Both the position numbers and the translations under genes were made by a program. A model generated the notes under the pieces. The model was given only the letters and a program-made list of their open reading frames with translations, did not search any database and had not been told where the DNA came from. This document shows positions 1-64,000 of a DNA stretch of 64,000 nt, in pieces (position 1 is the stretch's first letter; each line of letters begins with the position of its first letter). This stretch comes from Martensiomyces pterosporus (lineage: Eukaryota > Kickxellomycota > Kickxellomycetes > Kickxellales > Kickxellaceae), in NCBI GenBank assembly GCA_025201845.1, contig MU603979.1, forward strand, positions 1 to 64,000, given 5' to 3'.

Positions 1-86
1 GACCCATCCTCTGGGTCGGCAGCACTGCTCGAGCTTGCGCGTGGATTTGGCGAGCTGCAAAAGCTCGGCTGGCGTCCTCGCCGCTC
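1..86 (+). repeat. 86-bp exact repeat shared with 11452-11537
   Basis: Bases 1-86 are identical to 11,452-11,537. The first mismatch is at base 87 (C versus A), after which the two M28 paralogues diverge normally. Both copies sit right at a sequence start (window start and the base after an N run), which is typical of contigs broken at a shared repeat. Confidence 0.9.
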
Positions 87-1158
87 CATCATCCTTGCAT
101 CGTGGGATGCTGAGGAGTACGGCCTGGTGGGATCGACCGAGTGGGTTGAGGACAACCAGGAGTGGCTGCGCACGCAGGCCATTGCCTATGTCAACGTCGA
201 CGTAGCTGTGCGCGGCAAGCTATTCTCCTCCAGCGCCTCGCCGCTCTACAAATCACTGCTGTACTCCGTTTCACAGGAAGTGCCGTACTTGGACACCAAC
301 CAAACTGTGTATGACCACTGGGTCGAGGAATTCCTCCAAGGACAGGAGCACGCTCCCAGGGGTCGCCACTCCGACAGAAAGAGTCGCCCACCAGTTTTCC
401 CCTTGGGGTCAGGCAGCGATTTTACTGCATTCAACGACTTTCTGGGCATCTCGTCCGTTGACCTCGGGTTCAGCGGCCCAGGCAGTGTGTACCACTCCAA
501 CTACGATAGTTTCAAGTTTGCCGAAACGTTCATGGACCCCGGCTTCAAGATCCACAAGACACTGACGCAAGTCTGGGGCCTGCTGACCATCCGTTTGGCA
601 GACGAGCCCCTTGTTCCATTCAACCCCGTCTCGCACGCATGGGATTTCAAGAAATACGTGGATGAACTCGAAGCAGTCGTCAGCAAGAAGCTCTCTGGGG
701 CGCATCTTCCATCCAGCATCCTGTCTGCACACCCTCATCGTGGCGGCAGGAGCCAAAAACTGATCAAGAACCTGCGCAAAGCACAGCGCACGCTTTTGCG
801 GAGCGCATACCGGTATGCATCGGAGCGCGAGGCATTTATTGCCCAATTCGGTACCGACTGCACCGCGGTCGCAGGTGCAAGGCAGGAGCGCTGCATCAGG
901 ACACTGCGTGAGCTCAACGACAAGGTGTCGTTCTTTGAAAGGCATCTCCTCGATGATGCTGGATTGCCCGGCCGTAGCTGGTTCAAGAATGTGTTGGTGA
1001 GCCCAGGCCTGTGGAAGGGATATGGATCGCAGACGCTCCCTGGGCTCACTGAGGCTGCAGTTGATGGAGACTGGAAGAGGTTTGAGAGGCTGGAGAAGCG
1101 CACGGCGGAGATTGTCAAGAGCGCCGCCGGCGTGCTCAGACGTGGCCACCATCACTGA
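1..1158 (+). CDS. M28 family metallopeptidase, glutamate carboxypeptidase II-like, 5' partial (copy 1)
   Basis: The frame is open from base 1, so the gene begins left of the window; 385 codons of the C-terminal half are present. The order matches glutamate carboxypeptidase II (NAALADase): a DPSSG zinc-ligand motif at the first codons, SWDAEEYG at about 101-120 carrying the catalytic Glu (112-114) and the zinc-ligand Glu (115-117), an NVD motif with zinc-ligand Asp (199-201) and VYHSNYD with zinc-ligand His (493-495). The His ligand that precedes DPSSG lies outside. The C-terminal 200 residues correspond to the helical dimerisation domain. Such enzymes are usually type II membrane or vacuolar/secreted zinc carboxypeptidases that remove C-terminal Glu or other residues; the substrate here is unknown. 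All visible catalytic residues are intact, unlike the paralogue at 11,443. The protein ends in three His. Family call is firm, exact substrate is not. Confidence 0.88.
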   Translation, partial: DPSSGSAALLELARGFGELQKLGWRPRRSIILASWDAEEYGLVGSTEWVEDNQEWLRTQAIAYVNVDVAVRGKLFSSSASPLYKSLLYSVSQEVPYLDTNQTVYDHWVEEFLQGQEHAPRGRHSDRKSRPPVFPLGSGSDFTAFNDFLGISSVDLGFSGPGSVYHSNYDSFKFAETFMDPGFKIHKTLTQVWGLLTIRLADEPLVPFNPVSHAWDFKKYVDELEAVVSKKLSGAHLPSSILSAHPHRGGRSQKLIKNLRKAQRTLLRSAYRYASEREAFIAQFGTDCTAVAGARQERCIRTLRELNDKVSFFERHLLDDAGLPGRSWFKNVLVSPGLWKGYGSQTLPGLTEAAVDGDWKRFERLEKRTAEIVKSAAGVLRRGHHH

Positions 1159-1469
1159 AACTCACATAGGACTTTGTTTGCCGCGGATGGCTTTCGTTTC
1201 AGTATCTTGTGTTAACATGGACACCATTTACTGCTAGCAATACGCAAAAGGACATTGCAACGGCTGGCTTCTGCCTTTTTTGCGTGTTAAAGTAGGAGCG
1301 GTCTTTCAAGACGAGATGCAAAGCCATACGAATGAAGGAAACTAGATATAGGGAGCAACCAGGACCTTGATACTGGCTCCTACCGGGCACTGCGAGGGTG
1401 AGTCCGAGGCATTTAATTGAGACAGCTGCATTGTTTTTTCAATACGAGAAATGGCTCTGGGGCTCAGTT
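1159..1469. other. intergenic, convergent 3' ends
   Basis: This 311-bp stretch separates the stop codons of the M28 gene and the first TLC gene. No coding or RNA feature was seen; it should hold both 3' UTRs. Confidence 0.6.
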
Positions 1470-2306
1470 CTACTCGTCCTTCTTGTCCATTTCGTCCAGA
1501 GCACGGACCAAATCAGCGTCCAAGACAGTTCTTTTTGCAGACATGATGATGACGCCAAACCAGTAGTAGCTCAGACTGAGCAGGGTAAGGTTCGACAGAC
1601 GGACAAAGTTAGCAATCAGCGGGTTAATCGGCACTGTGGAGCTGGCCATATCGCGCCAGACATTAATCGAGAGTATGGTTCCATAGACGATCCTGGCAAA
1701 GAAGAAGCTCGACACAAGGGCCATTCCGTTGATGAAGTACAAGATCGAGTCCTTGAATCCCATGTCCTCCAGCGCGTGGTGCAGGTTGAGGAACAGGGTG
1801 CTGACCTCGAACATCATGAAGCACGCGCCATAGTACTGGAGGAACGGTGTGTACGAGAGGAGGTAAACGCCAAAGGACATGACGGCGTGCACCATGAATC
1901 CCCACCCGTTAATGTCGACATTGTTGTAGGTGTTGATGATGTCCCAGAGGAAGTAGCCCACAGTCACAGTGAATGAGGTTTCGGCTACTGGGTCGGTGCC
2001 GTGGAGTGGATCCCTCCTGAGCTTTGTGTTGGCAATGACCACAAGGGACATGGTCACTATGTACATGGCGTGGAGGGCAGAGGTCTTTCGCACATTCCAC
2101 TTGTATCTCTCCACTTTTGTAAGGCGCTTCCACATGCCTGGGAGAATAACAGGCGTCAGAAAGTTGCTCAGCGCATACATAGCTTGGAAGAACGCCGTAG
2201 CCAAGAACACACGCGGCCAGTAGGGTGCAAGCCGTGGGAGTCCGACGCTGTTGAAGAAGCTCACGCACAGCCCATTGTCGACGAGCGCGTTGTACACTGC
2301 CTCCAT
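1470..2306 (-). CDS. TLC-domain (TMEM56/TLCD4-like) multipass membrane protein, copy A
   Basis: A single 278-codon exon with an ATG at 2306. The protein has about six hydrophobic helices and the TRAM-LAG1-CLN8 (TLC) layout: a short N-terminal segment, a first helix after APYWPRV, a VGYFLWDI segment, a QYYGACFMMFE helix and a last helix near SYYWFGVII. It resembles TMEM56/TLCD4 proteins, which sit in ER or plasma membrane and are linked to lipid sensing or transport; it lacks the long catalytic His-His signature region of ceramide synthases, so synthase activity is not claimed. The tail is charged (Asp/Glu/Lys). The paralogue at 3178-4474 aligns along its whole length but carries two introns, whereas this copy has none. 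A TATA-like TATTTAAG sequence (minus strand) lies near 2579-2586. Confidence 0.82.
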   Translation of the reverse strand: MEAVYNALVDNGLCVSFFNSVGLPRLAPYWPRVFLATAFFQAMYALSNFLTPVILPGMWKRLTKVERYKWNVRKTSALHAMYIVTMSLVVIANTKLRRDPLHGTDPVAETSFTVTVGYFLWDIINTYNNVDINGWGFMVHAVMSFGVYLLSYTPFLQYYGACFMMFEVSTLFLNLHHALEDMGFKDSILYFINGMALVSSFFFARIVYGTILSINVWRDMASSTVPINPLIANFVRLSNLTLLSLSYYWFGVIIMSAKRTVLDADLVRALDEMDKKDE

Positions 2307-3177
2307 TTTTCAGAATGTACTCGGTAGCAAGATGTGTGTGGTATCGCTGGGCTGAGTTTCGGATATGGGAGAAAGAGCTGTGGTGAAGCAGAAAAGATGA
2401 GGGAAAGAGAAGCAAGATGCACGAGCCTATCTCGGTTATTGCAGGCGAGCAGCAGGGGGGGTTGCAACGGAGTGCAGCAGAGGCGATTCTGTGGTGGAAA
2501 ACAAGCCTTATCGCTGGCAAACAAACCCAGGGGAATTGGAGGGTATATGGCGAGGGGTAGGCACAATGGATAGTAGGCTTAAATAACGAGGCTTTCAACG
2601 CGTTTAAAATGGAGCAAGTATTACTGAGGGCGAACAACACAGTAATGCAGAAGGAAGGGACACAATAGCAGCCAGCTTTCGATGTATGGAGGGCAATAAA
2701 GGAATTACAGAGGAGAGCAGGATATGCACGACAAAAATCGAGATTGCTACTGATATGATACTGATAAGGAAAAGAGCAAGAGGTGGGGTGTGCGGCTGGT
2801 GGAGCGCAGTATTAGGCTATGAAAAGCGTGCTTGTGATTGCGGCAGCACTCTTGGAAAAGGCATCATGTCTGGCTGTAGATTCTCTCGGCCGACACCGCA
2901 AACATCCCATGGGTGCACCGCCAGCCTCAGAACGCCTGCCTTGGGGGAATAGGGAAAGTGGGCCCCCAGTGCACACTCCTATATACTCCACTTGGGCAGG
3001 TGCATGTGCTCTACTCAGGGGACCAGAAGAGCCCTCAGCTCCAAGCCATGCAGAGCCCGCCATGCAGAGCCCGCCACGCAACCTTTGCGATTCTAAAAAG
3101 AGAATGTATTGGGATGCCATCACTAGAGCGCTTTAGAAACAAGGCAGCCCTAACAAACAGCTAATTCTAAAGAAGGC
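2307..3177. other. intergenic, 871 bp
   Basis: Upstream region of TLC copy A and downstream region of copy B. It contains a purine-rich stretch and a short direct repeat of an AGCCCGCCA-type sequence near 3055-3075. No supported gene. Confidence 0.5.
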
Positions 3178-4474
3178 TTACTCGGTCTTCTTCGTCTTCG
3201 CCTCCTTGGGCGAGAACCGCCTTCTCACAGCATCGATCATCAGATAGAACCAGTAGTAACTCAGAACCAGGATAGAGGTATTTGCAACCCTGTAGAAATA
3301 ATACAAAACGGCGGGGGTCTGCGATCCATTGGCCTTCAGGTCCTCAAACAGGTGGTACGACATGTACGATCCGAATATGATGCGCACGGTGAGGTAGAGG
3401 AACAGCAGCATCGAAGCGTTATACAGCTGCAGCCGACTGCCGGTCATGCCAAGTTTGTCCAGCCACCAGTTGATGTTGAGGAAAATGGTGCTGGCCTCAA
3501 ACATGATAAACGAGGCGCCGTAGTACTGCAGCGAGGGCCTCTACATATGCATATGGTGACAGTTGAGCAACACAAGCGCAGGTATGTCAAGTCAGCGCCT
3601 ACGAATGGAGTGGGTGAACAGCTACAGCAATGCCAGCTCGCTTAATCCTCACCACGTGCATGGATTGATCGCATCTAATGGAATCTCTCCGGATACATGG
3701 GCTATTTGCAAACACGCAGCACGGCTGCACTTACGAATGAGAAAATAAACACGCCAAAGGAGGCGAAGGCGTGAACAACAAACCCCAGCCCAAGCTTCTT
3801 GTAGTCAGCCAGCGACACGCAGATGTCCCAGAGGAAGTACCTAGAGAGGACAGCGTAGGAAAGTAAAAGACGCTGTGTTAGCAACGGTGCACATACCTGC
3901 TCGAGATCATTGTGAATGATAGTAGCCAGGCCGTCCCATGAGACACCAAATGACCTATTGGCGGCTGCTTCCCCACAAACAAAAATGCACAAGCAGCACC
4001 GACACGTGTGGCAGGGACGTGACAAGCACGCATATCATCTGGTCTGGGAATGCATGACCCCCCTTTCGCACAGCACCCAAGGCACATTAACCCGGCGAGA
4101 CCGTCGCTGGCACCTTACCCACAAACAATGGTGTAAACACACGCCGGATAGTGATCGAATCCATAGATAGTGTCGTCCGTCAGAACCTTGTTGAAGAAGA
4201 TTGGAATCGCTGCAACAACAACCACCAGGGCATGGACCTGCGAAACAACACGGATTCCCCAGTCGTACTTCTGGCGCGCCGTCAATGCATCAAACCTTTT
4301 GCCAAACACAGCCGAGCTAAGGATGTTTGACGACAGGCGCAGCACCTGAAACATCGCAGACAGCATGAGCAGAGCTGGCCAGTACGGAATTAGCTTTGGC
4401 AGACCCACCAAGTGGCAGAACCTCTGGGCCTCCGGCAGGTCGACCAACCGCTGGTAGTATGTAGCAACAGACAT
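3178..4474 (-). CDS. TLC-domain (TMEM56/TLCD4-like) multipass membrane protein, copy B, three exons
   Basis: The model joins exon 1 (4474-4119), exon 2 (3840-3735) and exon 3 (3540-3178), giving 274 residues. Exon 1 ends in TGTGG before GTAAGG; exon 2 starts after CTAG and restores TIVCGYFLWD, matching TVGYFLWD of copy A; exon 2 ends at TTC before GTAAGT; exon 3 starts after TGTAG with codons for RPSLQYYGASF, matching QYYGACF of copy A. All phases agree and the length equals copy A (278). It is therefore a head-to-tail tandem paralogue with the same six-helix TLC topology and a Lys-rich C-terminus. Function is only inferred from the family (lipid-related membrane protein). A 21-codon hydrophobic open frame at 4747-4812 lies upstream on the same strand and could be a leader uORF. 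Confidence 0.82.
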
Positions 4475-5500
4475 GGTGCTCAGGGTGTACAGGAAAAGAG
4501 AAGACTCCCTGCTATTGTTTCAACTGTGGAGCAGGCCTCGGGAATGTGCGTAGGAGAATACGGGTTGCTGGTAGTAGCGAAGCTTTGCCTTCTGCGTGTA
4601 CCAGAAGAGTTCGCTGCCGCCCTGAATGTGCAGGAAAAGGGTAGTAGCAGGCTTGGAGCAAGCAGGTAAACAAATAAATAAACAAAATTTGCTATGAAGG
4701 AGGCTTGCAAATTAGCAAGAGTAAAAGAGGCGGAAAAGCAGTAGGTTCAGAAAGGCAAGAGCGCAGAGAGGAGAACGAGCACGCTAAGAATAGCCCAAGA
4801 GGAGGAAGCCATGGAGAACTCAGCCAAGATTCCCTCCTGCGTTCCTTGGTTGTCTATATTTAAATGCACACAGCGACAGGGAACAGGAGGGCTGATGCCG
4901 CCTAATAGTGCCCAGCGCAAGGGAAAATATGTCCACGACCCGGTTGTTGATAGGACGCAGCTCCGTATGAACTCCTTGCGAGCGAATGGGCAGCAAGTGT
5001 GGAGTAAAGCGGCGGCCAGCAGCCTGGTGTCCCACATACACTCTACCCCACCCACACATCCTGCCATTTTGCTCCGTTTTTCGCCACAGCACGACCAAAT
5101 GGCACGAGGCTGTGGCCCAGTGTTGCCACACTCCGGCGAGCTGGGAAATCCGCTGCCACACCAGCCCTCTCCCTTGTACATCGAGGCCAGCAACACTCCG
5201 AGAGTGGATGGAAAGCGCGTGTCGATTCCTGTTGCTCCGCTCTTGGAGCACACTCTGCTCGCGCTTGCGGCAGCAGCTGCTGTGCAAGTGGATATGCACA
5301 GGTTGAAGGTAAGAGTCAGGGTGCGGCGTGAGGCGAGTGGGCATTGGGATACAAGATAATATAGAAAGAACAGTGCTAGCAATAATGATGAAACACGATA
5401 ATGAACAGAGCTAGCTGCCAGGACTTGGCAGGCAGAGTGGAAGGTACAATGCGGAAGGCTGCATCAGAGCCAGACACGCGGCAGGGCTGCTACTATTGCT
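4475..5500. other. intergenic, 1.0 kb, with possible uORF
   Basis: Upstream of TLC copy B. On the minus strand an ATG at 4812 opens 21 hydrophobic codons (start MASSSW) closed at 4747, downstream of an AT-rich TTTAAATATA element near 4855-4865. This may be an upstream ORF in the leader. Nothing else is supported. Confidence 0.35.
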
Positions 5501-7276
5501 CTAGTACGGCGGCTGCTGCGAGCGCCCAGCAGGTGGGTAGTGAGCCTGCGGCACCACGTGGATCTGGGATGGGTTGGTTTCGCCGTCATTGTGGTAGCCG
5601 TAGAGCTGTGGATCCTGACGCAGGTGCTGCGCGTTGCCACCGTTCGCGCTGTTCAGAGAGTAGCCGGCGTCATGAGCCACGACCTCCGTTGGATACGCTG
5701 GCGAGATCTGGTTCAGCGGCACGTCCTCTCCCATGCCTTTGGTCTCTCCGGCATCGTAGGCACTCTGCTTGTTGATGTTGTAGCGTGTGGCTCCGGTAAT
5801 GTCCATTCTGCCGAAGCGGCCCTTCTCCGAATCAGGCTCGTTGGGGTACTTTCCGGTGATCGGGGCTGACATCCACCTGAGCTCGTACCAGATCTCCAAG
5901 AAGAAGTCGGCAAAGTTCAGGGAATCTATGAACGCACGCTTAGTCGACGTCCGCTGCACACCATCAGGTCTGCGATAGGGCCCCACTGGGAACGCCTTGA
6001 TAAACAAAACGGCAAACAGGACCATCTCGATGCAAATAATCAGGGCTGTGAGGCCGTCGACCACATTATCCTTGGACCAGTACTTGGTGCCCTTGATGAC
6101 GTGGATGTTGTTGCTGCCGAGCCACGAGATAATAAACCCTTCCCAGAACGTCAGGAACACGATAAGCTTGATCGCAACGAACTTGATCAGGGGCTTGTCC
6201 TGCTTAATGTCCTCCTTAATCACTCTGTACAGCGAAACGAGCGCGTACATGGCCACCGAGATCGAGATAAAGTCCACGATCGCGATCCACAGGTGTGCAT
6301 ACTTGGGCCGCATGCTGTCGGGGCAGAACACACCCTTAGCGTGTGTGATGATGGTGATGATGGTGTCTGTGGGGCTGATGATGACGTACTGCATGATGCC
6401 CCATTTGAGCAGGACAAAGGTGCGGCGGCCCGCCGGGTTCATTCTGAAGCAGTTGAGGGGGAACGTCCACTTGAGCCCGCGCTTATCCAGCATGGCACGC
6501 TTCTGCTCTGCCGACGAGTCGCCGATGTATTGGAGCAGGAGCATGTAGAATGAGGCAATGGCAAAGGCCTCGTAGCAGTCTCTGACAGCCTTGTAGTACG
6601 GGGCCTCGCGGTAGAAGCGGTAGCTGAGGAACGAGATGATGCTGTAGATGGGGATCATGAGAATGATGCGCACAATCTGGCGCTGCTGACGGGGCTACAC
6701 ATTGTGGCAGAAGCATTTTGCGCGGCGTTGGTGTTCAAAGGCAGCATTAGCTGAAGGTTGCAGTGTGTGTTGCTTAGAAAGCAGACTCCTGGCGGGGAAG
6801 TGTTGGCTGGGATGCAGGATCATCCTCCGCACATAGCGCACAGAAAAGGCAATTGGTTCGCTGGGGCAGCGGCGTTTCAGCCAGCTCAGCTGACTGGGTG
6901 GGGAACTTGGATACAGAGACAGCCAGAAGCAGTAAGCGAAACAGCCTCGTCGTGGTGGAAAAGTAAGTTTTCTTCCACTGCCAGCGTTGCAAGCAGGAGA
7001 TGTGCAAGGAAGCAGCCGTGAGGGACGAGTGCATCTCGTTCAGCTACTTACCACAGTGTAGTTCTTCAGGTGGCTGACGATATGGATGACCGAAATGATG
7101 GTGGCTGCCAGCGCAAACACACCGGCAATAATCCACCCGACCTTGTGTGCGTCAAACTGGTACCAGGCCAGGTTGTCGCTTCCGTGGATGGTGACCCAGC
7201 AGTCTTCATTTCCCGTCTGGAATGTGTCGCCGCTGGCGGACCTGCTATTGACGCCGACCCACTCTAGACGCTGCAT
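5501..7276 (-). CDS. TMEM184 / organic solute transporter alpha-like seven-helix protein, two exons
   Basis: Exon 1 (7276-7052) encodes an N-terminal segment and the first helix (KVGWIIAGVFALAA) and ends NYTV before GTAAGT. Exon 2 (6694-5501) starts after TGTAG with PRQQRQIVR, so the joined HLKNYTVPRQQRQIVRI reproduces the conserved TMEM184 stretch after helix 1. The model gives 472 residues. Seven hydrophobic segments are visible, followed by FADFFLEIWYELRW and a hydrophilic Pro/Gln/Tyr-rich tail. TMEM184 proteins are related to the solute carrier Ost-alpha; yeast and plant members localise to vacuole or endosomal membranes, but their substrate is not settled. The ATG at 7276 was chosen because upstream codons in that frame look noncoding; an additional upstream exon cannot be excluded. 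Confidence 0.88.
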
Positions 7277-8512
7277 CCTCAGGCGCTGTGCGAGTAAGAG
7301 TTTTGTGGATGCCCGTGAGGGTAGCGAAAAAGGAACACTTATGCAAAGAAGAAAAAAAAACAAGCGAGCGGAAAATGGCTTTTGGAGCTGACGATGGAAG
7401 TTTTGGAACAGAAGAAAAGAAAAGTAGGACACCACCGCAGGCAGAGAAGTTGCTACTTTATATGATAGATGGAGTGTAAGAAGCAGCTGAAAGATAAGCA
7501 GCCTTCCATGACGGAAGCGCGCAGTTCTATTTATACGAAAAGGCCTGTCTTTGCCGTCCTTTGCGCGCTTCGCTCTTTGCACGCCGTCGACCTGTGCAAT
7601 TACCGTCTGGCCGCTATAATTAGCCATCTCAACATGGGCTTTCTTGGCCACTCTGCCTCATTGTCTTTGCAGAGCCCCGGAGGCGCACTGCTACTACTAT
7701 GGCACACTGGCACAATAGGCAGGCGACGCGCCTGCTTGCTGCTTATTATTGCATTCGGAGAGCTTGTTGGAAATGAGGTACCCTTTCTGTCTGGCAGCGG
7801 ACAGCACCACCCATCCACGCCCAGCAAAAGTCACTCCCCCCAAGTCGGCTTACTTGCGAGAGGGAGATGGCGGCAACGGGCTTCCGCTTCTATCCAGAGT
7901 GCGATCTCCACTATATTCCCCCAACATGCAGCCCCCCGTGCCTGCGGTGCTTGTCAGCGGTGCAGAATCGATTTCTGGTGCAGAAAATCAAGCAATCTGC
8001 TTCTGCCCAGAGCTCCAAAGCACGCCCTTTCTTGCGCCCTATTGTGCCAAGAGAAAGCAGATAGCTCTAAGCACTCTTGTCAGGATAATAGACTCATCAT
8101 GAAAAATCGACCTACAGCCTCCACACATCGAATGTGGGCACGGGAAATCCGCCAAGATGCACCAAAAAGAACTGCTGCTGTGCACAGCGAAAAAATCAAG
8201 AATTCGAAGGCGCCAAGAGCATGCCTGATCAAAAAAGGAATGCACAGAACCTTCGCATATCTGCAGAGTCCCATTGTGCCTAGATATATGGAGATCATAT
8301 ATGCCTTCATTGTTTTGCACCCAGAGAAGGCATCCTTGATTTTCCAGGTATTCTAGAACACTGCACACGCATATACCAGCCTGCGTCATACTCAAGCGCC
8401 ACGGTTCACAAATCATTGGTGCCATGGCCAGGAGACATGGCAATATTATAAATTATCTGCTTGGGATCAGCAAAAGGGCACTAATGGGCTTGAGCATTGA
8501 AGATAATAATAG
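7277..8512. other. intergenic, 1.2 kb
   Basis: Between the HSF-like gene (3' end) and TMEM184 (5' end). A poly(A)-rich run sits near 7350-7362. Open frames here show no family pattern and are taken as chance. Confidence 0.5.
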
Positions 8513-9262
8513 CTACCAAACATCGTCGCCGCCAGCAAGAAGCACAATATCCGAGCTGCTAGGTGCCCTCTTACCCTTCCTCCTCATCTCTCTGACACCG
8601 TCGATGTTGCCGCGCCGGAAGACAGAGTGTGAAAAAACAGTCCAGCAGTCCTCGGCATCGTCGTCCTGCTTGCGGCGACGCCCATCGCTGTGTCTTTGGA
8701 ATCTGAAGTCATTCAGGTTCTTCGAAATGGAGGCATCCTTGCGTGCCTTTATGCCCTGTGCTTGCAGCTCTACAAGCAGCTGATGCTCATCTCTGTAACG
8801 GAACGCAGTGCCGTTTTGGTTCCACATAGCTCCGCAGCTGTTGAAGGGATCACTAACAACATTGTACAGGGCCTCTGGGAAGCATAGTCTCACACCCAGC
8901 GACACTGTGCTGGTTGGTGTGGAGGACCTTGACCTGTGGGCATGCCTAATCGCTCCACCACCGATACCACTGTCCATATCCACTGGCGGCTGAATAGGTG
9001 CAGTTGGATTGATCACTGGGAGAGCCGGTGCATACCACTGCATCTGCTGCGTGAGCCAAAGTAGCCGCTCCGGGGGTATGGCGTCGAAAAGCGTCTCGAA
9101 TGTCGTGGCAGGTGTCTGCTCAGCAGGGGCTACAGGAGCCATGAAACCTGCAGGTAGCCCAACTGCGGCGGGTTGCAGAAGCCCAAAGGCAGGGCAATGC
9201 TCAGAGCTGCTGACTGCTAACAGCTCGTCCGAAAGCGCATAATCTTCAGTAATGTCTTGCAT
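8513..9262 (-). CDS. small protein with divergent HSF-type DNA-binding domain at the C-terminus
   Basis: An ATG at 9262 gives 249 residues; an in-frame ATG at 9370 would add 36. Residues about 128-228 resemble a heat-shock-factor winged helix: FPEALYNVVSDP matches the first helix, WNQNGTAFRYRD the strand with W..DG..F, KDASISKNLNDFRFQR the recognition helix (compare SSFVRQLNMYGFHK), and WTVFSHSVFRRGNIDG the final W.FSH..F.RG..D motif, followed by basic RRK. The recognition helix is strongly altered and a charged insert (HSDGRRRKQDDD) takes the place of the wing. Unlike canonical HSF there is no trimerising coiled coil after the domain; the N-terminus is Pro/Ala-rich. It is probably a nuclear DNA-binding regulator, inferred from fold only. 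The HSF assignment is mine from motif reading and needs a profile search. Confidence 0.62.
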   Translation of the reverse strand: MQDITEDYALSDELLAVSSSEHCPAFGLLQPAAVGLPAGFMAPVAPAEQTPATTFETLFDAIPPERLLWLTQQMQWYAPALPVINPTAPIQPPVDMDSGIGGGAIRHAHRSRSSTPTSTVSLGVRLCFPEALYNVVSDPFNSCGAMWNQNGTAFRYRDEHQLLVELQAQGIKARKDASISKNLNDFRFQRHSDGRRRKQDDDAEDCWTVFSHSVFRRGNIDGVREMRRKGKRAPSSSDIVLLAGGDDVW

Positions 9263-10989
9263 GATACTTGATTTGTGCTGGAATATGTAACAAGCCAATG
9301 CAAATGATGGCTGGTCTGAGTGGCAGAGAGAGGAAGGCACCCGTTTCGAAGGAAAGGTGAGAATCTCCATCGTAGAACAGGACAGGCAATGGCGTTATAT
9401 GGCTGGTCAACTTGCCCGAAAGGCATCATCTAAGGCAAGAGCTGCTCAGGTCGTCCAATGAACAGCACAGTGCGAAATGATTGATTCTACAGACCAGCCC
9501 TTACCACACTCGAATGTGCACTCTGCGTCTCCAATGCACGCACATTTTATGAAGGCAAGTGTAGCGCAGCGTTCCTGATACCAATATTCAACAGCTGCTG
9601 GCTAATGGACAGCCAGCAAACACATGGAGTGGTCCTCAGCCAGACAAGTGAGCTACTGCGCACGAAAAAGCCGCGGCGCGATGTATGAAAATGCAGCTGC
9701 AAGAGCGTTGGAATCGGCCGCCTGCAACTGTGACAATAGAGTATTTGCGATAAGAGCTCTCGCTGCACGAACTCGGCCGTTTACCCTACCTCCAGCAGTG
9801 CTATATGAAAATATATGCAATATCTCATACCCATGGGTTTTTTATATATAAAAAGCGAAGCTACAAGGTGGAAAGGACTGCGTGCTAGAAGCCACCGCTT
9901 CCATTGTAAAAACCCACACCAAGTAGCCCAATTGCTCAGCATGCATATTACCGCTCCGAGATGATCCCTAAAATGAGGCTGTGTGCGATTCCTCGAGTAT
10001 TTGGACTCGGCCGCTGACAGTCCTTCTACCGTTTCAAGCTGCATGTGCAGATGCAATTGGCACTGCCCCTAATGCATTTATGGAAATAAACCCACTTGAC
10101 ACAAGGCTATTTGTCAATATGTATGTTCAAGCACACATGTATGTGCTTCCTGCCGCTTGCTTCTTGAAACAGTGGCAGGTGTTGGGGAACAATGCAAGAG
10201 CAGCTCAGAACAATGCTCTGCAGGTGCTGTACAATCGCATGTGTTTTCACTTGGTGCACACTGGAGAGATTGGCTGGTGAGCTGAGCAGTGCCGGCAATG
10301 CACATTTCATCCCCGTGTGACGCCTCTCCTAAAAGCAAGAGATGCTTGTCTACCATTCTCAGCGCCCATGGATTGTTGCTACGAAATGCCCAGGACAATA
10401 GACAGCAGGTGCCAGCGACGTCATCCACACGTATAACATATATGTGATGTGCAAAGGAGATATGTGCTCTAGCGATAAGCTGGCCACTGCCAAGTCTTGT
10501 ATTTCAAAGGGTGCCTCCCAGCCAGCTGGAATTGAGCCAGTCATCCACTGATGTTTCGTTGCGTCATGCCCGAGGTGCTCCATTCACTCAATCTCGAAAA
10601 TGCAGAAACTGGTCATGAGATCCCGCTCCTATTCAGCAAAAGACCCTGTGTGTCCAAAGCAGCAAGGCAAGAGAATGCTGGAAATAATCTGCAAGAGGAC
10701 TTTCATTGGTGCGGCTGGCCAGGTCAGCATAAAAGTCGCAGCAAAGGTCGCATATCCTTTTAGGATGAGGATCGCACTTTATGTGGAGGTTGACTAGCGT
10801 GGATTGTTAGTGAGACCCCATGAGACTGAAAACAAAAGCTACAGGGGAAAATGAAAAAGGCCAGTTTGCAATAGGAGCTGCCTCAGCAGAGATTCGTTTT
10901 GGGAGTGCCAGTACGTGGGGAGGTTGGATGATACACGGCACGTACGGGTAGGCCATTTCTCTTACACGGTAGCCCCAGCATTATCTACT
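9263..10989. other. intergenic, 1.7 kb
   Basis: Between the HSF-like gene (5' end) and Rpb12 (3' end). Contains AT-rich patches near 9805-9855. No supported gene. Confidence 0.5.
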
Positions 10990-11184
10990 TCAGCGAGCCT
11001 CAAACTGGACCATCTTCTTGGTCCGCTTCTTGTAAAGAATACGGTACCCGCACTCACGGCAGCGAATGGGCTCCTTGGGCTTGATATCGTTGTCAGCTCC
11101 GCAATCAGCACACATGTATGTCATCAGAACCGTCGGCCTAACAGGCATCGGCTGTCCCTGGTACTGCTGTGCTCCGTGATCCAT
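10990..11184 (-). CDS. RPB12: RNA polymerases I, II and III shared subunit Rpb12 (RPABC4)
   Basis: A 64-codon intronless gene with ATG at 11,184. It has the exact size and signature of Rpb12: a variable N-terminal 20 residues, then a zinc ribbon with Cys25/Cys28 (CADCG) and Cys42/Cys45 (CRECG), and the almost invariant [18 protein letters not shown] stretch followed by [13 protein letters not shown]. Rpb12 is a common subunit of the three nuclear RNA polymerases, needed for assembly and start-site function. The start is set by length and by the lack of any upstream in-frame coding signal. Confidence 0.96.
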
Positions 11185-11432
11185 GAGTGCCTATTATGCT
11201 GCTCTCCTTGTTCTTAGTGCGAGTTCCGCTAAGTCGGGAAAATAGTGACGAATGTACAACGCAGCAGAGGATAAAAGGAAAAAGCCAAGTGCACAGAACT
11301 CCTGACGGCCCTAGCCTGCCCACCCCAAAGTGCCGCAGACATGTCATTTGCAGAGCCTGCTCGAAGGACCCCACGAAAATTGTGGGATGCCCAAAAAAAA
11401 CTTCAGCTGATCTGCTAATGCCCTAATTTCCA

Positions 11433-11442
11433 NNNNNNNNNN
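11433..11442. other. assembly gap, 10 N
   Basis: Ten N bases. Sequence resumes in the middle of an M28 open frame, so the missing piece must be far more than 10 bases if the gene is complete: glutamate carboxypeptidase II carries roughly 380 residues before the DPSSG motif. The run is best read as a placeholder of unknown length. Confidence 0.95.
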
Positions 11443-12570
11443 GGAGCATCTGACCCATCCTCTGGGTCGGCAGCACTGCTCGAGCTTGCGCGTGGATTTG
11501 GCGAGCTGCAAAAGCTCGGCTGGCGTCCTCGCCGCTCAATCATCCTCGCATCGTGGGACGCCGCAGAGTACGGGATGGTTGGATCGACAGAGTGGGCAGA
11601 GGAGAACAGAGATTGGATTCGCGAAAACGCTGTTGCATATCTCAACGTCGACATTGGCGTCCGTGGGCACAGCATCAAGTTCAAGGCAACACCCAACCTG
11701 AGCACTCTAATCTATGACATTACCAAGAGAGTGCAAAGCCCATATACCAACAGGTCTGTATACGATGTATGGAAGGAAAGAGAGCCACCACGTACAGGAG
11801 TGGTTGGGCTCGCGAATGGCAAAAAGGGCAAACGTCGCAGCCCCTATATTGGGCCGCTAGGGCCTGGAAGCGACCACGCAGCGTTCCTGCACCATCTGGG
11901 GGTTTCTGCACTTGACATGAGATTCGACGGCAGCCCGGGGCTGTACCACTCGAACTATGACAGTTTCAACTGGATAACAACCCAAGTTGACCCAGATTTC
12001 CTGTACCATCGTGCGATCACTCAGATCCTGGGGGCAGCGGCCATTCGTCTGGCAGACGACCCGATCTTGCCGCTGGATGCACAGGCATATGCGCGCGAGA
12101 TCGGTGGCTATGTGAGCGACCTGGACTCGAAGGTGGCTCAAGCTAGCAGCGCCAGCGGCCATAAAGCAGTCTCGCAAAGGGTGCTCCGGCACATGGCTGA
12201 TGCAGCCAACGAGCTTGAAATCAGCGCACGTCGTATTGAGAAGGAGAAGCACCGGCTACGCAAAAAGTACGGCGAAGAGTGCAGCATGGATGGGCGCTAC
12301 CGGTACTCCATGTGCAGTGGCCTGCGCAGCAGCATCAACAGTCGGCTGTACAAGCTCGAGAGGGACTTCATCGACCCTGTGGGCATCCATGGGCGCGAGT
12401 GGTACAAGCATGTGCTCGTGGGTCCAGGGAGATGGAGGTGCTGTGGCGCGCAAACGCTTCCTGCCCTGACCGAGGCCGTTGAAGATGGCAACTGGACGCT
12501 GTTCAAGCGGCTTGAAAAATCCACGGCAGATATCCTGCAGCGCGCAGCCTGGTCTCTACGCGAGCGCTAA
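11443..12570 (+). CDS. M28 family peptidase homologue with Glu-to-Ala at the catalytic position, 5' truncated by gap (copy 2)
   Basis: The frame is open from the first base after the N run (GASDPSSG) to a stop at 12,570: 375 codons. It aligns to copy 1 along its whole length and shares an identical 86-bp start. The zinc ligands visible in the family are kept: Asp of DPSSG, second Glu of the AE pair (11,566-11,568), Asp of NVD (11,650-11,652) and His of LYHSNYD (11,947-11,949). The first Glu of the usual SWDAEE motif, the general base (Glu424 of human enzyme), is Ala here: SWDAAEYG with GCA at 11,563-11,565. In human glutamate carboxypeptidase II, Glu424Ala abolishes catalysis. The frame is otherwise intact, so this could be a pseudoenzyme that still binds zinc and ligand. 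An alternative is an assembly or base-calling error, unlikely since two bases of the codon differ. Confidence 0.85.
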   Translation, partial: GASDPSSGSAALLELARGFGELQKLGWRPRRSIILASWDAAEYGMVGSTEWAEENRDWIRENAVAYLNVDIGVRGHSIKFKATPNLSTLIYDITKRVQSPYTNRSVYDVWKEREPPRTGVVGLANGKKGKRRSPYIGPLGPGSDHAAFLHHLGVSALDMRFDGSPGLYHSNYDSFNWITTQVDPDFLYHRAITQILGAAAIRLADDPILPLDAQAYAREIGGYVSDLDSKVAQASSASGHKAVSQRVLRHMADAANELEISARRIEKEKHRLRKKYGEECSMDGRYRYSMCSGLRSSINSRLYKLERDFIDPVGIHGREWYKHVLVGPGRWRCCGAQTLPALTEAVEDGNWTLFKRLEKSTADILQRAAWSLRER

Positions 12571-12788
12571 ACACCCGATATTCCACTGGCAGCGGCTGGC
12601 ACGTATGCAAGCAGTAGAAGCATAGCAGCATTGCATTGCCAACGCAGTGTCCTCATCTCTGGGGTGGTGGTCACGCATGAATGTAGTTTGGTGCGCTTTA
12701 AAGAAAAGAAAAAGAGAGCTGATGGAGAAGTATGTGTAGAAAAAGGTGGTGAGCAGATGTGAGATGCGCCTAGCTGGCATGGGCACCC

Positions 12789-13344
12789 TTACTCGGTCAA
12801 GGCAGCCCGCTTGAAGTACTCCCACTGGCGAGGAGGGACAGACTCCTCAAGGGGCTCCCAGGCCTTCCACTCCGCCATCCGCGAAATCAGCTTGATCTCA
12901 TCCTCAGCAGCGTCAATGAGCTCCTCGATCTGGCCAGCGCTGATAAGCTCCTCGATCTTGGCGGGGTCCTCGTTCTGCTCGACAATCTTCAGACGGTGAA
13001 CGGTGAGGGCCTCGACAGCCTGGCGGTAAGCTGCCTTCTCGGGGATCTTTGCCTTCAGCTCGTCCAGTGTCTGCTTGTAAAGTCCGACGAGCTGTGGGCG
13101 GGCGCTGGCGTTGACATTCAAGCCAACGATGCCAGTGGTGACCTACATGAATGCAGCAGATGGAGGGCACGCAGGATGCATGTTTAGGTCACTCCCGTCG
13201 CCAGAAACAGAGATAGCGGGAGGCTGAATGTGCCCACTCGCTGGCCATCACAATCTCCCTTCAGCGCGCCATATGCTGAAGCGCTCCAGCGTCTCCGGCT
13301 GTTACCTTTTGTGTGGCCTGGAAGAGAGCGCGCGTGAATCTCAT
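12789..13344 (-). CDS. NADH dehydrogenase (complex I) subunit NDUFA5 / B13
   Basis: Two exons: exon 1 (13,344-13,306) encodes MRFTRALFQATQK and ends at GTAACA; exon 2 (13,142-12,789) starts after ATGTAG with VTTGIVGLNV. The joined protein has 130 residues, the usual fungal size. It shows the family features: TTGIVGL near the N-terminus, a helical IPEKAAYRQAVEALT segment, a Glu-rich helix IEELIDAAEDEI, and the C-terminal MAEWKAWEPLEE..P..QWEYF motif. NDUFA5 is an accessory subunit on the matrix arm of respiratory complex I. Presence shows that the organism has a proton-pumping complex I. The tiny first exon is set by phase and by the family's N-terminal sequence. Confidence 0.93.
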
Positions 13345-14178
13345 TTTCTGCGGACTGCGAGGAACTAGCGGTAATAATAGCGAGCTACGAATTGAAGAAG
13401 GCAGCGAGCGTCAATTTGCCAAATTGAAGAAAGGCGACCAGGGTGCATTTCGTTTTTGCCGCGATTATCGAGCCACCAATCTGCAAGAGATAACGCGCGT
13501 CAGCGAGCCGAGCCGGTGTGCCTGAAAGCAAAGCCGAGCCTCTGGAGCCGATGCAGCCGTGCCTTGGGACCGCTTGGTTGGGCGTGGCACCAAGAGGCGG
13601 ACCGCACAAATACGTATGCGCCGATTCCAGAACAGTTGCGGGCAAGGGGCCGGTGCGCCGCCGCTTGGTGCAAAAGCTCGCCAGGCGGCGGGCATGGCTG
13701 CTCTAAGAAGCTCGCCACCTTGGAGGTCCTGCCCGTGAGGCCGTCGGATGTCCCGTAAAACATGAGCTCATTCCAGGCGAACAGTCTGTTGCTAGAATTC
13801 CGGGAGCAGAAGCCCGCAGGTGTTACCCGTCAGATAGCGCCTGCCTGTGAACGCGGTGGTGCTTCCAGGAGCACATTCCATTTGATAAGTGCTTCGGCTT
13901 CTCCGGGGGTGCTCGGAGCGCCAGGGAAGGGCATTGAGGCGGCGACAGAACCGAAGAGTTCGGCATTGCGCTCATCCGGCGCGGGCACGCTCCCAGAGAA
14001 GGCTAGGTAGCAGCGCCTGCACTGTGTTTGGTGGTGGCGGATGGGGTTAAAAAGAGCAGAGGCCCACAGCCGCTTCGAGCGAGTGAAAAGCCGCCCCCGC
14101 GCTCCGCCATCTCTCTTCTCCACTCCTCCGTCGCTTGCTGTATTCTGCACAATAACACCAGAACGCCCAACTGCCATC
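13345..14178. other. intergenic, divergent promoters, 0.8 kb
   Basis: Lies between NDUFA5 and the TMEM256-like gene, which diverge. No gene is supported. The last 100 bases before 14,179 are pyrimidine-rich, as in fungal core promoters. Confidence 0.5.
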
Positions 14179-14532
14179 ATGTCATCTGCTCTTGCCCTAA
14201 AGATCGCTGCTGTTCTGGGTGGCTCTGGCGTTGCCATTGGTGCCTTTGGCGCCCATGGCTTGAAGAAGATCGTTCGCGAGCCCGAGAGACTCCACATGTG
14301 GGGCACGGCTTCCCGGTACCAGCTCATCCATGCGGTTGCTCTGCTCGCCTTTGCCAGCAGCGGTCGGTACAGCCCCTATGCAGTCGGTCTGTGGACTGCT
14401 GGAAGCATCATGTTCGCTGGCTCCATCTACTGCCTTGTCCTCGGCGGCGACAGATTCAAGGTCATTGCCCCTATCACTCCTCTCGGCGGCCTCTGCATGG
14501 TTGCCGGCTGGCTGTCTCTTCTGGCTCTCTGA
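14179..14532 (+). CDS. TMEM256 / DUF423 small membrane protein
   Basis: A 117-residue intronless protein. The pattern is that of DUF423: an N-terminal helix with GGSGVAIGAFGAHGLK, then a FxMWxTASRYQLIHAVALL segment and two more helices ending at ITPLGGLCMVAGWLSLLAL. Four transmembrane helices are predicted by eye. The GAFGAHGLK and Y.L.HA.ALL blocks are family hallmarks. Eukaryotic members are small membrane proteins found in mitochondrial or other membranes, with no established reaction. The ATG at 14,179 follows a pyrimidine-rich leader with context ATCATG and matches the family start. Confidence 0.9.
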   Translation: MSSALALKIAAVLGGSGVAIGAFGAHGLKKIVREPERLHMWGTASRYQLIHAVALLAFASSGRYSPYAVGLWTAGSIMFAGSIYCLVLGGDRFKVIAPITPLGGLCMVAGWLSLLAL

Positions 14533-14681
14533 ATTTCGTATGCGTAGCCTTTCCTAGTTTTAAAAAATCGCTGTGTACAAACAAGAAGTTGTTCTGGATA
14601 ATGCTTTTGAAGGAGCGCCAAATGGTAGCAAACAAACACTTGTCTAAAAGCTGGTGGCTTTCCGCTGCACCTCGGGGGGTT

Positions 14682-15974
14682 TTACTTGAGAGAGCCCTTG
14701 GCAACGGTGGCAGTTGTGCAGACCTGGCCGTTGACAAGGAGCTTGTGGAACTTCTTGTCCTCGTTGTACCAGCCAGCCTCGCGCTCGTCGTTGGTGAAGA
14801 GGCCGGGCTGGATGGTCTCAAAGATCTTCTGCTTGGGCTTGAGGACCTCCTCGGGCTTGCCGTCCTCGAATCCCTCAAAGTAGACGCGGTCTCCGGGCTT
14901 GCTGCCCTTGGGAGGCTCGACAAACTCGACGGTGTTGCCGTCAGGGCTGGTGGCACAGAGGACCATAGCGAACGACTTGATGCCGCGCATGGCAGCGGGC
15001 TTCAGGTTGCAGACAAGAACAACATCGCGCTTCTGCATCTTCTCGATGGGGATGAAGCGGACGAGACCCGAAACGACCGTGCGAGGAGCCTCCTCGCCAA
15101 GCTCGATCTGCTCGACATAGAGAGAGTCGGCGTCGGGGTGCTTCGAGGCCTCGAGGATGTGGCCAACACGGAGGTCGATCATCGAGGGCACAATCTTGAG
15201 CTCCTCCTTGGGCGGAGCCTGCCTCTTCTCCTTCTTCTCCTTCTTCTCCTTTTCCTTCTTCTCCTGCTTGCCCTTCTTCTGGTCGTCGCCGGCGGGTGCA
15301 GCCTCCTTGCTCTTCTTCTGGTCCTGGGCAGCCTGCTTCTTGGCAGGGGCGGGGGCATTCAGGTCGATCTCCACAAGCTTGAGTCCGGCCTTCGCAAGGG
15401 TGTCCGCGGGAAGGGTGTGCTGGATGAGATCGAACCAGCGCGAAAAGTTGCTCCAGTTAAAGCGCTTCTGCGCCGACAGAGTCTCCATGAATGCGTGGGC
15501 GTTGCCAAAGGCGACAAGGTCGGCCAGAGTAAGGTAGTTGGAGACAAGGTACGTTCTTCCCGCCAAGTGGTCGTTGATGGTCTGCGAAAAGACCTGGCGC
15601 TCAGAGGGGCCGTGGCGGGCCGACATGGTCATCCACTGGCTGACCTCGGCCTTGTCGGCGTCCGTCTTTCCAGACAGCTCGCTGTTGTACTTTGCGGCAA
15701 GCTGCTGGGCGACAGAGTTTGTGCCTTCGATCTTTTGGCCATCGATGCTGAGCTGCGAGAGCTACAATACAAGAGTGTGTTGCGAGTGTTACAAGGGGGC
15801 TGTGTCAGCGCGCTCTGGGCGTCTTGGCCGCCTTTGTGTCTGAGCCTGAAAGATGCAACCAAGGGGAATTACCTGATCGGCAACAGCGTCAACAGAGAGG
15901 TCCTTCTCGGCCTCGGGGATGAACGCCAGCAGAAGCTTGAGCGCAGAATCGTTGTTCGAGATCGAAACCGACAT
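14682..15974 (-). CDS. ARC1: Arc1/AIMP1-type aminoacyl-tRNA synthetase cofactor with EMAP II-like tRNA-binding domain
   Basis: Two exons: 15,974-15,873 (34 codons, ends ADQ before GTAATT) and 15,761-14,682 (starts LSQLSIDG after TTGTAG), giving 393 residues. The N-terminal 160 residues form a GST-like domain (YLVSNYLTLADLVAFGNAHA), followed by a Lys-rich linker (about 165-215) and a C-terminal OB-fold EMAP II domain (IDLRVGHILEASKHPDAD, VVSGLVRFIP, CNLKPAAMRGIKSFAM) of about 170 residues. Yeast Arc1p and animal AIMP1 have the same order; they bind methionyl- and glutamyl-tRNA synthetases and deliver tRNA in the cytosol. The length is close to Arc1p (376). The gene diverges from the polyprenol reductase gene over 304 bp. 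Confidence 0.92.
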
Positions 15975-16278
15975 CTTGGCAATGTGTTAGGAGTAGGGCG
16001 TTGGATTTTGAAGCTAAGAAGAACTGGCCAGCTTGAAAAATTTTGATGCTGCTTTGCCTGGCGCTTGCTACACACACAGCAGCGGTCACAGCCCCAGTCC
16101 CAAAAAAAAAAAAAAATTGATGGTTCGGGAAGCGTGGACAGCGTGACCCAAGCTGGGGTTTTCGCCTCGAGGCTTGGGCTGATCTGCCGAGCCTGCCTGG
16201 CAAGCAGCCATTGTTGCTCGCACAGCTCTCTTTGCTCCGCTGCCAGCCAACTCCCTCTTGCTTCTTCGCTCTACGACC
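15975..16278. other. divergent promoter region with A14-15 tract
   Basis: Shared upstream region of the Arc1-like gene and the polyprenol reductase gene. A poly(A) tract near 16,100-16,115 could be a nucleosome-excluding element. Confidence 0.45.
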
Positions 16279-17388
16279 ATGTTTCTCTCCTACCTGCTTC
16301 GGTCGACATACGTGCTGCTGGCCAGCATTGCGCTGGCATTTGAGCTGTTTCCCTGGACACGCGAGGCATTTATCAAGTACGGAAAAACGCGCCGAGCAGA
16401 TGCACCAGATTCAGCCGAGGACAGCGCCAGCGAAAAGTCGCTCTTTGTTCGGGCACTCGAGTGGTTTGCGCAGCAGACAGTGCCCAAGTACATGTTCGCC
16501 CAGTTCTACAGCATCGGCGTTATTGTCAGCGCCCTGCTGACGATGGACATCGTCGGGTGGAACAAGTACCAGACCAATCAGCATCTGGCATCCGTCGCGC
16601 CCAAGTTCTACCTTCAGTTCTACATGGATCTCGAAGAGAACCAGTTTGGACATCCACGCGGGCATTTTGTTGCGTTTCCACACAAGCTGGCTATCATTGC
16701 TCTGGGGATGTACAATCTACATGTCATCCTGCGGCTGAAGGAGACGGTGTACGACCAGCCTGCGACAAACGCAAGGATGCATGTTGGGCAGTATGCGGTG
16801 GGGGTGCTGTTCTATATCGTTACGCCGTTTGCAGTGGTCGCAGATTCGTTCTACAGCCCCGGGTGGGAAGCGGGGTCGCCTTGGACAGTTGTTGTGGGCA
16901 TTGCGGTCTTCCTGTGGGCGTCGGTTCGTCAGTGGCGCTGCCACCACATTCTGTTCAAGCTGCGCTACCAGACTTTGCGCGAGGAGAACGAGAGGAAAGA
17001 TGCTGAGGAAAGGCAAAGCGAGGCCAGTGAGGCAATTGAGGCAATTGAGGCAATTGAGGCAAGCGAGGATGCTGCCAATGGTGGTGGCGCCGGACCCTCC
17101 ACATCAAGTGCGGAGCCCAAGACTCCGTCTACGCCGGTCGCCCCTTACGTGATCCCAACTGGCGATCTGTTCAACTACGTCTCGTGCCCTCACTTCCTTT
17201 GCGAGATTATCATCTACATATCGATATGGCTTGCCACATCTTGCCAGTCCAATACCCTGCTCTTTGTCATCGGCTGGGAGGTGGTCAACCTGGGAATCAC
17301 GGCCAAGGAGTCGCAGCAGTGGTATAAGCGGACGTTTGGTGACAAGTATCCGCGCACCAGACGCGCGCTTGTGCCGTTCCTGTGGTAG
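16279..17388 (+). CDS. polyprenol reductase, DFG10/SRD5A3 type
   Basis: The ATG at 16,279 gives 369 residues. Several hydrophobic helices lead to the steroid 5-alpha-reductase C-terminal domain: GDLFNYVSCPHFLCEI, a helix IIIYISIWLA, GWEVVNLGITAKESQQWY and the ending KYPRTRRALVPFLW, typical of SRD5A3/Dfg10. These ER enzymes take part in dolichol synthesis from polyprenol for N-glycosylation. The protein is longer than yeast Dfg10 (253) and human SRD5A3 (318) because of a loop of about 55 residues (around 235-290) with three EAI repeats encoded by a 9-bp repeat near 17,030-17,060, followed by Gly/Ser/Pro. The N-terminal KTRRADAPD region may be another cytosolic loop. Convergent with the downstream helicase gene (166 bp between stops). 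Confidence 0.9.
   Translation: MFLSYLLRSTYVLLASIALAFELFPWTREAFIKYGKTRRADAPDSAEDSASEKSLFVRALEWFAQQTVPKYMFAQFYSIGVIVSALLTMDIVGWNKYQTNQHLASVAPKFYLQFYMDLEENQFGHPRGHFVAFPHKLAIIALGMYNLHVILRLKETVYDQPATNARMHVGQYAVGVLFYIVTPFAVVADSFYSPGWEAGSPWTVVVGIAVFLWASVRQWRCHHILFKLRYQTLREENERKDAEERQSEASEAIEAIEAIEASEDAANGGGAGPSTSSAEPKTPSTPVAPYVIPTGDLFNYVSCPHFLCEIIIYISIWLATSCQSNTLLFVIGWEVVNLGITAKESQQWYKRTFGDKYPRTRRALVPFLW
17028..17063 (+). repeat. 9-bp direct repeat (GAGGCAATT) in the reductase gene
   Basis: The unit GAGGCAATT is repeated about three times in frame and encodes EAI units in a loop that is not conserved in the family. Flanking partial units (GAGGCCAGT, GAGGCAAGC) extend it. Repeat number is likely polymorphic. 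Confidence 0.7.
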
Positions 17389-17554
17389 AGCCGCACGGGA
17401 TCTCGGCCACCACAGCGCCTTTCCATCCTTACTATGTAGACTATCAAATCCGCGATTAAAACATTCTTACATTGATGTGTGTTGGACAGCGCTATTGACA
17501 AAGAAAAAGTGCGATCTCTAGTTAGTGTGATATTTCGGCCCTGCAAAGCCGTTT

Positions 17555-19708
17555 CTAGTCTTGGCTCTTCCTGACGCTGCCGCGCATCTGCCAGGGCTGC
17601 TTTCTGCTGCCGCTTTTGTCAAACGAGTGTCTGTCGGCGTCGAAGCGTGGCCTGTCGCTGAATGTGCGCTCCCGACCACCAAAGCCGCTCTGGTCGCCGT
17701 GGCGGTCACCGAAGCGGTCACCGTAGCGGTCGTTGCGGCGGTCGTTGCGGCGGTCGCTGAAGCGACTTCCACCACGGCTGCTGCCAAACCCGTCTCCACC
17801 ACGTCTATGGAACCCACCGCGGCGGTCGTTGCCTCCGCGCGGAGCCCTGGGCTTCCTGTCAAGCCCAAGGGATTCACGCAGGAGACGGGGCAGCGGCGGC
17901 TGCGGAGCATCGAAGGGCTTGAGGATCTCTGCCGACGCATCGACGATATCCTGGCCCATTGGGTTGCCAATGAGCTCTGTGTGGCCCTGGTAGAACCCGA
18001 CAAGCGACATGTACGTGTCCTGGACCTTCTCGACATCCGCATACATGGCAGCAGCCTCCCAGCGCGATGCCAGGTGGGAAAGGCCTTCGCCCTCAAAGTT
18101 GGCAATGCTCTCGATGTACTCGGGGGTGTACTTCTCGCTGGCCTTGATGGGCACGTTCTTCAGTTGCTTGAGGAACTTGGTCTCGATGGAGTTGAGCAAA
18201 ATCACGCCCTCGCCCGACTTTCCAGCACGTCCGGTGCGGCCCAAGCGGTGGATGTAGGCCTCGGCTTCGGTAGGGATGCCGACCTGCATAACCATCGACA
18301 CATTGGGGTAGTCGACGCCGCGAGCAGACACGTCGGTGGTGATGAGGATCGAGGTGGTGTTGGCGTCGACCGGCGAGTTGCGGAATCTGTCGGAAATGCG
18401 CGACCGTGCCTCCTGCGTCATCTTGCCGTGGAGCAAAAACACCTCCACACGCTCACCCGCGGGGCGGCTGTTCCTTTGCTGCGGTGCGAACCCGCGCTTG
18501 CCGTAGCCTTTGCTGTTGCGGCGGCGATCGTCGCTGGTCTGCTCGCCCTTCTTCATCAGAGCGCGCATGATCTGGGCATACATGTCGGCGCTCTTTGTGG
18601 TGGGCATGAACACGATTATCTTGCTGCCATGGCCCTCAGCCTTGTTTTTGCTGATGTGTGTCTGCATAGCGTCGCACAGGACAGGGAAGTGCTGCGAGTT
18701 CTCCACAGTAATGTACTCCTGTTTGACGTTGTGGTGGGTGTTGGTCTCGCCCTTCTCGACGCAGTCAACCAGGTCAAACCCGCGGTGGAACACTTCTGGG
18801 GCAAGCTCCTTGATCTTCTTGTCGATGGTGGCCGAAACGAGGAACGTCTGGCGATCGGTAGGGACATTTGCGATGATCTCGCCGATTTCACGGCGGAACC
18901 CCATCTGCAAGAGCACGTCAGCCTCGTCAAACACCAGCAGCTTGGTCTTGGAAGCCAGGTTCTGGAACATCGGCTGGTTCTCCATGAAATCGAGGATTCG
19001 TCCGGGCGTGCCGATGACAATGTCCGAGCGGTTTCTTGCCAGGCTGTTGAGCTGATCCCTGGAGCGCTCGCCGCCAACCAAGGACTGGACGTTCCACCCG
19101 TGGAACTTGACGAGCTTTTCGGCCTCGGTGGCGATCTGCTTGGCCAGCTCACGCGTGGGGCTGACGATAAGGCAGCCGACTGCGCGGCCGTTGGATGCCC
19201 GCGCGGGGTCTTTTTCGTACTCGCGCAGAAGCGTCTCGATGGCAGGCACAAGGAAGGCCGTGGTCTTGCCGGTACCGGTTTTGGCCTTGATCATGATGTC
19301 CCTCTCGATCGGCAGGCGCGAGATGATCTGGTCCTGGACCTTGCTGGCTGTCTTGAACTTCATCAGCCGCTCAATGGCCAGCTTCGTTTTCTGGTGGACT
19401 GTGGTGTAGGACTGGAACGGGACAGGGACATACTCTGGCGCTGCGCCATCACTGGTGCCCTGTTGTTTGGACCCGCTCAGGTCTGTCTTTGGATCGATGG
19501 TCTGCGATTCAAGCTGCTCCACTTGTCTTTGCACGGCTGCCTCGCTTGCCATGAATCTGGAGCACAGGGGAGTCTGGCGGCCAGCTGCCAGCGATGGCAC
19601 CAGCATGCGGCTGCAGATAGGCAGCGCGGTGGCAGCGCTGCTGAAGGCCGGCAGCCTGGCCATGGAGCGCGGGGCGATGCGGGTGGAGAGGGTGATGAAT
19701 CGCTGCAT
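17555..19708 (-). CDS. Mss116-like DEAD-box RNA helicase, probably mitochondrial
   Basis: The ATG at 19,708 gives 717 residues in one exon. The N-terminal 50 residues are rich in Arg, Ser and Ala with no acidic residue, as in a mitochondrial presequence. Helicase motifs are complete: Q-like region before residue 140, AKTGTGKT (142-149), PTRELAK, TPGR, DEAD (261-264), SAT, TTDVSARGVDYP and HRLGRTGRAG. The region after the second RecA domain (TPEYIESIANFEGEGL..) matches the Mss116-type C-terminal extension, and the last 120 residues are an Arg/Gly/Asp-rich RGG tail. Mss116 proteins are RNA chaperones for mitochondrial group I/II intron splicing and translation. The tail contains RNDRRNDRYGDR-type repeats. 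Nearby convergent gene: polyprenol reductase. Confidence 0.9.
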   Translation of the reverse strand: MQRFITLSTRIAPRSMARLPAFSSAATALPICSRMLVPSLAAGRQTPLCSRFMASEAAVQRQVEQLESQTIDPKTDLSGSKQQGTSDGAAPEYVPVPFQSYTTVHQKTKLAIERLMKFKTASKVQDQIISRLPIERDIMIKAKTGTGKTTAFLVPAIETLLREYEKDPARASNGRAVGCLIVSPTRELAKQIATEAEKLVKFHGWNVQSLVGGERSRDQLNSLARNRSDIVIGTPGRILDFMENQPMFQNLASKTKLLVFDEADVLLQMGFRREIGEIIANVPTDRQTFLVSATIDKKIKELAPEVFHRGFDLVDCVEKGETNTHHNVKQEYITVENSQHFPVLCDAMQTHISKNKAEGHGSKIIVFMPTTKSADMYAQIMRALMKKGEQTSDDRRRNSKGYGKRGFAPQQRNSRPAGERVEVFLLHGKMTQEARSRISDRFRNSPVDANTTSILITTDVSARGVDYPNVSMVMQVGIPTEAEAYIHRLGRTGRAGKSGEGVILLNSIETKFLKQLKNVPIKASEKYTPEYIESIANFEGEGLSHLASRWEAAAMYADVEKVQDTYMSLVGFYQGHTELIGNPMGQDIVDASAEILKPFDAPQPPLPRLLRESLGLDRKPRAPRGGNDRRGGFHRRGGDGFGSSRGGSRFSDRRNDRRNDRYGDRFGDRHGDQSGFGGRERTFSDRPRFDADRHSFDKSGSRKQPWQMRGSVRKSQD

Positions 19709-21379
19709 CGCTTGGCTATGTATCTGTGGTGTGTGTTCTCGCTTATGTGGAGCGGTTTCAGTAGTCCAGTATTCGTAGTATCGGCTGCAGCAGTAGTGGT
19801 GGTGGTAGGACGCAAGAAAGAAGGTATACAGGCGGTTGTATTTGCGGCAGGTGCAGATAAGCCAGTGGGCAAGTAGTGTGAACAGCGATAATGCTTGTGG
19901 GGAGCGCGAGAGAGAGCCAAGAGGGGAGGAGTTGCGGCTGTTTCGGCCACGGCCATCAGAGGCACAGAAAACTTTTCGATCCGTGCTGCTTGGCCTGCGC
20001 CTTTGCTTCTCCACCTGCTGAGCTATCCGTAGCCCAAAAATTATGCCTGTAAGCACGGCCAGATCTAACCACGCGCTGATTGCCTGATACTGATGCGGCC
20101 TGTGATCACAGCGCACCCGCATTGTGCGGCACCAATGCCCATGGCGCGGCGCTGTGATTAGCACAGGTGCGATGAGTGCAGCAGGCGGCGCTCTCCAAGC
20201 CGGCGGCGTACAAGCGCAAGGGCACCTGCAGAAATAGCAATGGACATGCTGTTTCCTGTGCGTGGACACCTTGCGCGTGAGGCTCAGCGAAGAGCATCCC
20301 CGCTGCCTCTCTACAGCACCCACTGTCCCTCATTCCTTCGCGCCTCGCTAGGGACAAGCGTCCTCTCGCAGCAGCCGGCTGCTGTGGTGGCTGTGGGGCG
20401 GGGGATTCGTGGCTGCTCCAGGCAAAAGCCCCTTGCGGCCGCAGGAACCGCGTGCTGCCTTCGCACAGACACAGCATGTGCACGCATGTGCGTGCGGCTC
20501 GAGCGATCGAGCCAGCACGTCTTTCTACTGCAGCGAGTCTCTTTGCGCAAGAGCCGCCCCGCCCAGCCAGCAAAGTCAATTTTTCACCGAGCCGGACAGA
20601 GGGCGAGGAGTGGGTTGGGGCGTGCTGGGTGGGCGACCTCAGCCCGGCGACCTCGCCCTCCCTTTTGCCTTTCCCCTTTTTTCTTCTGTGAGCTGGAGTA
20701 GAAACTACATGTTCAAGTATGCTCAAAACAGTGCTCCAGAAAGGACCTGCCCTCTCGCACCACGCTTCTGTACACGCCATTTCTCCGCAAGCTGCTCTCT
20801 CAGCGTTTATAGCACGCGCCTTTCTTCTGCTCTCTCTCTTTCAAAGGAGCCGTCTTCGCTCTTGCACCCGCTTCTCCATTGCCCGTCTCAATTCGGCCTC
20901 TCATCCCGCAGAATCTGCATTTCTGAGGCAAACTGCAGGGACGAGCTAGTGGGCTTGGTGTGCTTCTGGTGTGCGTGTTTTCTGTTGGTAGAGCTCGCGC
21001 ACTCGCAATTCCTGCTTCTTGCGCTTTTCCCACTCTTTTTCAAATTGGCCATTGCTGCCCGCAGGGCGTTGGGCCTTTTTCTTTATTATCGCCGGGAGGG
21101 GGTTTATTTCCATATTCACCCAGAAATAGGACCGGCTGCCTCCGCTACACGCTCTGCTCCTGCTGACTTGCGCTCTTTCCGCCTGTTGTCCCTCTTCGCT
21201 GCCACTTTGCTTTGGTATTCCCTACTACTTTGTGTTCGAGCGCTCCTTTTTCGTTCCTCTCAGTGCCCTCCGTGCCTGCTAGCACTGCTTCGTACACGGT
21301 GAAGAGCGGAGCTGGACGTTAGCAGTCCCATCCATCCTCTTCTGCCGCGTGTCTACTATCTACGCTTATATCCACATAC
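19709..21379. other. intergenic, 1.7 kb, divergent promoters of helicase and INTS2 genes
   Basis: No supported gene. The stretch 20,900-21,379 is strongly pyrimidine-rich on the + strand and probably holds the promoter and leader of INTS2. Open frames here lack family patterns and consistent codon bias. Confidence 0.5.
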
Positions 21380-24300
21380 ATGCCCGACACCCCGCTTCGT
21401 ACGGGTGACGCAGGCTCAGGGGTTGCGGCTGAAATGCCGCCTACGAGAAATTCAATTTCTGATGGCAGCGAGGTTGCTTTGCCTGGCCACAGCCCTACCA
21501 GAGCTGCTCGCCTGGTAGTGGCCACCACTGCTGCTGGTGCTGCTTCCAGCCCCGCTCCGCACATCTATTCCCTCGGTGGTGGTGATGAGGAGGTTTTGGG
21601 CGGAGGCAACATTGTTGTTAATAGCAGCAGCAATAATGCTGGCGGTGGTGGGGCTTTGAATGGCAGTGGCACTGGCGATGGGGTGTGGCAGGCTGCGTCT
21701 GAAAATGCACCTGCATCATCTTCGTCACCTGCCCACGGTGCGCTGTTGCACCGTTCAACGGCTGCCTCCGGGCATCCCAACGGGGCATTTCGAGGATATG
21801 GCAGCGAGGAAGAGCTGCCTCTGGCTCCCTCGTTGGGCGTCCCCTCGCTGCTGCCCTCATCACCCACGTCGTCGAAGCTGGCTGCCGCTACACTGATCCC
21901 GCCATCTCTGCAAAACTCCACGGTCTACGACGTCTTGCTGGCAGGAGGCAATGCTGGCACGTCCAGCGCCTTCGATGCATTCCCGTCCCATGACGGCGGT
22001 GACGACGAGGGTGCGTCCATGGTCAGCGATAGCTGGCCGGTTTCGTCCCCTGATGACTACTTGGCTATTAGCCAAGAGGCTAGGCGCCATTGGCGTGCAA
22101 GGGCAAAGCAGCCCACCAGTGCAGTCGAACAGGTAAAGTTCCCCACTTGTTGCAGCTTCCGCTGAGTGCCTTTGCCGCGGCATTATGAGCTACGCTCGCC
22201 CCCAGGCATGCTGTGCGCTCTTTTGCTGGAGTCGGCGTAGAGCAGAGAAATAAAAGCGGCTCGCTACTGCGTTAATAGCAAACATAGCGAGCAATGATTG
22301 CGTGCCTGGCTTCCAAATGCCAATTTCAATCAAGCCACATGGCAATTGCGCTAATCCCGGCGCCCTTTGCTGGACTTCCCCTTGTGTCTTTCTCTTGTCT
22401 GTAGTCCAGAGCCGATGTCCGCGACTTCATGTCTGGCTCCCCGCGGCGGCGACTTCGACTCGTGCTCATTCAGCTCCACGATCTGATCGACAGGACACCC
22501 CGCATTTATGATATCCTTGAGTGCAAGAAGATGCTCGAGGACTCGGCCGCGTCGCAAGCCCGTCTGGAGCGATCATTAAACTCGCTCTGGAGTGAGCTCA
22601 AAGTGCGATGTTCACTTCTGATCCTCGATAAGGACACCGCACAAGCAGTGGTGCACCAATCGCCATTAGCTGAAGAAGATGAGTGCCCCGACAAGGTGGC
22701 ATTTGTTCAATCTCTGGTGGCCTCCGTGGTGAAGGATGTCATCGAAAATACACCGCTTTTGTGGGAGTCATTTGATGCTGCCGTGCGTGGCCTGGTTTTG
22801 GTGGGGTCAGGCAAGGCGGCGCTGTCCTCCATAGCGCATGCCTCAGGCGCCTATGCCGAAGTTGAGCAGAACTTTGTGAAGGTTTTGCTGGAGGCATATG
22901 CGGTGCTGCCTGATGTGTACAAAAGCGTCATTAGGAGTGGAATAGAGGCCGTTGCCTCTAATGGTGAGCGGGGCGCAAGGCTTGTCACCATAGAGCTTCG
23001 GCGATACAGGGTGCTGCCGGGCGTGCTGTTCAGGACGCTTGCAAAGCACTTGGTCTCCGCGCGGGCTGACGAAGCCAGGCGGTATCTTGACGGCTTGCTG
23101 CACACTGGTGCAGCCGCTTGGATAGGAAGAGCGGCGAATGGCGGGAAGCCGGCGTACTCACAGGTGGGATCTGAAATCCACTCCGCCGTTTACGCGCATT
23201 TTTACCACCTGGGTGCGGAAATGCAGCGGCAGCATGTGCTCTCTTACATACGCGTCGTATCGGGACTCGTAGGGTACCTCCGGATTGAGACACAGAGCGA
23301 GGACTATGCGTTCTTTCAGCGCGCAGCAAAGCTGGCTGCAGCCGATGATATCCAGGCAATGGACGCATGCGCAGCTTTGCTTTTGACGCTGGTAGGGTAC
23401 GGCGCACAGGTCACGGCCCACGATACGCTACAGGCAATCACAGGTATCTCGAGCACTGGCACGGCTAGGCGGATCGACTGCCTACTTGCTCAGCTGCTGA
23501 CAGACCATGTTGAGGAAGTCGGTGCGTTTGTGTCGCGCGCCTTGCACATGGATTTCGCATACCCGAGGGAGCGCCTGTTTTACTTGAAGGACATTATGTC
23601 GCAGTCCAAGATCGCCTACCTCTCGAGCGCAAGCATTGCCCGGCGTCTTGTGCACGTCGGCTCGCCACAGCTAGGGATGGCTGCGTCCGACGCCAGCTCG
23701 GAGCTTTGTCGGGCGGCAGTACTGAGCTTGCTGCAAAACAACGTATTCCAGGACGAAGGCGTTGACGTAAGAGAGTGGTTCACACACGCAGCTAGGTCGC
23801 TCGATACACAGTCTGCTAACAAATTCGGTGCACTGGTAAAGAGCTATGTCGGCGCCATTTTCAGCTCTGCGGCTGTGACGCCAATCCCCGAGAGCATTCT
23901 GTGGAAGGCATTTGCTGCCGAGTCCATCGGCTTCGCGCACGGCCACCAAGTGCCGCCATCCCAGGTGCTCTTTTTGCTGTACATCCTATACTACTGCGAG
24001 CGCCTCCTTGAGCAGCCCAGGAAACCCAGCAGTGCGTTTTCTTCGTTTGGGAAGCGCTCTTCGCTAGGACAAGCCGCACCTGCCAATGTGCCGCAGCCTC
24101 GAAACAACGGCCCCTTTGGGTTTAGCGTGGGCACGCCTGTCAGCAGATCCAGCAGCGTCAGCTCGCCTGCTCCCAACAGGCCGGGCACTGGGCGGTCCAG
24201 CCCATTCGGCGCCGGCTATGGAGCTGCTCGTCGAGGCGAGTACTCGGACCAGCTGCTTGACTCGCTGCCAGTCTCGTGGGTTCTGCAGCATGTCAGCAAC

Positions 24301-26394
24301 AGCGTGGAGTACCAGCAGATCTGGCCTGAGCTCCTCTCGATGGCCACAGCACAGTACCCGGATCAGCTTGAGGTCGTTTCGGTTCTGCAGCGTGAGCTTG
24401 CGGCCAACATCGTCCAGGACGCCTCGCTGCAGCCGTCATGCGAAGAGCCGATGCCAGCCGAGATGGGCACCAGCAGCGGGTTCATTCGGCAGGCACGAAG
24501 CGCGCGCGAGTTTATCGAGGGGAGACTGGCTGCACGGGCAGACGCAATCCAGGCACAGCAGCTGCTGCGCTTTATGGAGGAGTATGTGAAGCTCCCCGTC
24601 GCGGTCCGTATGGGCACCTGCGAGACGCTTACAACAGCCATATGCTCTCTGGCTATCGCGCGGCCGCAGGAGAGCGAGCTGACTGCGATCGTTCGACGAG
24701 TGTGGTACATGGCACATACGCTCAGCCCACACGCGGTCTCTGCTGCGACAATCAACGCATGGCGCGCGGAGTCGGGCGCAGCCAAGCCCAAGCTGATCAC
24801 GCAGGACATTTGGCTCGATCCGCTGGTTGTATTTCGGAGCGACCCGCGCGTGTTCCAATCGCCGGATCTAGCGGACATCCTGCTCACGATCCTCTCGGAG
24901 TTCCTCATCCTGTCGAAGACGAATATGCGGCGGCTGTTCAAGCTGCGGCAGAGGGACAGCGGTGCCCTTAAGCAGCCCCACATCATCGCCATGATCCAGC
25001 TGCAAGAGACCGGTGCAGTGCAGCTGCTGATCGAGATCTCGAGGCTTGTCCGGTCCGAGAGCGTGAGAAGACTCATATTTGGGTTTATTCACGCGCGGTT
25101 CTTGGAGCAAAGGACAATACAGAAGCTGATCCACTTCCAGGCCTACGACATTGCGACAATAAGGGACATGGTCGACTGCGTTCCTTCGATGCATGCCTGC
25201 TCGGAGTTTATCCCGGAGCTGCTGATGCAGTCGTCGCCGCGACTGCAGCACTTTGCTATCGAGCTGGCGGCAGCCATCACGTCCAAGTACCCTATTGTGG
25301 CCAACGAGGGGATGGCAAAGGAGGTCATTTTGCCGCATGTTCAGACGACGCTCGCGCAGATAGCCGGAACGGCTGTCGCGGACCAGCTGGTCATCAGCAA
25401 CGCAATGCTCAGGGCCGTGATTACGATCAACTCGGCGTTTCCGGCGATACACGATGACTGTGCCAAGCTACTGAAGGCGGTACGTGATGTGGCAAACGAT
25501 CGGGCGCATGGGATATTCCAAAACGCCCAGCAGCAGAGTGGCGACAAGCCGGCGCAGTCGGCCAGCCAGCAGCTGAAGCTGAACATTGCGAGGTGGATCG
25601 TGTGCTGCGACCGGGTTATCTCCATCACTGCCGACTCGTCCAAACCAAGCGGCCACGCTGCGTACACTCCCATCGAAGACATCGACGCGGCGGATATGCT
25701 GGCTAGGCTCGAGTCCTCGTTCAGGGCAGAAAAGAAAAGCAGCCACTCGGGACCTGGGAGAAGCGGCTCGCCAGCGCTTCCTGGCCTGGCATCTCAGCAG
25801 CAGCAACAGCAATCTGGCCAGCAGCAGCAGCAGCAGCCTGGTCAGCAGAAGCAGCAGCCGCAGCAGGGCTCGCCACGCCCGCCGATGCCCCCGCCCTTGC
25901 CGCCGTTCCACAACGACCACCAGCAGCAGCAGGGGCAGCAGCAATACGGCGTGCCGCCCAATGTGCAGAAGCGGCCACACAGCTCTATGAGCGGAGAGCG
26001 TAGCCCGCGCCCAGGTCCTCCGCCGCCGCCACCCGGAGCCAAACGCGACGGATCGCCTATGGAATACGGCGGTCGCAGCCGCGGCGCCGGCGGTGGTGTG
26101 CCTCCGCCTCGTGGTGGGCCTCCCGTGCCGGACTCGATGATGATGAACGGGGGAATGATGCAGATGCGCCCTTCTATGCCGCCGCCACACTTGATGGATC
26201 ACGGGCCGGGCGGCGGACCGAACCACGGCGGGTCTAGCAACTTCAGCAAAAAGAGGAACCGCCACCGCAGCCGTGTTCTTGGGAAGGACGGCGGTGGCGG
26301 TGGCGGCAGCAACACAAAGCCTGGCCAGGGACCGAAGCGCAGTAGAAACAGCGGTGCCGGCGGCGGTGATCGGCCACGTAGCAAGGACCGCTAA
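21380..26394 (+). CDS. INTS2: Integrator complex subunit 2 (INTS2) homologue, two exons
   Basis: Exon 1 (21,380-22,132) ends VEQ before GTAAAG; exon 2 (22,405-26,394) starts after CTGTAG with SRADVRDFMSGSPRRR, phase 0, total 1580 residues. From exon 2 on, blocks match INTS2 in order: SPRRRLRLVL (human SPRRLRLVL), LLYILYYCERLL, WLDPLVVFRSDPRVFQSPDL (human IDPLIVLRCDQRVHRCPPL), LIHFQAYD then PSMHACSEFIPELL (human LVHFQGYP, PSMHICLDFIPELI) and INSAFPAIHDD. INTS2 is a scaffold subunit of Integrator, a nuclear complex that cleaves nascent RNA and attenuates RNA polymerase II. Exon 1 is a Gly/Ser/Ala-rich extension of 251 residues not recognisable in animal INTS2; its joining rests on splice sites and phase. 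Residues beyond about 1370 form a poly-Gln, Pro/Gly and basic tail also lacking in animals. Confidence 0.85.
25795..25953 (+). repeat. CAG-rich low-complexity tract encoding poly-Gln
   Basis: Several CAG/CAA runs separated by Pro, Ser and Gly codons encode the Gln-rich part of the INTS2 tail. It is in frame and is followed by Pro-rich then Gly-rich segments. Confidence 0.7.
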
Positions 26395-26576
26395 GTGTGT
26401 GGACGCGCCGCCATTGCCGCTTGCCATCTTTAGCCCACTTTTTTTTTTGTTGGTTGCAAGAAAAAGAGCCAGCTGCATTGAAGAAACGGCTGCGTAGAAA
26501 CAGTAATAAAAAAATGAAAGAGAGAAAGTATAGAAAGCGAGCTGCTCCAGAGGAACGGCGCCGTTTCGTCTACGGG

Positions 26577-29500
26577 TCACACGGTGCCTTCCTCCTCATC
26601 GGCATGGTATCCATGGCGGCGCATCTCTGCAAGGCGTCTTCTGGCGCCGACAAGGTCCTTCTCGAGCTTGAGGATCATGACCTGCTGCTCCATCTCCTTG
26701 CTCTTGAACTCCAGGTTGCTCATCTTGTCAAAGTCCTCCTGCTGTCTGCTCTCCTCCTCCTTCTCCGTGAGCCGCTGCGTGGCACGCACCAAATGCGCCG
26801 AGGCTTCGGTGACGGCCTTGGCAGCAAGCTCGAGGCGCTCCTGGGTCTTCGAGTACAGCTGCGACTTGACGCGCGAAGCAGCAACGAGCTGCACGGTAGC
26901 CGCGGAGACCTCGCGTGCAGCCACAACAAGGTGCTCGAGCGAAAGCGTGCCCTTGATCACGCCGTCGGCGGTCTCCACCAGGCTGTTGGTGGCCACTGCG
27001 ACCGCCTTGGCAGCAGAGATGAGGCCCTCGGTCCAGCGGTTGTTCTTCTTGTAGAAGGCGGCCTTCGAGCTCGACCCACGGCCCTGCGCAACGATCTCCT
27101 GCTGCGACGCGGTGGCTGCACGAATGAGCTGCGCGATGGCGTTGGTCATGGCCATCGACGAGTCGAGGATGGCGTCGTGCACCTGGATCTGATGGTCGCT
27201 CAGCGACGAGTCGCGCGGCTGGTTGGCCAGCGCTTGCAAGCGCGCAACGGCTTCGTCGATGGCGCGCGCGGCGTTGAGCATCTCGCGCTCGACGAGATCC
27301 GACACGTCCTCGTTGGTGGTGGCAACCGACACCTTGTTCACGTCCTTGGGGATCAGGCTCTCAGCAAGCGCAGTGAGCGTGTTCAGGCTCTGCTGCAGGT
27401 CGCGGTTGGTGTCCAGAATGACGCCAGGCCGCTCGGACGAAAGAAGCCGCTCCATGGCTCCCGACTGGCCCTTGATGAAGAACTGGCGCCCAACCAGCGC
27501 AGCCTGCCTCGATGCCTTGATGATGCGCTCGACAGAGTCCTCGCCGTTGGCCATGCGCGAAATGCCCTTGAGGTTCGCCAGCAGGTGCTCCAGGCCATTG
27601 GACAGCCCAACGGCAGTGGAAATGACCTGGGTCTGGTCGCCGTCGGGGTTGGCGAGGTATCCGGCGAACGAGGCAGCCAGCGAGTTGCCAGAATCATGGA
27701 CCTGCTCGATCGTCGCCAGCACGTGCTCGACGGTGGAAGTCAGGTTGCCGGAGTTGCTTGGGTCGTTGAGGTTGAACACAGCCTCGTCGGTTTTGTCTGC
27801 GCACGACCGCAGAATCGAGTCCAGAATGCGCTTGAGCTTCTGCGCATGCTCAAGCAGAACAGTGTCGAGCTTGCGCTGCAGGTCGCCCTGGTTCCCGTTG
27901 ACCTGGCTCTTCAGCTTGGCCATAGCGACGATGCTGTGGTCCATGCCGGCTTGGAGGACCGCGATCTCATCGTCCTTGGTCTGGCGCAAATGATCGTGCT
28001 CCGCACGCAGGTCGTCATACTGCTTGCGCGCCCTCTCGGCCTCGGCCAGCTTGGCATCGAGCAGGCGCTGGAGCTCGTCCTTTTCGGAATTGAACTTGCT
28101 CAGCATCTGCTGCACCTCCGTGCCCTTGCTGCGGCTCAGCTCGCGCACCCTGTCCTCGCTGTCCTCGAGCTCACGGCGCAGGCGCTCGAGCTCCTCCTGC
28201 TGGCTGTTCTCCATGCGCTGAAGATCCGCGCGCGCCTTGTCGCGCTCGCGCATCATGTCGGCCAGCTCCAGGTTCTTCTTCTTCATGTCGCCTTGGAACT
28301 TCTCCATCTTCAGCATCACCTCGGCGGCGCTGTTTGCCTTGAGGTTGGCCTGCTTGAACTTTGTCAGCAGGTCAAGGTGCTCTTGGCGGAGCTGGGCGTA
28401 CAGCTTGGCCAGGGCCTCGTACTTTTGCCTCCACTGCTCAATCTGCGCCTGCAGCTGGCGGATCAGCTCGTCCTTGCCGGCGTCTTGCTGGAGCTGGAGC
28501 TGCTGGAGCTGCCGGATTTGGTCCTCGAGTGCGGCCACGCGCTTGTTGTACTGGTCGATGGTAAGCTGGTCCCTCTCGTGCTGGCCGCGCATCATGAGCA
28601 GCTGCTGCTCGACCTCCTGCATCTTGCCCTGCACCTGGCGCTGGAGCTGCTCGCGCTGGAGCTGCTCCAGCTGCTGCTGCTCCTTCTCCCTCTGCAGCCG
28701 CTGCATCTCCTCGAACTTGCGCTGCTCCTCGAGCCTCTGCTGCTCCATCTGCTGCTGGAGGCGGACCTGCCTCTGCCTCTCCTCTTCCTCCTGCTGCAAG
28801 CGCAGCTGCTCAGCAGCCCTGCGCTCGGCCTCAAGGTCGATGGTTGGCGAGGGCTGCGGCGGGGACTCTGGGATGGCAGGCGTCGAGACGTTGCGGTCAG
28901 CCTCGGAGTATGGGCGGTCCGGGAGGGGCGGCGGGATGTAGTCGTCGCCGAACAAGTTGGGCGGGTCCTGCGGCAGTCTGGGCACGGTGATAAGGCTGGT
29001 GAGGTAGCGGAGGTTCGAGCACTCGTAGTAGAACTTGCGCAGGGCGTAGTGCTGGCCATTGTACCGTGTGCGCAAGGGCTCCAGCGCCTCCTCCGCGCCA
29101 TCCACCCTTTGGTGCATGGCAATGAGCATGCGAGTGGCAAACTTGTAAATGCCGTAGCTCTCCTCAACAAGCGGTACAAGCGAGGCGATGCGGCACTCGT
29201 TGTTTGACCCGGGCTGGAAGTTGCGGAACACGAGTTTCTGGAACTCATCCAGGCGGTCCTGCAGGCTCATCAGGTCAGCAATGGTCTCGTAGCCCTCATT
29301 GGGGTCGTTGGTTCCGCGCAGACTGACGTACTCCTCGTAGTCGAACATGCCATTGAACTCGGGGTGCAGCCTGTGGTACTCCAGTTTGGCGAGGAGGAAG
29401 TTTATGTACGCGCGAATGAGCACGCTGTAGCTCCTCCATCCCTCGTATGCGCCGCTGCCGATGTTCTGGCCCAGGGACTCGAGGAACGCCGTCTGCGTCA

Positions 29501-29939
29501 GTGCCTCGGGGATGCATACCTGATGGCCCTCGCGGATGACCTTGTGGAGGGAAATGAGCGCCTTGTAGCACTGCACCTCGTCAGCTCTGAGGGGCTGCGA
29601 CTTCAGGCCTTCCCAGATAGGGATCGAGGTCTTGAAGTCCCAGGTGAAAACGATCATCTCTATTGGTGTAGAAGCAGAAACGGCGGTGCTGGCCGCTGGG
29701 GCCATGGCGCCATAGCGTTCAGTGCAAAAGGGCTGCTGCTGCTGCTGCTGCTTTTGGGCTGGTGGCTACAGATTGGATGCAGAGGCAATTGCGACACATG
29801 CAGGCGGGTACGTACTTCTTACATGCTTGCGCTTGGGCGCTGTCTCGTCGATATTTGAGGCCTTTCTAATCGAGGTAATGAGCTCCTGCTCGGCCTTTGC
29901 GCGGTCGCCCACGCGGAGCGAGAAGTGCGAGAGATTCAT
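26577..29939 (-). CDS. SLA2: Sla2/HIP1R-type endocytic actin adaptor, two exons
   Basis: Exon 1 (29,939-29,816) encodes MNLSHFSLRVGD to KRKHVR plus one base, then GTACGT; exon 2 (29,659-26,577) starts after CAATAG and completes KHVRKMIVFTWD, matching the conserved KRKHVRxCIVYTWD of ANTH domains. Total 1068 residues. Domains: ANTH (1-270) for PI(4,5)P2 binding, a Pro-rich linker with PPPLPDRPYSEADR, a long Gln/Glu/Arg coiled coil (about 310-720) and an I/LWEQ (THATCH) actin-binding domain (about 825-1040, with SSSKAAFYKKNNRWTEGL). Sla2 links clathrin-coated pits to actin during endocytosis and polar growth. An earlier donor after CAT would drop three conserved residues, so GTACGT is preferred. 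Convergent with INTS2 (182 bp between stops). Confidence 0.95.
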
Positions 29940-31065
29940 AGCGATGGTGTGCTAGTCCGCTGGCTGCCACGTATGACGACTGTCCGGGATTGCCCTTCTA
30001 AGCGGCGTGTGTGTGTGTATGTTCTGAGGTGCTTTCCTTCGCCTGCTGGAATTTCTGCAATATAGAAGAGATGCAAATGAGGAAAAGCAAGCAATGTGTA
30101 GCATAAAGGCCAAGGTAGAAAAAGGCACTGCGGCGGCTTCAGGGCCCGGAGGCGAGCCAGCAGCGCTCGCTTTTCCGCCTGCCAGCCCCTTACCCTCCTG
30201 CTCCCCCGCCCGCTTCTCGCTGCCCGCCGCGTCACGCAGTCGCAGTGGCACAACAATAATTGCCGCTCTCCTTTCTCCACACGCCATGTCAGCCGCTCTC
30301 GCTCAGGGACGCCCTGCTGGCATGCCTTTGCACAGCGATACCAGACACGCGAAGTGCAGTGGTGCAGAGAACGCTCCGATGGAGCCTTGGCAGCAGCCAT
30401 ATTTATTTGCCAAGACGGAAAAGCGCTCTGGCTCTCCGGACGCAGCTCCCAAAACAAGATGCGGGCTCGAAAAGCGGCACGATAAACGGTAGCCGCGCCA
30501 AGACGCTGCCCAGCCTGCTGGTTCTAGACTGGCTGGTAATCGAGGAAAGGCGCGGGCGCGCCGATCAATCGCCGGCCTAGACAGGACCGACGGAAAAGGC
30601 AGCTGTGGAGATCAGGGCAGCACAGATCTAACCAAGCGAATATCCAGGATAATTTGCTACCGCCGAATATCATGCAGAGCAAGGAATTGGAGCGCGCGTG
30701 GAGGGCGACAACGGCGGCAGCGCAGCACAGGGCGCGATGGCGGCACTTCGGGTATTGTTTAGTGTGTGAGTCACATCTGGCGACCTCAAGACCGAGCAAG
30801 CGTGGTGCGTGGTGCGAAATATGCTAGTAGGATAGGTCCCCAGTATCAGGCAATGCAGCAAAACAACGATTCCAATAGCGCGATTGTTTCGGCTTGGTTT
30901 GTTCTCCCGTTTTGGCTGCTGCTGCTGGCGGCGGCGTTGTTCCTGAGCAGCAGAAGCATGGCACGAGAGAGACAGGAGCAGAAACAGAAACAAGCAGCAG
31001 CATTCATGTGTAGAGTAATCGTAGAGTGTGCGGTGGGCTGAATGGAGCCGCAACATGCTGCTGTG

Positions 31066-31105
31066 CAATGTCATGCCATGCCATGTCATGCCATGCCTTG
31101 CCATT
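31066..31105 (+). repeat. ATGCC/ATGTC-type short tandem repeat
   Basis: Units of CATGC, CATGT and CATGCC alternate about eight times (for example GCCATGCCATG). Imperfect simple repeat in the gene-poor stretch. Confidence 0.7.
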
Positions 31106-31200
31106 CTATGCAGCTCAATGTAGGCGTGGATAATTGGCGCCCACTTGTCCTGATGTATATCTGAGAGTGGGAAGGAAGAGGCAACCACTCAATCGGAGGT

Positions 31201-31226
31201 TTTATTTATTTATTTGTTTATTTATT
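31201..31226 (+). repeat. TTTA tetranucleotide repeat
   Basis: About six TTTA units with one interruption (TTTG). No gene context. Confidence 0.75.
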
Positions 31227-33195
31227 GCTCGCAAGACATCGCATCACTTCCGCTCGTGTTTAATGTCTGCTGGCATAGGGGATGCATGTGTGCGGGATGT
31301 TTGGAGACAGTTGCGCGATGCATGCTTGTATGCATTTATGTATATGTGTGCAAGGCAGCACGGCCGTTTGTGGGCAAAACCACACGTTGTGTGTGCGCCA
31401 GCGGTGAACACAAAGGGCAGAAGCTGTGCATTGCATCTGGCAGATGTTGGAATATTCCTTTTGGGGCGGGATGTGCCTGTAGGCATGATGGCACACGGCA
31501 GCAGCCAAAAGGCGCTGTCTCCCTGTCAAGCAACTCTAATGTCTGGGTTCTGCTGCTGCCCTGTAGACAAAAAACTGCCGTCGTGGATGTATTGCGCGGG
31601 AGAGCAGTAGGCAAGCATAACAATGCTGCCCTGTACGGGGGGAGCGGAGATGGCACGGGTATAGCGTTGGCCATGCCTACATGGCAGGCGGGCGGGTGCC
31701 TGCTTTCGCCACATTTGGCTGCAAGAATGGCGTCTTGTTTCTTTAAGCGGATCCAGCACCACACCACAAGCGGCTGTTACCATCTTTTTGTGCCCCTCCC
31801 CGCCTCGCTCTCCGCCCCTCCTCGCTGCACATGCGCACAGGGTAGCTGGTATCTGGCATCTGGCAAAGAGAAGGCGTGTGTGGAGGGAGGCTGCTGCGCT
31901 GCCACCAGCGCCCCTTCCTTCCCTCCGCCAAATGTAGAGGACAAGAGACATGCGAGATGCGTCATTTTTAGCTCGTCTGCGAGCATGTATTGTCCCCCCT
32001 TTACTGCGATTTCCTCTTTCTCCTCCACTGGCCCTGTGCGTGTTCTTTCGATAGGCCTGTGCGCCGATTTGTCAGATGCCGCTCGGGGCTGGAACCAGGT
32101 GTATCCAGCACCCCCCTCTTTCCCCAAATGCCTGCCGTGTGCTCTGTGTATGCAGGCACGTCTGAACTCTGCGAGCAGGCGCAACTGCGCCGGTCAGCTG
32201 GAGCCTGGGTTCCGCGGTCTTGCATCATCGATAGACGCGCTAAGGGGCAGCTTGCTCAGACAAGCTAGTCTTCTGCCGACCACCTGCTCCGCCTGGATGT
32301 GCACGCGACAGCGGAAGGCGATGCGTGATCGCCAGCCAGTCTGCTGTGCCTCCATCCTCCCTACATCTCCCGGCTTGACTTTTGCTACTGCCATTACTCC
32401 CCTTCCCTACCAGCCCAGCTGGATTCCGCTGGATTGCTGCCTGGCGCCTGGTGCCTGGTGCCTGCTGCAGAAACAGGGGGCTGCGATGCGCATGCACAGC
32501 GCTTGCTGATCGGAGCCAGCACAGAGGATCTGCTCCTGCAAAATATACAGAATATAGCTGGGCATCCGGCTATCGCCTACTGCCGTGAATGCTCCTTGCC
32601 TGCTTGCTTACTGGAAGAGCAGTGCTTGGCGTAGTAGACCACGCCTGTGCGCTAGTGCCCACGCCTGAGGCCCTGTGCCTCGCATTCTCTGCGAAAGGCG
32701 CTGCTGCTGGTGGCTACAGCCTTGTGATCGCCCGTGTCTTTTTGCTGAGGAGCCTTTTTGAGCGGCAGCAAGAGCAAGCCGTGCTCGCGAGGGAGGGGGA
32801 GGACGGGGGTGTTGTTTGGCAGTGTGCGCTACCCGCCCCACCTTGAGAAAACACCCGGCGGCAGATGCACACCGCACTCGCGATACTTGGGGCAGGAGGG
32901 GGCTCGTACTCCCCTATCCCGCCGGCACACAGCAAGGGCCTTGCTCGTGCGCGTACATTGCCATCTCCCCACCCCAAATCCAGCCATTCTACCATTATTT
33001 ACCGGCTCTTTACAGCAGAGTGTATGTGCCCAAGGAGGATGGGGATGCGGCTGCAGCTGCTGGCTGCTGAATCAGCGGGTGTCCACTCGGGTTGGCGGTG
33101 CCTGCGTGCTGCGCTGAAGGCCCTAGCCAACAGGGAAAAGCTTGGGCGAGGGAGGCGGGAGCGAGGGGAGGAGTGGAAAAGCCACCCGCCGGGGC

Positions 33196-33202
33196 TTAAA
33201 TA
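33196..33202 (+). promoter_or_regulatory. TATA-like element upstream of the trehalose gene
   Basis: TTAAATA lies 455 bp before the ATG at 33,657, after a GC-rich block with AGGGG pentamers and before a CT-rich leader. Position fits a TATA box with a long 5' leader; this is inference. Confidence 0.35.
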
Positions 33203-33656
33203 GAGCAGCTCCCGGCCCCGCCCACCCTCTGTCAACCACGTCGTCGTTTTGGTCATCTCACGCCGCCTGCCTTCATTGCTCTCTCTGCCAGCCAGCATCC
33301 TCCCAGACGCACTCTTCTCTCCCCTGCACTCCTGTCCGCCGTGTCTGTTCTCGCTCCGCACAGTGCACAGCAAAACAGCGCCATCAAATAGCATACACAC
33401 GACCCGTTCTTCCGGTGCTTTCGTCATCCACCCGCCCGGCTTATTGGCTGCATCCACCTCCTCAAAATCTAGCTCCAGCGCCTCCTGTGCTCAATATTTG
33501 TTTCCTCGGCTTCGTAGCGTTGCCGATTCCACAGCGCCAGTTTTTTATCGCCTACTGTAGCCCCATCACAGGCTCGCACACGCTCTTCTCCACCCGAGAC
33601 ACCCTCGTCTGTTTTTCTTCCTCATACGTGCTCTTTAGCCTCACCACCCACCAGCA

Positions 33657-35732
33657 ATGGCTCCACCCATCCGCCGCAAGTTTAGCGTCCTCGAGACGGG
33701 CTCGCCCCGCTACGTCCTCGCCCGCAAGAAGGCGATCGCCAAGTCCATCTACCTCGGTGTTGCCGTCTCGTACGACGACCAGGGGCAGATCAACTGGGCC
33801 TGCTCGAGCTACGACGGCGTCGAGTTTGAGAGCCACGAGGACACCTTCCACGGCACTGCTGGGGTCAAGGGGTCCGAGCAGCTCAACCAGCTCAACGACA
33901 TCATCATCCGCACGGTCTCGGACTACGCGACGTCTCACAACTACCGCATCCAGGGAGTCTGCATTGGCTGCGACGAGAGCACCGCCAAGATCGTTGCCAG
34001 CGACCCCAAGTTCAAGGACCCGATCCGCACCATGTGCACGCGCTTCTGGTTTGACCTCGACGCCGTCCCGTGCATCTACACCCTGCGCGGCATGTCGCTG
34101 ACTGAGGAGGCAGCCTCGGCTGCGCGCAAGGTCTTTGACTGGTTCACCCCGCAGTTCCCTGGCAGCATCCCGCGCATCGCCGTTGACCCGGACACCAACG
34201 AGGTCCTTGTCGACATGGACGGGCACTGCCACATGATCGACCTCAAGCACTTTGAGGACACCACGGACAAGCCCACCTGGGACAAGCTCCTGCAGCTCTC
34301 GGAGGAGTGCAAGCAGCGCAAGCTCCGCATCCTCTTCTTCAACTCGACGCCGCAGGGCGGAGGCGTCGCCCTCATGCGCCACGCAACGATCCGCCTGATG
34401 AGGCTGCTTGGCGTCGACTGCCGCTGGTTTGTGGCCAAGCCCAACCCCGATGTCTTTGTCATCACCAAGCGCAAGTTCCACAACGTCTTCCAGGGCGTCA
34501 CCCAGGACGAGCAGTACAGGCTGCAGCAGGACGACAAGAACCTGTGGGTTGAGTGGTGCAACGAGAACTTTGACCGCTACTGGGGCGAGGGCAAGGACGT
34601 TGTCGAGTCTGCGGACGTCATCATCATGGACGACCCCCAGGTCTCGGCCATCATCCCGCGCATCCGCAAGCTCAACCCAGGCGCGCGCATCATCTACCGC
34701 TCGCACATTGAGATCCGCGCCGACCTGGCCTCGGTCGAGGGCTCGATGCAGTACGATCTCTGGGACTTTTTGTGGGGCGGCTTTATCCAGAGCAGCGACG
34801 TCTTCATCTCGCACCCAGTTGCCGGCTTCATTCCTCCGCGCGTGCCCCACAGCAAGGTTGCGCTGATGCCTGCTGCCACCGACGAGCTCGATGGCCTCAA
34901 CAAGAGGATGAGTGCTGCCGATCTCGAGTACTACCGCCGCGTGTTCAACCGCTGCGCCGAGGACCAGGGCAGCCCAGGCATTGCAAGCGACCGCCCCTAC
35001 GTCATCCAGATTGCGCGCTTCGATCCCGCCAAGGGAATCCCCGACGTTATCGAGGCGTACCGCGGCTTCCGCGAGCAGCTCAACGCAAAGGGCATCGAGG
35101 CCGACCAGCAGCCGCAGCTTGTGCTCTGCGGACACGGAAGCATTGACGACCCAGATGGCACCGTCGTCTATGAGCAGGTCATCCAGCTCCTCACCCAGCC
35201 CGAGTACGCGCCCTATGCCAAGGACATCTGCGTCGCTCGCCTCCCTGCCTCGGACCAGCTTCTCTGCGCTATTCTGCGCGGCTCGTTCTGCGCCCTCCAG
35301 CTCTCGCACCGCGAGGGCTTCGAGGTCAAGGTCACCGAGTCCCTGTCCAAGTACAAGCCCGTTATTGCGTACCGCTCTGGCGGCATCCCCCTGCAGATCG
35401 AGGATGGCAAGACCGGCATCCTGGTCGAGCGCGGCAACACCAAGGGCGTGTCCGATGCGCTGACCCGCCTCTACACCGACCAGGCGTACTACCAGGACTT
35501 TGTCAACGAGCTCCGCACCAAGGAGCAGGACAGCAAGCGGCAGCAGTACTTCACTCCGTTCCAGTCCGTCAACTGGCTCTACCTCGCCACCCAGCTTGCC
35601 TTCAAGGGCAACGACGAGGCCGTGGCGAGGAACCAGCCGTCGGGCAATGTCGAGGGCACCTATCTTGGCAACGGCGAGGTCAGGCAGTGGAATGCCAGGT
35701 ACGTCCGCGAGTACTGGCAGAACACGGCCTGA
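33657..35732 (+). CDS. CCG-9-type trehalose synthase / trehalose phosphorylase (GT4 family)
   Basis: The ATG at 33,657 opens 691 residues in one exon. The N-terminal half (SIYLGVAVSYDDQG, then GCDESTAKIV) is the part specific to the fungal clock-controlled gene-9 / retaining trehalose phosphorylase family; the C-terminal half is a GT-B glycosyltransferase with NSTPQGGGVALM (acceptor loop), IYRSHIEIR, HPVAGFIPP, QIARFDPAKGIPD and the donor-site EX7E motif in REGFEVKVTESL followed by YRSGGIPLQIEDG. Members make or phosphorolyse trehalose from glucose and a glucosyl donor in the cytosol; direction and donor cannot be read here. Trehalose is a stress and spore reserve. Codon use is strongly C-ending, suggesting high expression. 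Upstream AGGGG elements agree with stress control. Confidence 0.93.
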   Translation: MAPPIRRKFSVLETGSPRYVLARKKAIAKSIYLGVAVSYDDQGQINWACSSYDGVEFESHEDTFHGTAGVKGSEQLNQLNDIIIRTVSDYATSHNYRIQGVCIGCDESTAKIVASDPKFKDPIRTMCTRFWFDLDAVPCIYTLRGMSLTEEAASAARKVFDWFTPQFPGSIPRIAVDPDTNEVLVDMDGHCHMIDLKHFEDTTDKPTWDKLLQLSEECKQRKLRILFFNSTPQGGGVALMRHATIRLMRLLGVDCRWFVAKPNPDVFVITKRKFHNVFQGVTQDEQYRLQQDDKNLWVEWCNENFDRYWGEGKDVVESADVIIMDDPQVSAIIPRIRKLNPGARIIYRSHIEIRADLASVEGSMQYDLWDFLWGGFIQSSDVFISHPVAGFIPPRVPHSKVALMPAATDELDGLNKRMSAADLEYYRRVFNRCAEDQGSPGIASDRPYVIQIARFDPAKGIPDVIEAYRGFREQLNAKGIEADQQPQLVLCGHGSIDDPDGTVVYEQVIQLLTQPEYAPYAKDICVARLPASDQLLCAILRGSFCALQLSHREGFEVKVTESLSKYKPVIAYRSGGIPLQIEDGKTGILVERGNTKGVSDALTRLYTDQAYYQDFVNELRTKEQDSKRQQYFTPFQSVNWLYLATQLAFKGNDEAVARNQPSGNVEGTYLGNGEVRQWNARYVREYWQNTA

Positions 35733-35863
35733 GCGGGGGGCTGCACCGTCGCTCTGCTTTCCCGCCTCGCCAAAAAGCAAGCCACACTGTGATTCTATTC
35801 CTTTCGGTATGTTTTGTTTTCATTATTCAAATTACAAGTCTCCAGGCAGCATGCCGTGGCAGC

Positions 35864-36679
35864 CTAGTGCAGAAGAACTGCCCTGAGATAGTGCCTTCGC
35901 TGTGTGTCCGCTGCTGCCGCTGGGCCGGGCGGCGAGGGGTCCTGCTGCGCCTGCTCCTGGGTGGCCGTGGGGATGTACTCCGTCATGTAGACGTCTCGGA
36001 CAAACCTGCGTGCCTCGGACGGCGTCGAGAACTGAAGAATAAACGCACCCCTGCGCGACAGGAACGTAGCCCCCGACGCCGGTGCGGGCTGTATTCCCGG
36101 GATGACCGTGTCGACGATCTCGTAGTCCCTGTAGAAATCCCTCACCTGGTGCTGGTTGACGTACGCCGGGTACCCGTACAGGTAGACCAGCCTGCCTAGC
36201 GCGTGCCCAATGTACTTTTGCACCGTTGGGTTGGGCGCCGCCTCCCTTGTGACAAAGTCCGCCCTCACGGTGCTTCCAGCAAACGGCATGTTGTTTGCGC
36301 GCGTAACGTAGTCCTGCGCAAACCCTGCCTTGAAGAACTTGATGCGACACGAGTTGAGCGGCCGCAGGTGGAGGTCGTGCTCGAACTGCAGCGAGTTGAT
36401 CCTTGGCATGTAGTTTCTGCCAGGTATTACCATCCGGTACACGTCGTCGGCCGTGGTTCCAGGAGGCAGGTCGGAGAGGCGGACGATGTCTGTGGGCGTT
36501 GGGCTGATATCCGAGGCGGTGGATCCGCGTACTGCGTGGCTCTTTGTGCGCGTCTGCTTGCCTCTCCGCTGCTGCTGGTCGCTGGGGCTTCCTTCGGCTG
36601 TGCCCTGTGTCGTAAATGCCCGAATTGGTGCAAAAGTGGCTGGCCTCCGGAGCACGGGGGATGCACTGGCTCGCAACAT
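35864..36679 (-). CDS. RRM-like RNA-binding protein, probably mitochondrial
   Basis: The ATG at 36,679 gives 271 residues. The start MLRASASPVLRRPATF and RAFTTQ look like a mitochondrial presequence with cleavage near residue 25. A Lys/Arg/Gln linker leads to an RRM-like region: VRLSDLPPGTTADDVYRMV (beta1-alpha1 with RNP2-like VRLSDLP), then a SCRIKFFKAGFAQDYVTRA segment in the RNP1 position and VRADFVTRE as the last strand. A second similar half (VYLYGYPAYVNQHQVRDFYRDY, then GAFILQFSTPSEARRFVRD) follows. The order is that of a tandem-RRM protein. I do not recognise the orthologue; roles in mitochondrial translation or mRNA handling are only inferred. It lies 219 bp downstream of the co-oriented Zim17 gene and converges with the trehalose gene (131 bp). 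Confidence 0.72.
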   Translation of the reverse strand: MLRASASPVLRRPATFAPIRAFTTQGTAEGSPSDQQQRRGKQTRTKSHAVRGSTASDISPTPTDIVRLSDLPPGTTADDVYRMVIPGRNYMPRINSLQFEHDLHLRPLNSCRIKFFKAGFAQDYVTRANNMPFAGSTVRADFVTREAAPNPTVQKYIGHALGRLVYLYGYPAYVNQHQVRDFYRDYEIVDTVIPGIQPAPASGATFLSRRGAFILQFSTPSEARRFVRDVYMTEYIPTATQEQAQQDPSPPGPAAAADTQRRHYLRAVLLH

Positions 36680-36898
36680 GCTGACAACTACAGAGAGTAT
36701 GCGTGTGTATTTAGACAGAAAGTAGAGCAACCTAATGGAGCAAGAGACGAAAGAGCAAGAGCTGGCGCACATGCGAAGCGGCGAGCAGTGCTGCGTTTCT
36801 CGGCTCCTCGGTTTTGTATGATCGTAATAATGGGTGAAAAATGCTGGCTTCCTGTTCGGTGATCGCTTGATCCAGAAAAGCACCCAGCACCCAGGAGC

Positions 36899-37504
36899 TC
36901 ATTCGCCCTTTTCGCGCCTCGCCGTCACTTCGTCATAGTCCGACAGCGCGCTCCTGACCTGATCCGCCTCGATGTCGTCCAGCAGCCCAGCATCTTTGAG
37001 CTGCCGCACCTTTTCGCCCTTTTCGCGCATCAAGTCCTCGACATTGATGCTTTTATCGCGGAACCAGCCCAAATTGTCTGCAATCAGGTGCCTGTTCTTG
37101 CAGCTGTCGCACTGAATCAGCACCACGCCTTTCTCGTACGCGTGCTTCGACATTGTCTTGAACTGCCGGTGCTTGCACACCTTGCACGTAAACCCGATCA
37201 GCAAGCGGGCCTCTTTGGGGTTGCTGGCTGCAGATGGGATCGATGCTGTGGTGGAGGCAGGAGCTGGAGGCTCGCTGCCTTGTTTTGTGTCTGTTGACTT
37301 GTACCGGTGCTGCTGTGCAATCGATTCGAGCGCCGCCTGTCTGCAGAGAACAGTCGCATAGCCCGGTGCCTGATGGAACCTGCTGCTGAGGACAGAGTGA
37401 GAAAAACGTGGAGGCTGCACTTGCCGTGTTCCTCTTCCTAAGGCGGTGGCTCTGCGAGAGAGCATGGCAGCGACGCGAGCTATCTGTGTGCACGAAGTGG
37501 CCAT
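36899..37504 (-). CDS. ZIM17: DNL-type zinc-finger protein Zim17/Tim15/Hep1, mitochondrial Hsp70 escort
   Basis: The ATG at 37,504 gives 201 residues. The N-terminal 65 residues are rich in Arg, Ser and Ala with few acidic residues (mitochondrial presequence). The conserved block at 100-165 has CKVC (Cys107, Cys110) and CDSC (Cys132, Cys135), the LLIGFTCKVCKHRQ start and the DNLGWF motif naming the family. Zim17 keeps matrix Hsp70 (Ssc1) soluble and supports protein import and Fe-S assembly. The C-terminal tail is charged. An upstream hydrophobic in-frame stretch without consistent codon use was left out. Confidence 0.93.
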   Translation of the reverse strand: MATSCTQIARVAAMLSRRATALGRGTRQVQPPRFSHSVLSSRFHQAPGYATVLCRQAALESIAQQHRYKSTDTKQGSEPPAPASTTASIPSAASNPKEARLLIGFTCKVCKHRQFKTMSKHAYEKGVVLIQCDSCKNRHLIADNLGWFRDKSINVEDLMREKGEKVRQLKDAGLLDDIEADQVRSALSDYDEVTARREKGE

Positions 37505-37738
37505 CGTCGCGTTCACTGTGTACATAAATATCACAATAATAATAAGAGTGTTGCTGGTGTATTCCGCAAATTCGAACAAGCAGAGAAGCAAGGGGGTCAG
37601 TGGTTGGTGGGCGCTATATGACCGTAAGAAGCGAACCGCTGGCTAGCCAGCAGCTGCAAGAGGCCAGTGCAGACACAGTTTATGGGGTAGGCGGGCTGGC
37701 GTGTTCCCATGACAGTGCGAGATAAAAAGCACAAAAGT

Positions 37739-38890
37739 CTAGGCGCTGGCTGCGGCTTGCTCGGGGGGCTGGACAACCACGGCTTCGAGATCCTGCTCAA
37801 AGCTGGGCACCTGTGTGCACGTCGATGCCCTGGTTGACATCTCTGGCGGCTCGCAGCTGGGCTTGCTGAGCCCTCTAACCATCGCTGCAGGCAGGAGGCT
37901 GAATGCAGCCCACAGCAGGCGTTTGCCAAGCGGCCGGTGCCATTCCTTCTCGCGCATGCCACAATGAGCGTGCATGGTGGCCGAGCTAAGATCAGATGCT
38001 CTGTGTCTGACAGCCCTGTGGGTGCTGTGCAGGAAGGCCGGACTGATCAATATAAGGATAAAGTCGACCAGCCCAGTGAGTACCCTTGGATACACGGTGA
38101 GGTTGATCATGAGCCTGTTGGTCATCATCGTCGGCAGCGTGAAGATGCGAGCCGTTGACATAAACACAGTCTCGAGCATCAGCAGCGCGGGGTATAAGAG
38201 CACGTAGTACATGTTCAGACGGGTGACCTGGCCGAAATACAAGTCGCGGACAAACTCTGGCTGCGCAGCAAGTGCCTCTGTACGAAGCCGCTTGGCCTGT
38301 CGGTACATCAGGATGGCTCGCGAGCAGCTCAGCGTAAGGGCGATGGTGACAAAGATGGCGCAGATGCCAAACACCATCAGATACAGGTAGAACGTGATGG
38401 CTACCCACTCGCTTGTGTCGTCATCTACGGGCGACAGGATGCAGTCCTGGACATAGACCCTGACGAACAGCATGGGGAGCGCCAGCAGGTGCGACAGAGC
38501 GTATGTGATGGGGACCGACCAACGAAGGCGTATCTTGAACCGCACTATTCGGAGAATCGAGCGGAATAGCAGCTCCATGGTGAAGATGACGCTGGAAAAC
38601 AGGTAGAGAAGGGGCAGATGGCCGTAAAAGAGGTATCCAAAGACAACTCGGATGAAGATCTCGCTGTTTTGGATGCACTCGGGCAGCTTGTAGAAATGCT
38701 GCTGCAAGAGAAAGATGATCATGCTGGGTGCTGCTGACAGGGACATCATCAAGCAGACAGTCATGAATGTGGTAAACTGCCAGCTGCGCTTGAATCGCAG
38801 GTACAGGATGAATGCAATCACGGCAAAGCTGCTGGCTAGCGAGATGCTGGCCAGAACGGTCGTTGTCGTTTGTCCACTGCAGAATGACAT
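37739..38890 (-). CDS. seven-helix receptor-like membrane protein, family not recognised
   Basis: The ATG at 38,890 gives 383 residues. Seven hydrophobic segments can be seen: TTVLASISLASSFAV, FTTFMTVCLMMSL, the LFYGHLPLLYLFSSVIF helix, ITYALSHLLALPML, FYLYLMVFGICAIFVT, YVLLYPALLMLETVF and LTGLVDFILILISPA. Short basic loops (LRFKRSW, RIVRFKIRLRW) face one side, a QAKRLRTEA loop of medium length lies between helices 5 and 6, and a cytosolic tail of about 80 residues follows helix 7. The topology fits a G-protein-coupled receptor of the fungal Git3/cAMP-receptor-like kind, but no diagnostic motif was identified. Another upstream in-frame stretch (to 38,956 and a little beyond) has no ATG, so an additional 5' exon is possible. 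Confidence 0.65.
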   Translation of the reverse strand: MSFCSGQTTTTVLASISLASSFAVIAFILYLRFKRSWQFTTFMTVCLMMSLSAAPSMIIFLLQQHFYKLPECIQNSEIFIRVVFGYLFYGHLPLLYLFSSVIFTMELLFRSILRIVRFKIRLRWSVPITYALSHLLALPMLFVRVYVQDCILSPVDDDTSEWVAITFYLYLMVFGICAIFVTIALTLSCSRAILMYRQAKRLRTEALAAQPEFVRDLYFGQVTRLNMYYVLLYPALLMLETVFMSTARIFTLPTMMTNRLMINLTVYPRVLTGLVDFILILISPAFLHSTHRAVRHRASDLSSATMHAHCGMREKEWHRPLGKRLLWAAFSLLPAAMVRGLSKPSCEPPEMSTRASTCTQVPSFEQDLEAVVVQPPEQAAASA

Positions 38891-40462
38891 GATTGCTGAA
38901 GGGGCTGTCTGCGAGATATCACCTGAATATGCATTGCGAATATTGGTCGGCTCCACGGTTGGTATTATGCTGCTGATGCCGAGTGCGCATGAAGGTGGGT
39001 TTGGTTAGCGACAGGCCAGCAGGCAGATGAGAGATGGCGAGAGATGCAGTCTAACAGAATGGAAGCAATCTTTTTATCGGCAGCATCGAGTTGGAGATTG
39101 TTTTATAATGGCCGGCCGTGTGGCCTGTAATTTAAGCATTTCTCTTCGAGCTGAGGTGGAAAAGGTCCTTGGGCGAGTCTGCATGCATCAGAGAGTTTCA
39201 TGAAAGAAAGATCACGCGGTGTATTGGCACGCTGCTCCCTCCACTGCACCAGTTACATCTGCATGGCACACTAACTACGGGAGCGGAGAAAAGGCATGGT
39301 TTGGGCCAGCGGCATCCAAGTGAGGTGCGCTGTAGCGAGTGGGTTAACGACAGTGGTAGTTAATGGCCGATATGTGTGATGCTAGTGTGCTCTGGTGCTA
39401 GGGGGGAAGGTCTTTTTCTCGCGACAAATGCCTGCGCTCCCAAAGAAACCCCGTACATTGTAGCGCGGTCCTATAGGGCAAATATGCGCAGATGTGTGCC
39501 ACAGGGAAGTCGAAAGTGGTGCGGCCGCATCACTCAGGAGATTACTGTTCTTCGCTACTGAGCGTCTATTTCGTCATTGTTGGGAACCAAAAATAGGGGT
39601 GTTCCATGTAATCATGCCATAGATGGGGCACACACGGACGGGCATGAAGCAGCACCAGCAGAAGAAGGCCCGACGAGGCTCCATGCACAACGACGTGTTA
39701 TAGGCGCCAGCACATGCGGTAGCCCGTCCTATGCTGCTGGCATTCAACGCAGCTGGCGCAGGCGCTGTTCAAAAATGCGTGTATATTTTCAGCATGCCAA
39801 GTCGGCCATTTTGGCAAAGGGGTTTTCCAGATGCTCACCCACTGCAGAGCTATGCGGCCCTCTTGGAAGCGGCCGACCCCGCCAGAGCAGTCCTCAGCAC
39901 TCGCCGGCACAATGGCGCGTCGAAGAGGACGAGTGGTCTCCTGCTGCCAGCATTCTGAACTTTTGCTGCTCGGTAGCATTCAACGCGGCGCCCTGGATAA
40001 GACAGTCAAGCCAATGTCTCTCACCAGCGCTGGCTGGCAAATCAGGGGCGGTGGCAGCAAGAGACGCGTCATCTGAAGGCAGATAGCGCCGACAGATCAC
40101 CAGTGGGTGGCGGTGATCTTGTTGCTCACACCGCCACCTCGCTCACAGCTGCTGGTATCTTGGGCTGCCTACCGTCGTGAGCACACCTTCCCGTGGGAAC
40201 CTCTTCAGAGCTTAGTGCATCATCTTGGCAGCGATAAGGTGCAAATCCACCCTGCCCATCCCCTAGTCCAATGGCCACACCACGCAGACAGGTGGTTAAG
40301 GTGCCCTGCTGACAAACCCAGGATGCATGCTTTTAAGAGCGCCATGGTGCAAGATCCGCTGTCACCTGAACTTTGCACTCTGCACTTATATCACTTGCAA
40401 AGCATCAGCTTGCTTTTCCCAGCACTTCTATTTCTCCAATTCAACAGGACATTGTAAACCGA
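38891..40462. other. intergenic, 1.6 kb, divergent promoters
   Basis: Between the receptor-like gene and 5-oxoprolinase, which diverge. No supported gene. The last 90 bp before 40,463 remain open in the oxoprolinase frame (alternative ATG at 40,373) but look like leader. Confidence 0.5.
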
Positions 40463-43400
40463 ATGAGTGCCGACAGCAGCGACAAGGACAGACAGCTTCC
40501 GTCATCGCTCGATGGCGAGCACAGGGTCCGCGTGTGTATCGATCGCGGCGGGACATTCACCGACTGCGTGGGCGTGTTCCCCGTCGAGCCCACCGCAGAA
40601 AACCCAGCAGGCGAGCGCACTGTGGTCGTCAAGCTGCTCTCCGAGGACCCCGCCCACTACCCCGATGCACCGCGCGAGGGCATCCGGCGCATCCTCGAGC
40701 TTGCCACTGGCAGGCCTCATCCGCGCGACGCTCTGCTGGACACCAGCAACTTGGAGTCGATTCGGATGGGGACCACCGTGGCCACGAATGCCCTGCTCGA
40801 GCGGAAGGGAGAGCCATGCGCGCTGGTCATCACCAAGGGGTTCCGCGACTTGCTCAAGATCGGAAACCAGGCGCGGCCAAGAATCTTCGACCTCTCGATA
40901 ACAAAGCCCGATGTTCTGTACCAGGAGGTGGTCGAGGTCGATGAGAGGGTCACGCTGGCCGGCTACACGATGGACCCCCGAGGCATGTACGCTACCGCTG
41001 ACCTGAGCGATGCTGTCGAGGGCAAGTCGGGCGAGCGCGTCAAGGTGCTTGCGACCCCCGATTGGGAGAAGGTCAGGGAGCAGCTCCAGCAAGTGTACGA
41101 CGGCGGCATCAAGAGCATCGCCGTGTGTCTGCTGCACTCGTACACGTTTGTGGCACACGAGGAGGAAATCGGCAAGATTGCAAGGGGCATCGGGTTCACG
41201 CACATCACGCTGTCGTCAGAGCTCGTTCCTATGATCAAGATCGTGCCTCGCGCGCACTCTGCCACAGCCGACGCCTACCTCACCCCGGGAATCCGCCGCT
41301 ACGTCGATGGCTTTGCCAGTGGGTTTGATTCCGGATTTGGGAGCGTGCGTGTCGACTTTATGCAGTCCGACGGCGGCCTTGCTCCTGTCGACCACTTCTC
41401 GGGTCTCCAGGCTATTCTGTCTGGCCCTGCTGCCGGCGTCGTTGGATATGCAGTGACATCGTTCAGCGAGGCCGAAAGAGTCCCCGTCATTGGCTTTGAC
41501 ATGGGCGGCACGAGCACCGACGTCAGCAGGTTCGACGGTCGGTTCGAGCATGTGTTTGAGACCACCACCGCCGGCGTCACCATCCAGGCACCGCAGCTGG
41601 ACATCAACACCGTGGCTGCTGGCGGAGGCTCGCGCCTGTTCTTCAGGAACGGCCTCATGATGGTCGGCCCAGAGAGCGCAGGCGCACACCCCGGCCCAGC
41701 GTGCTACCGCAAGGGCGGCCCGCTTGCTGTCACCGACGCCAACCTTCTTCTTGGCAGACTGCGCGCCGAGCACTTCCCCAACATCTTTGGCGAGAACGAG
41801 GACCAGCCGCTGGACCTTGACGCCACCCGCACGCTGTTTGCCGAGCTGGCCGGCCGCATCAACGATGGAATTCGTGCGGAGCGCAGGTCCCTCGGCCAGA
41901 GCTACGAGGACAAGTCCGTCGAGGAGATTGCTCTGGGTTTCTTGCAGGTGGCCAACGAGACCATGTGCAGGCCCATCCGCGCACTCACCGAAGCCAAGGG
42001 CCATGATGTGCAGAGGCACGTTCTGGCGTGCTTTGGGGGTGCTGGCGGGCAGCATGCGTGCGCGGTAGCCGAGAACCTGGGCATCCGCCGTGTCTTTGTC
42101 CACCGCCTGGCATCGGTGCTCTCGGCTTATGGACTGGGTCTTGCCGAAGTCGTCAACGAGGAGCAGGCGCCTGCTGCAGACACGTGGACTGCCCAGACCC
42201 AGCCGGCACTCCTATCGCGCCTCGCTGGGCTCGCTGATACATGCCAAGGGAAGCTCACCGAGCAAGGGTTCACCGACAAGCAGATCAGGGTCGACCGGTT
42301 CCTGAACATGCGCTATGACGGAACCGATACCTCTCTGATGGTCCCCGAGCCCGAGGACGGCGACTTTACCGCTCGCTTCGAGTCCATGCACCAGCGCGAG
42401 TTTGGGTTTGTTCTCCATGGCCGCGCAATCATCGTCGACGACTTGCGTGTGCGCTCCATGGGCAGCCTAACTGACGTGAAGTACGGCGAGGTGTACGACG
42501 AGCTGCGCGGGCTGGGGCTGGTGCCGGCGAGCAAGTCTGCTGAACACCCGGCGTTCGTCGAGGAGGTGCCCGTGTACTTCCAGGGCGGGTTCCGCGATAC
42601 AGCCATTTTCAGGCTGGAGAAGCTTGTTCCAGGCGAGGTTGTCCGCGGTCCTGCGATCGTCCTTGACCGCAACAGCACCGTCTTGGTCGAGCCTGGATGG
42701 ACGGCAGCAGTGACCTCGACGCAGCTCGTCCTTGAGCACAGCAACAGCGACAGTGGCAGCCAGGCGGACAGCAGCACTAGCCGTGCGCATGCCTCCACTG
42801 ACCTCGATCCTATCCAGCTCTCTGTGTTTGCTCACCGGTTTATGAGCATCGCCGAGCAGATGGGCCGGACGCTGGAGAAGACCAGCGTCAGCACGAACAT
42901 CAAGGAGCGGCTGGACTTTTCGTGCGCGCTTTTCGACCAGCTAGGAAACCTGGTAGCCAACGCCCCGCACATCCCCGTGCACCTCGGATCGATGTCCCAT
43001 GCTGTGCAGTTCCAGATCCAGCGGTTCTCTGGCGACCTTCACGAGGGCGATGTCATCATGGCCAACCATCCCCAGGCAGGCGGCTCCCACTTGCCCGACA
43101 TCACAGTCATCACTCCTGTGTTCAAGGACGGCAGGGTCATCTTCTTTGTGGCCTCGCGTGGCCACCACGCAGACATTGGCGGGATCTCGCCAGGAAGCAT
43201 GCCGCCCACCTCGAAGGAGCTGTTCCAGGAGGGCGCGAGCATCATGGGCATGAAGATCGTCAAGCAGGGCGAGTTCCAGGAGGGCGAGGTTATCCGCGTC
43301 CTTCTGGAGGAGCCCGCCAAGCACCCTGGGTGCAGTGGCACGCGCAACCTGAAGGACGTCATGTCCGACCTCAAGGCGCAGATCGCAGCCAACCACCGCG

Positions 43401-44410
43401 GAATCGCGCTTGTCCACCAGCTCTGCGCAGAGTACGGTCTTGACGTGGTGCAGGCGTATATGGCGCACATCCAGCGCACCGCAGAACTGGCTGTTCGCTC
43501 GCTGCTCCGCAGCACACGCAAACAGCGGGGCACTGGTCGGCTGGCTGGCAGCGACTTTATGGACGACGGCAGCCAGATCGTGCTCAGCGTCGAGATCGAG
43601 GAGGACGGCAGCGCTCTGTTTGACTTCACTGGAACCACGCCCGAGGTATACGCCAACACCAACGCGCCGCCCTCAGTCACCTACAGCGCCATCATCTACT
43701 GCCTGCGCTGCATGGTGCAGAGCGAGCTTCCTCTCAACCAAGGATGCCTGGCTCCGGTGAAGGTCATCATCCCGGAATACTCCCTCCTGTCGCCCTCGGC
43801 CACCGCAGCCGTGGTGGGCGGCAACGTGCTTACGTCGCAGCGGCTGTGCGACACCATCCTCTCCGCCTTTGGTGCGGCGGCCGCGTCCCAGGGCTGCATG
43901 AACAACCTCACCTTCGGGATGCCCGTCGTGGAGGAGGGAGGCAGGCGGCTGGAGGGCTGGGGATACTACGAGACGATCGCCGGCGGACATGGCGCTGGCC
44001 CTACGTGGGACGGACAGAGCGGCGTGCACACGCACATGACAAACACGCGCATCACCGACCCTGAGATCCTGGAGCGCCGGTACCCCGTCATCCTGCACCA
44101 GTTCTCGCTCCGCGAAAACACAGGCGGCAAGGGGCTCCATACGGGCGGCGATGGCTGTGTGCGCGACATCGAGTTCCTCGAGGCGATGAGTGTATCGCTT
44201 CTGACCGAGCGGCGTGTGTTCTCGCCCCCTGGCTTGGGCGGCGGAGAGAATGGTGCTCGGGGCATCAATCTCTGGAAGCGCGCTGTGAGGGACGGCGAGC
44301 GCGAGTTCCAGGTGCTCAATATGGGCGGAAAGAACACGGTGTTTGTCAGTCCCGGCGACCACATCGTGGTTCTGTCGCCTGGAGGCGGCGGCTACGGATC
44401 CGCTCACTAG
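40463..44410 (+). CDS. 5-oxoprolinase (ATP-hydrolysing)
   Basis: The ATG at 40,463 gives 1315 residues, close to the usual 1290. The first half is hydantoinase/oxoprolinase [18 protein letters not shown] near residue 25 and [16 protein letters not shown] near 345 are phosphate-binding loops of the ASKHA-like ATPase fold, and [13 protein letters not shown] near 530 is typical. The second half (from about 780, [20 protein letters not shown]) is the B domain with [30 protein letters not shown] and [17 protein letters not shown]. The enzyme opens 5-oxoproline to glutamate with ATP in the glutathione cycle, in the cytosol. The two halves are fused, as normal for eukaryotes; a Ser-rich linker ([14 protein letters not shown]) joins them. 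An upstream in-frame ATG at 40,373 would add 30 residues without family similarity. Convergent with the RecQ gene (124 bp). Confidence 0.95.
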
Positions 44411-44534
44411 AAACTCACACATTTGATATTCTCTTTACTTTTGGAACTGGGAATAACATATTTACACATCCTTGACAAGGCACAGGCGAGCATTGTGAGA
44501 CGCACTAAAGGCTGCACGCCAGAGGCCGCACTCC

Positions 44535-46655
44535 TCATTCGCCTTTGGCGGAGCTGTGCGCTTTTGTCCGTGCCCCTTTGCCACGAGCCGACATCTCCGG
44601 CAGGGAGTCGGCGGCAAACTCGATGTTGAGCGGACCAAGCCCATCGGTCTGATCCACAGTGCGGCCAACGACGAACCGGTACGGCTCAGCAATATCCAGG
44701 TAGGCGTTTGTTGTGTACCCGCTATGGCTGAACTTTTCCGCTAGCACGCCCTTAGCAACAAGCTTGCTGACAATGTATCCGCAGTCGTGCTGCTGCATCG
44801 GGATAAACTCTGCCTGGTTGCTTTTCGCAAGAGAAGCAATCCTTGGCACCTTCTCGAGTCCGTGGCCACGGTAGTACTTGTACAGCTTGGCAAGAGTGAT
44901 GCGCTCCTCGCCGGCGGCATGGATGATGTTTATAATCGATATCGCGCTGGATGCGCAGTCAACCGCCACAACCTCTGGCTTGCTAAGACAAAAGTCGCAC
45001 ACGCCGCATGGCTCCTCTTCCTCTCTGCCATCCGCCGGGCCTGGCGCTGCGCCGTGGTATCCATCGGCATCCACCGGCTTATTCAGCGACGACTGCAGGG
45101 CCCACAGGTGGGCTGGTGCGTCCTGCAGATACGACTGAAGAATCAGTTTCCGGCACCTGTGGCGGCACTCCGCATAGTTGATCATCGCGCGGGCCATCCT
45201 AAGACCCTCCACCGACTGCCCCTCAAAGCCCCAGCTCGCCAGCTTGGACGAATCCATCGATCGGTAGAACAGGACGCAGTCAGCGGGCTCCCCATCTCGC
45301 CCAGCTCGCCCAGACTCCTGGTAGTAGTTTTCAAGCGTCTTTGGCGCCGTGTGGTGGGCGACAAACCGAACGTCCAGCGAATTGATGCCCATGCCAAATG
45401 CATTGGTGGCCACAATGATCTGGACCCTTCCCGTCCTCCACAGCTGGTGCAGCTGCTCCTTCTTCTCCCGCTCCAAGTTGCCGTAGTACAGCCCAGCCGA
45501 AAACCTCTTTACCGGGTTCTCGCAAAGCAGGCACGTCATCTCGTATGCATCATTTCTAGTCGCGCAATATATAATGCCCCGGTCCCTCGAGTGGTGCCTG
45601 ACTATCCACTCTATGACCTGCATCCGCTGGCTTGACAAGCTGTCAACCTTACGCACGACGCTGTAGTGGAGGTTCTTGCGCCACAGCGGGGACGTATAGA
45701 CGATCGCGCTGGGTCTTTCCACGCCGCCCTCGACTCCCAGGATTCTACGCACGCTCGTCAGCACGCGAGGGGGGCAGGTTGCCGAGAGCGCTAGTAGAGG
45801 GACATCGGGGAACATGTACTTGAGCATCCCAAGCTTGTTGTAGTCAGGCCGGAAGTCATTGCCGTACTCGCTGGCGCAGTGGCACTCGTCGATGACGATG
45901 CGCGAAAGCCGCCCAGCCGCATGCACCTTTTCAATTAGCGCAATGAACTGCTTGCCCGAGACAATTTTTTCCGGCGAGACATAGAGCAGCCGCAGCCCAC
46001 CAGGAGTCGCAGGCGCATTCGTCGCGGAAGCCCCACTGTCTGTACGCCGGCGCTTTGCCGTTGGGATCATCTGCTTTATCTTGTCTTTGATCTCCGCCGG
46101 GTTCTTTGACTCTGACGTGAATGCCTCGGCATCGATGCCCAGCTCCTTGAGGTGGAACACCTGGTCGTCCATCAGCGCAATGAGCGGCGACACAACCAGC
46201 GTCAGTCCAGGCGAAACGAGTGCAGGCAGCTGGTAGCAGAGCGACTTGCCCCCGCCTGTGGGCATAATCACCACAACGTCACGTCCGTCCAAAGTAGCGT
46301 TGATGACAGTCTCCTGGTTGCCCCTAAACGAGGAAAGTTTAAACACGCTATGCAGCAGCTCCTGGACCCTTGGCGACCAGGCAAAGAACGGTCCCTCGTA
46401 CCCAACCTTTAGCTTCTCGTTGTCTCTGGATTGCGCTTTCCGTGCTGTTTCGTCAATCTCGCTGTTCAGCGCTTCAATGCCCTTGGCCAGCTCTCGCCGC
46501 TTTCGACCCAGCTTTGCTATTTGTCTGTCTACCTCAGCTAGCTCCCTTTGGAGTTGCTGCTTCCTGGCGAGTGCATCGCTGCTTGCTGTGCCCTCGTCAG
46601 GCGCAAAGTCGCTCTCATCGTCGCTGTCGCTGATATACATCGCCGCCGATACCAT
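44535..46655 (-). CDS. RecQ-family DNA helicase, RECQ1-like
   Basis: The ATG at 46,655 gives 706 residues in one exon. A coiled-coil N-terminus (about 28-75) precedes the helicase core, as in human RECQ1: MPTGGGKS (131-138), VVSPLIALMDDQ, DECH (256-259), SATCPP, FGMGINSLDVRFVAHH and ENYYQESGRAGRDG. A zinc-binding part follows with CRHRC and CGVCDFC, then a winged-helix-like region (ITLAKLYKYYRGHGLEK). No HRDC domain is present. RecQ1-type enzymes unwind 3'-tailed DNA and resolve replication intermediates in the nucleus. Oddities: the aromatic-rich loop reads ASEYGNDFRPDY instead of SQWGHDFRPxY, and a 20-residue Ala/Thr/Pro insert (about 200-219) sits in the first RecA domain. It diverges from the RCC1-like gene over 276 bp. 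Confidence 0.92.
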   Translation of the reverse strand: MVSAAMYISDSDDESDFAPDEGTASSDALARKQQLQRELAEVDRQIAKLGRKRRELAKGIEALNSEIDETARKAQSRDNEKLKVGYEGPFFAWSPRVQELLHSVFKLSSFRGNQETVINATLDGRDVVVIMPTGGGKSLCYQLPALVSPGLTLVVSPLIALMDDQVFHLKELGIDAEAFTSESKNPAEIKDKIKQMIPTAKRRRTDSGASATNAPATPGGLRLLYVSPEKIVSGKQFIALIEKVHAAGRLSRIVIDECHCASEYGNDFRPDYNKLGMLKYMFPDVPLLALSATCPPRVLTSVRRILGVEGGVERPSAIVYTSPLWRKNLHYSVVRKVDSLSSQRMQVIEWIVRHHSRDRGIIYCATRNDAYEMTCLLCENPVKRFSAGLYYGNLEREKKEQLHQLWRTGRVQIIVATNAFGMGINSLDVRFVAHHTAPKTLENYYQESGRAGRDGEPADCVLFYRSMDSSKLASWGFEGQSVEGLRMARAMINYAECRHRCRKLILQSYLQDAPAHLWALQSSLNKPVDADGYHGAAPGPADGREEEEPCGVCDFCLSKPEVVAVDCASSAISIINIIHAAGEERITLAKLYKYYRGHGLEKVPRIASLAKSNQAEFIPMQQHDCGYIVSKLVAKGVLAEKFSHSGYTTNAYLDIAEPYRFVVGRTVDQTDGLGPLNIEFAADSLPEMSARGKGARTKAHSSAKGE

Positions 46656-46931
46656 TTGAACTGAGAAAATGCCGAAAAGAGGAGGAGGCTAGCGCAAGAT
46701 GGAAGCACAGCCAAGAGAGCTGTGGCTGCCGAAAGAAAATGCGCAGGCAGCAGGCGCTTTGGTGGGCTGCGCCGGTTCGCCAGCTCGAAAAAGCCTGGCA
46801 TTCGGCTCACCCGCAAAGGACAGGCGATAAGATGCAGCAGCAGGTATGGTTCCCGCCCAAACGGCGCACCCTTTTCTACCCACCCTGCCTTATTTCCTCG
46901 CTCTATTTCCAAGCTCCTTATTCGCCTTAGC

Positions 46932-48254
46932 ATGTACCGCGCTCTGTCCAGCCATGCGCTGCGCAGCAGTGCCCGCTCTGGTCTCCGATCGCAAGCATAC
47001 TCGTCAGTTACAGCGTGGGGCGCATATGTGGGCCGGTTTGCGGCGACCCCTACGCCTACTGCTGCCAATGCCAGCAGCCACGCTAGCAGCTCGACAGGCT
47101 CTGCTGGACTTGAGACGCATGCACGGACAGCACCAACACGGCTCTCCCTGGAGATGCTCTTTGGGAGCGACGTAGCTTCTGCAGACGTTTGCATCACCGC
47201 AGTTGGAGCTGGAGTCAGGCATGCGCTGATTGCCGCAAATGTTGGCGGAATCGACTCCAAGACCAGCTTGCTCGGATTCGGGATCAACCGCTGCAAACAG
47301 CTTGGCGGCGAGACCAGGGCGCCCACCACTGCAGGTGCGGCATTGCTGCGTCAAACAATCGAGGGCAAGGTCGTTCAGATAGCGTGCGGACGCGAGCACA
47401 GCGCGATCCTAGTCGAGAAAAACGACGGCACCCGGAAAGTCGTTATGTGTGGAGGCAACGCCTATGGCCAACTCGGATTCGAGCCACACCGCCCGTCGGA
47501 GACTCCCGAGCTTCAGACGTCTGCTCTGCGCGATCTGTCGGCCCTTAGCGACGTGCTTGCTCCAGCAGAGGTACCAGTGAAGATCCAGTGCGGGCTCGAT
47601 CATACGGCTATTCTCACCTCTGCTGGACGTGTGTTTGCAATGGGCTGGGGTGCCGACGGACAGCTGGGTGCTGGGGCTGGATCAACTGCAGACCACGCAG
47701 CGCCAGTCCAGGTTGTTGGTGTGGATGGCAAGCAGCGAATTGTGGATATTTCCTCGACAACCGACTTCACGCTGGCGCTCACAGAAGACAGCACGCTGTA
47801 CTACTGGGGCAATGCGGAGTACGGCCAGTGCATGACTGGCGAGAAGATCGACCGGGTGCTGAGCGCCATGCGCGTGCCGTTTTCGCAAGGCAAGGCTGCA
47901 AGCATCGCTGCTGGAGGATCGCATGCCTTGGTTCTGGATAGCTGCGGGCGAGTGCATGTGTGTGGGTACGGCGCACTTGGGCTGGGGCCAGACACCATAT
48001 CGGTGCTGCATCCAGCGGCCATCAAGGGCATTGAAGGCGTGACGTTTATCGCTGCGTCGACGGATAGGTGTTTGGCCATCGACGATGAGCGGCGAGTGTA
48101 CTCGTGGGGACTAGGAAACACCGCTGGGCGGCTGGGCAACGGCACGGTGTCGGAAAATGCGTTTGCTCCGCAGCAGCTGGACGTGGACCCTGAGCTGGTT
48201 GACCCACAGCTAGTTGGGCTTGGAAACGACATCTGCATCATTGCCAGAAACTAA
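46932..48254 (+). CDS. RCC1-repeat protein, probably mitochondrial
   Basis: The ATG at 46,932 gives 440 residues. Residues 1-45 are Arg/Ser/Ala-rich (MYRALSSHALRSSARSGLRS) and look like a mitochondrial presequence. Several RCC1 blades follow, with repeated G..GHALVL-like and WG.G..GQLG-like motifs (IQCGLDHTAILTSAGRVFAMG, GADGQLGAGA, SIAAGGSHALVLDSCG, YSWGLGNTAGRLGNG). The beta-propeller is a binding scaffold; nuclear RCC1 is the Ran exchange factor, whereas the targeting-like start suggests a role like RCC1L/Fmp25 in mitochondrial assembly or ribosome biogenesis. This is inferred from the N-terminus and not from a direct match. Confidence 0.82.
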   Translation: MYRALSSHALRSSARSGLRSQAYSSVTAWGAYVGRFAATPTPTAANASSHASSSTGSAGLETHARTAPTRLSLEMLFGSDVASADVCITAVGAGVRHALIAANVGGIDSKTSLLGFGINRCKQLGGETRAPTTAGAALLRQTIEGKVVQIACGREHSAILVEKNDGTRKVVMCGGNAYGQLGFEPHRPSETPELQTSALRDLSALSDVLAPAEVPVKIQCGLDHTAILTSAGRVFAMGWGADGQLGAGAGSTADHAAPVQVVGVDGKQRIVDISSTTDFTLALTEDSTLYYWGNAEYGQCMTGEKIDRVLSAMRVPFSQGKAASIAAGGSHALVLDSCGRVHVCGYGALGLGPDTISVLHPAAIKGIEGVTFIAASTDRCLAIDDERRVYSWGLGNTAGRLGNGTVSENAFAPQQLDVDPELVDPQLVGLGNDICIIARN

Positions 48255-48356
48255 AACACTTTGGTATTCTACATGTAAACAAAAGCAACCGATGGAAATG
48301 GCATTGAGACGCAAAAAGAGAGCATTAGAATGGAGCTTGTCCCAGAAGCCGGGCCT

Positions 48357-49034
48357 TCAGCGAGGGGGCCGGATTCTGCTGCCTGCTGTAGAAGGTATGG
48401 AGCGGCCACGGCCACGGCCGCCACGGCCAGCCGGAGCAGCACCAGGCCTTGCACTTGCTGCTGACGACGAGCCGCCGTGCGCGTATCCAGGCGGGGGTCT
48501 ACGGCCGGGCCTGATGCCAGGGCGAGTAGGCGGCCGTCTAGCTGCGCTGTTAGCAGCATTGGCGGCAGCGGCTTCGGCTCTCTGCCGCTCTCTCTCCTTC
48601 TCCTCGGCCTTAATCCTCTCCCTCTTCATCTCCTCCTCGCGCTCCCTACGCTCGGCCTCCTCCTGCCGCTGGATATCCCGTTGAATGAGGTCGTTGAGCT
48701 TCACGGTATCCATTGCACCTCCCTGCCACTCGTCGTTGGCTAGGAAAACCTGGTTGTGTGCTGTCTGCGAGAGAATGCGCACCCAGATATCTAGCAGCTG
48801 GGTTGTTTGGCTGACGTTGCTGTTGAAGTACTTCATCTGGTGCTGCACGTTCTCAATCCCCTGGTTCATCTTGCTGAGTGCTCGCCGAACACGCCGGAGC
48901 TCCTCCAGCTCTGTGTCCACCACTTCCTCCTCCCCTTCCTCTCCAGCCTCGCTTCCGTCTGCGATTTGGTCATTTGGGAACACGTCCAATTCGTCGTGGT
49001 CGTCGCTGTACACACTAGTGTCCTCTATGTCCAT
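48357..49034 (-). CDS. DUO1: DASH/Dam1 complex subunit Duo1-like
   Basis: The ATG at 49,034 gives 225 residues. An acidic N-terminus (about 1-40) is followed by the Duo1 helical core (about 40-110): LEELRRVRRALSKMNQGIENV, NSNVSQTTQLLDIWVRILSQTAHNQ, the part that places Duo1 in the DASH ring. A highly charged helix (QRQEEAERREREEEMKRER) then leads to a Gly/Arg/Pro-rich tail (RPGIRPGRRPPPG, RGGRGRGR). Duo1 is one of the ten subunits of the fungal DASH complex that couples kinetochores to microtubule ends. The RG-rich tail is not a usual Duo1 feature. The gene is convergent with RCC1 (102 bp between stops) and tandem to Hsp104. Confidence 0.75.
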   Translation of the reverse strand: MDIEDTSVYSDDHDELDVFPNDQIADGSEAGEEGEEEVVDTELEELRRVRRALSKMNQGIENVQHQMKYFNSNVSQTTQLLDIWVRILSQTAHNQVFLANDEWQGGAMDTVKLNDLIQRDIQRQEEAERREREEEMKRERIKAEEKERERQRAEAAAANAANSAARRPPTRPGIRPGRRPPPGYAHGGSSSAASARPGAAPAGRGGRGRGRSIPSTAGSRIRPPR

Positions 49035-49288
49035 ACCGCTGTCTTGAGTCGTGTATCTCTAACGAGTGTGTTGCAAAATGCGGAGGAGCAAGAAAGCAAG
49101 TCGGCAATGACTAAATGACGGAAGGGTAAACAAACCAGAAAATTCAGTCAAACCAAAAATCAGGCCTATATACAAGGGCTGTGCCCCATAGATAACAGTA
49201 GTTGGCTATACAAATTCATTGAAAAATACTGTAGACAGAAACGAAATGGAGGTGAAGAAAAAATTCGACATCAAAAGAGAGGCATGGC

Positions 49289-51964
49289 TTACTCCGCCAT
49301 GGCGGTGTCTCCGTCGTCCTTGGCATCGACCTGGAACACGAAATCATCGGGAACGCCGTCGATATGGCTGATGCTGACAACGCTGTGGTCCCTGAGCGAT
49401 CCCCTGATGATCTCCTTGGACAGCGCAGTGACTAGGTGCTTCTCCAAGAACCGCTTGATCGGACGCGCGCCATACAGCGGGTCGTAGCTTTCCTTGAGGA
49501 CATGGTCGATGGCCGCGTCATCGATGGTCAGGGAGATGTCGCGGTCCTCCAAGCGGCTCTCGATCTGCGACATCTGCAAACGGATGACACTGCGCAGGTT
49601 ATCGTACCCAAGGCGGTTGAACACGACGATTTCGTCGAGGCGGTTGAGCAGCTCAGGACGCAAGGTGCGCTTCAGGTCGCTCATGACGGAGTCGCGCACA
49701 GCCTCAGGCAGCTCGCCGGTGTCGGTGTACGACGGGTTGGTCTCCGTCGTGTACTTGAGGATCTTGTCCTGGCCAATGTTCGAGGTCAGGATGATGACGC
49801 ACTGGGTGAAGTCGATCACACGGCCCTGGCCGTCGGTGAGCCGGCCGTCGTCAAGAAGCTGCAGGAGGATGTTCAGCACGTTGGGGTGTGCCTTTTCGAT
49901 CTCATCGAACAGGATGACGGAGTAAGGGCGCTTGCGCACCACCTCGGTCAGCTGGCCGCCTTCTTCGTAGCCAACATACCCAGGAGCACTGCCGATCATG
50001 CGCGAGACCGAGTGCTGCTCCATGTACTCCGACATGTCCAGGCGCACCATATACCGCTCGTTGTCGAAAAGCTCGCGCGCCAGCGCCTTTGCTAGCTCTG
50101 TCTTGCCGGTTCCCGTGGGGCCCAGGAAGAGGAAGGAGCCGGTTGGCTGGTTGGCACGCGACATGCCGGCGCGCGACCTCAGAATGGCATCCGAAACTGC
50201 ATCGATGGCGCGGTCCTGGCCGACGACCGACTTCTTCAGGCGATCGGCGAGAGTCATCAGCCGCTCGACCTGCGACTGGTTGAGTCTCTGAACAGGAATG
50301 CCAGTCCACCTGGCAATGACCTCGGCGACCTGGTCGGGGCCGACGATGGAGCTCAGCATCTCCTGCTTGATCTCGCCGCTGGCCACCATCTCCTCGTGCT
50401 TGGCCTGCTTGGCCATGAGCTCGTTGATGCGGTCGCGGAGCTCTGGGATGGCGTAGAACTCGTAGTCGGCGGCCTTTTGCAGGTCCTGGCGACGGCGCGC
50501 CTCCTCAGCCTTGTGGCGCAGAGCCTCCATTTTTTGGTTGGCGGCGCGGATCTCGTCCAGCAGCCCCTTCTCCTGCTCGTAGCGTAGCTTGAGCGGCTGC
50601 AGCTCCTCGTTGAGCTGCGCGATCTCCTGGCCAACGACTTCGAGGCGCTTCTTCGACGCGTCGTCCTTCTCCTTCTGCAGCGCGGTGCGCTCGATCTCGA
50701 GCTGCAGGATCTTGCGTTCCAGGTGGTCGATTTGCTCGGGCTGCGAGTCGAGCTGCACGCGGGTCCACGCCATCGCCTCGTCAATGACATCCAGGGCCTT
50801 GTCGGGAAGCCGGCGGTTGGTGATATAGCGGTCGGAGAGCTGGGCGGCAGTGACGAGCGCAGAGTCAAGGACCTTGACGCCGTGGTGCGTCTCGTAGCGC
50901 TCCTTGAGTCCGCGCAGGATGGATATGGTGTCCTGGACAGTGGGCTCGCTGACATTGACCTTCTGGAACCGCCTCTCGAAGGCAGCGTCCTTCTCGACGT
51001 ACTTCTGGTACTCGTCGTCGGTGGTGGCGCCGATGACGCGGATCTCGCCACGCGCCAGCATGGGCTTGAGCAGGTTTGCCGCATCCATGGCCCCGTCGGT
51101 CTTGCCGGCACCCAGGACGAGGTGGATCTCGTCGATGAAGAGGATTGCGCCGCCCTCGCACTCAGTGACTTCCTTGAGCACGGCCTTCAGGCGCTCCTCG
51201 AACTCGCCACGGTACTTGGCGCCAGCAACCAGCGCACCCATGTCGAGGGAGAACAGATGCGTTTGGAGGGTCTTGGGCACGTCGTTGGCGACGATGCGCT
51301 GGGCCAGGCCCTCCACAATCGCCGTCTTTCCCGTGCCGGGGGGGCCCGCAAGAATGGGGTTGGACTTGTTGCGGCGGCACAGGATGCGGATGACCTGGCG
51401 GATCTCGTCGTCGCGGCCAATGATCGGATCGATCTTGCCGCTCTCCACCTGCTTGATCATGTTGACGGCGTACTTGCTCAGCGCATCAAAGTTGGCCTCG
51501 GCGTTCTTCGAGTCGACCTTCCTCGACCCCCTTGCCTTCTTGATCGTCTCACGAAGCTGCTTCGGGTTGATGCTGGCGCGGCCAAGTATGTCGACGACCG
51601 ATTTTTCATAGGACATGGCCGTCAGGAAGGTGTCGACCGCAATGAGGGAGTCGCCCATCGCCTGCATTTCCTTTTTGGCCTGCGGGAAGCACTCGTAGAA
51701 GTTGCGGCTGAACCCAGGCTGCGCTGGAGCCGGGTCCTGGGCCGGGAGCTTGGCGATGGCGCTGCGGACGGCGCGCTCAAACTCGATCGGCTGGCCGCCC
51801 ATCTTGTCGATGATGCTCTTGAGGTAGCCGTCGTCCTGGTCCCAGAACGCCATGAGGAGGTGGGCGGGGTAGACGTCGACGTTGTTGTTCTCGGTGGCCT
51901 TCTCCATGGCCGACTTGATGCCCTCGAGCATCTTGTCCGTGTATTCGTCTTGGTTAAACGACAT
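49289..51964 (-). CDS. HSP104: Hsp104/ClpB disaggregase
   Basis: The ATG at 51,964 gives 891 residues in one exon. Domains: Clp N domain (1-150), first AAA+ module with GPPGTGKT (about 205-212), GAVDAA-type sensor and ATTDDEYQK, a coiled-coil middle domain (about 405-525, [18 protein letters not shown]), second AAA+ module with GPTGTGKT (about 612-619), [22 protein letters not shown] pore loop region and [10 protein letters not shown] at the C-terminus. The ClpB/Hsp104 family extracts proteins from aggregates in the cytosol with Hsp70; loss makes fungi heat-sensitive. The C-terminal end is acidic but lacks the DDLD cochaperone motif of yeast Hsp104 and ends DTAMAE. A minus-strand TATATAA lies at 52,091-52,098. 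Codon use is strongly biased. Confidence 0.96.
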
Positions 51965-52740
51965 TGTAGCGATTTAATGCAGAACAAAGTGTGTTTTTGG
52001 TGTTTGTTTTGGAGGATAAATGTACAAGGGTGAAATTGATAAGGGCTTGGAATAAGCTGGAGTCAGGATGCAGCGGGATCTGGGTCCCGTTTATATAGAT
52101 GCGGGTGGGTGCACTGTTGAGCGATAACAGCTGGTGATGTCATCACGTGGCCAAAATGGGTGGAAGGGTCCAGAACGCACAAGGGCCGTGTAGAACGCCC
52201 AAGCTCATGCTGGCACAGTCTTCATGCTGGCACAGTCTTCATGCCAGCACAGTCTTCATGCCAGCACCATCGCGCCCCTTTCTCGAAGCCTGCCGCCCCT
52301 TGAAGCAGCACAGTTGCGGTTTGGCTGTGGCACGAAAGTGCCAGTCGCTGGTAGCGCCAGTGTGCCTTTCTTTGCCTTGCAGCGTAGAGCGCCGCGGCCC
52401 TGTCTGCATGCTCCTCCTGCAGTGGCGGAATTGGCGGATACCGCTGTGCTACTGGCGCTGTGGCCCTGAGCCTCGGACTCCATGTCGCTGCTGCCCACCG
52501 GTGTGGGGGGCAGGCGTCGCTGAGCACAGACAATTCGGCAGCCACGTGGCTGCCCGTTTGCTTGGCTGCACTCTCGGCGCTGTCCCAGCGAGGCAGGCGG
52601 TCTCTTCCTCTTTCACCCTTCTACTTGCAGCTGCACACTCTTGCCCTTTTCGCTCCACTTCTGCTCGCTTGCGCACAGCACACACGGAAGAGCAGGGACT
52701 CTATTTGGAACACAGGAAGCCAGATTCAACAAGAACCAAG
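51965..52740. promoter_or_regulatory. divergent promoter region of HSP104 and the RhoGAP gene
   Basis: For HSP104 (minus strand) there is TATATAA at 52,091-52,098. A degenerate heat-shock element GAA-GTC-GAA (two-base spacers, 52,163-52,175; the middle unit is imperfect) lies about 200 bp upstream of the ATG. At 52,135-52,149 a TGATG-T-CATCA inverted repeat overlaps a CACGTG E-box. A 17-bp tandem repeat follows at 52,206-52,267. The RhoGAP start is preceded by a pyrimidine-rich leader. Assignments are by eye. Confidence 0.4.
52206..52267 (+). repeat. 17-bp tandem repeat, about 3.6 copies
   Basis: Unit CATGCTGGCACAGTCTT occurs at 52,206 and 52,223, and with two changes (CATGCCAGCACAGTCTT) at 52,240; a partial unit starts at 52,257. 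It lies between HSP104 and the RhoGAP gene. Each unit boundary contains TTCATG. Confidence 0.85.
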
Positions 52741-54537
52741 ATGAACCCCAGCAATGGCTTTGCGGATTTCGCCAAAAAGTTCAATCAGTTCGGCGACAAC
52801 ATCAAGCGAGTGTTCAACGACGGCCCCGCCGGACAGTCCACACGCCGGACAGCGTCCTCGTCCGACGACGTTCTCGGCCTGGATGCGGAGGCGTTCCGCG
52901 AAGCCATGATAGAGGGCAACGACGGCGGCGAGCTGGCGACCTACGTGAACGAAAAGCTGGTGTTTGAGGCAGGCGTGGATTACGAGAGCCGGCCGATGCT
53001 CGTGTTTGCGGCATGCAGGATGCTGAACCCTGATGTGGTCGACTACGACCGCCTGCTGAACCTGATTCAGTTCCGGCTGGATGACTTTGTCGAGAGCGAC
53101 TACACCGTGGTTCTGTTTGCAGCAAACGCGCGGTACAACCCCAGCATCAAGTGGCTGTACACGGCGTACAGGCGGCTGGGAAGAAAGTACAAGAAGAACC
53201 TGAAGGCCCTCTACATCGTGCACCCGTCCAAGTGGGTGCAGTTCCTGATGACCGCCATGAACGCTGTGCTGAGCCCCAAGTTTGCAAAGAAGGTCAAGTG
53301 GATCGACACCCTGTCGGGGCTGGCGCACAGCGTGCCCATCGACCAGATCAACATCCCGCCCGAGGTGTACCAGTTCAATGCGACGAAGGAGGCCGAGATC
53401 AAGGTGCCCACGCACGCGGGGCCCTCCAGCAGGTTCTTCGGCGTCTCGCTGGAGAGCCTAATGGGAACCCACGGCGAGCTGGGCTTGCCGGCGCCTGTTG
53501 CGGATTCCCTGGACTACCTGTACACCCATGCCCTCGAGGTGCAGGACTTGTTCCGTCGCTCGCCCTCCTCGACCACCCTGCACAAGGTCAGGAACCAGTA
53601 CGAGACGGAGGGCCACATCTCGGTCACGTACGCCGTGTGGGGCGAGCACGTTGCCGCGGCCATTCTGAAGACCTGGTGCCGCGAGCTCCCGCAGCCCATC
53701 ATCCCGCCCCACTACTACGAGCTCATCCGCCTGATGCCCGACCCCGAGTCGCAGCCCGAGCAGGCAGCCGCGTATGCGCGTGACGTCATCCTCCCTGCCT
53801 TGGCCGACCCCCCGTGTGTGTCGCTGCTCCTGGCTGCCCTGTTCGGGCTTCTGCGGGCGGTGGCGGACCACTCGAGCATCAACAACATGACCGCGGGAAG
53901 GCTGGCGGCTGCTTGGGCGCCCAACTTTGTGCACTCGTCGCAGCCCGACGTGGATATCTCCATGTGCTCGGTCACCCGGTTCTCGGACAACAGCAACCAG
54001 GCGGGGGGCGGTAGGCGCGACGGCGAGGAGGATGAGAATGAGGATGAGGATGAGGACGTGCTGGATCTGGGCGACCAGGACGACGAGAACAGACCGAATG
54101 TCGTCACGCTGGCAAAGCTGATGATCGACCAGTACCAGGTTATTTTCAAGCCGACGCTGGAGGCTGCCGAGGCGCAGGCCAAGCAGCACGCTGCGGCAGC
54201 GGCGCCACCAAAGCCACCGCGCAGGCAGCAGCAGCAGCAAAAGGGGCTTGGGGACGGGGCAGCGCCCGCTAAACCCCCGCGCCACTCGACGACGCCCGCA
54301 GACAAGCAGGGGGAGGGTGAGGCGCCTGTGCAGGCAAGCGAAGAGGACATTGCGGCGTTGGTCGAAGAGCTGGGCGGGGCGGGAATCCAGGAAGCACCGC
54401 CAAAGGCTGTGACGGCCGACGACATCGCCAGGCGCCTGAAGGCCGAGCAGGAGGCGGCAGTCGCCCAAGCCAAGGAGACCAAGGACGGCGAGGAGGAGGA
54501 CGACGACGAGGAGATTGTGGTTGGCGACTTTGTGTGA
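52741..54537 (+). CDS. Sec14-like/RhoGAP protein (ARHGAP1/BCH-type)
   Basis: The ATG at 52,741 gives 598 residues in one exon. A CRAL-TRIO/BCH-like domain at about 60-205 (NLIQFRLDDFVESDYTVVLF, LKALYIVHPSKWVQFLM) precedes a RhoGAP domain at about 230-420 that contains DLFRRSPSSTTLHKV with the arginine finger (272 or 273), KTWCRELPQPIIPPHYY and AGRLAAAWAPNF. The same order is found in p50RhoGAP/ARHGAP1 and in yeast Ecm25. Such proteins switch off Cdc42/Rho GTPases at membranes. The C-terminal 180 residues are Asp/Glu-rich, then Pro/Lys/Arg-rich (PPKPPRR, AKPPRH, SH3-binding-like) with a short poly-Gln. The last 40 residues are acidic. The gene is divergent from HSP104; the + strand leader is CT-rich. 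Confidence 0.9.
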   Translation: MNPSNGFADFAKKFNQFGDNIKRVFNDGPAGQSTRRTASSSDDVLGLDAEAFREAMIEGNDGGELATYVNEKLVFEAGVDYESRPMLVFAACRMLNPDVVDYDRLLNLIQFRLDDFVESDYTVVLFAANARYNPSIKWLYTAYRRLGRKYKKNLKALYIVHPSKWVQFLMTAMNAVLSPKFAKKVKWIDTLSGLAHSVPIDQINIPPEVYQFNATKEAEIKVPTHAGPSSRFFGVSLESLMGTHGELGLPAPVADSLDYLYTHALEVQDLFRRSPSSTTLHKVRNQYETEGHISVTYAVWGEHVAAAILKTWCRELPQPIIPPHYYELIRLMPDPESQPEQAAAYARDVILPALADPPCVSLLLAALFGLLRAVADHSSINNMTAGRLAAAWAPNFVHSSQPDVDISMCSVTRFSDNSNQAGGGRRDGEEDENEDEDEDVLDLGDQDDENRPNVVTLAKLMIDQYQVIFKPTLEAAEAQAKQHAAAAAPPKPPRRQQQQQKGLGDGAAPAKPPRHSTTPADKQGEGEAPVQASEEDIAALVEELGGAGIQEAPPKAVTADDIARRLKAEQEAAVAQAKETKDGEEEDDDEEIVVGDFV

Positions 54538-56298
54538 TGCCCTATTTTTTTTTTCATTTTCATATTCGCTTTTATCTCGTTCGTGTCCGTTGTCTGCTCT
54601 ATGTAATCGGCTGCAGCCATCCCGCCATCGGCAAGAGCGCAGCAGCCCTTGCTGCGAGCGAAGCAGAAGCAGCCGGGTGTGCACGTGGGGGCAAGGACAT
54701 GGCCAGGCCGTCCCTGGCGAGGAAGCGCGGGCAGAGATTTAGAGGCTGCGCAGGAATGATGCAGCCATGCATGTTGATTATTTTCCTTGTTGATATGGCC
54801 AGGAATAGGAGGCGAGTCAGCACGCATCGGCAGTGTTTACGCCTGGCGTGTCTGCGCTGCCCATGCGGCCTGGCAGCGACTAAATCTGCCGTGCAGGATG
54901 CAAATGTGCGCCTGCATTGTTCGCCCGGTGCGAGCGCGGGAGCAGTAGCGCCTGGCTGGCGCCCTAGCCAGAAGCCGGGTGGCCCAGCCAGTTCACAGAA
55001 AGCAGATGGGCGTGCCGCGTGCGATAGAAACAGAAACAGCTGGCCTGGCCGGCGGTGGCACAAAGGAGAGAAAGATCGGCAGCCATGCGACTGCGTATGC
55101 GTTTCAGTCGGCGCTCGCCCCTTCCTGCGAGAGCCATGGCCGTTTTGCCAGCAGACTACGCAGGAGATGGGCGGCGCTTGGTTGTGTGCATGCAGTAGGA
55201 TTGCGGCCTGCTGACGGGCTGTACATGGAAGGGGCAGCGGCGCGCCTCGAATAGGGAGCAGGTTCGGAAGACCGTGCGTGCGATGGGGGGATGTGCGGCT
55301 GGGTGTTCTGGTGACCAGGCCGCTGCATGGTCTGGGTGTAGGAAAGAAAAGGAAGAAAAGGCTCGCAGAATGGGGGCGATGACCCGTCGGCAGAACAGCA
55401 GTAGCGGGGGTGGAAGATGCTGGGCGGATCGACATGCGATGAGAAACTCGACAATTTCCACGGCAGCCCGCCTTGCAGCAGCCAAAAGAGGGGAATCAGG
55501 CGGTCCAGCCCATGCAGCGCTTCGCTTGCCGCTTGAGAAAGCAGTATAAGGTTCTTGGGCCAGGCGACAGAGCCACGAGACGGAGCTGATTTGCAGACTC
55601 CTTTCCTTGTATTCCTGGTGCAGCACTACGCCTTCTCCTCCAAGGCCACCTCTCCCTCTTCTGCCTCGCACGCTCTTTTTTATTTTATTGCTGACTCTTC
55701 GTGCTTCGCGGCACTTGCCCTGCACCGCCTCCACCGCCCAGAAGCCCAATTTATAACTCCGCCCAGTCACCCTAATAACCCAATAATACTCGTTTAATAT
55801 TAAGGAAGCACACAGGTATTGTATGTCCTGTCCCACCGCCCCTTGTTGCTCTCAATCACACGCCTTCCTTGCGCCTTCTCGGTGTGGTGCTCTGCCCGCT
55901 GGAGGCTCGCACGGAGGCGAACAATCTGTCGCCTCTTTTGAAGTGGCAAAGGAGGGACGAAGCGCCGGAGGAGTACTGCGCTGGAGATAGCCGCCCCCAG
56001 CTCCCATTCGGCATTCCCACCAAAGCCCAAAATTCCTCTTGCAGTTGCTGCTGCAGCGGCCACATTGTCTCCGTCGCCCAAACCAAAAGCAGCAGCTGCC
56101 GTTGAGCACACGACGGAGCATCGCCGCATTGCGATGCAGACAATTCGCTTTCATTTTGCAGTACCAATCTCTCTGCCAAAAGCCTTTTATTCCTATTTTC
56201 TTCTGCTCTCCAGCCCGCCTGTGTTAATTTTCCTCCACTGTAGCCTGGTTCGCTCGCAGCCCTCGCGCGCTCTTCTTTTAAAAAAATATATATCTGAC
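54538..56298. other. intergenic, 1.8 kb
   Basis: Between the RhoGAP gene (3') and the Ser-rich gene (5'). An AT-rich stretch near 55,760-55,805 and an AAAAAATATATATC element at 56,281-56,294 lie just before the ATG at 56,299. No supported gene; open frames on either strand show no family pattern. Confidence 0.5.
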
Positions 56299-59200
56299 AT
56301 GGATTTCGAAGCCGCCAGGCTGACGCCTGCATCCATACCGTCCTCGCTGGACCGCAACAACAGCAGCAGCTCGGTGGCCTCGTACGCCGATGGAGCGGCG
56401 CTCTCGTCGCGCCAGCAGCAGCAGCAGCAGCAGCAGCCAAGCTCGAGCGGCCGGCCAGCTGGCTTTCTGGGCAAGATGTTTCGCAAGGGCCCTCCTAAGC
56501 ACCCGAAGCTGAAGCCCATGGGCATATCGTCCAAGGACTTCTTTGCCCAAGAGGAGGCAGAGCCATCAGCCACACCTCTGTCGAGCACAGAGTACTATGC
56601 GTCGGCCAAGGGCGTCAAGCTGTCGCGCAAGCTCTCGGCTCTTTCTTCCTTTGCCCCAAACAGCCCCCCGAAGACGGGCAGCGGGGCTTCTGCTGCCGCC
56701 TCGCCCGTGTTGACTGCTGCTCGGGTGTCGAGCCAGTCGTCGTCCCCGCTTATTCAGCCCAAGGCGCGTGCGGCGGAGGGGTGCGTGGATGAGCTGGTTG
56801 CGTTGCCTACGCCATTCCCGCAACCCAGCCATCTTTACCACCAGGCGCCAGCACAGCAGCAGCAGAGGCGGGAGATGTCGCCGTCACACAGCACCACCAC
56901 AACGAACAGCGGCAGTGACGATGGCGCGCCTGCTGGAGAGTCAGCAACGCCGCTATCGAGCGACAGCAGCAGCAGCAGAAGCAGCTCGCAGTTCCATCGC
57001 TGGCGCCCCGAGAGACTGAAAATCGACGCACCCCCCAACCACTCACACGCCAGCATCGGGTCGCAGGCAAACACGCGGTCGCCACTGGTATCCGCACCCT
57101 CGTTCCAGTCATCCCACCATGCGATAAGCAGGCAATCGCCCCCACGCTCGGCCATAGCGCCATCGTCGCCGCCAATGATGCACGGCGATCATGCCGGCGG
57201 CTCCAGCCGCGGCATTGCAGCAGGCGAGCGCAGGAAGCGCGGCTCCCTATGGCGCGCCAAGCTGAGCTTCACCAATCTGCGGCGCCCGGAGTCCAGGCGC
57301 CAGAGGCACCAGTCGTTCGACCAGAGCGCCATCGACATCACTGCACACCCACGTGTGTACGCCGAATCGCCCCTGGTGTCGGTGCCGTCTGCTGCGCCCG
57401 TAAGCTCGCGAGGCCGCTCTGCGACAAAGGGCGAGCCTGCCGACGTCACATTCGCCGACATCATGCATGGCATATCCTCCAAGGCTGAGAATCCCGCCTC
57501 GCCCGATGCTTCTGGCTCCGCGGACATGGTGACCGAGATGGTGAGCGTGGCCAACCTGGGCAACATAGACAAGGACTTTCTGCTCACCATCCAGAGGAAC
57601 TCGGCGCTGGAGGCCAGGCGGCAGCGGCGTAGGGAGACGCGCAGAAACACCATGTCGTTTCTCGGCACGTCGGCAGCCTCGGCCTGCGAGCAGTCGTGGG
57701 CCAAAAGCCCCACTTCCACGGTGGCCGCACGGAAGAACCAGTCGGTGCTCGTGGCACCCTTGGGCACCCATGCGGCCGAAATGCACACCCAGCTGTCGCG
57801 CTTTGCCCCGCCGCCCATTGACTCCCCAACAGCTGCATGCCAGGCTCCACTCCATTATTCAAAGGATGCGTGCGACTTGGGCGAGTCGACTGGCAGGGGC
57901 AGTGTCCCAGCGTCGCCATCCATGCACGCCGCCAAGGAGGGCGGGGGTCACGCTGGAGTGCTGGGATCGGCAGCCCAAAGAGATCGGCGCATCGTGGATG
58001 ATGGAGAGATTGGCGGCCACAGATGCTCCGCTAATGGCGCGCCCACGAGCCCGCGGTCTCGCCCCCCACCAGCTGCCGCGTCACAGCCCGTGCGTGGTGC
58101 ACAGGGAGCGGCAGCGAGCGGTCCCATCCATGGCAGCAGTAGGCATGCGGCCGCCCCATCTACTGCCGCAGACTCGGTGTGTGGTGCTTCGCAAGCCCCC
58201 GGCAGTAGCGCCGGCAGTAGCGTCGGCAATGCAGAGGGAAGTAACCAAGGCGTGCATCAGCGCGACCATGCGGTGCCACTTGGCAGCGCTTCCTCCAGGA
58301 AATTCGCATTCAGCGCTGCGATCGACGCTCCAAAGATGCGCTCGCCCGGCGCCCTGCAGCTGTCCACCTCGACGCATCGCGGCAGCGGCTCAGCGGCGAC
58401 GTACGAGGAGGTCCCGCCAGTCCCGCCGCTGCCCCAGCACGTTATCTCGCGCAACCGGCAGAGCCACTCGATGGACCCGGCTCGCTTGTCGCCGGCATCA
58501 TCGCGGCCGTCAACGGCTAGCGGGCGCGACGCCTCGCGGCATGCCCCGCTGTCTGCCCATGCGTATGACGATTCAGCAACGCCGGTTGATCTGTACCACG
58601 CAGGCGACAGACACAGCAGCTCTAAACCGCCGCCCTCGCCCATGCTGCCCTCGTCCCTGCTGCCCTCGTCCCTGCCGCAAGCAGCCATCGGCGGTGGCCA
58701 TGGCACAAGTGGGTGGAACGCAGAGGTCCACAAGCTGCACCAGTACCGCATGTCTCCGCCCTCGGGCCACCCCAAGCTGGGAATCATCACCAACATCGCC
58801 TCGCCCATCGCCTCCACGCTAAGCATGAACAGCGGGAGCGCCACAGCCGTCTCCGACACCAGCGACCCGGCAGCCCACCAATCGATCCACTCCGTCATGT
58901 ACAGCTCCGCAACCCAGCCACGGTACCAGCACCAGCAGAGGCCAGCGTTGGCCACGGGCATCCGCAAGTTCAGCCAGCCCAACGCAACCCTCCAAGACGC
59001 ATCGCAGCCCCTTCTGTCGCCGATTCAGTCGCCCGACATCATGTCCAAGTCAGCGTCCAACCTGCACTTCCGCATCTCCGTCGACAGCAAGACACCGGGC
59101 ATTGGGCGTCTCTTCTCGCCCACCACGCCCAGCCGCAGAATGCCCCTGGCAAGGCACCGGTCGGCGCACGACGACGCAAGCGGCATTGACTACCATGGGA

Positions 59201-59427
59201 TGCCAAAGTCGGCGCACCATGACTTGCCTGTGGTGGCGTCGCTGGTCGGCGACCCAATGGCCAGGAGGAAGATTCGCGACCAGCTGGCATCGTCCAGGGC
59301 CTTCGATAAGCTGCTGGAGGAGGACGGCGAGTTCACAATGGCCATCTCCTTGACGCCAACGGTCGCTGGTGCAGGCGATACCGCTGCCGCTGCCGCCCCC
59401 ACCACCACCCCTGGCAAGTGGAAGTAG
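56299..59427 (+). CDS. Ser-rich, largely disordered protein of unknown function, 1042 residues
   Basis: The ATG at 56,299 opens 1042 codons. The composition is Ser/Pro/Ala/His-rich with a run of eight Gln near residue 42 and no membrane segments. Two dense blocks stand out: one near residues 420-455 (NLGNIDKDFLLTIQRNSALE, then ARRQRRRETRRNTMSF) and one at the C-terminus (RRKIRDQLASSRAFDKLLEE, then FTMAISLTPT). They are rich in charged and hydrophobic residues unlike the rest and are probably the functional parts. I do not recognise the family; a scaffold or signalling role is conceivable but unproven. An open stretch extends upstream of the ATG in the same frame (from 56,065) but without a good start. 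Downstream gene: TMEM19, convergent (195 bp). Confidence 0.72.
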   Translation: MDFEAARLTPASIPSSLDRNNSSSSVASYADGAALSSRQQQQQQQQPSSSGRPAGFLGKMFRKGPPKHPKLKPMGISSKDFFAQEEAEPSATPLSSTEYYASAKGVKLSRKLSALSSFAPNSPPKTGSGASAAASPVLTAARVSSQSSSPLIQPKARAAEGCVDELVALPTPFPQPSHLYHQAPAQQQQRREMSPSHSTTTTNSGSDDGAPAGESATPLSSDSSSSRSSSQFHRWRPERLKIDAPPNHSHASIGSQANTRSPLVSAPSFQSSHHAISRQSPPRSAIAPSSPPMMHGDHAGGSSRGIAAGERRKRGSLWRAKLSFTNLRRPESRRQRHQSFDQSAIDITAHPRVYAESPLVSVPSAAPVSSRGRSATKGEPADVTFADIMHGISSKAENPASPDASGSADMVTEMVSVANLGNIDKDFLLTIQRNSALEARRQRRRETRRNTMSFLGTSAASACEQSWAKSPTSTVAARKNQSVLVAPLGTHAAEMHTQLSRFAPPPIDSPTAACQAPLHYSKDACDLGESTGRGSVPASPSMHAAKEGGGHAGVLGSAAQRDRRIVDDGEIGGHRCSANGAPTSPRSRPPPAAASQPVRGAQGAAASGPIHGSSRHAAAPSTAADSVCGASQAPGSSAGSSVGNAEGSNQGVHQRDHAVPLGSASSRKFAFSAAIDAPKMRSPGALQLSTSTHRGSGSAATYEEVPPVPPLPQHVISRNRQSHSMDPARLSPASSRPSTASGRDASRHAPLSAHAYDDSATPVDLYHAGDRHSSSKPPPSPMLPSSLLPSSLPQAAIGGGHGTSGWNAEVHKLHQYRMSPPSGHPKLGIITNIASPIASTLSMNSGSATAVSDTSDPAAHQSIHSVMYSSATQPRYQHQQRPALATGIRKFSQPNATLQDASQPLLSPIQSPDIMSKSASNLHFRISVDSKTPGIGRLFSPTTPSRRMPLARHRSAHDDASGIDYHGMPKSAHHDLPVVASLVGDPMARRKIRDQLASSRAFDKLLEEDGEFTMAISLTPTVAGAGDTAAAAAPTTTPGKWK

Positions 59428-59622
59428 CGGGCACATGCCACCAGCAAGAACATATGTAGCCCGCGTGTAGGCTAGCTGTTTATTTTTCCACGCCTGTTTT
59501 TACCACCCTGACCACCCCTGTTATTTTTTTCTCACCCGCCACCTAATCCGCTTTGCGCTCCTACTTCCCACGAATAATTCAGTTCCTCTCTTACATTCAT
59601 CAAGCCATGAAATGCATTCACT

Positions 59623-60495
59623 TCAAAACAGCGCCTTCTGGATCAAAATCGCAATAACAGTCGTCGACACCGACGCTGCAACATTGACCATATTGTTGTC
59701 GAGGATGTTGATGCCCGAGATGACCTTGACGTCCTTCAGCTTTCTCAGCTCCTCCTCGCTCAGATCCGACACAGCCTTTTTGTCGACCAAGTACGATGCC
59801 TGCACGGTTGCCCCCAGCAGCGAATCAATCAGCGACCCGAGCGTGCCCAGCAGCGAGCCCACCAGGTTGTACGGGATCTTGGGCATCGCGCCCGTCCTGT
59901 ATCCGGCAAAGTACTGGGCCCACAGCGCAAAATCCGCCGCCAGCCCCACCGTGGCGCCGCCCGCAAACGACGACAGCAGCCCAAGCTTGCTCACGCCGCC
60001 ATTTGTGCCCGGCGGGACCGGCTTCATGCTGGTGATGAGGATGGGCCAGTTGCTGCTCAGCGTACCAAGCTCGCTAGCCCACGTGTCCGCAGCGCAGCAG
60101 GCGTAGAACCCGATGTAGCCCCAAATCAGCAGCGTCATAAACTTGCGCTCCTCCACCGACAGCTCCTCGGGCCTGCGCCCGTCAAAATGGTACTGGTAGA
60201 CGAGCGAGATGAAGGAGCCCACGCCGCCGTTGCACAGCACTTGCTTCCAGTCGCGCTCGGACGCCTTGGCATACGTGGGGTCAATCTTCGCTTTGTGCTG
60301 CGCCTGGTACTTGGTCCAGAATGAGCTTGAGACAAAGAATGCCAGGAGGACGACTGTGAACATCAGGTTGTCGTTGCTTGCTGTTGAGAGGCCCACAAAG
60401 GCGGCGGCTAGAGCACCGGACTTGGAGAGGGACCGCTTTTTCAGGGAGCCGAAGCATATAAGGCAGGTTATCACGATTGCTAGAGCTGCGCGCAT
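59623..60495 (-). CDS. TMEM19 / DUF92 membrane protein
   Basis: The ATG at 60,495 gives 290 residues. The family pattern is clear: a first helix MRAALAIVITCLICFGSLKK, then LSKSGALAAAFVGLSTASND, FFVSSSFWTKYQ, a conserved RDWKQVLCNGGVGSFISLVY block, CCAADTWASELGTLS, KPVPPGTNGGVSKLGLLSSFAGG and GSLLGTLGSLIDSLLGATVQ. About six transmembrane helices. Human TMEM19 has 336 residues; the start here is shorter. Bacterial and archaeal DUF92 homologues are related to phytyl-phosphate and isoprenoid kinases, which gives a hint but no proof. A divergent gene (CobW-like) lies 536 bp away. Confidence 0.9.
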   Translation of the reverse strand: MRAALAIVITCLICFGSLKKRSLSKSGALAAAFVGLSTASNDNLMFTVVLLAFFVSSSFWTKYQAQHKAKIDPTYAKASERDWKQVLCNGGVGSFISLVYQYHFDGRRPEELSVEERKFMTLLIWGYIGFYACCAADTWASELGTLSSNWPILITSMKPVPPGTNGGVSKLGLLSSFAGGATVGLAADFALWAQYFAGYRTGAMPKIPYNLVGSLLGTLGSLIDSLLGATVQASYLVDKKAVSDLSEEELRKLKDVKVISGINILDNNMVNVAASVSTTVIAILIQKALF

Positions 60496-60738
60496 CCTGG
60501 AAAATAGATAGCAGTACGATACTCTGGATGTGCGCGAGACTGAGAGGAAAGCACTTGGCGGGGTTCCATGAATGAAGCCAACCTCCACATATTTGGCCCT
60601 GGCTGCATGGGCACGCTAGCTTTGGGACGATGCCACGTGCTGCGCACACTGGCGATATGCTGCTGCCATGTCGCATTCTCGGGAGCTGGATGCATGTTTG
60701 CTGGCGACGTGCTTCCCTGTGTCGTGGTGCTCAAGCGT

Positions 60739-60771
<33 letters not shown>

Positions 60772-61031
60772 TGCTGGCAGCGCAGTAGCTGCAAAGCCAG
60801 CCGAAGCAGCTGGTGATGTCAGGAGCGCGCCAATGAAGACCGTGGCGCGAGAACACGGCAGGCCCAACAATTCCGCTTTGTGTCCGGAAAACAGTCTGGG
60901 GGTGGTGGTAGTGCAAAATCGGTTTTTAATAAGCAGGCACTAGCGCTTCCGTGCCCGTGCACTCTCTTTGCTCTCCTCTCCTCTCCTCTGCAATTTCTCC
61001 ATTTGCCTCTCCCCGATTTACATTACGAGCC
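60496..61031. other. intergenic divergent promoter with hexamer repeat
   Basis: Divergent promoter of TMEM19 and the CobW-like gene. It contains the GACGCA repeat (60,740-60,769) and a CTCTCCT repeat near 60,967-60,990 just before the CobW-like ATG. Confidence 0.5.
60740..60769 (+). repeat. GACGCA hexamer repeat, 5 copies
   Basis: Five uninterrupted GACGCA units. Noncoding position; perfect copies point to recent expansion. Confidence 0.9.
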
Positions 61032-62126
61032 ATGGCCAGCAGCGTCGCACACATGCCCAAACCCCAAACGGTCGTGACGGACTCCACCATCCCGGTGACC
61101 GTCTTCACCGGTTTCCTGGGCGCCGGCAAGACCTCGATCATCCTGAACCTCCTGAAGCGGGTCAACCCGGACTACAACATTGTCCTTCTCAAGAACGAGT
61201 TCGGGGACGCAGAGACCGACAGCGCGCTCGTCCGCGAAAGCCACATCCAGGTGACAGAAATGACAAACGGCTGCCTCTGCTGCGTCCTCGTCGGCCAAAT
61301 GAAACGGGCGCTCGAGGAGATGAAGGACAAGTACCGCCCGGACCGCATCATCGTCGAGACCTCCGGCTCGGCATTCCCAGCACCCATTGCGTGGCAGATC
61401 CGGGAGATGGAGGGGGAGGGATTTCACCTGGACGCCATCCTGACGGTCATCGACTGCATCAACTTTTGTGGCTACGAAGACACATCCTACACGGCCCGCA
61501 TGCAGGCGCAGTACACGGACCTCATCCTGCTCAACAAGTGGGAGGAAGTGAATGAGCGGAAGCTGGATATCGTCCTGGACCACGTCAACGAGCTCAACAC
61601 AGACACGCCCAAGATCAGGGCGGACAAGAGCGCGGGGGTTGACCCAGACGTTGTCTTTGGGCTCGACACCAGCCTGTTCAAGCTCGCAGAGCGGCCTGCT
61701 GCAGCGGGCGATGCAGCGGAGAAGGACCATGACCACCACGAGAGCGAGGTCGACCTGGTCGAGATCCGCCGCACCCTCGGCGCCGACAAGCCCGGCCTCA
61801 TTGACCCGACACAATTCATCGCCTTCCTCAAGTCGCTCCCCGCCGACGACATATACCGCGTAAAGGGCCTGGTGCGCCTTTCGGCAAGAGTCCCCGACGA
61901 CGAATCCGGCGGTGCTGTGTCTGCGGGCGGCGTTCTGTATATCCTGAACCACGCATTTGGCCGCTACACATTCACGCCGCTCACCCAGGTCACACAGGGC
62001 CTGGACAGCACTCTGGTCCGGATCACCGTGATGGGCAGCGACCTGCGCATGTACGTTCCGGCGATCCAGAGCGGGTTTGGCGCAGCAGAGAGCGAGATGG
62101 CCACGCATTGGGCACATAGACACTAA
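61032..62126 (+). CDS. CobW/ZNG1-like (COG0523) metal-binding GTPase
   Basis: The ATG at 61,032 gives 364 residues. The G domain starts with the Walker A loop GFLGAGKT (27-34), then KNEFGDAETD (switch region), the metal-binding CxCC motif in GCLCC (80-84), the ETSG motif and LNKWEE in the place of NKxD. A His/Asp/Glu-rich stretch (DHDHHESEVDLVE, about 235-247) and a C-terminal CobW domain (PADDIYRVKGLVRLS, ILNHAFGRYTFTPL) follow. COG0523 GTPases insert or deliver metals; ZNG1 members activate zinc methionine aminopeptidase. The N-terminal CPELE-like motif of ZNG1 is absent, so this is probably another subgroup. A perfect CTCTCCT-type leader sits before the ATG. Convergent with UBR1 (224 bp). 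Confidence 0.92.
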   Translation: MASSVAHMPKPQTVVTDSTIPVTVFTGFLGAGKTSIILNLLKRVNPDYNIVLLKNEFGDAETDSALVRESHIQVTEMTNGCLCCVLVGQMKRALEEMKDKYRPDRIIVETSGSAFPAPIAWQIREMEGEGFHLDAILTVIDCINFCGYEDTSYTARMQAQYTDLILLNKWEEVNERKLDIVLDHVNELNTDTPKIRADKSAGVDPDVVFGLDTSLFKLAERPAAAGDAAEKDHDHHESEVDLVEIRRTLGADKPGLIDPTQFIAFLKSLPADDIYRVKGLVRLSARVPDDESGGAVSAGGVLYILNHAFGRYTFTPLTQVTQGLDSTLVRITVMGSDLRMYVPAIQSGFGAAESEMATHWAHRH

Positions 62127-62187
62127 ATAGATACATAGACGCTGCCCCGGTTTGAATAGTGCAACTATGTGTGGAATTTGCAGGAGT

Positions 62188-62224
62188 AAGCAAGCAAGCA
62201 AGCAAACAGACAGACAGACAGACA
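62188..62224 (+). repeat. AAGC and AGAC tetranucleotide repeats
   Basis: Adjacent simple repeats AGCA/CAAG (about four units) and CAGA (about five units) in the short 3' region between CobW-like and UBR1 stops. Confidence 0.8.
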
Positions 62225-62350
62225 AATGGAGTGTTGGAATAGTGAAAGGAAAAGGATGTGAAAAAGGAGACAGGCTATGGAGGAAGAAAAGCGGAGGACT
62301 ACCAGCACACACGAGGCAAAACGCAGCAACAGCAGCGGGGAGAGATCGAG

Positions 62351-64000
62351 CTAAAGCGAGACCCAGCCGCCAATATCAAACGCCTGGTCGATCTTTCTTG
62401 CCACAAACACCGGAATCTTCTGCGTCAGGACCAGCTTCCTCATCTCGTCGTACCTGGTCGAGTTGATGAAAAGCGGGCGGCCCCTCTTCAGGCCCAGGTC
62501 CACCTCGCCGTGCTGGTCCAGGTACGGCGCCGACATAAAGCACCCATTGTCATGGTGCAGAAGCAGCAGCCCGCACTTCTTCACCAGCAGATAGACGCCC
62601 ACCGTTCCGCCGCACGTCTTCATGTGCATGTTGCACTCGCCAATGCCGTCCTCCTCGCAGCAGAAGCTCTGCGCGCACACAAAGCTGCCGCACAGCAGGC
62701 ACAGCGCGGGGTCGCTCGGGATCCCGCTGCACCGCGGGCAGAACGCCTTCGCCGAGCGCTCAAACAGGACCTCGAACCTGTCTGGCAGATCCACCAGCGA
62801 GTACGGCGTGGGCATGCCAACGGGCACTGCCATCGTGTACCCAGCGCCCAGCGACATGGGCGACGAGTGGCGACGCCTGAACATGCGTAGGTCGCGCAGC
62901 CACCCCTCGACCATCTGCATCGTGCCAGGCTGCGACTCCGGGACCAAGATCTGGCTGAGCCCCGGCAGATTGAGCAGCTTGAGCAGACGCGCGCACTCGG
63001 GCTCCGCCTGCGAGAGCACCTGCGTGTTCTCGCCGCTCGCCAGCGCCTGCTGCCTGGCCGACTGCATCCACGGTGCCTCGCGCGCAAGATCCACGCCGTA
63101 CTGGATGTAGAACAGCAGAGTAACGCGGCGCAGGAACGGCAGAATCAGCGTGGCAACAAGCTTGGTGACCGTGATGCGATGCGCTGCGGTCTTGAACCGC
63201 TCGAGAGCCTCCTCGTCGCCCTCGGGCCCCTGCATCTGGCGGATGACCCAGAGCACAAGCGAGTGGATTCCAGACGCCGACGACTCAAGGAGCGAGGCAT
63301 CCGTGCCATTCGAGAGCACAGAGAGCAGCTTGACGTCCCGCGCCTCGGGAGCGTCAACCCAGGGCTGGGGAACGTAGCTGCTTGCCGCCGGGTCAGCCGC
63401 TGCCGCTGCCGACGAAGGGCGGGACGACGGCACCGCGTTCGGAGCACCACCACTACTGCCCTCAACGGGTATATGCTGTGCAATGCGCAGTGCCTTTGGC
63501 GCGCCTGTGTATTCGCCCAGAACGCTGTCGCCAACCGCAGCACAGGCGCGCACAAGCTCCACGGTAAGGAACAGTCTGGCAAGCTGCCAGATGTCCATGC
63601 CCAGCGGAATGACAAGCGACAGGCTGAGCTCTGCAAAAATTGCAAACGTGTCCTGCATCAGGAGCGGCTTAGCCGGCATGCCCTCTCTGCCCGCGAGCCA
63701 CCTCGACTGCTCGTTCAGCGACTCGCGAGGCCTCTGCACATGCGGCCCAGCAAGCGGCGCCAGGGTGTAGCTCAGGTCCTTGAGCATCCCAAGCCGAACA
63801 TGCGCAAGAATATCGCCGCGAACCAGCGGCGACATGGGCGTGGTCGGCGGCGAAGGCGTCTTCGACGACGCAACCAGCGCGCGCAGCCTCTGCGCAGGGG
63901 TCGCAGGCGTTGGCTGCAGGCTGTTGCTGATGTTTGTGCTCGCAATGTCGGGAACGTCCCCCAGCACAGCTCGGTATTGGAGCTCGGCGATCCTGGCCAG
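62351..64000 (-). CDS. UBR1: UBR1-type E3 ubiquitin ligase, C-terminal part (5' partial)
   Basis: The frame is open to the right edge of the window (549 codons of the C-terminus), so the start lies beyond base 64,000. The last 150 residues are the UBR1 C-terminal (autoinhibitory) domain: LPDRFEVLFERSAKAFCP, RCSGIPSDPALCLLCG, CCEEDGIGECNMHMKTCG, GTVGVYLLVKKCGLLLLHHD, DLGLKRGRPLFINSTRYDEM and GGWVSL at the end. This part has several Cys/His pairs that bind zinc. UBR1 recognises N-degrons and sends proteins to the proteasome with Ubc2/Rad6. The UBR box, RING and other domains would lie upstream. The visible 5' part (LARIAELQYRAVLGDVPD) is consistent with helical regions after the RING. Confidence 0.92.
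   Translation of the reverse strand: MARIAELQYRAVLGDVPDIASTNISNSLQPTPATPAQRLRALVASSKTPSPPTTPMSPLVRGDILAHVRLGMLKDLSYTLAPLAGPHVQRPRESLNEQSRWLAGREGMPAKPLLMQDTFAIFAELSLSLVIPLGMDIWQLARLFLTVELVRACAAVGDSVLGEYTGAPKALRIAQHIPVEGSSGGAPNAVPSSRPSSAAAAADPAASSYVPQPWVDAPEARDVKLLSVLSNGTDASLLESSASGIHSLVLWVIRQMQGPEGDEEALERFKTAAHRITVTKLVATLILPFLRRVTLLFYIQYGVDLAREAPWMQSARQQALASGENTQVLSQAEPECARLLKLLNLPGLSQILVPESQPGTMQMVEGWLRDLRMFRRRHSSPMSLGAGYTMAVPVGMPTPYSLVDLPDRFEVLFERSAKAFCPRCSGIPSDPALCLLCGSFVCAQSFCCEEDGIGECNMHMKTCGGTVGVYLLVKKCGLLLLHHDNGCFMSAPYLDQHGEVDLGLKRGRPLFINSTRYDEMRKLVLTQKIPVFVARKIDQAFDIGGWVSL

What the first reader, a model, noticed from the sequence alone, without database searches (positions are those of the whole stretch)
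22405..26394. Fungal Integrator subunit INTS2
Seen: ordered matches to animal INTS2 (SPRRRLRLVL, WLDPLVVFRSDPRVFQSP, LIHFQAYD, PSMHACSEFIPELL). Known: Integrator is generally described as absent from yeasts and most Dikarya. Inferred: this organism keeps at least part of Integrator, so an early-diverging fungus could use it for RNA polymerase II attenuation or snRNA 3' processing.
Basis: partly seen in the sequence, partly recalled or inferred. Interest (0 to 1): 0.75.

Follow-up and report, generated by a model that had tools for sequence, protein, structure and literature searches.

The report
Fungal Integrator subunit INTS2
This gene of an early-diverging fungus encodes subunit 2 of Integrator, an RNA-cutting and transcription-stopping machine best known from animals, and the same genome carries six more Integrator subunits, including the RNA-cutting enzyme, so this fungal lineage appears to have kept much of the machine.

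Summary
Window 22405-26394 (+) is exon 2 of a two-exon gene (21380-22132 plus 22405-26394). The spliced product equals, letter for letter, a 1580-aa database protein of Martensiomyces pterosporus (Kickxellales), called 'hypothetical protein' there. It matches Pfam INTS2 (197 bits, E 5e-58). Human INTS2 is its only PDB sequence match, and its predicted structure matches human INTS2 chains over the whole length, well above other HEAT-repeat proteins.

The same 17.4-Mb genome encodes INTS4, INTS6, INTS7, INTS9, INTS11 and, on weaker sequence evidence backed by fold, INTS8; CPSF73 and CPSF100 are separate genes. INTS11 keeps the catalytic motifs I could check by pattern; INTS9 lacks them, as an inactive partner should.

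INTS1 (three models) and INTS5 (one model) gave no credible hit, which does not show absence. INTS3, 10, 12-15 and snRNA 3' boxes were not searched (cap reached).

Of 33 INTS2 proteins listed, 14 already bear the Integrator subunit 2 name: a new member of a known kind. Ten searches of the held library showed no study of Integrator in these fungi; one microsporidian genome paper lists an 'Integrator complex subunit 4' in a table. Function is inferred, not shown.

The parts
21380..22132 (+). Exon 1 of the INTS2 gene (251 codons): mostly low-complexity, with a short conserved end (DSWPVSSPDDY...HWRARAKQ...EQ)
   Evidence: Spliced with exon 2 it reproduces P0002 letter for letter. Of six other relatives printed, five (P0003, P0006, P0010, P0011, P0015) have a similar stretch before the exon-2 start; P0004 begins at the exon-2 Met
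22133..22404 (+). Intron, 272 bases, GTAAAG...CTGTAG
   Evidence: Sequence read; frame and splice identity to P0002
22405..26394 (+). Exon 2: INTS2 body and stop codon (1329 codons plus stop); ATG of the long open frame at 22429
24238..25494 (+). Pfam PF14750 INTS2 match (profile positions 631-1045), holding the WLDPL, HFQAYD and PSMHACSEFIPELL motifs
22405..25557 (+). Helical-repeat body (1051 aa) whose predicted structure matches human INTS2 chains end to end
25558..26391 (+). Q/P/G-rich, basic C-terminal tail, outside the Pfam match and not modelled
   Evidence: Translation; a few K and R columns near the end are nearly invariant in A1

Best explanation
The gene encodes the INTS2 orthologue of Martensiomyces pterosporus, working as a scaffold of a retained fungal Integrator. 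By analogy with the human Integrator-PP2A structures, INTS2 would sit in the backbone (with INTS7 and an INTS1-like partner) and hold together an INTS4-INTS9-INTS11 endonuclease and an INTS6/INTS8-PP2A phosphatase. That assembly would cut nascent RNA and dephosphorylate RNA polymerase II to end transcription early and/or to form snRNA 3' ends. Shown: gene structure, INTS2 identity, co-occurrence of INTS4, 6, 7, 8, 9 and 11, and retained INTS11 catalytic motifs. Inferred: that the products form one complex, that it carries PP2A, and what RNAs it acts on.
Against: INTS1 gave nothing with PF12432 and PF22929 and only adaptin/coatomer proteins with PF22928. INTS5_C gave nothing. In human structures these two are scaffold subunits (recalled), so the complex could be altered, or those subunits too diverged to see. 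INTS8 has no INTS8 match in PDB by sequence, even with a 16-sequence profile, its hmmscan score is just under the cut-off, and its fold match has low TM-scores (0.26-0.27) and large rmsd (33-38 A). Other Pfam HEAT families outscore INTS4_C in the INTS4 protein. No expression, interaction or RNA data.
Confidence: 0.87

Rival explanations
1. A reduced or remodelled Integrator: Kickxellales lost INTS1 and INTS5, and the remaining subunits form a smaller endonuclease/phosphatase complex with INTS2-INTS7 as the only backbone.
For: Four Pfam models for INTS1/INTS5 gave no credible hit while models for INTS2, 4 (C-terminal), 6, 7 and 8 did.
Against: The INTS4 8-helix model also missed although INTS4 is present at 241 bits, so a missed model does not show absence. 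For the empty searches the tool itself says the answer does not show absence.
Confidence: 0.15
2. A generic HEAT-repeat protein (karyopherin, SF3B1-like or other) that resembles INTS2 by repeat structure only.
For: Karyopherins and SF3B1 follow INTS2 in the fold lists, as expected for any alpha-solenoid.
Against: No other Pfam family at E 0.01. INTS2 is the only PDB sequence match at E 1. INTS2 TM-scores are more than twice those of ranks 6-50.
Confidence: 0.01
3. Contamination of the assembly with DNA of an animal or another organism.
For: INTS2 is expected in animals.
Against: Identical to an annotated M. pterosporus protein on a contig of the same length, 117925 bases. The 20 relatives aligned are 43-68% identical to it and come from related fungal genera. 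Clear divergence from human.
Confidence: 0.01

Closest known systems
Human INTS2 (PDB 7cun chain B; Pfam PF14750)
   Same: Whole-length alpha-solenoid fold; colinear sequence matches in three stretches, strongest around the DPL(I/V)V.R.D.RV and PSMH.C.(D/E)FIPEL motifs.
   Different: Low identity (16-19% over the structural alignments). Fungal low-complexity N-terminal exon and Q/P/G-rich basic tail. The model aligns from human residue 123-155 on, depending on the chain.
INTS2 of Coemansia, Linderina, Kickxella, Dipsacomyces (NCBI)
   Same: 20 of them aligned here are 43-68% identical to this protein; 14 of the 33 proteins listed already bear the name Integrator complex subunit 2 (one as 'domain-containing protein').
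   Different: Nothing essential; this species' own copy is called hypothetical protein.
Human Integrator-PP2A complex (PDB 7cun, 8rbx and others)
   Same: INTS2, 4, 6, 7, 8, 9 and 11 have counterparts in the fungal genome.
   Different: INTS1 and INTS5 not recognised with the models tried; INTS3, 10, 12, 13, 14 and 15 not searched; PP2A not searched.
CPSF73/CPSF100 mRNA 3'-end endonuclease
   Same: Same beta-CASP superfamily as INTS11/INTS9; both also present here.
   Different: INTS11 and INTS9 are separate genes in this genome and score far better against their own human counterparts.

Membership tests
INTS2 (PF14750) | Significant profile match over the curated cut-off | tested here: met
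   197 bits against cut-off 25
INTS2 (PF14750) | Sequence match to INTS2 rather than to another solved protein | tested here: met
   7cun_B is the only match at E 1 and, with the profile, at E 0.1
INTS2 (PF14750) | Whole-length INTS2 fold, including the N-terminal half that Pfam does not match | tested here: met
Integrator complex | Endonuclease INTS11 with catalytic motifs and a degenerate INTS9 partner | tested here: met
   the acidic motif A was not caught by my pattern in any of the four beta-CASP proteins, but is aligned in INTS11
Integrator complex | INTS4 | tested here: met
   241 bits to human INTS4, four of four listed sequences INTS4; INTS4_C 33.7 and 29.8 bits, cut-off 27. General HEAT families, PDS5 (31 bits) and Vac14 also pass their cut-offs
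Integrator complex | INTS6 | tested here: met
   PF25462 90 bits; PDB INTS6 163.8 bits
Integrator complex | INTS7 | tested here: met
   PF24436 147 bits; PDB INTS7 93.5 bits
Integrator complex | INTS8 | tested here: met
   PF25756 28.1 bits in the genome search (over cut-off), 26.1 in hmmscan (cut-off 27); precomputed PF25756 on the species' own protein P0035 and on 8 of 25 listed; matched at E 0.01 in 12 of 16; fold ranks 1-5 INTS8. Against: no INTS8 match in PDB by sequence, low TM 0.26-0.27
Integrator complex | INTS1 | tested here: inconclusive
   PF12432 and PF22929 nothing; PF22928 four sub-cut-off places, all in proteins with Adaptin_N at 335-488 bits; in two of these PF22928 passes its cut-off in hmmscan (31.5 and 27.7 bits, no single stretch), taken as repeat cross-match
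Integrator complex | INTS5 | tested here: inconclusive
   PF14838 nothing; PF14837 not tried
Integrator complex | INTS3, 10, 12, 13, 14, 15 | not tested
Integrator complex | snRNA genes with a 3' box | not tested
Integrator complex | Physical assembly with PP2A and RNA polymerase II | not testable with these tools
   Needs purification

The most novel reading that the evidence does not exclude
A two-enzyme Integrator (INTS11 endonuclease plus INTS6/INTS8-PP2A) was present in the ancestor of fungi and animals and still works in Kickxellales, possibly with a scaffold (INTS1/INTS5) so changed or reduced that animal-based models no longer see it. It would offer a fungal setting for Integrator attenuation, and a test of whether Integrator works where NELF pausing is not expected (the usual absence of NELF from fungi is recalled, not tested).
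Probability: 0.45. Interest if true: 0.65.

Novelty: new member of a known kind. Interest (0 to 1): 0.5.

Why it matters
Integrator is studied mostly in animals, and the model yeasts do without it (both recalled). A fungal lineage that keeps its endonuclease, part of its backbone and the subunits that carry PP2A in animals would mean, if inherited vertically (no tree was built here), that the machine predates the split of animals and fungi and was lost later in some fungi. It makes it possible to ask what the ancestral job was (snRNA ends, attenuation, or both) in a compact 17-Mb genome.

Tried and rejected
INTS1: three models tried. The four sub-cut-off PF22928 places (L016-L019) were followed up: all four proteins carry Adaptin_N at 335-488 bits and one also Coatamer_beta_C. 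In hmmscan PF22928 does pass its cut-off of 27 in two of them (31.5 and 27.7 bits, no single stretch passing); with Adaptin_N at 335 and 406 bits in the same proteins I take this as repeat cross-match and dropped all four. INTS5_C and INTS4_8HBD gave nothing; INTS4 then turned up with INTS4_C. Beta-Casp showed only CPSF73, INTS11 and CPSF100; INTS9 appeared with Lactamase_B_6. The INTS8 candidate alone or as a profile matched no INTS8 chain in PDB by sequence, only designed TPR proteins and one oxidoreductase at weak E; fold settled it. INTS6's C-terminal INTS3-binding domain (PF15300, recalled) was not among Pfam matches at E 1.

Two searches for INTS2 relatives returned only kickxellalean genera. 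The tool needs shared 5-residue words, so this says nothing about other fungi or animals. In one search only 7993 candidates were scored, only 7992.

Literature: ten searches; two searches listed only 25 of 108 and 10 of 990 papers. Passages were read by 'find' in PMC7471841, PMC4362643, PMC6368637, PMC2942849, PMC9971887, PMC3614468, PMC10584915, PMC7285336 and PMC12931235; PMC10406608 held none of the four terms. The rest were seen as listings only. In those passages PMC3614468 lists an 'Integrator complex subunit 4' among duplicated genes of a microsporidian genome table, PMC7285336 an 'integrator complex subunit' in Phytophthora proteomics, and PMC2942849 names Int11 as a beta-CASP family member; none treats Integrator in Kickxellales. 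Two papers on Integrator-PP2A were not held.

Contamination and a generic HEAT protein were considered and rejected (see rivals). snRNA 3' boxes were left unsearched for lack of genome searches.

Full report
What is there. The long open frame at 22429-26394 (+) is real: 1321 codons, against a longest stop-free stretch of 318 codons in 300 mononucleotide shuffles of the exon. It is exon 2 of a two-exon gene. Exon 1 is 21380-22132, the intron is 22133-22404 (GTAAAG...CTGTAG), and the spliced translation equals database protein P0002, 'hypothetical protein GQ54DRAFT_164073 [Martensiomyces pterosporus]', 1580 aa, letter for letter. The contig lengths agree too (117925 bases). M. pterosporus is a fungus of the order Kickxellales.

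Relatives. Two searches listed 30 and 33 proteins, all from Martensiomyces, Dipsacomyces, Linderina, Kickxella and Coemansia (that these genera all belong to Kickxellales is recalled, save for Martensiomyces). 14 of the 33 are named Integrator complex subunit 2 by the source, one of them as 'domain-containing protein'. The tool requires shared 5-residue words, so it cannot tell whether other fungi have INTS2.

The rest of Integrator in the same genome. I used all 12 genome searches. They were: PF14750 INTS2 (found); PF10996 Beta-Casp (three loci); PF12432 INTS1 (nothing); PF22929 INTS1 (nothing); PF16661 Lactamase_B_6 (four loci); PF14838 INTS5_C (nothing); PF24436 INTS7_N (found); PF24493 INTS4_8HBD (nothing); PF25756 INTS8 (found, weak); PF25462 INTS6 (found); PF22928 INTS1_R4 (four sub-cut-off places, all in adaptin/coatomer proteins); PF25458 INTS4_C (found).

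INTS1_R4 in more detail. In the genome search none of the four places passed the cut-off (18.9-23.8 bits). In hmmscan of the four proteins PF22928 passes 27 bits in two (31.5 and 27.7), without any single passing stretch, beside Adaptin_N at 335 and 406 bits. I read this as cross-match between helical repeats, not as INTS1.

Cleavage module. The four beta-CASP proteins sort cleanly. L002 has the CPSF73-100 C-terminal domain and is CPSF73. L004 is CPSF100, 427 bits to human CPSF2 and with CPSF100_C. L003/L013 is INTS11, 749 bits to human INTS11 against 345 to CPSF73. L008/L014 is INTS9, 127.8 bits to human INTS9, best other chain 28.1; Pfam shows only Lactamase_B_6 for it over a cut-off. INTS11 matches my patterns for HxHxDH, GHVLG, GD, SFSAH and VHG; INTS9 matches none of them, CPSF100 two. 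A pattern I wrote for the further acidic motif 'A' matched none of the four proteins, so it tested nothing; the aligned INTS11 stretch there reads 'litettygtt' against human 'litestyatt'. INTS4 (L021) matches human INTS4 with 241 bits, best over residues 245-645, and the four sequences listed at E 0.1 are all INTS4. In Pfam it passes INTS4_C (29.8 bits, cut-off 27), but general HEAT families score higher and PDS5 and Vac14 also pass; the PDB result decides.

How it most likely works. Shown: an INTS2 gene and six partner genes with the expected domain make-up, including an endonuclease with intact checked motifs beside a degenerate partner. Inferred, from human Integrator-PP2A structures (entry titles seen) and general knowledge: INTS2 is a backbone scaffold that joins the cutting side (INTS4-9-11) to the PP2A side (INTS6, INTS8), and the complex ends unproductive transcription and/or makes snRNA 3' ends. 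Not settled: INTS1 and INTS5. The miss of INTS4_8HBD, in a genome where INTS4 is plainly present, shows how little such a miss means.

Known or new. The protein family is known, and kickxellalean copies already carry the name in NCBI. Ten literature searches of the held library showed no study of Integrator in these fungi ('Integrator' with 'Kickxellales': 0 papers). A table in a microsporidian genome paper, PMC3614468, lists an 'Integrator complex subunit 4' (passage seen), so single Integrator names in fungal relatives are in print. Subscription journals and preprints are mostly not in that library. So: a new member of a known kind, in a lineage where the set of subunits deserves an account.

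Noticed in passing
window 26577-29705 (-): ANTH + I/LWEQ protein (Sla2/HIP1R-like endocytic adaptor, name recalled) in one open frame immediately downstream, on the opposite strand.
   Followed up: partly
window 17555-20323 (-): DEAD-box helicase on the opposite strand upstream.
   Followed up: partly
window 40373-44407 (+): 5-oxoprolinase-like protein (Hydantoinase_A and Hydantoinase_B domains, 703 bits for B) in one open frame.
   Followed up: no
window 49292-51964 (-), 52147-54534 (+), 44538-46655 (-), 11575-12567 (+), 62354-63967 (-): In that order: ClpB/Hsp104-type AAA protein; CRAL-TRIO plus RhoGAP protein; DEAD-box helicase; M28 peptidase with transferrin-receptor-like dimerisation domain; PRT6 C-terminal domain. 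Four of the ten open frames scanned had no family.
   Followed up: no
L012:3656-6742 (-) (G000 contig C90): INTS8 of Kickxellales is not named Integrator in any of the 25 proteins listed; fold and a weak Pfam match identify it.
   Followed up: yes
L021:1883-5083 (+) (G000 contig C25), L008:100-2193 (-) (contig C14): INTS4 and INTS9 candidates each lie in one long open frame; INTS9 is not found by the Beta-Casp model and needed Lactamase_B_6.
   Followed up: yes
literature, PMC3614468 and PMC7285336: A microsporidian genome table lists duplicated 'Integrator complex subunit 4' genes and a Phytophthora proteome lists an integrator complex subunit (passages); whether these names are right was not checked.
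   Followed up: partly
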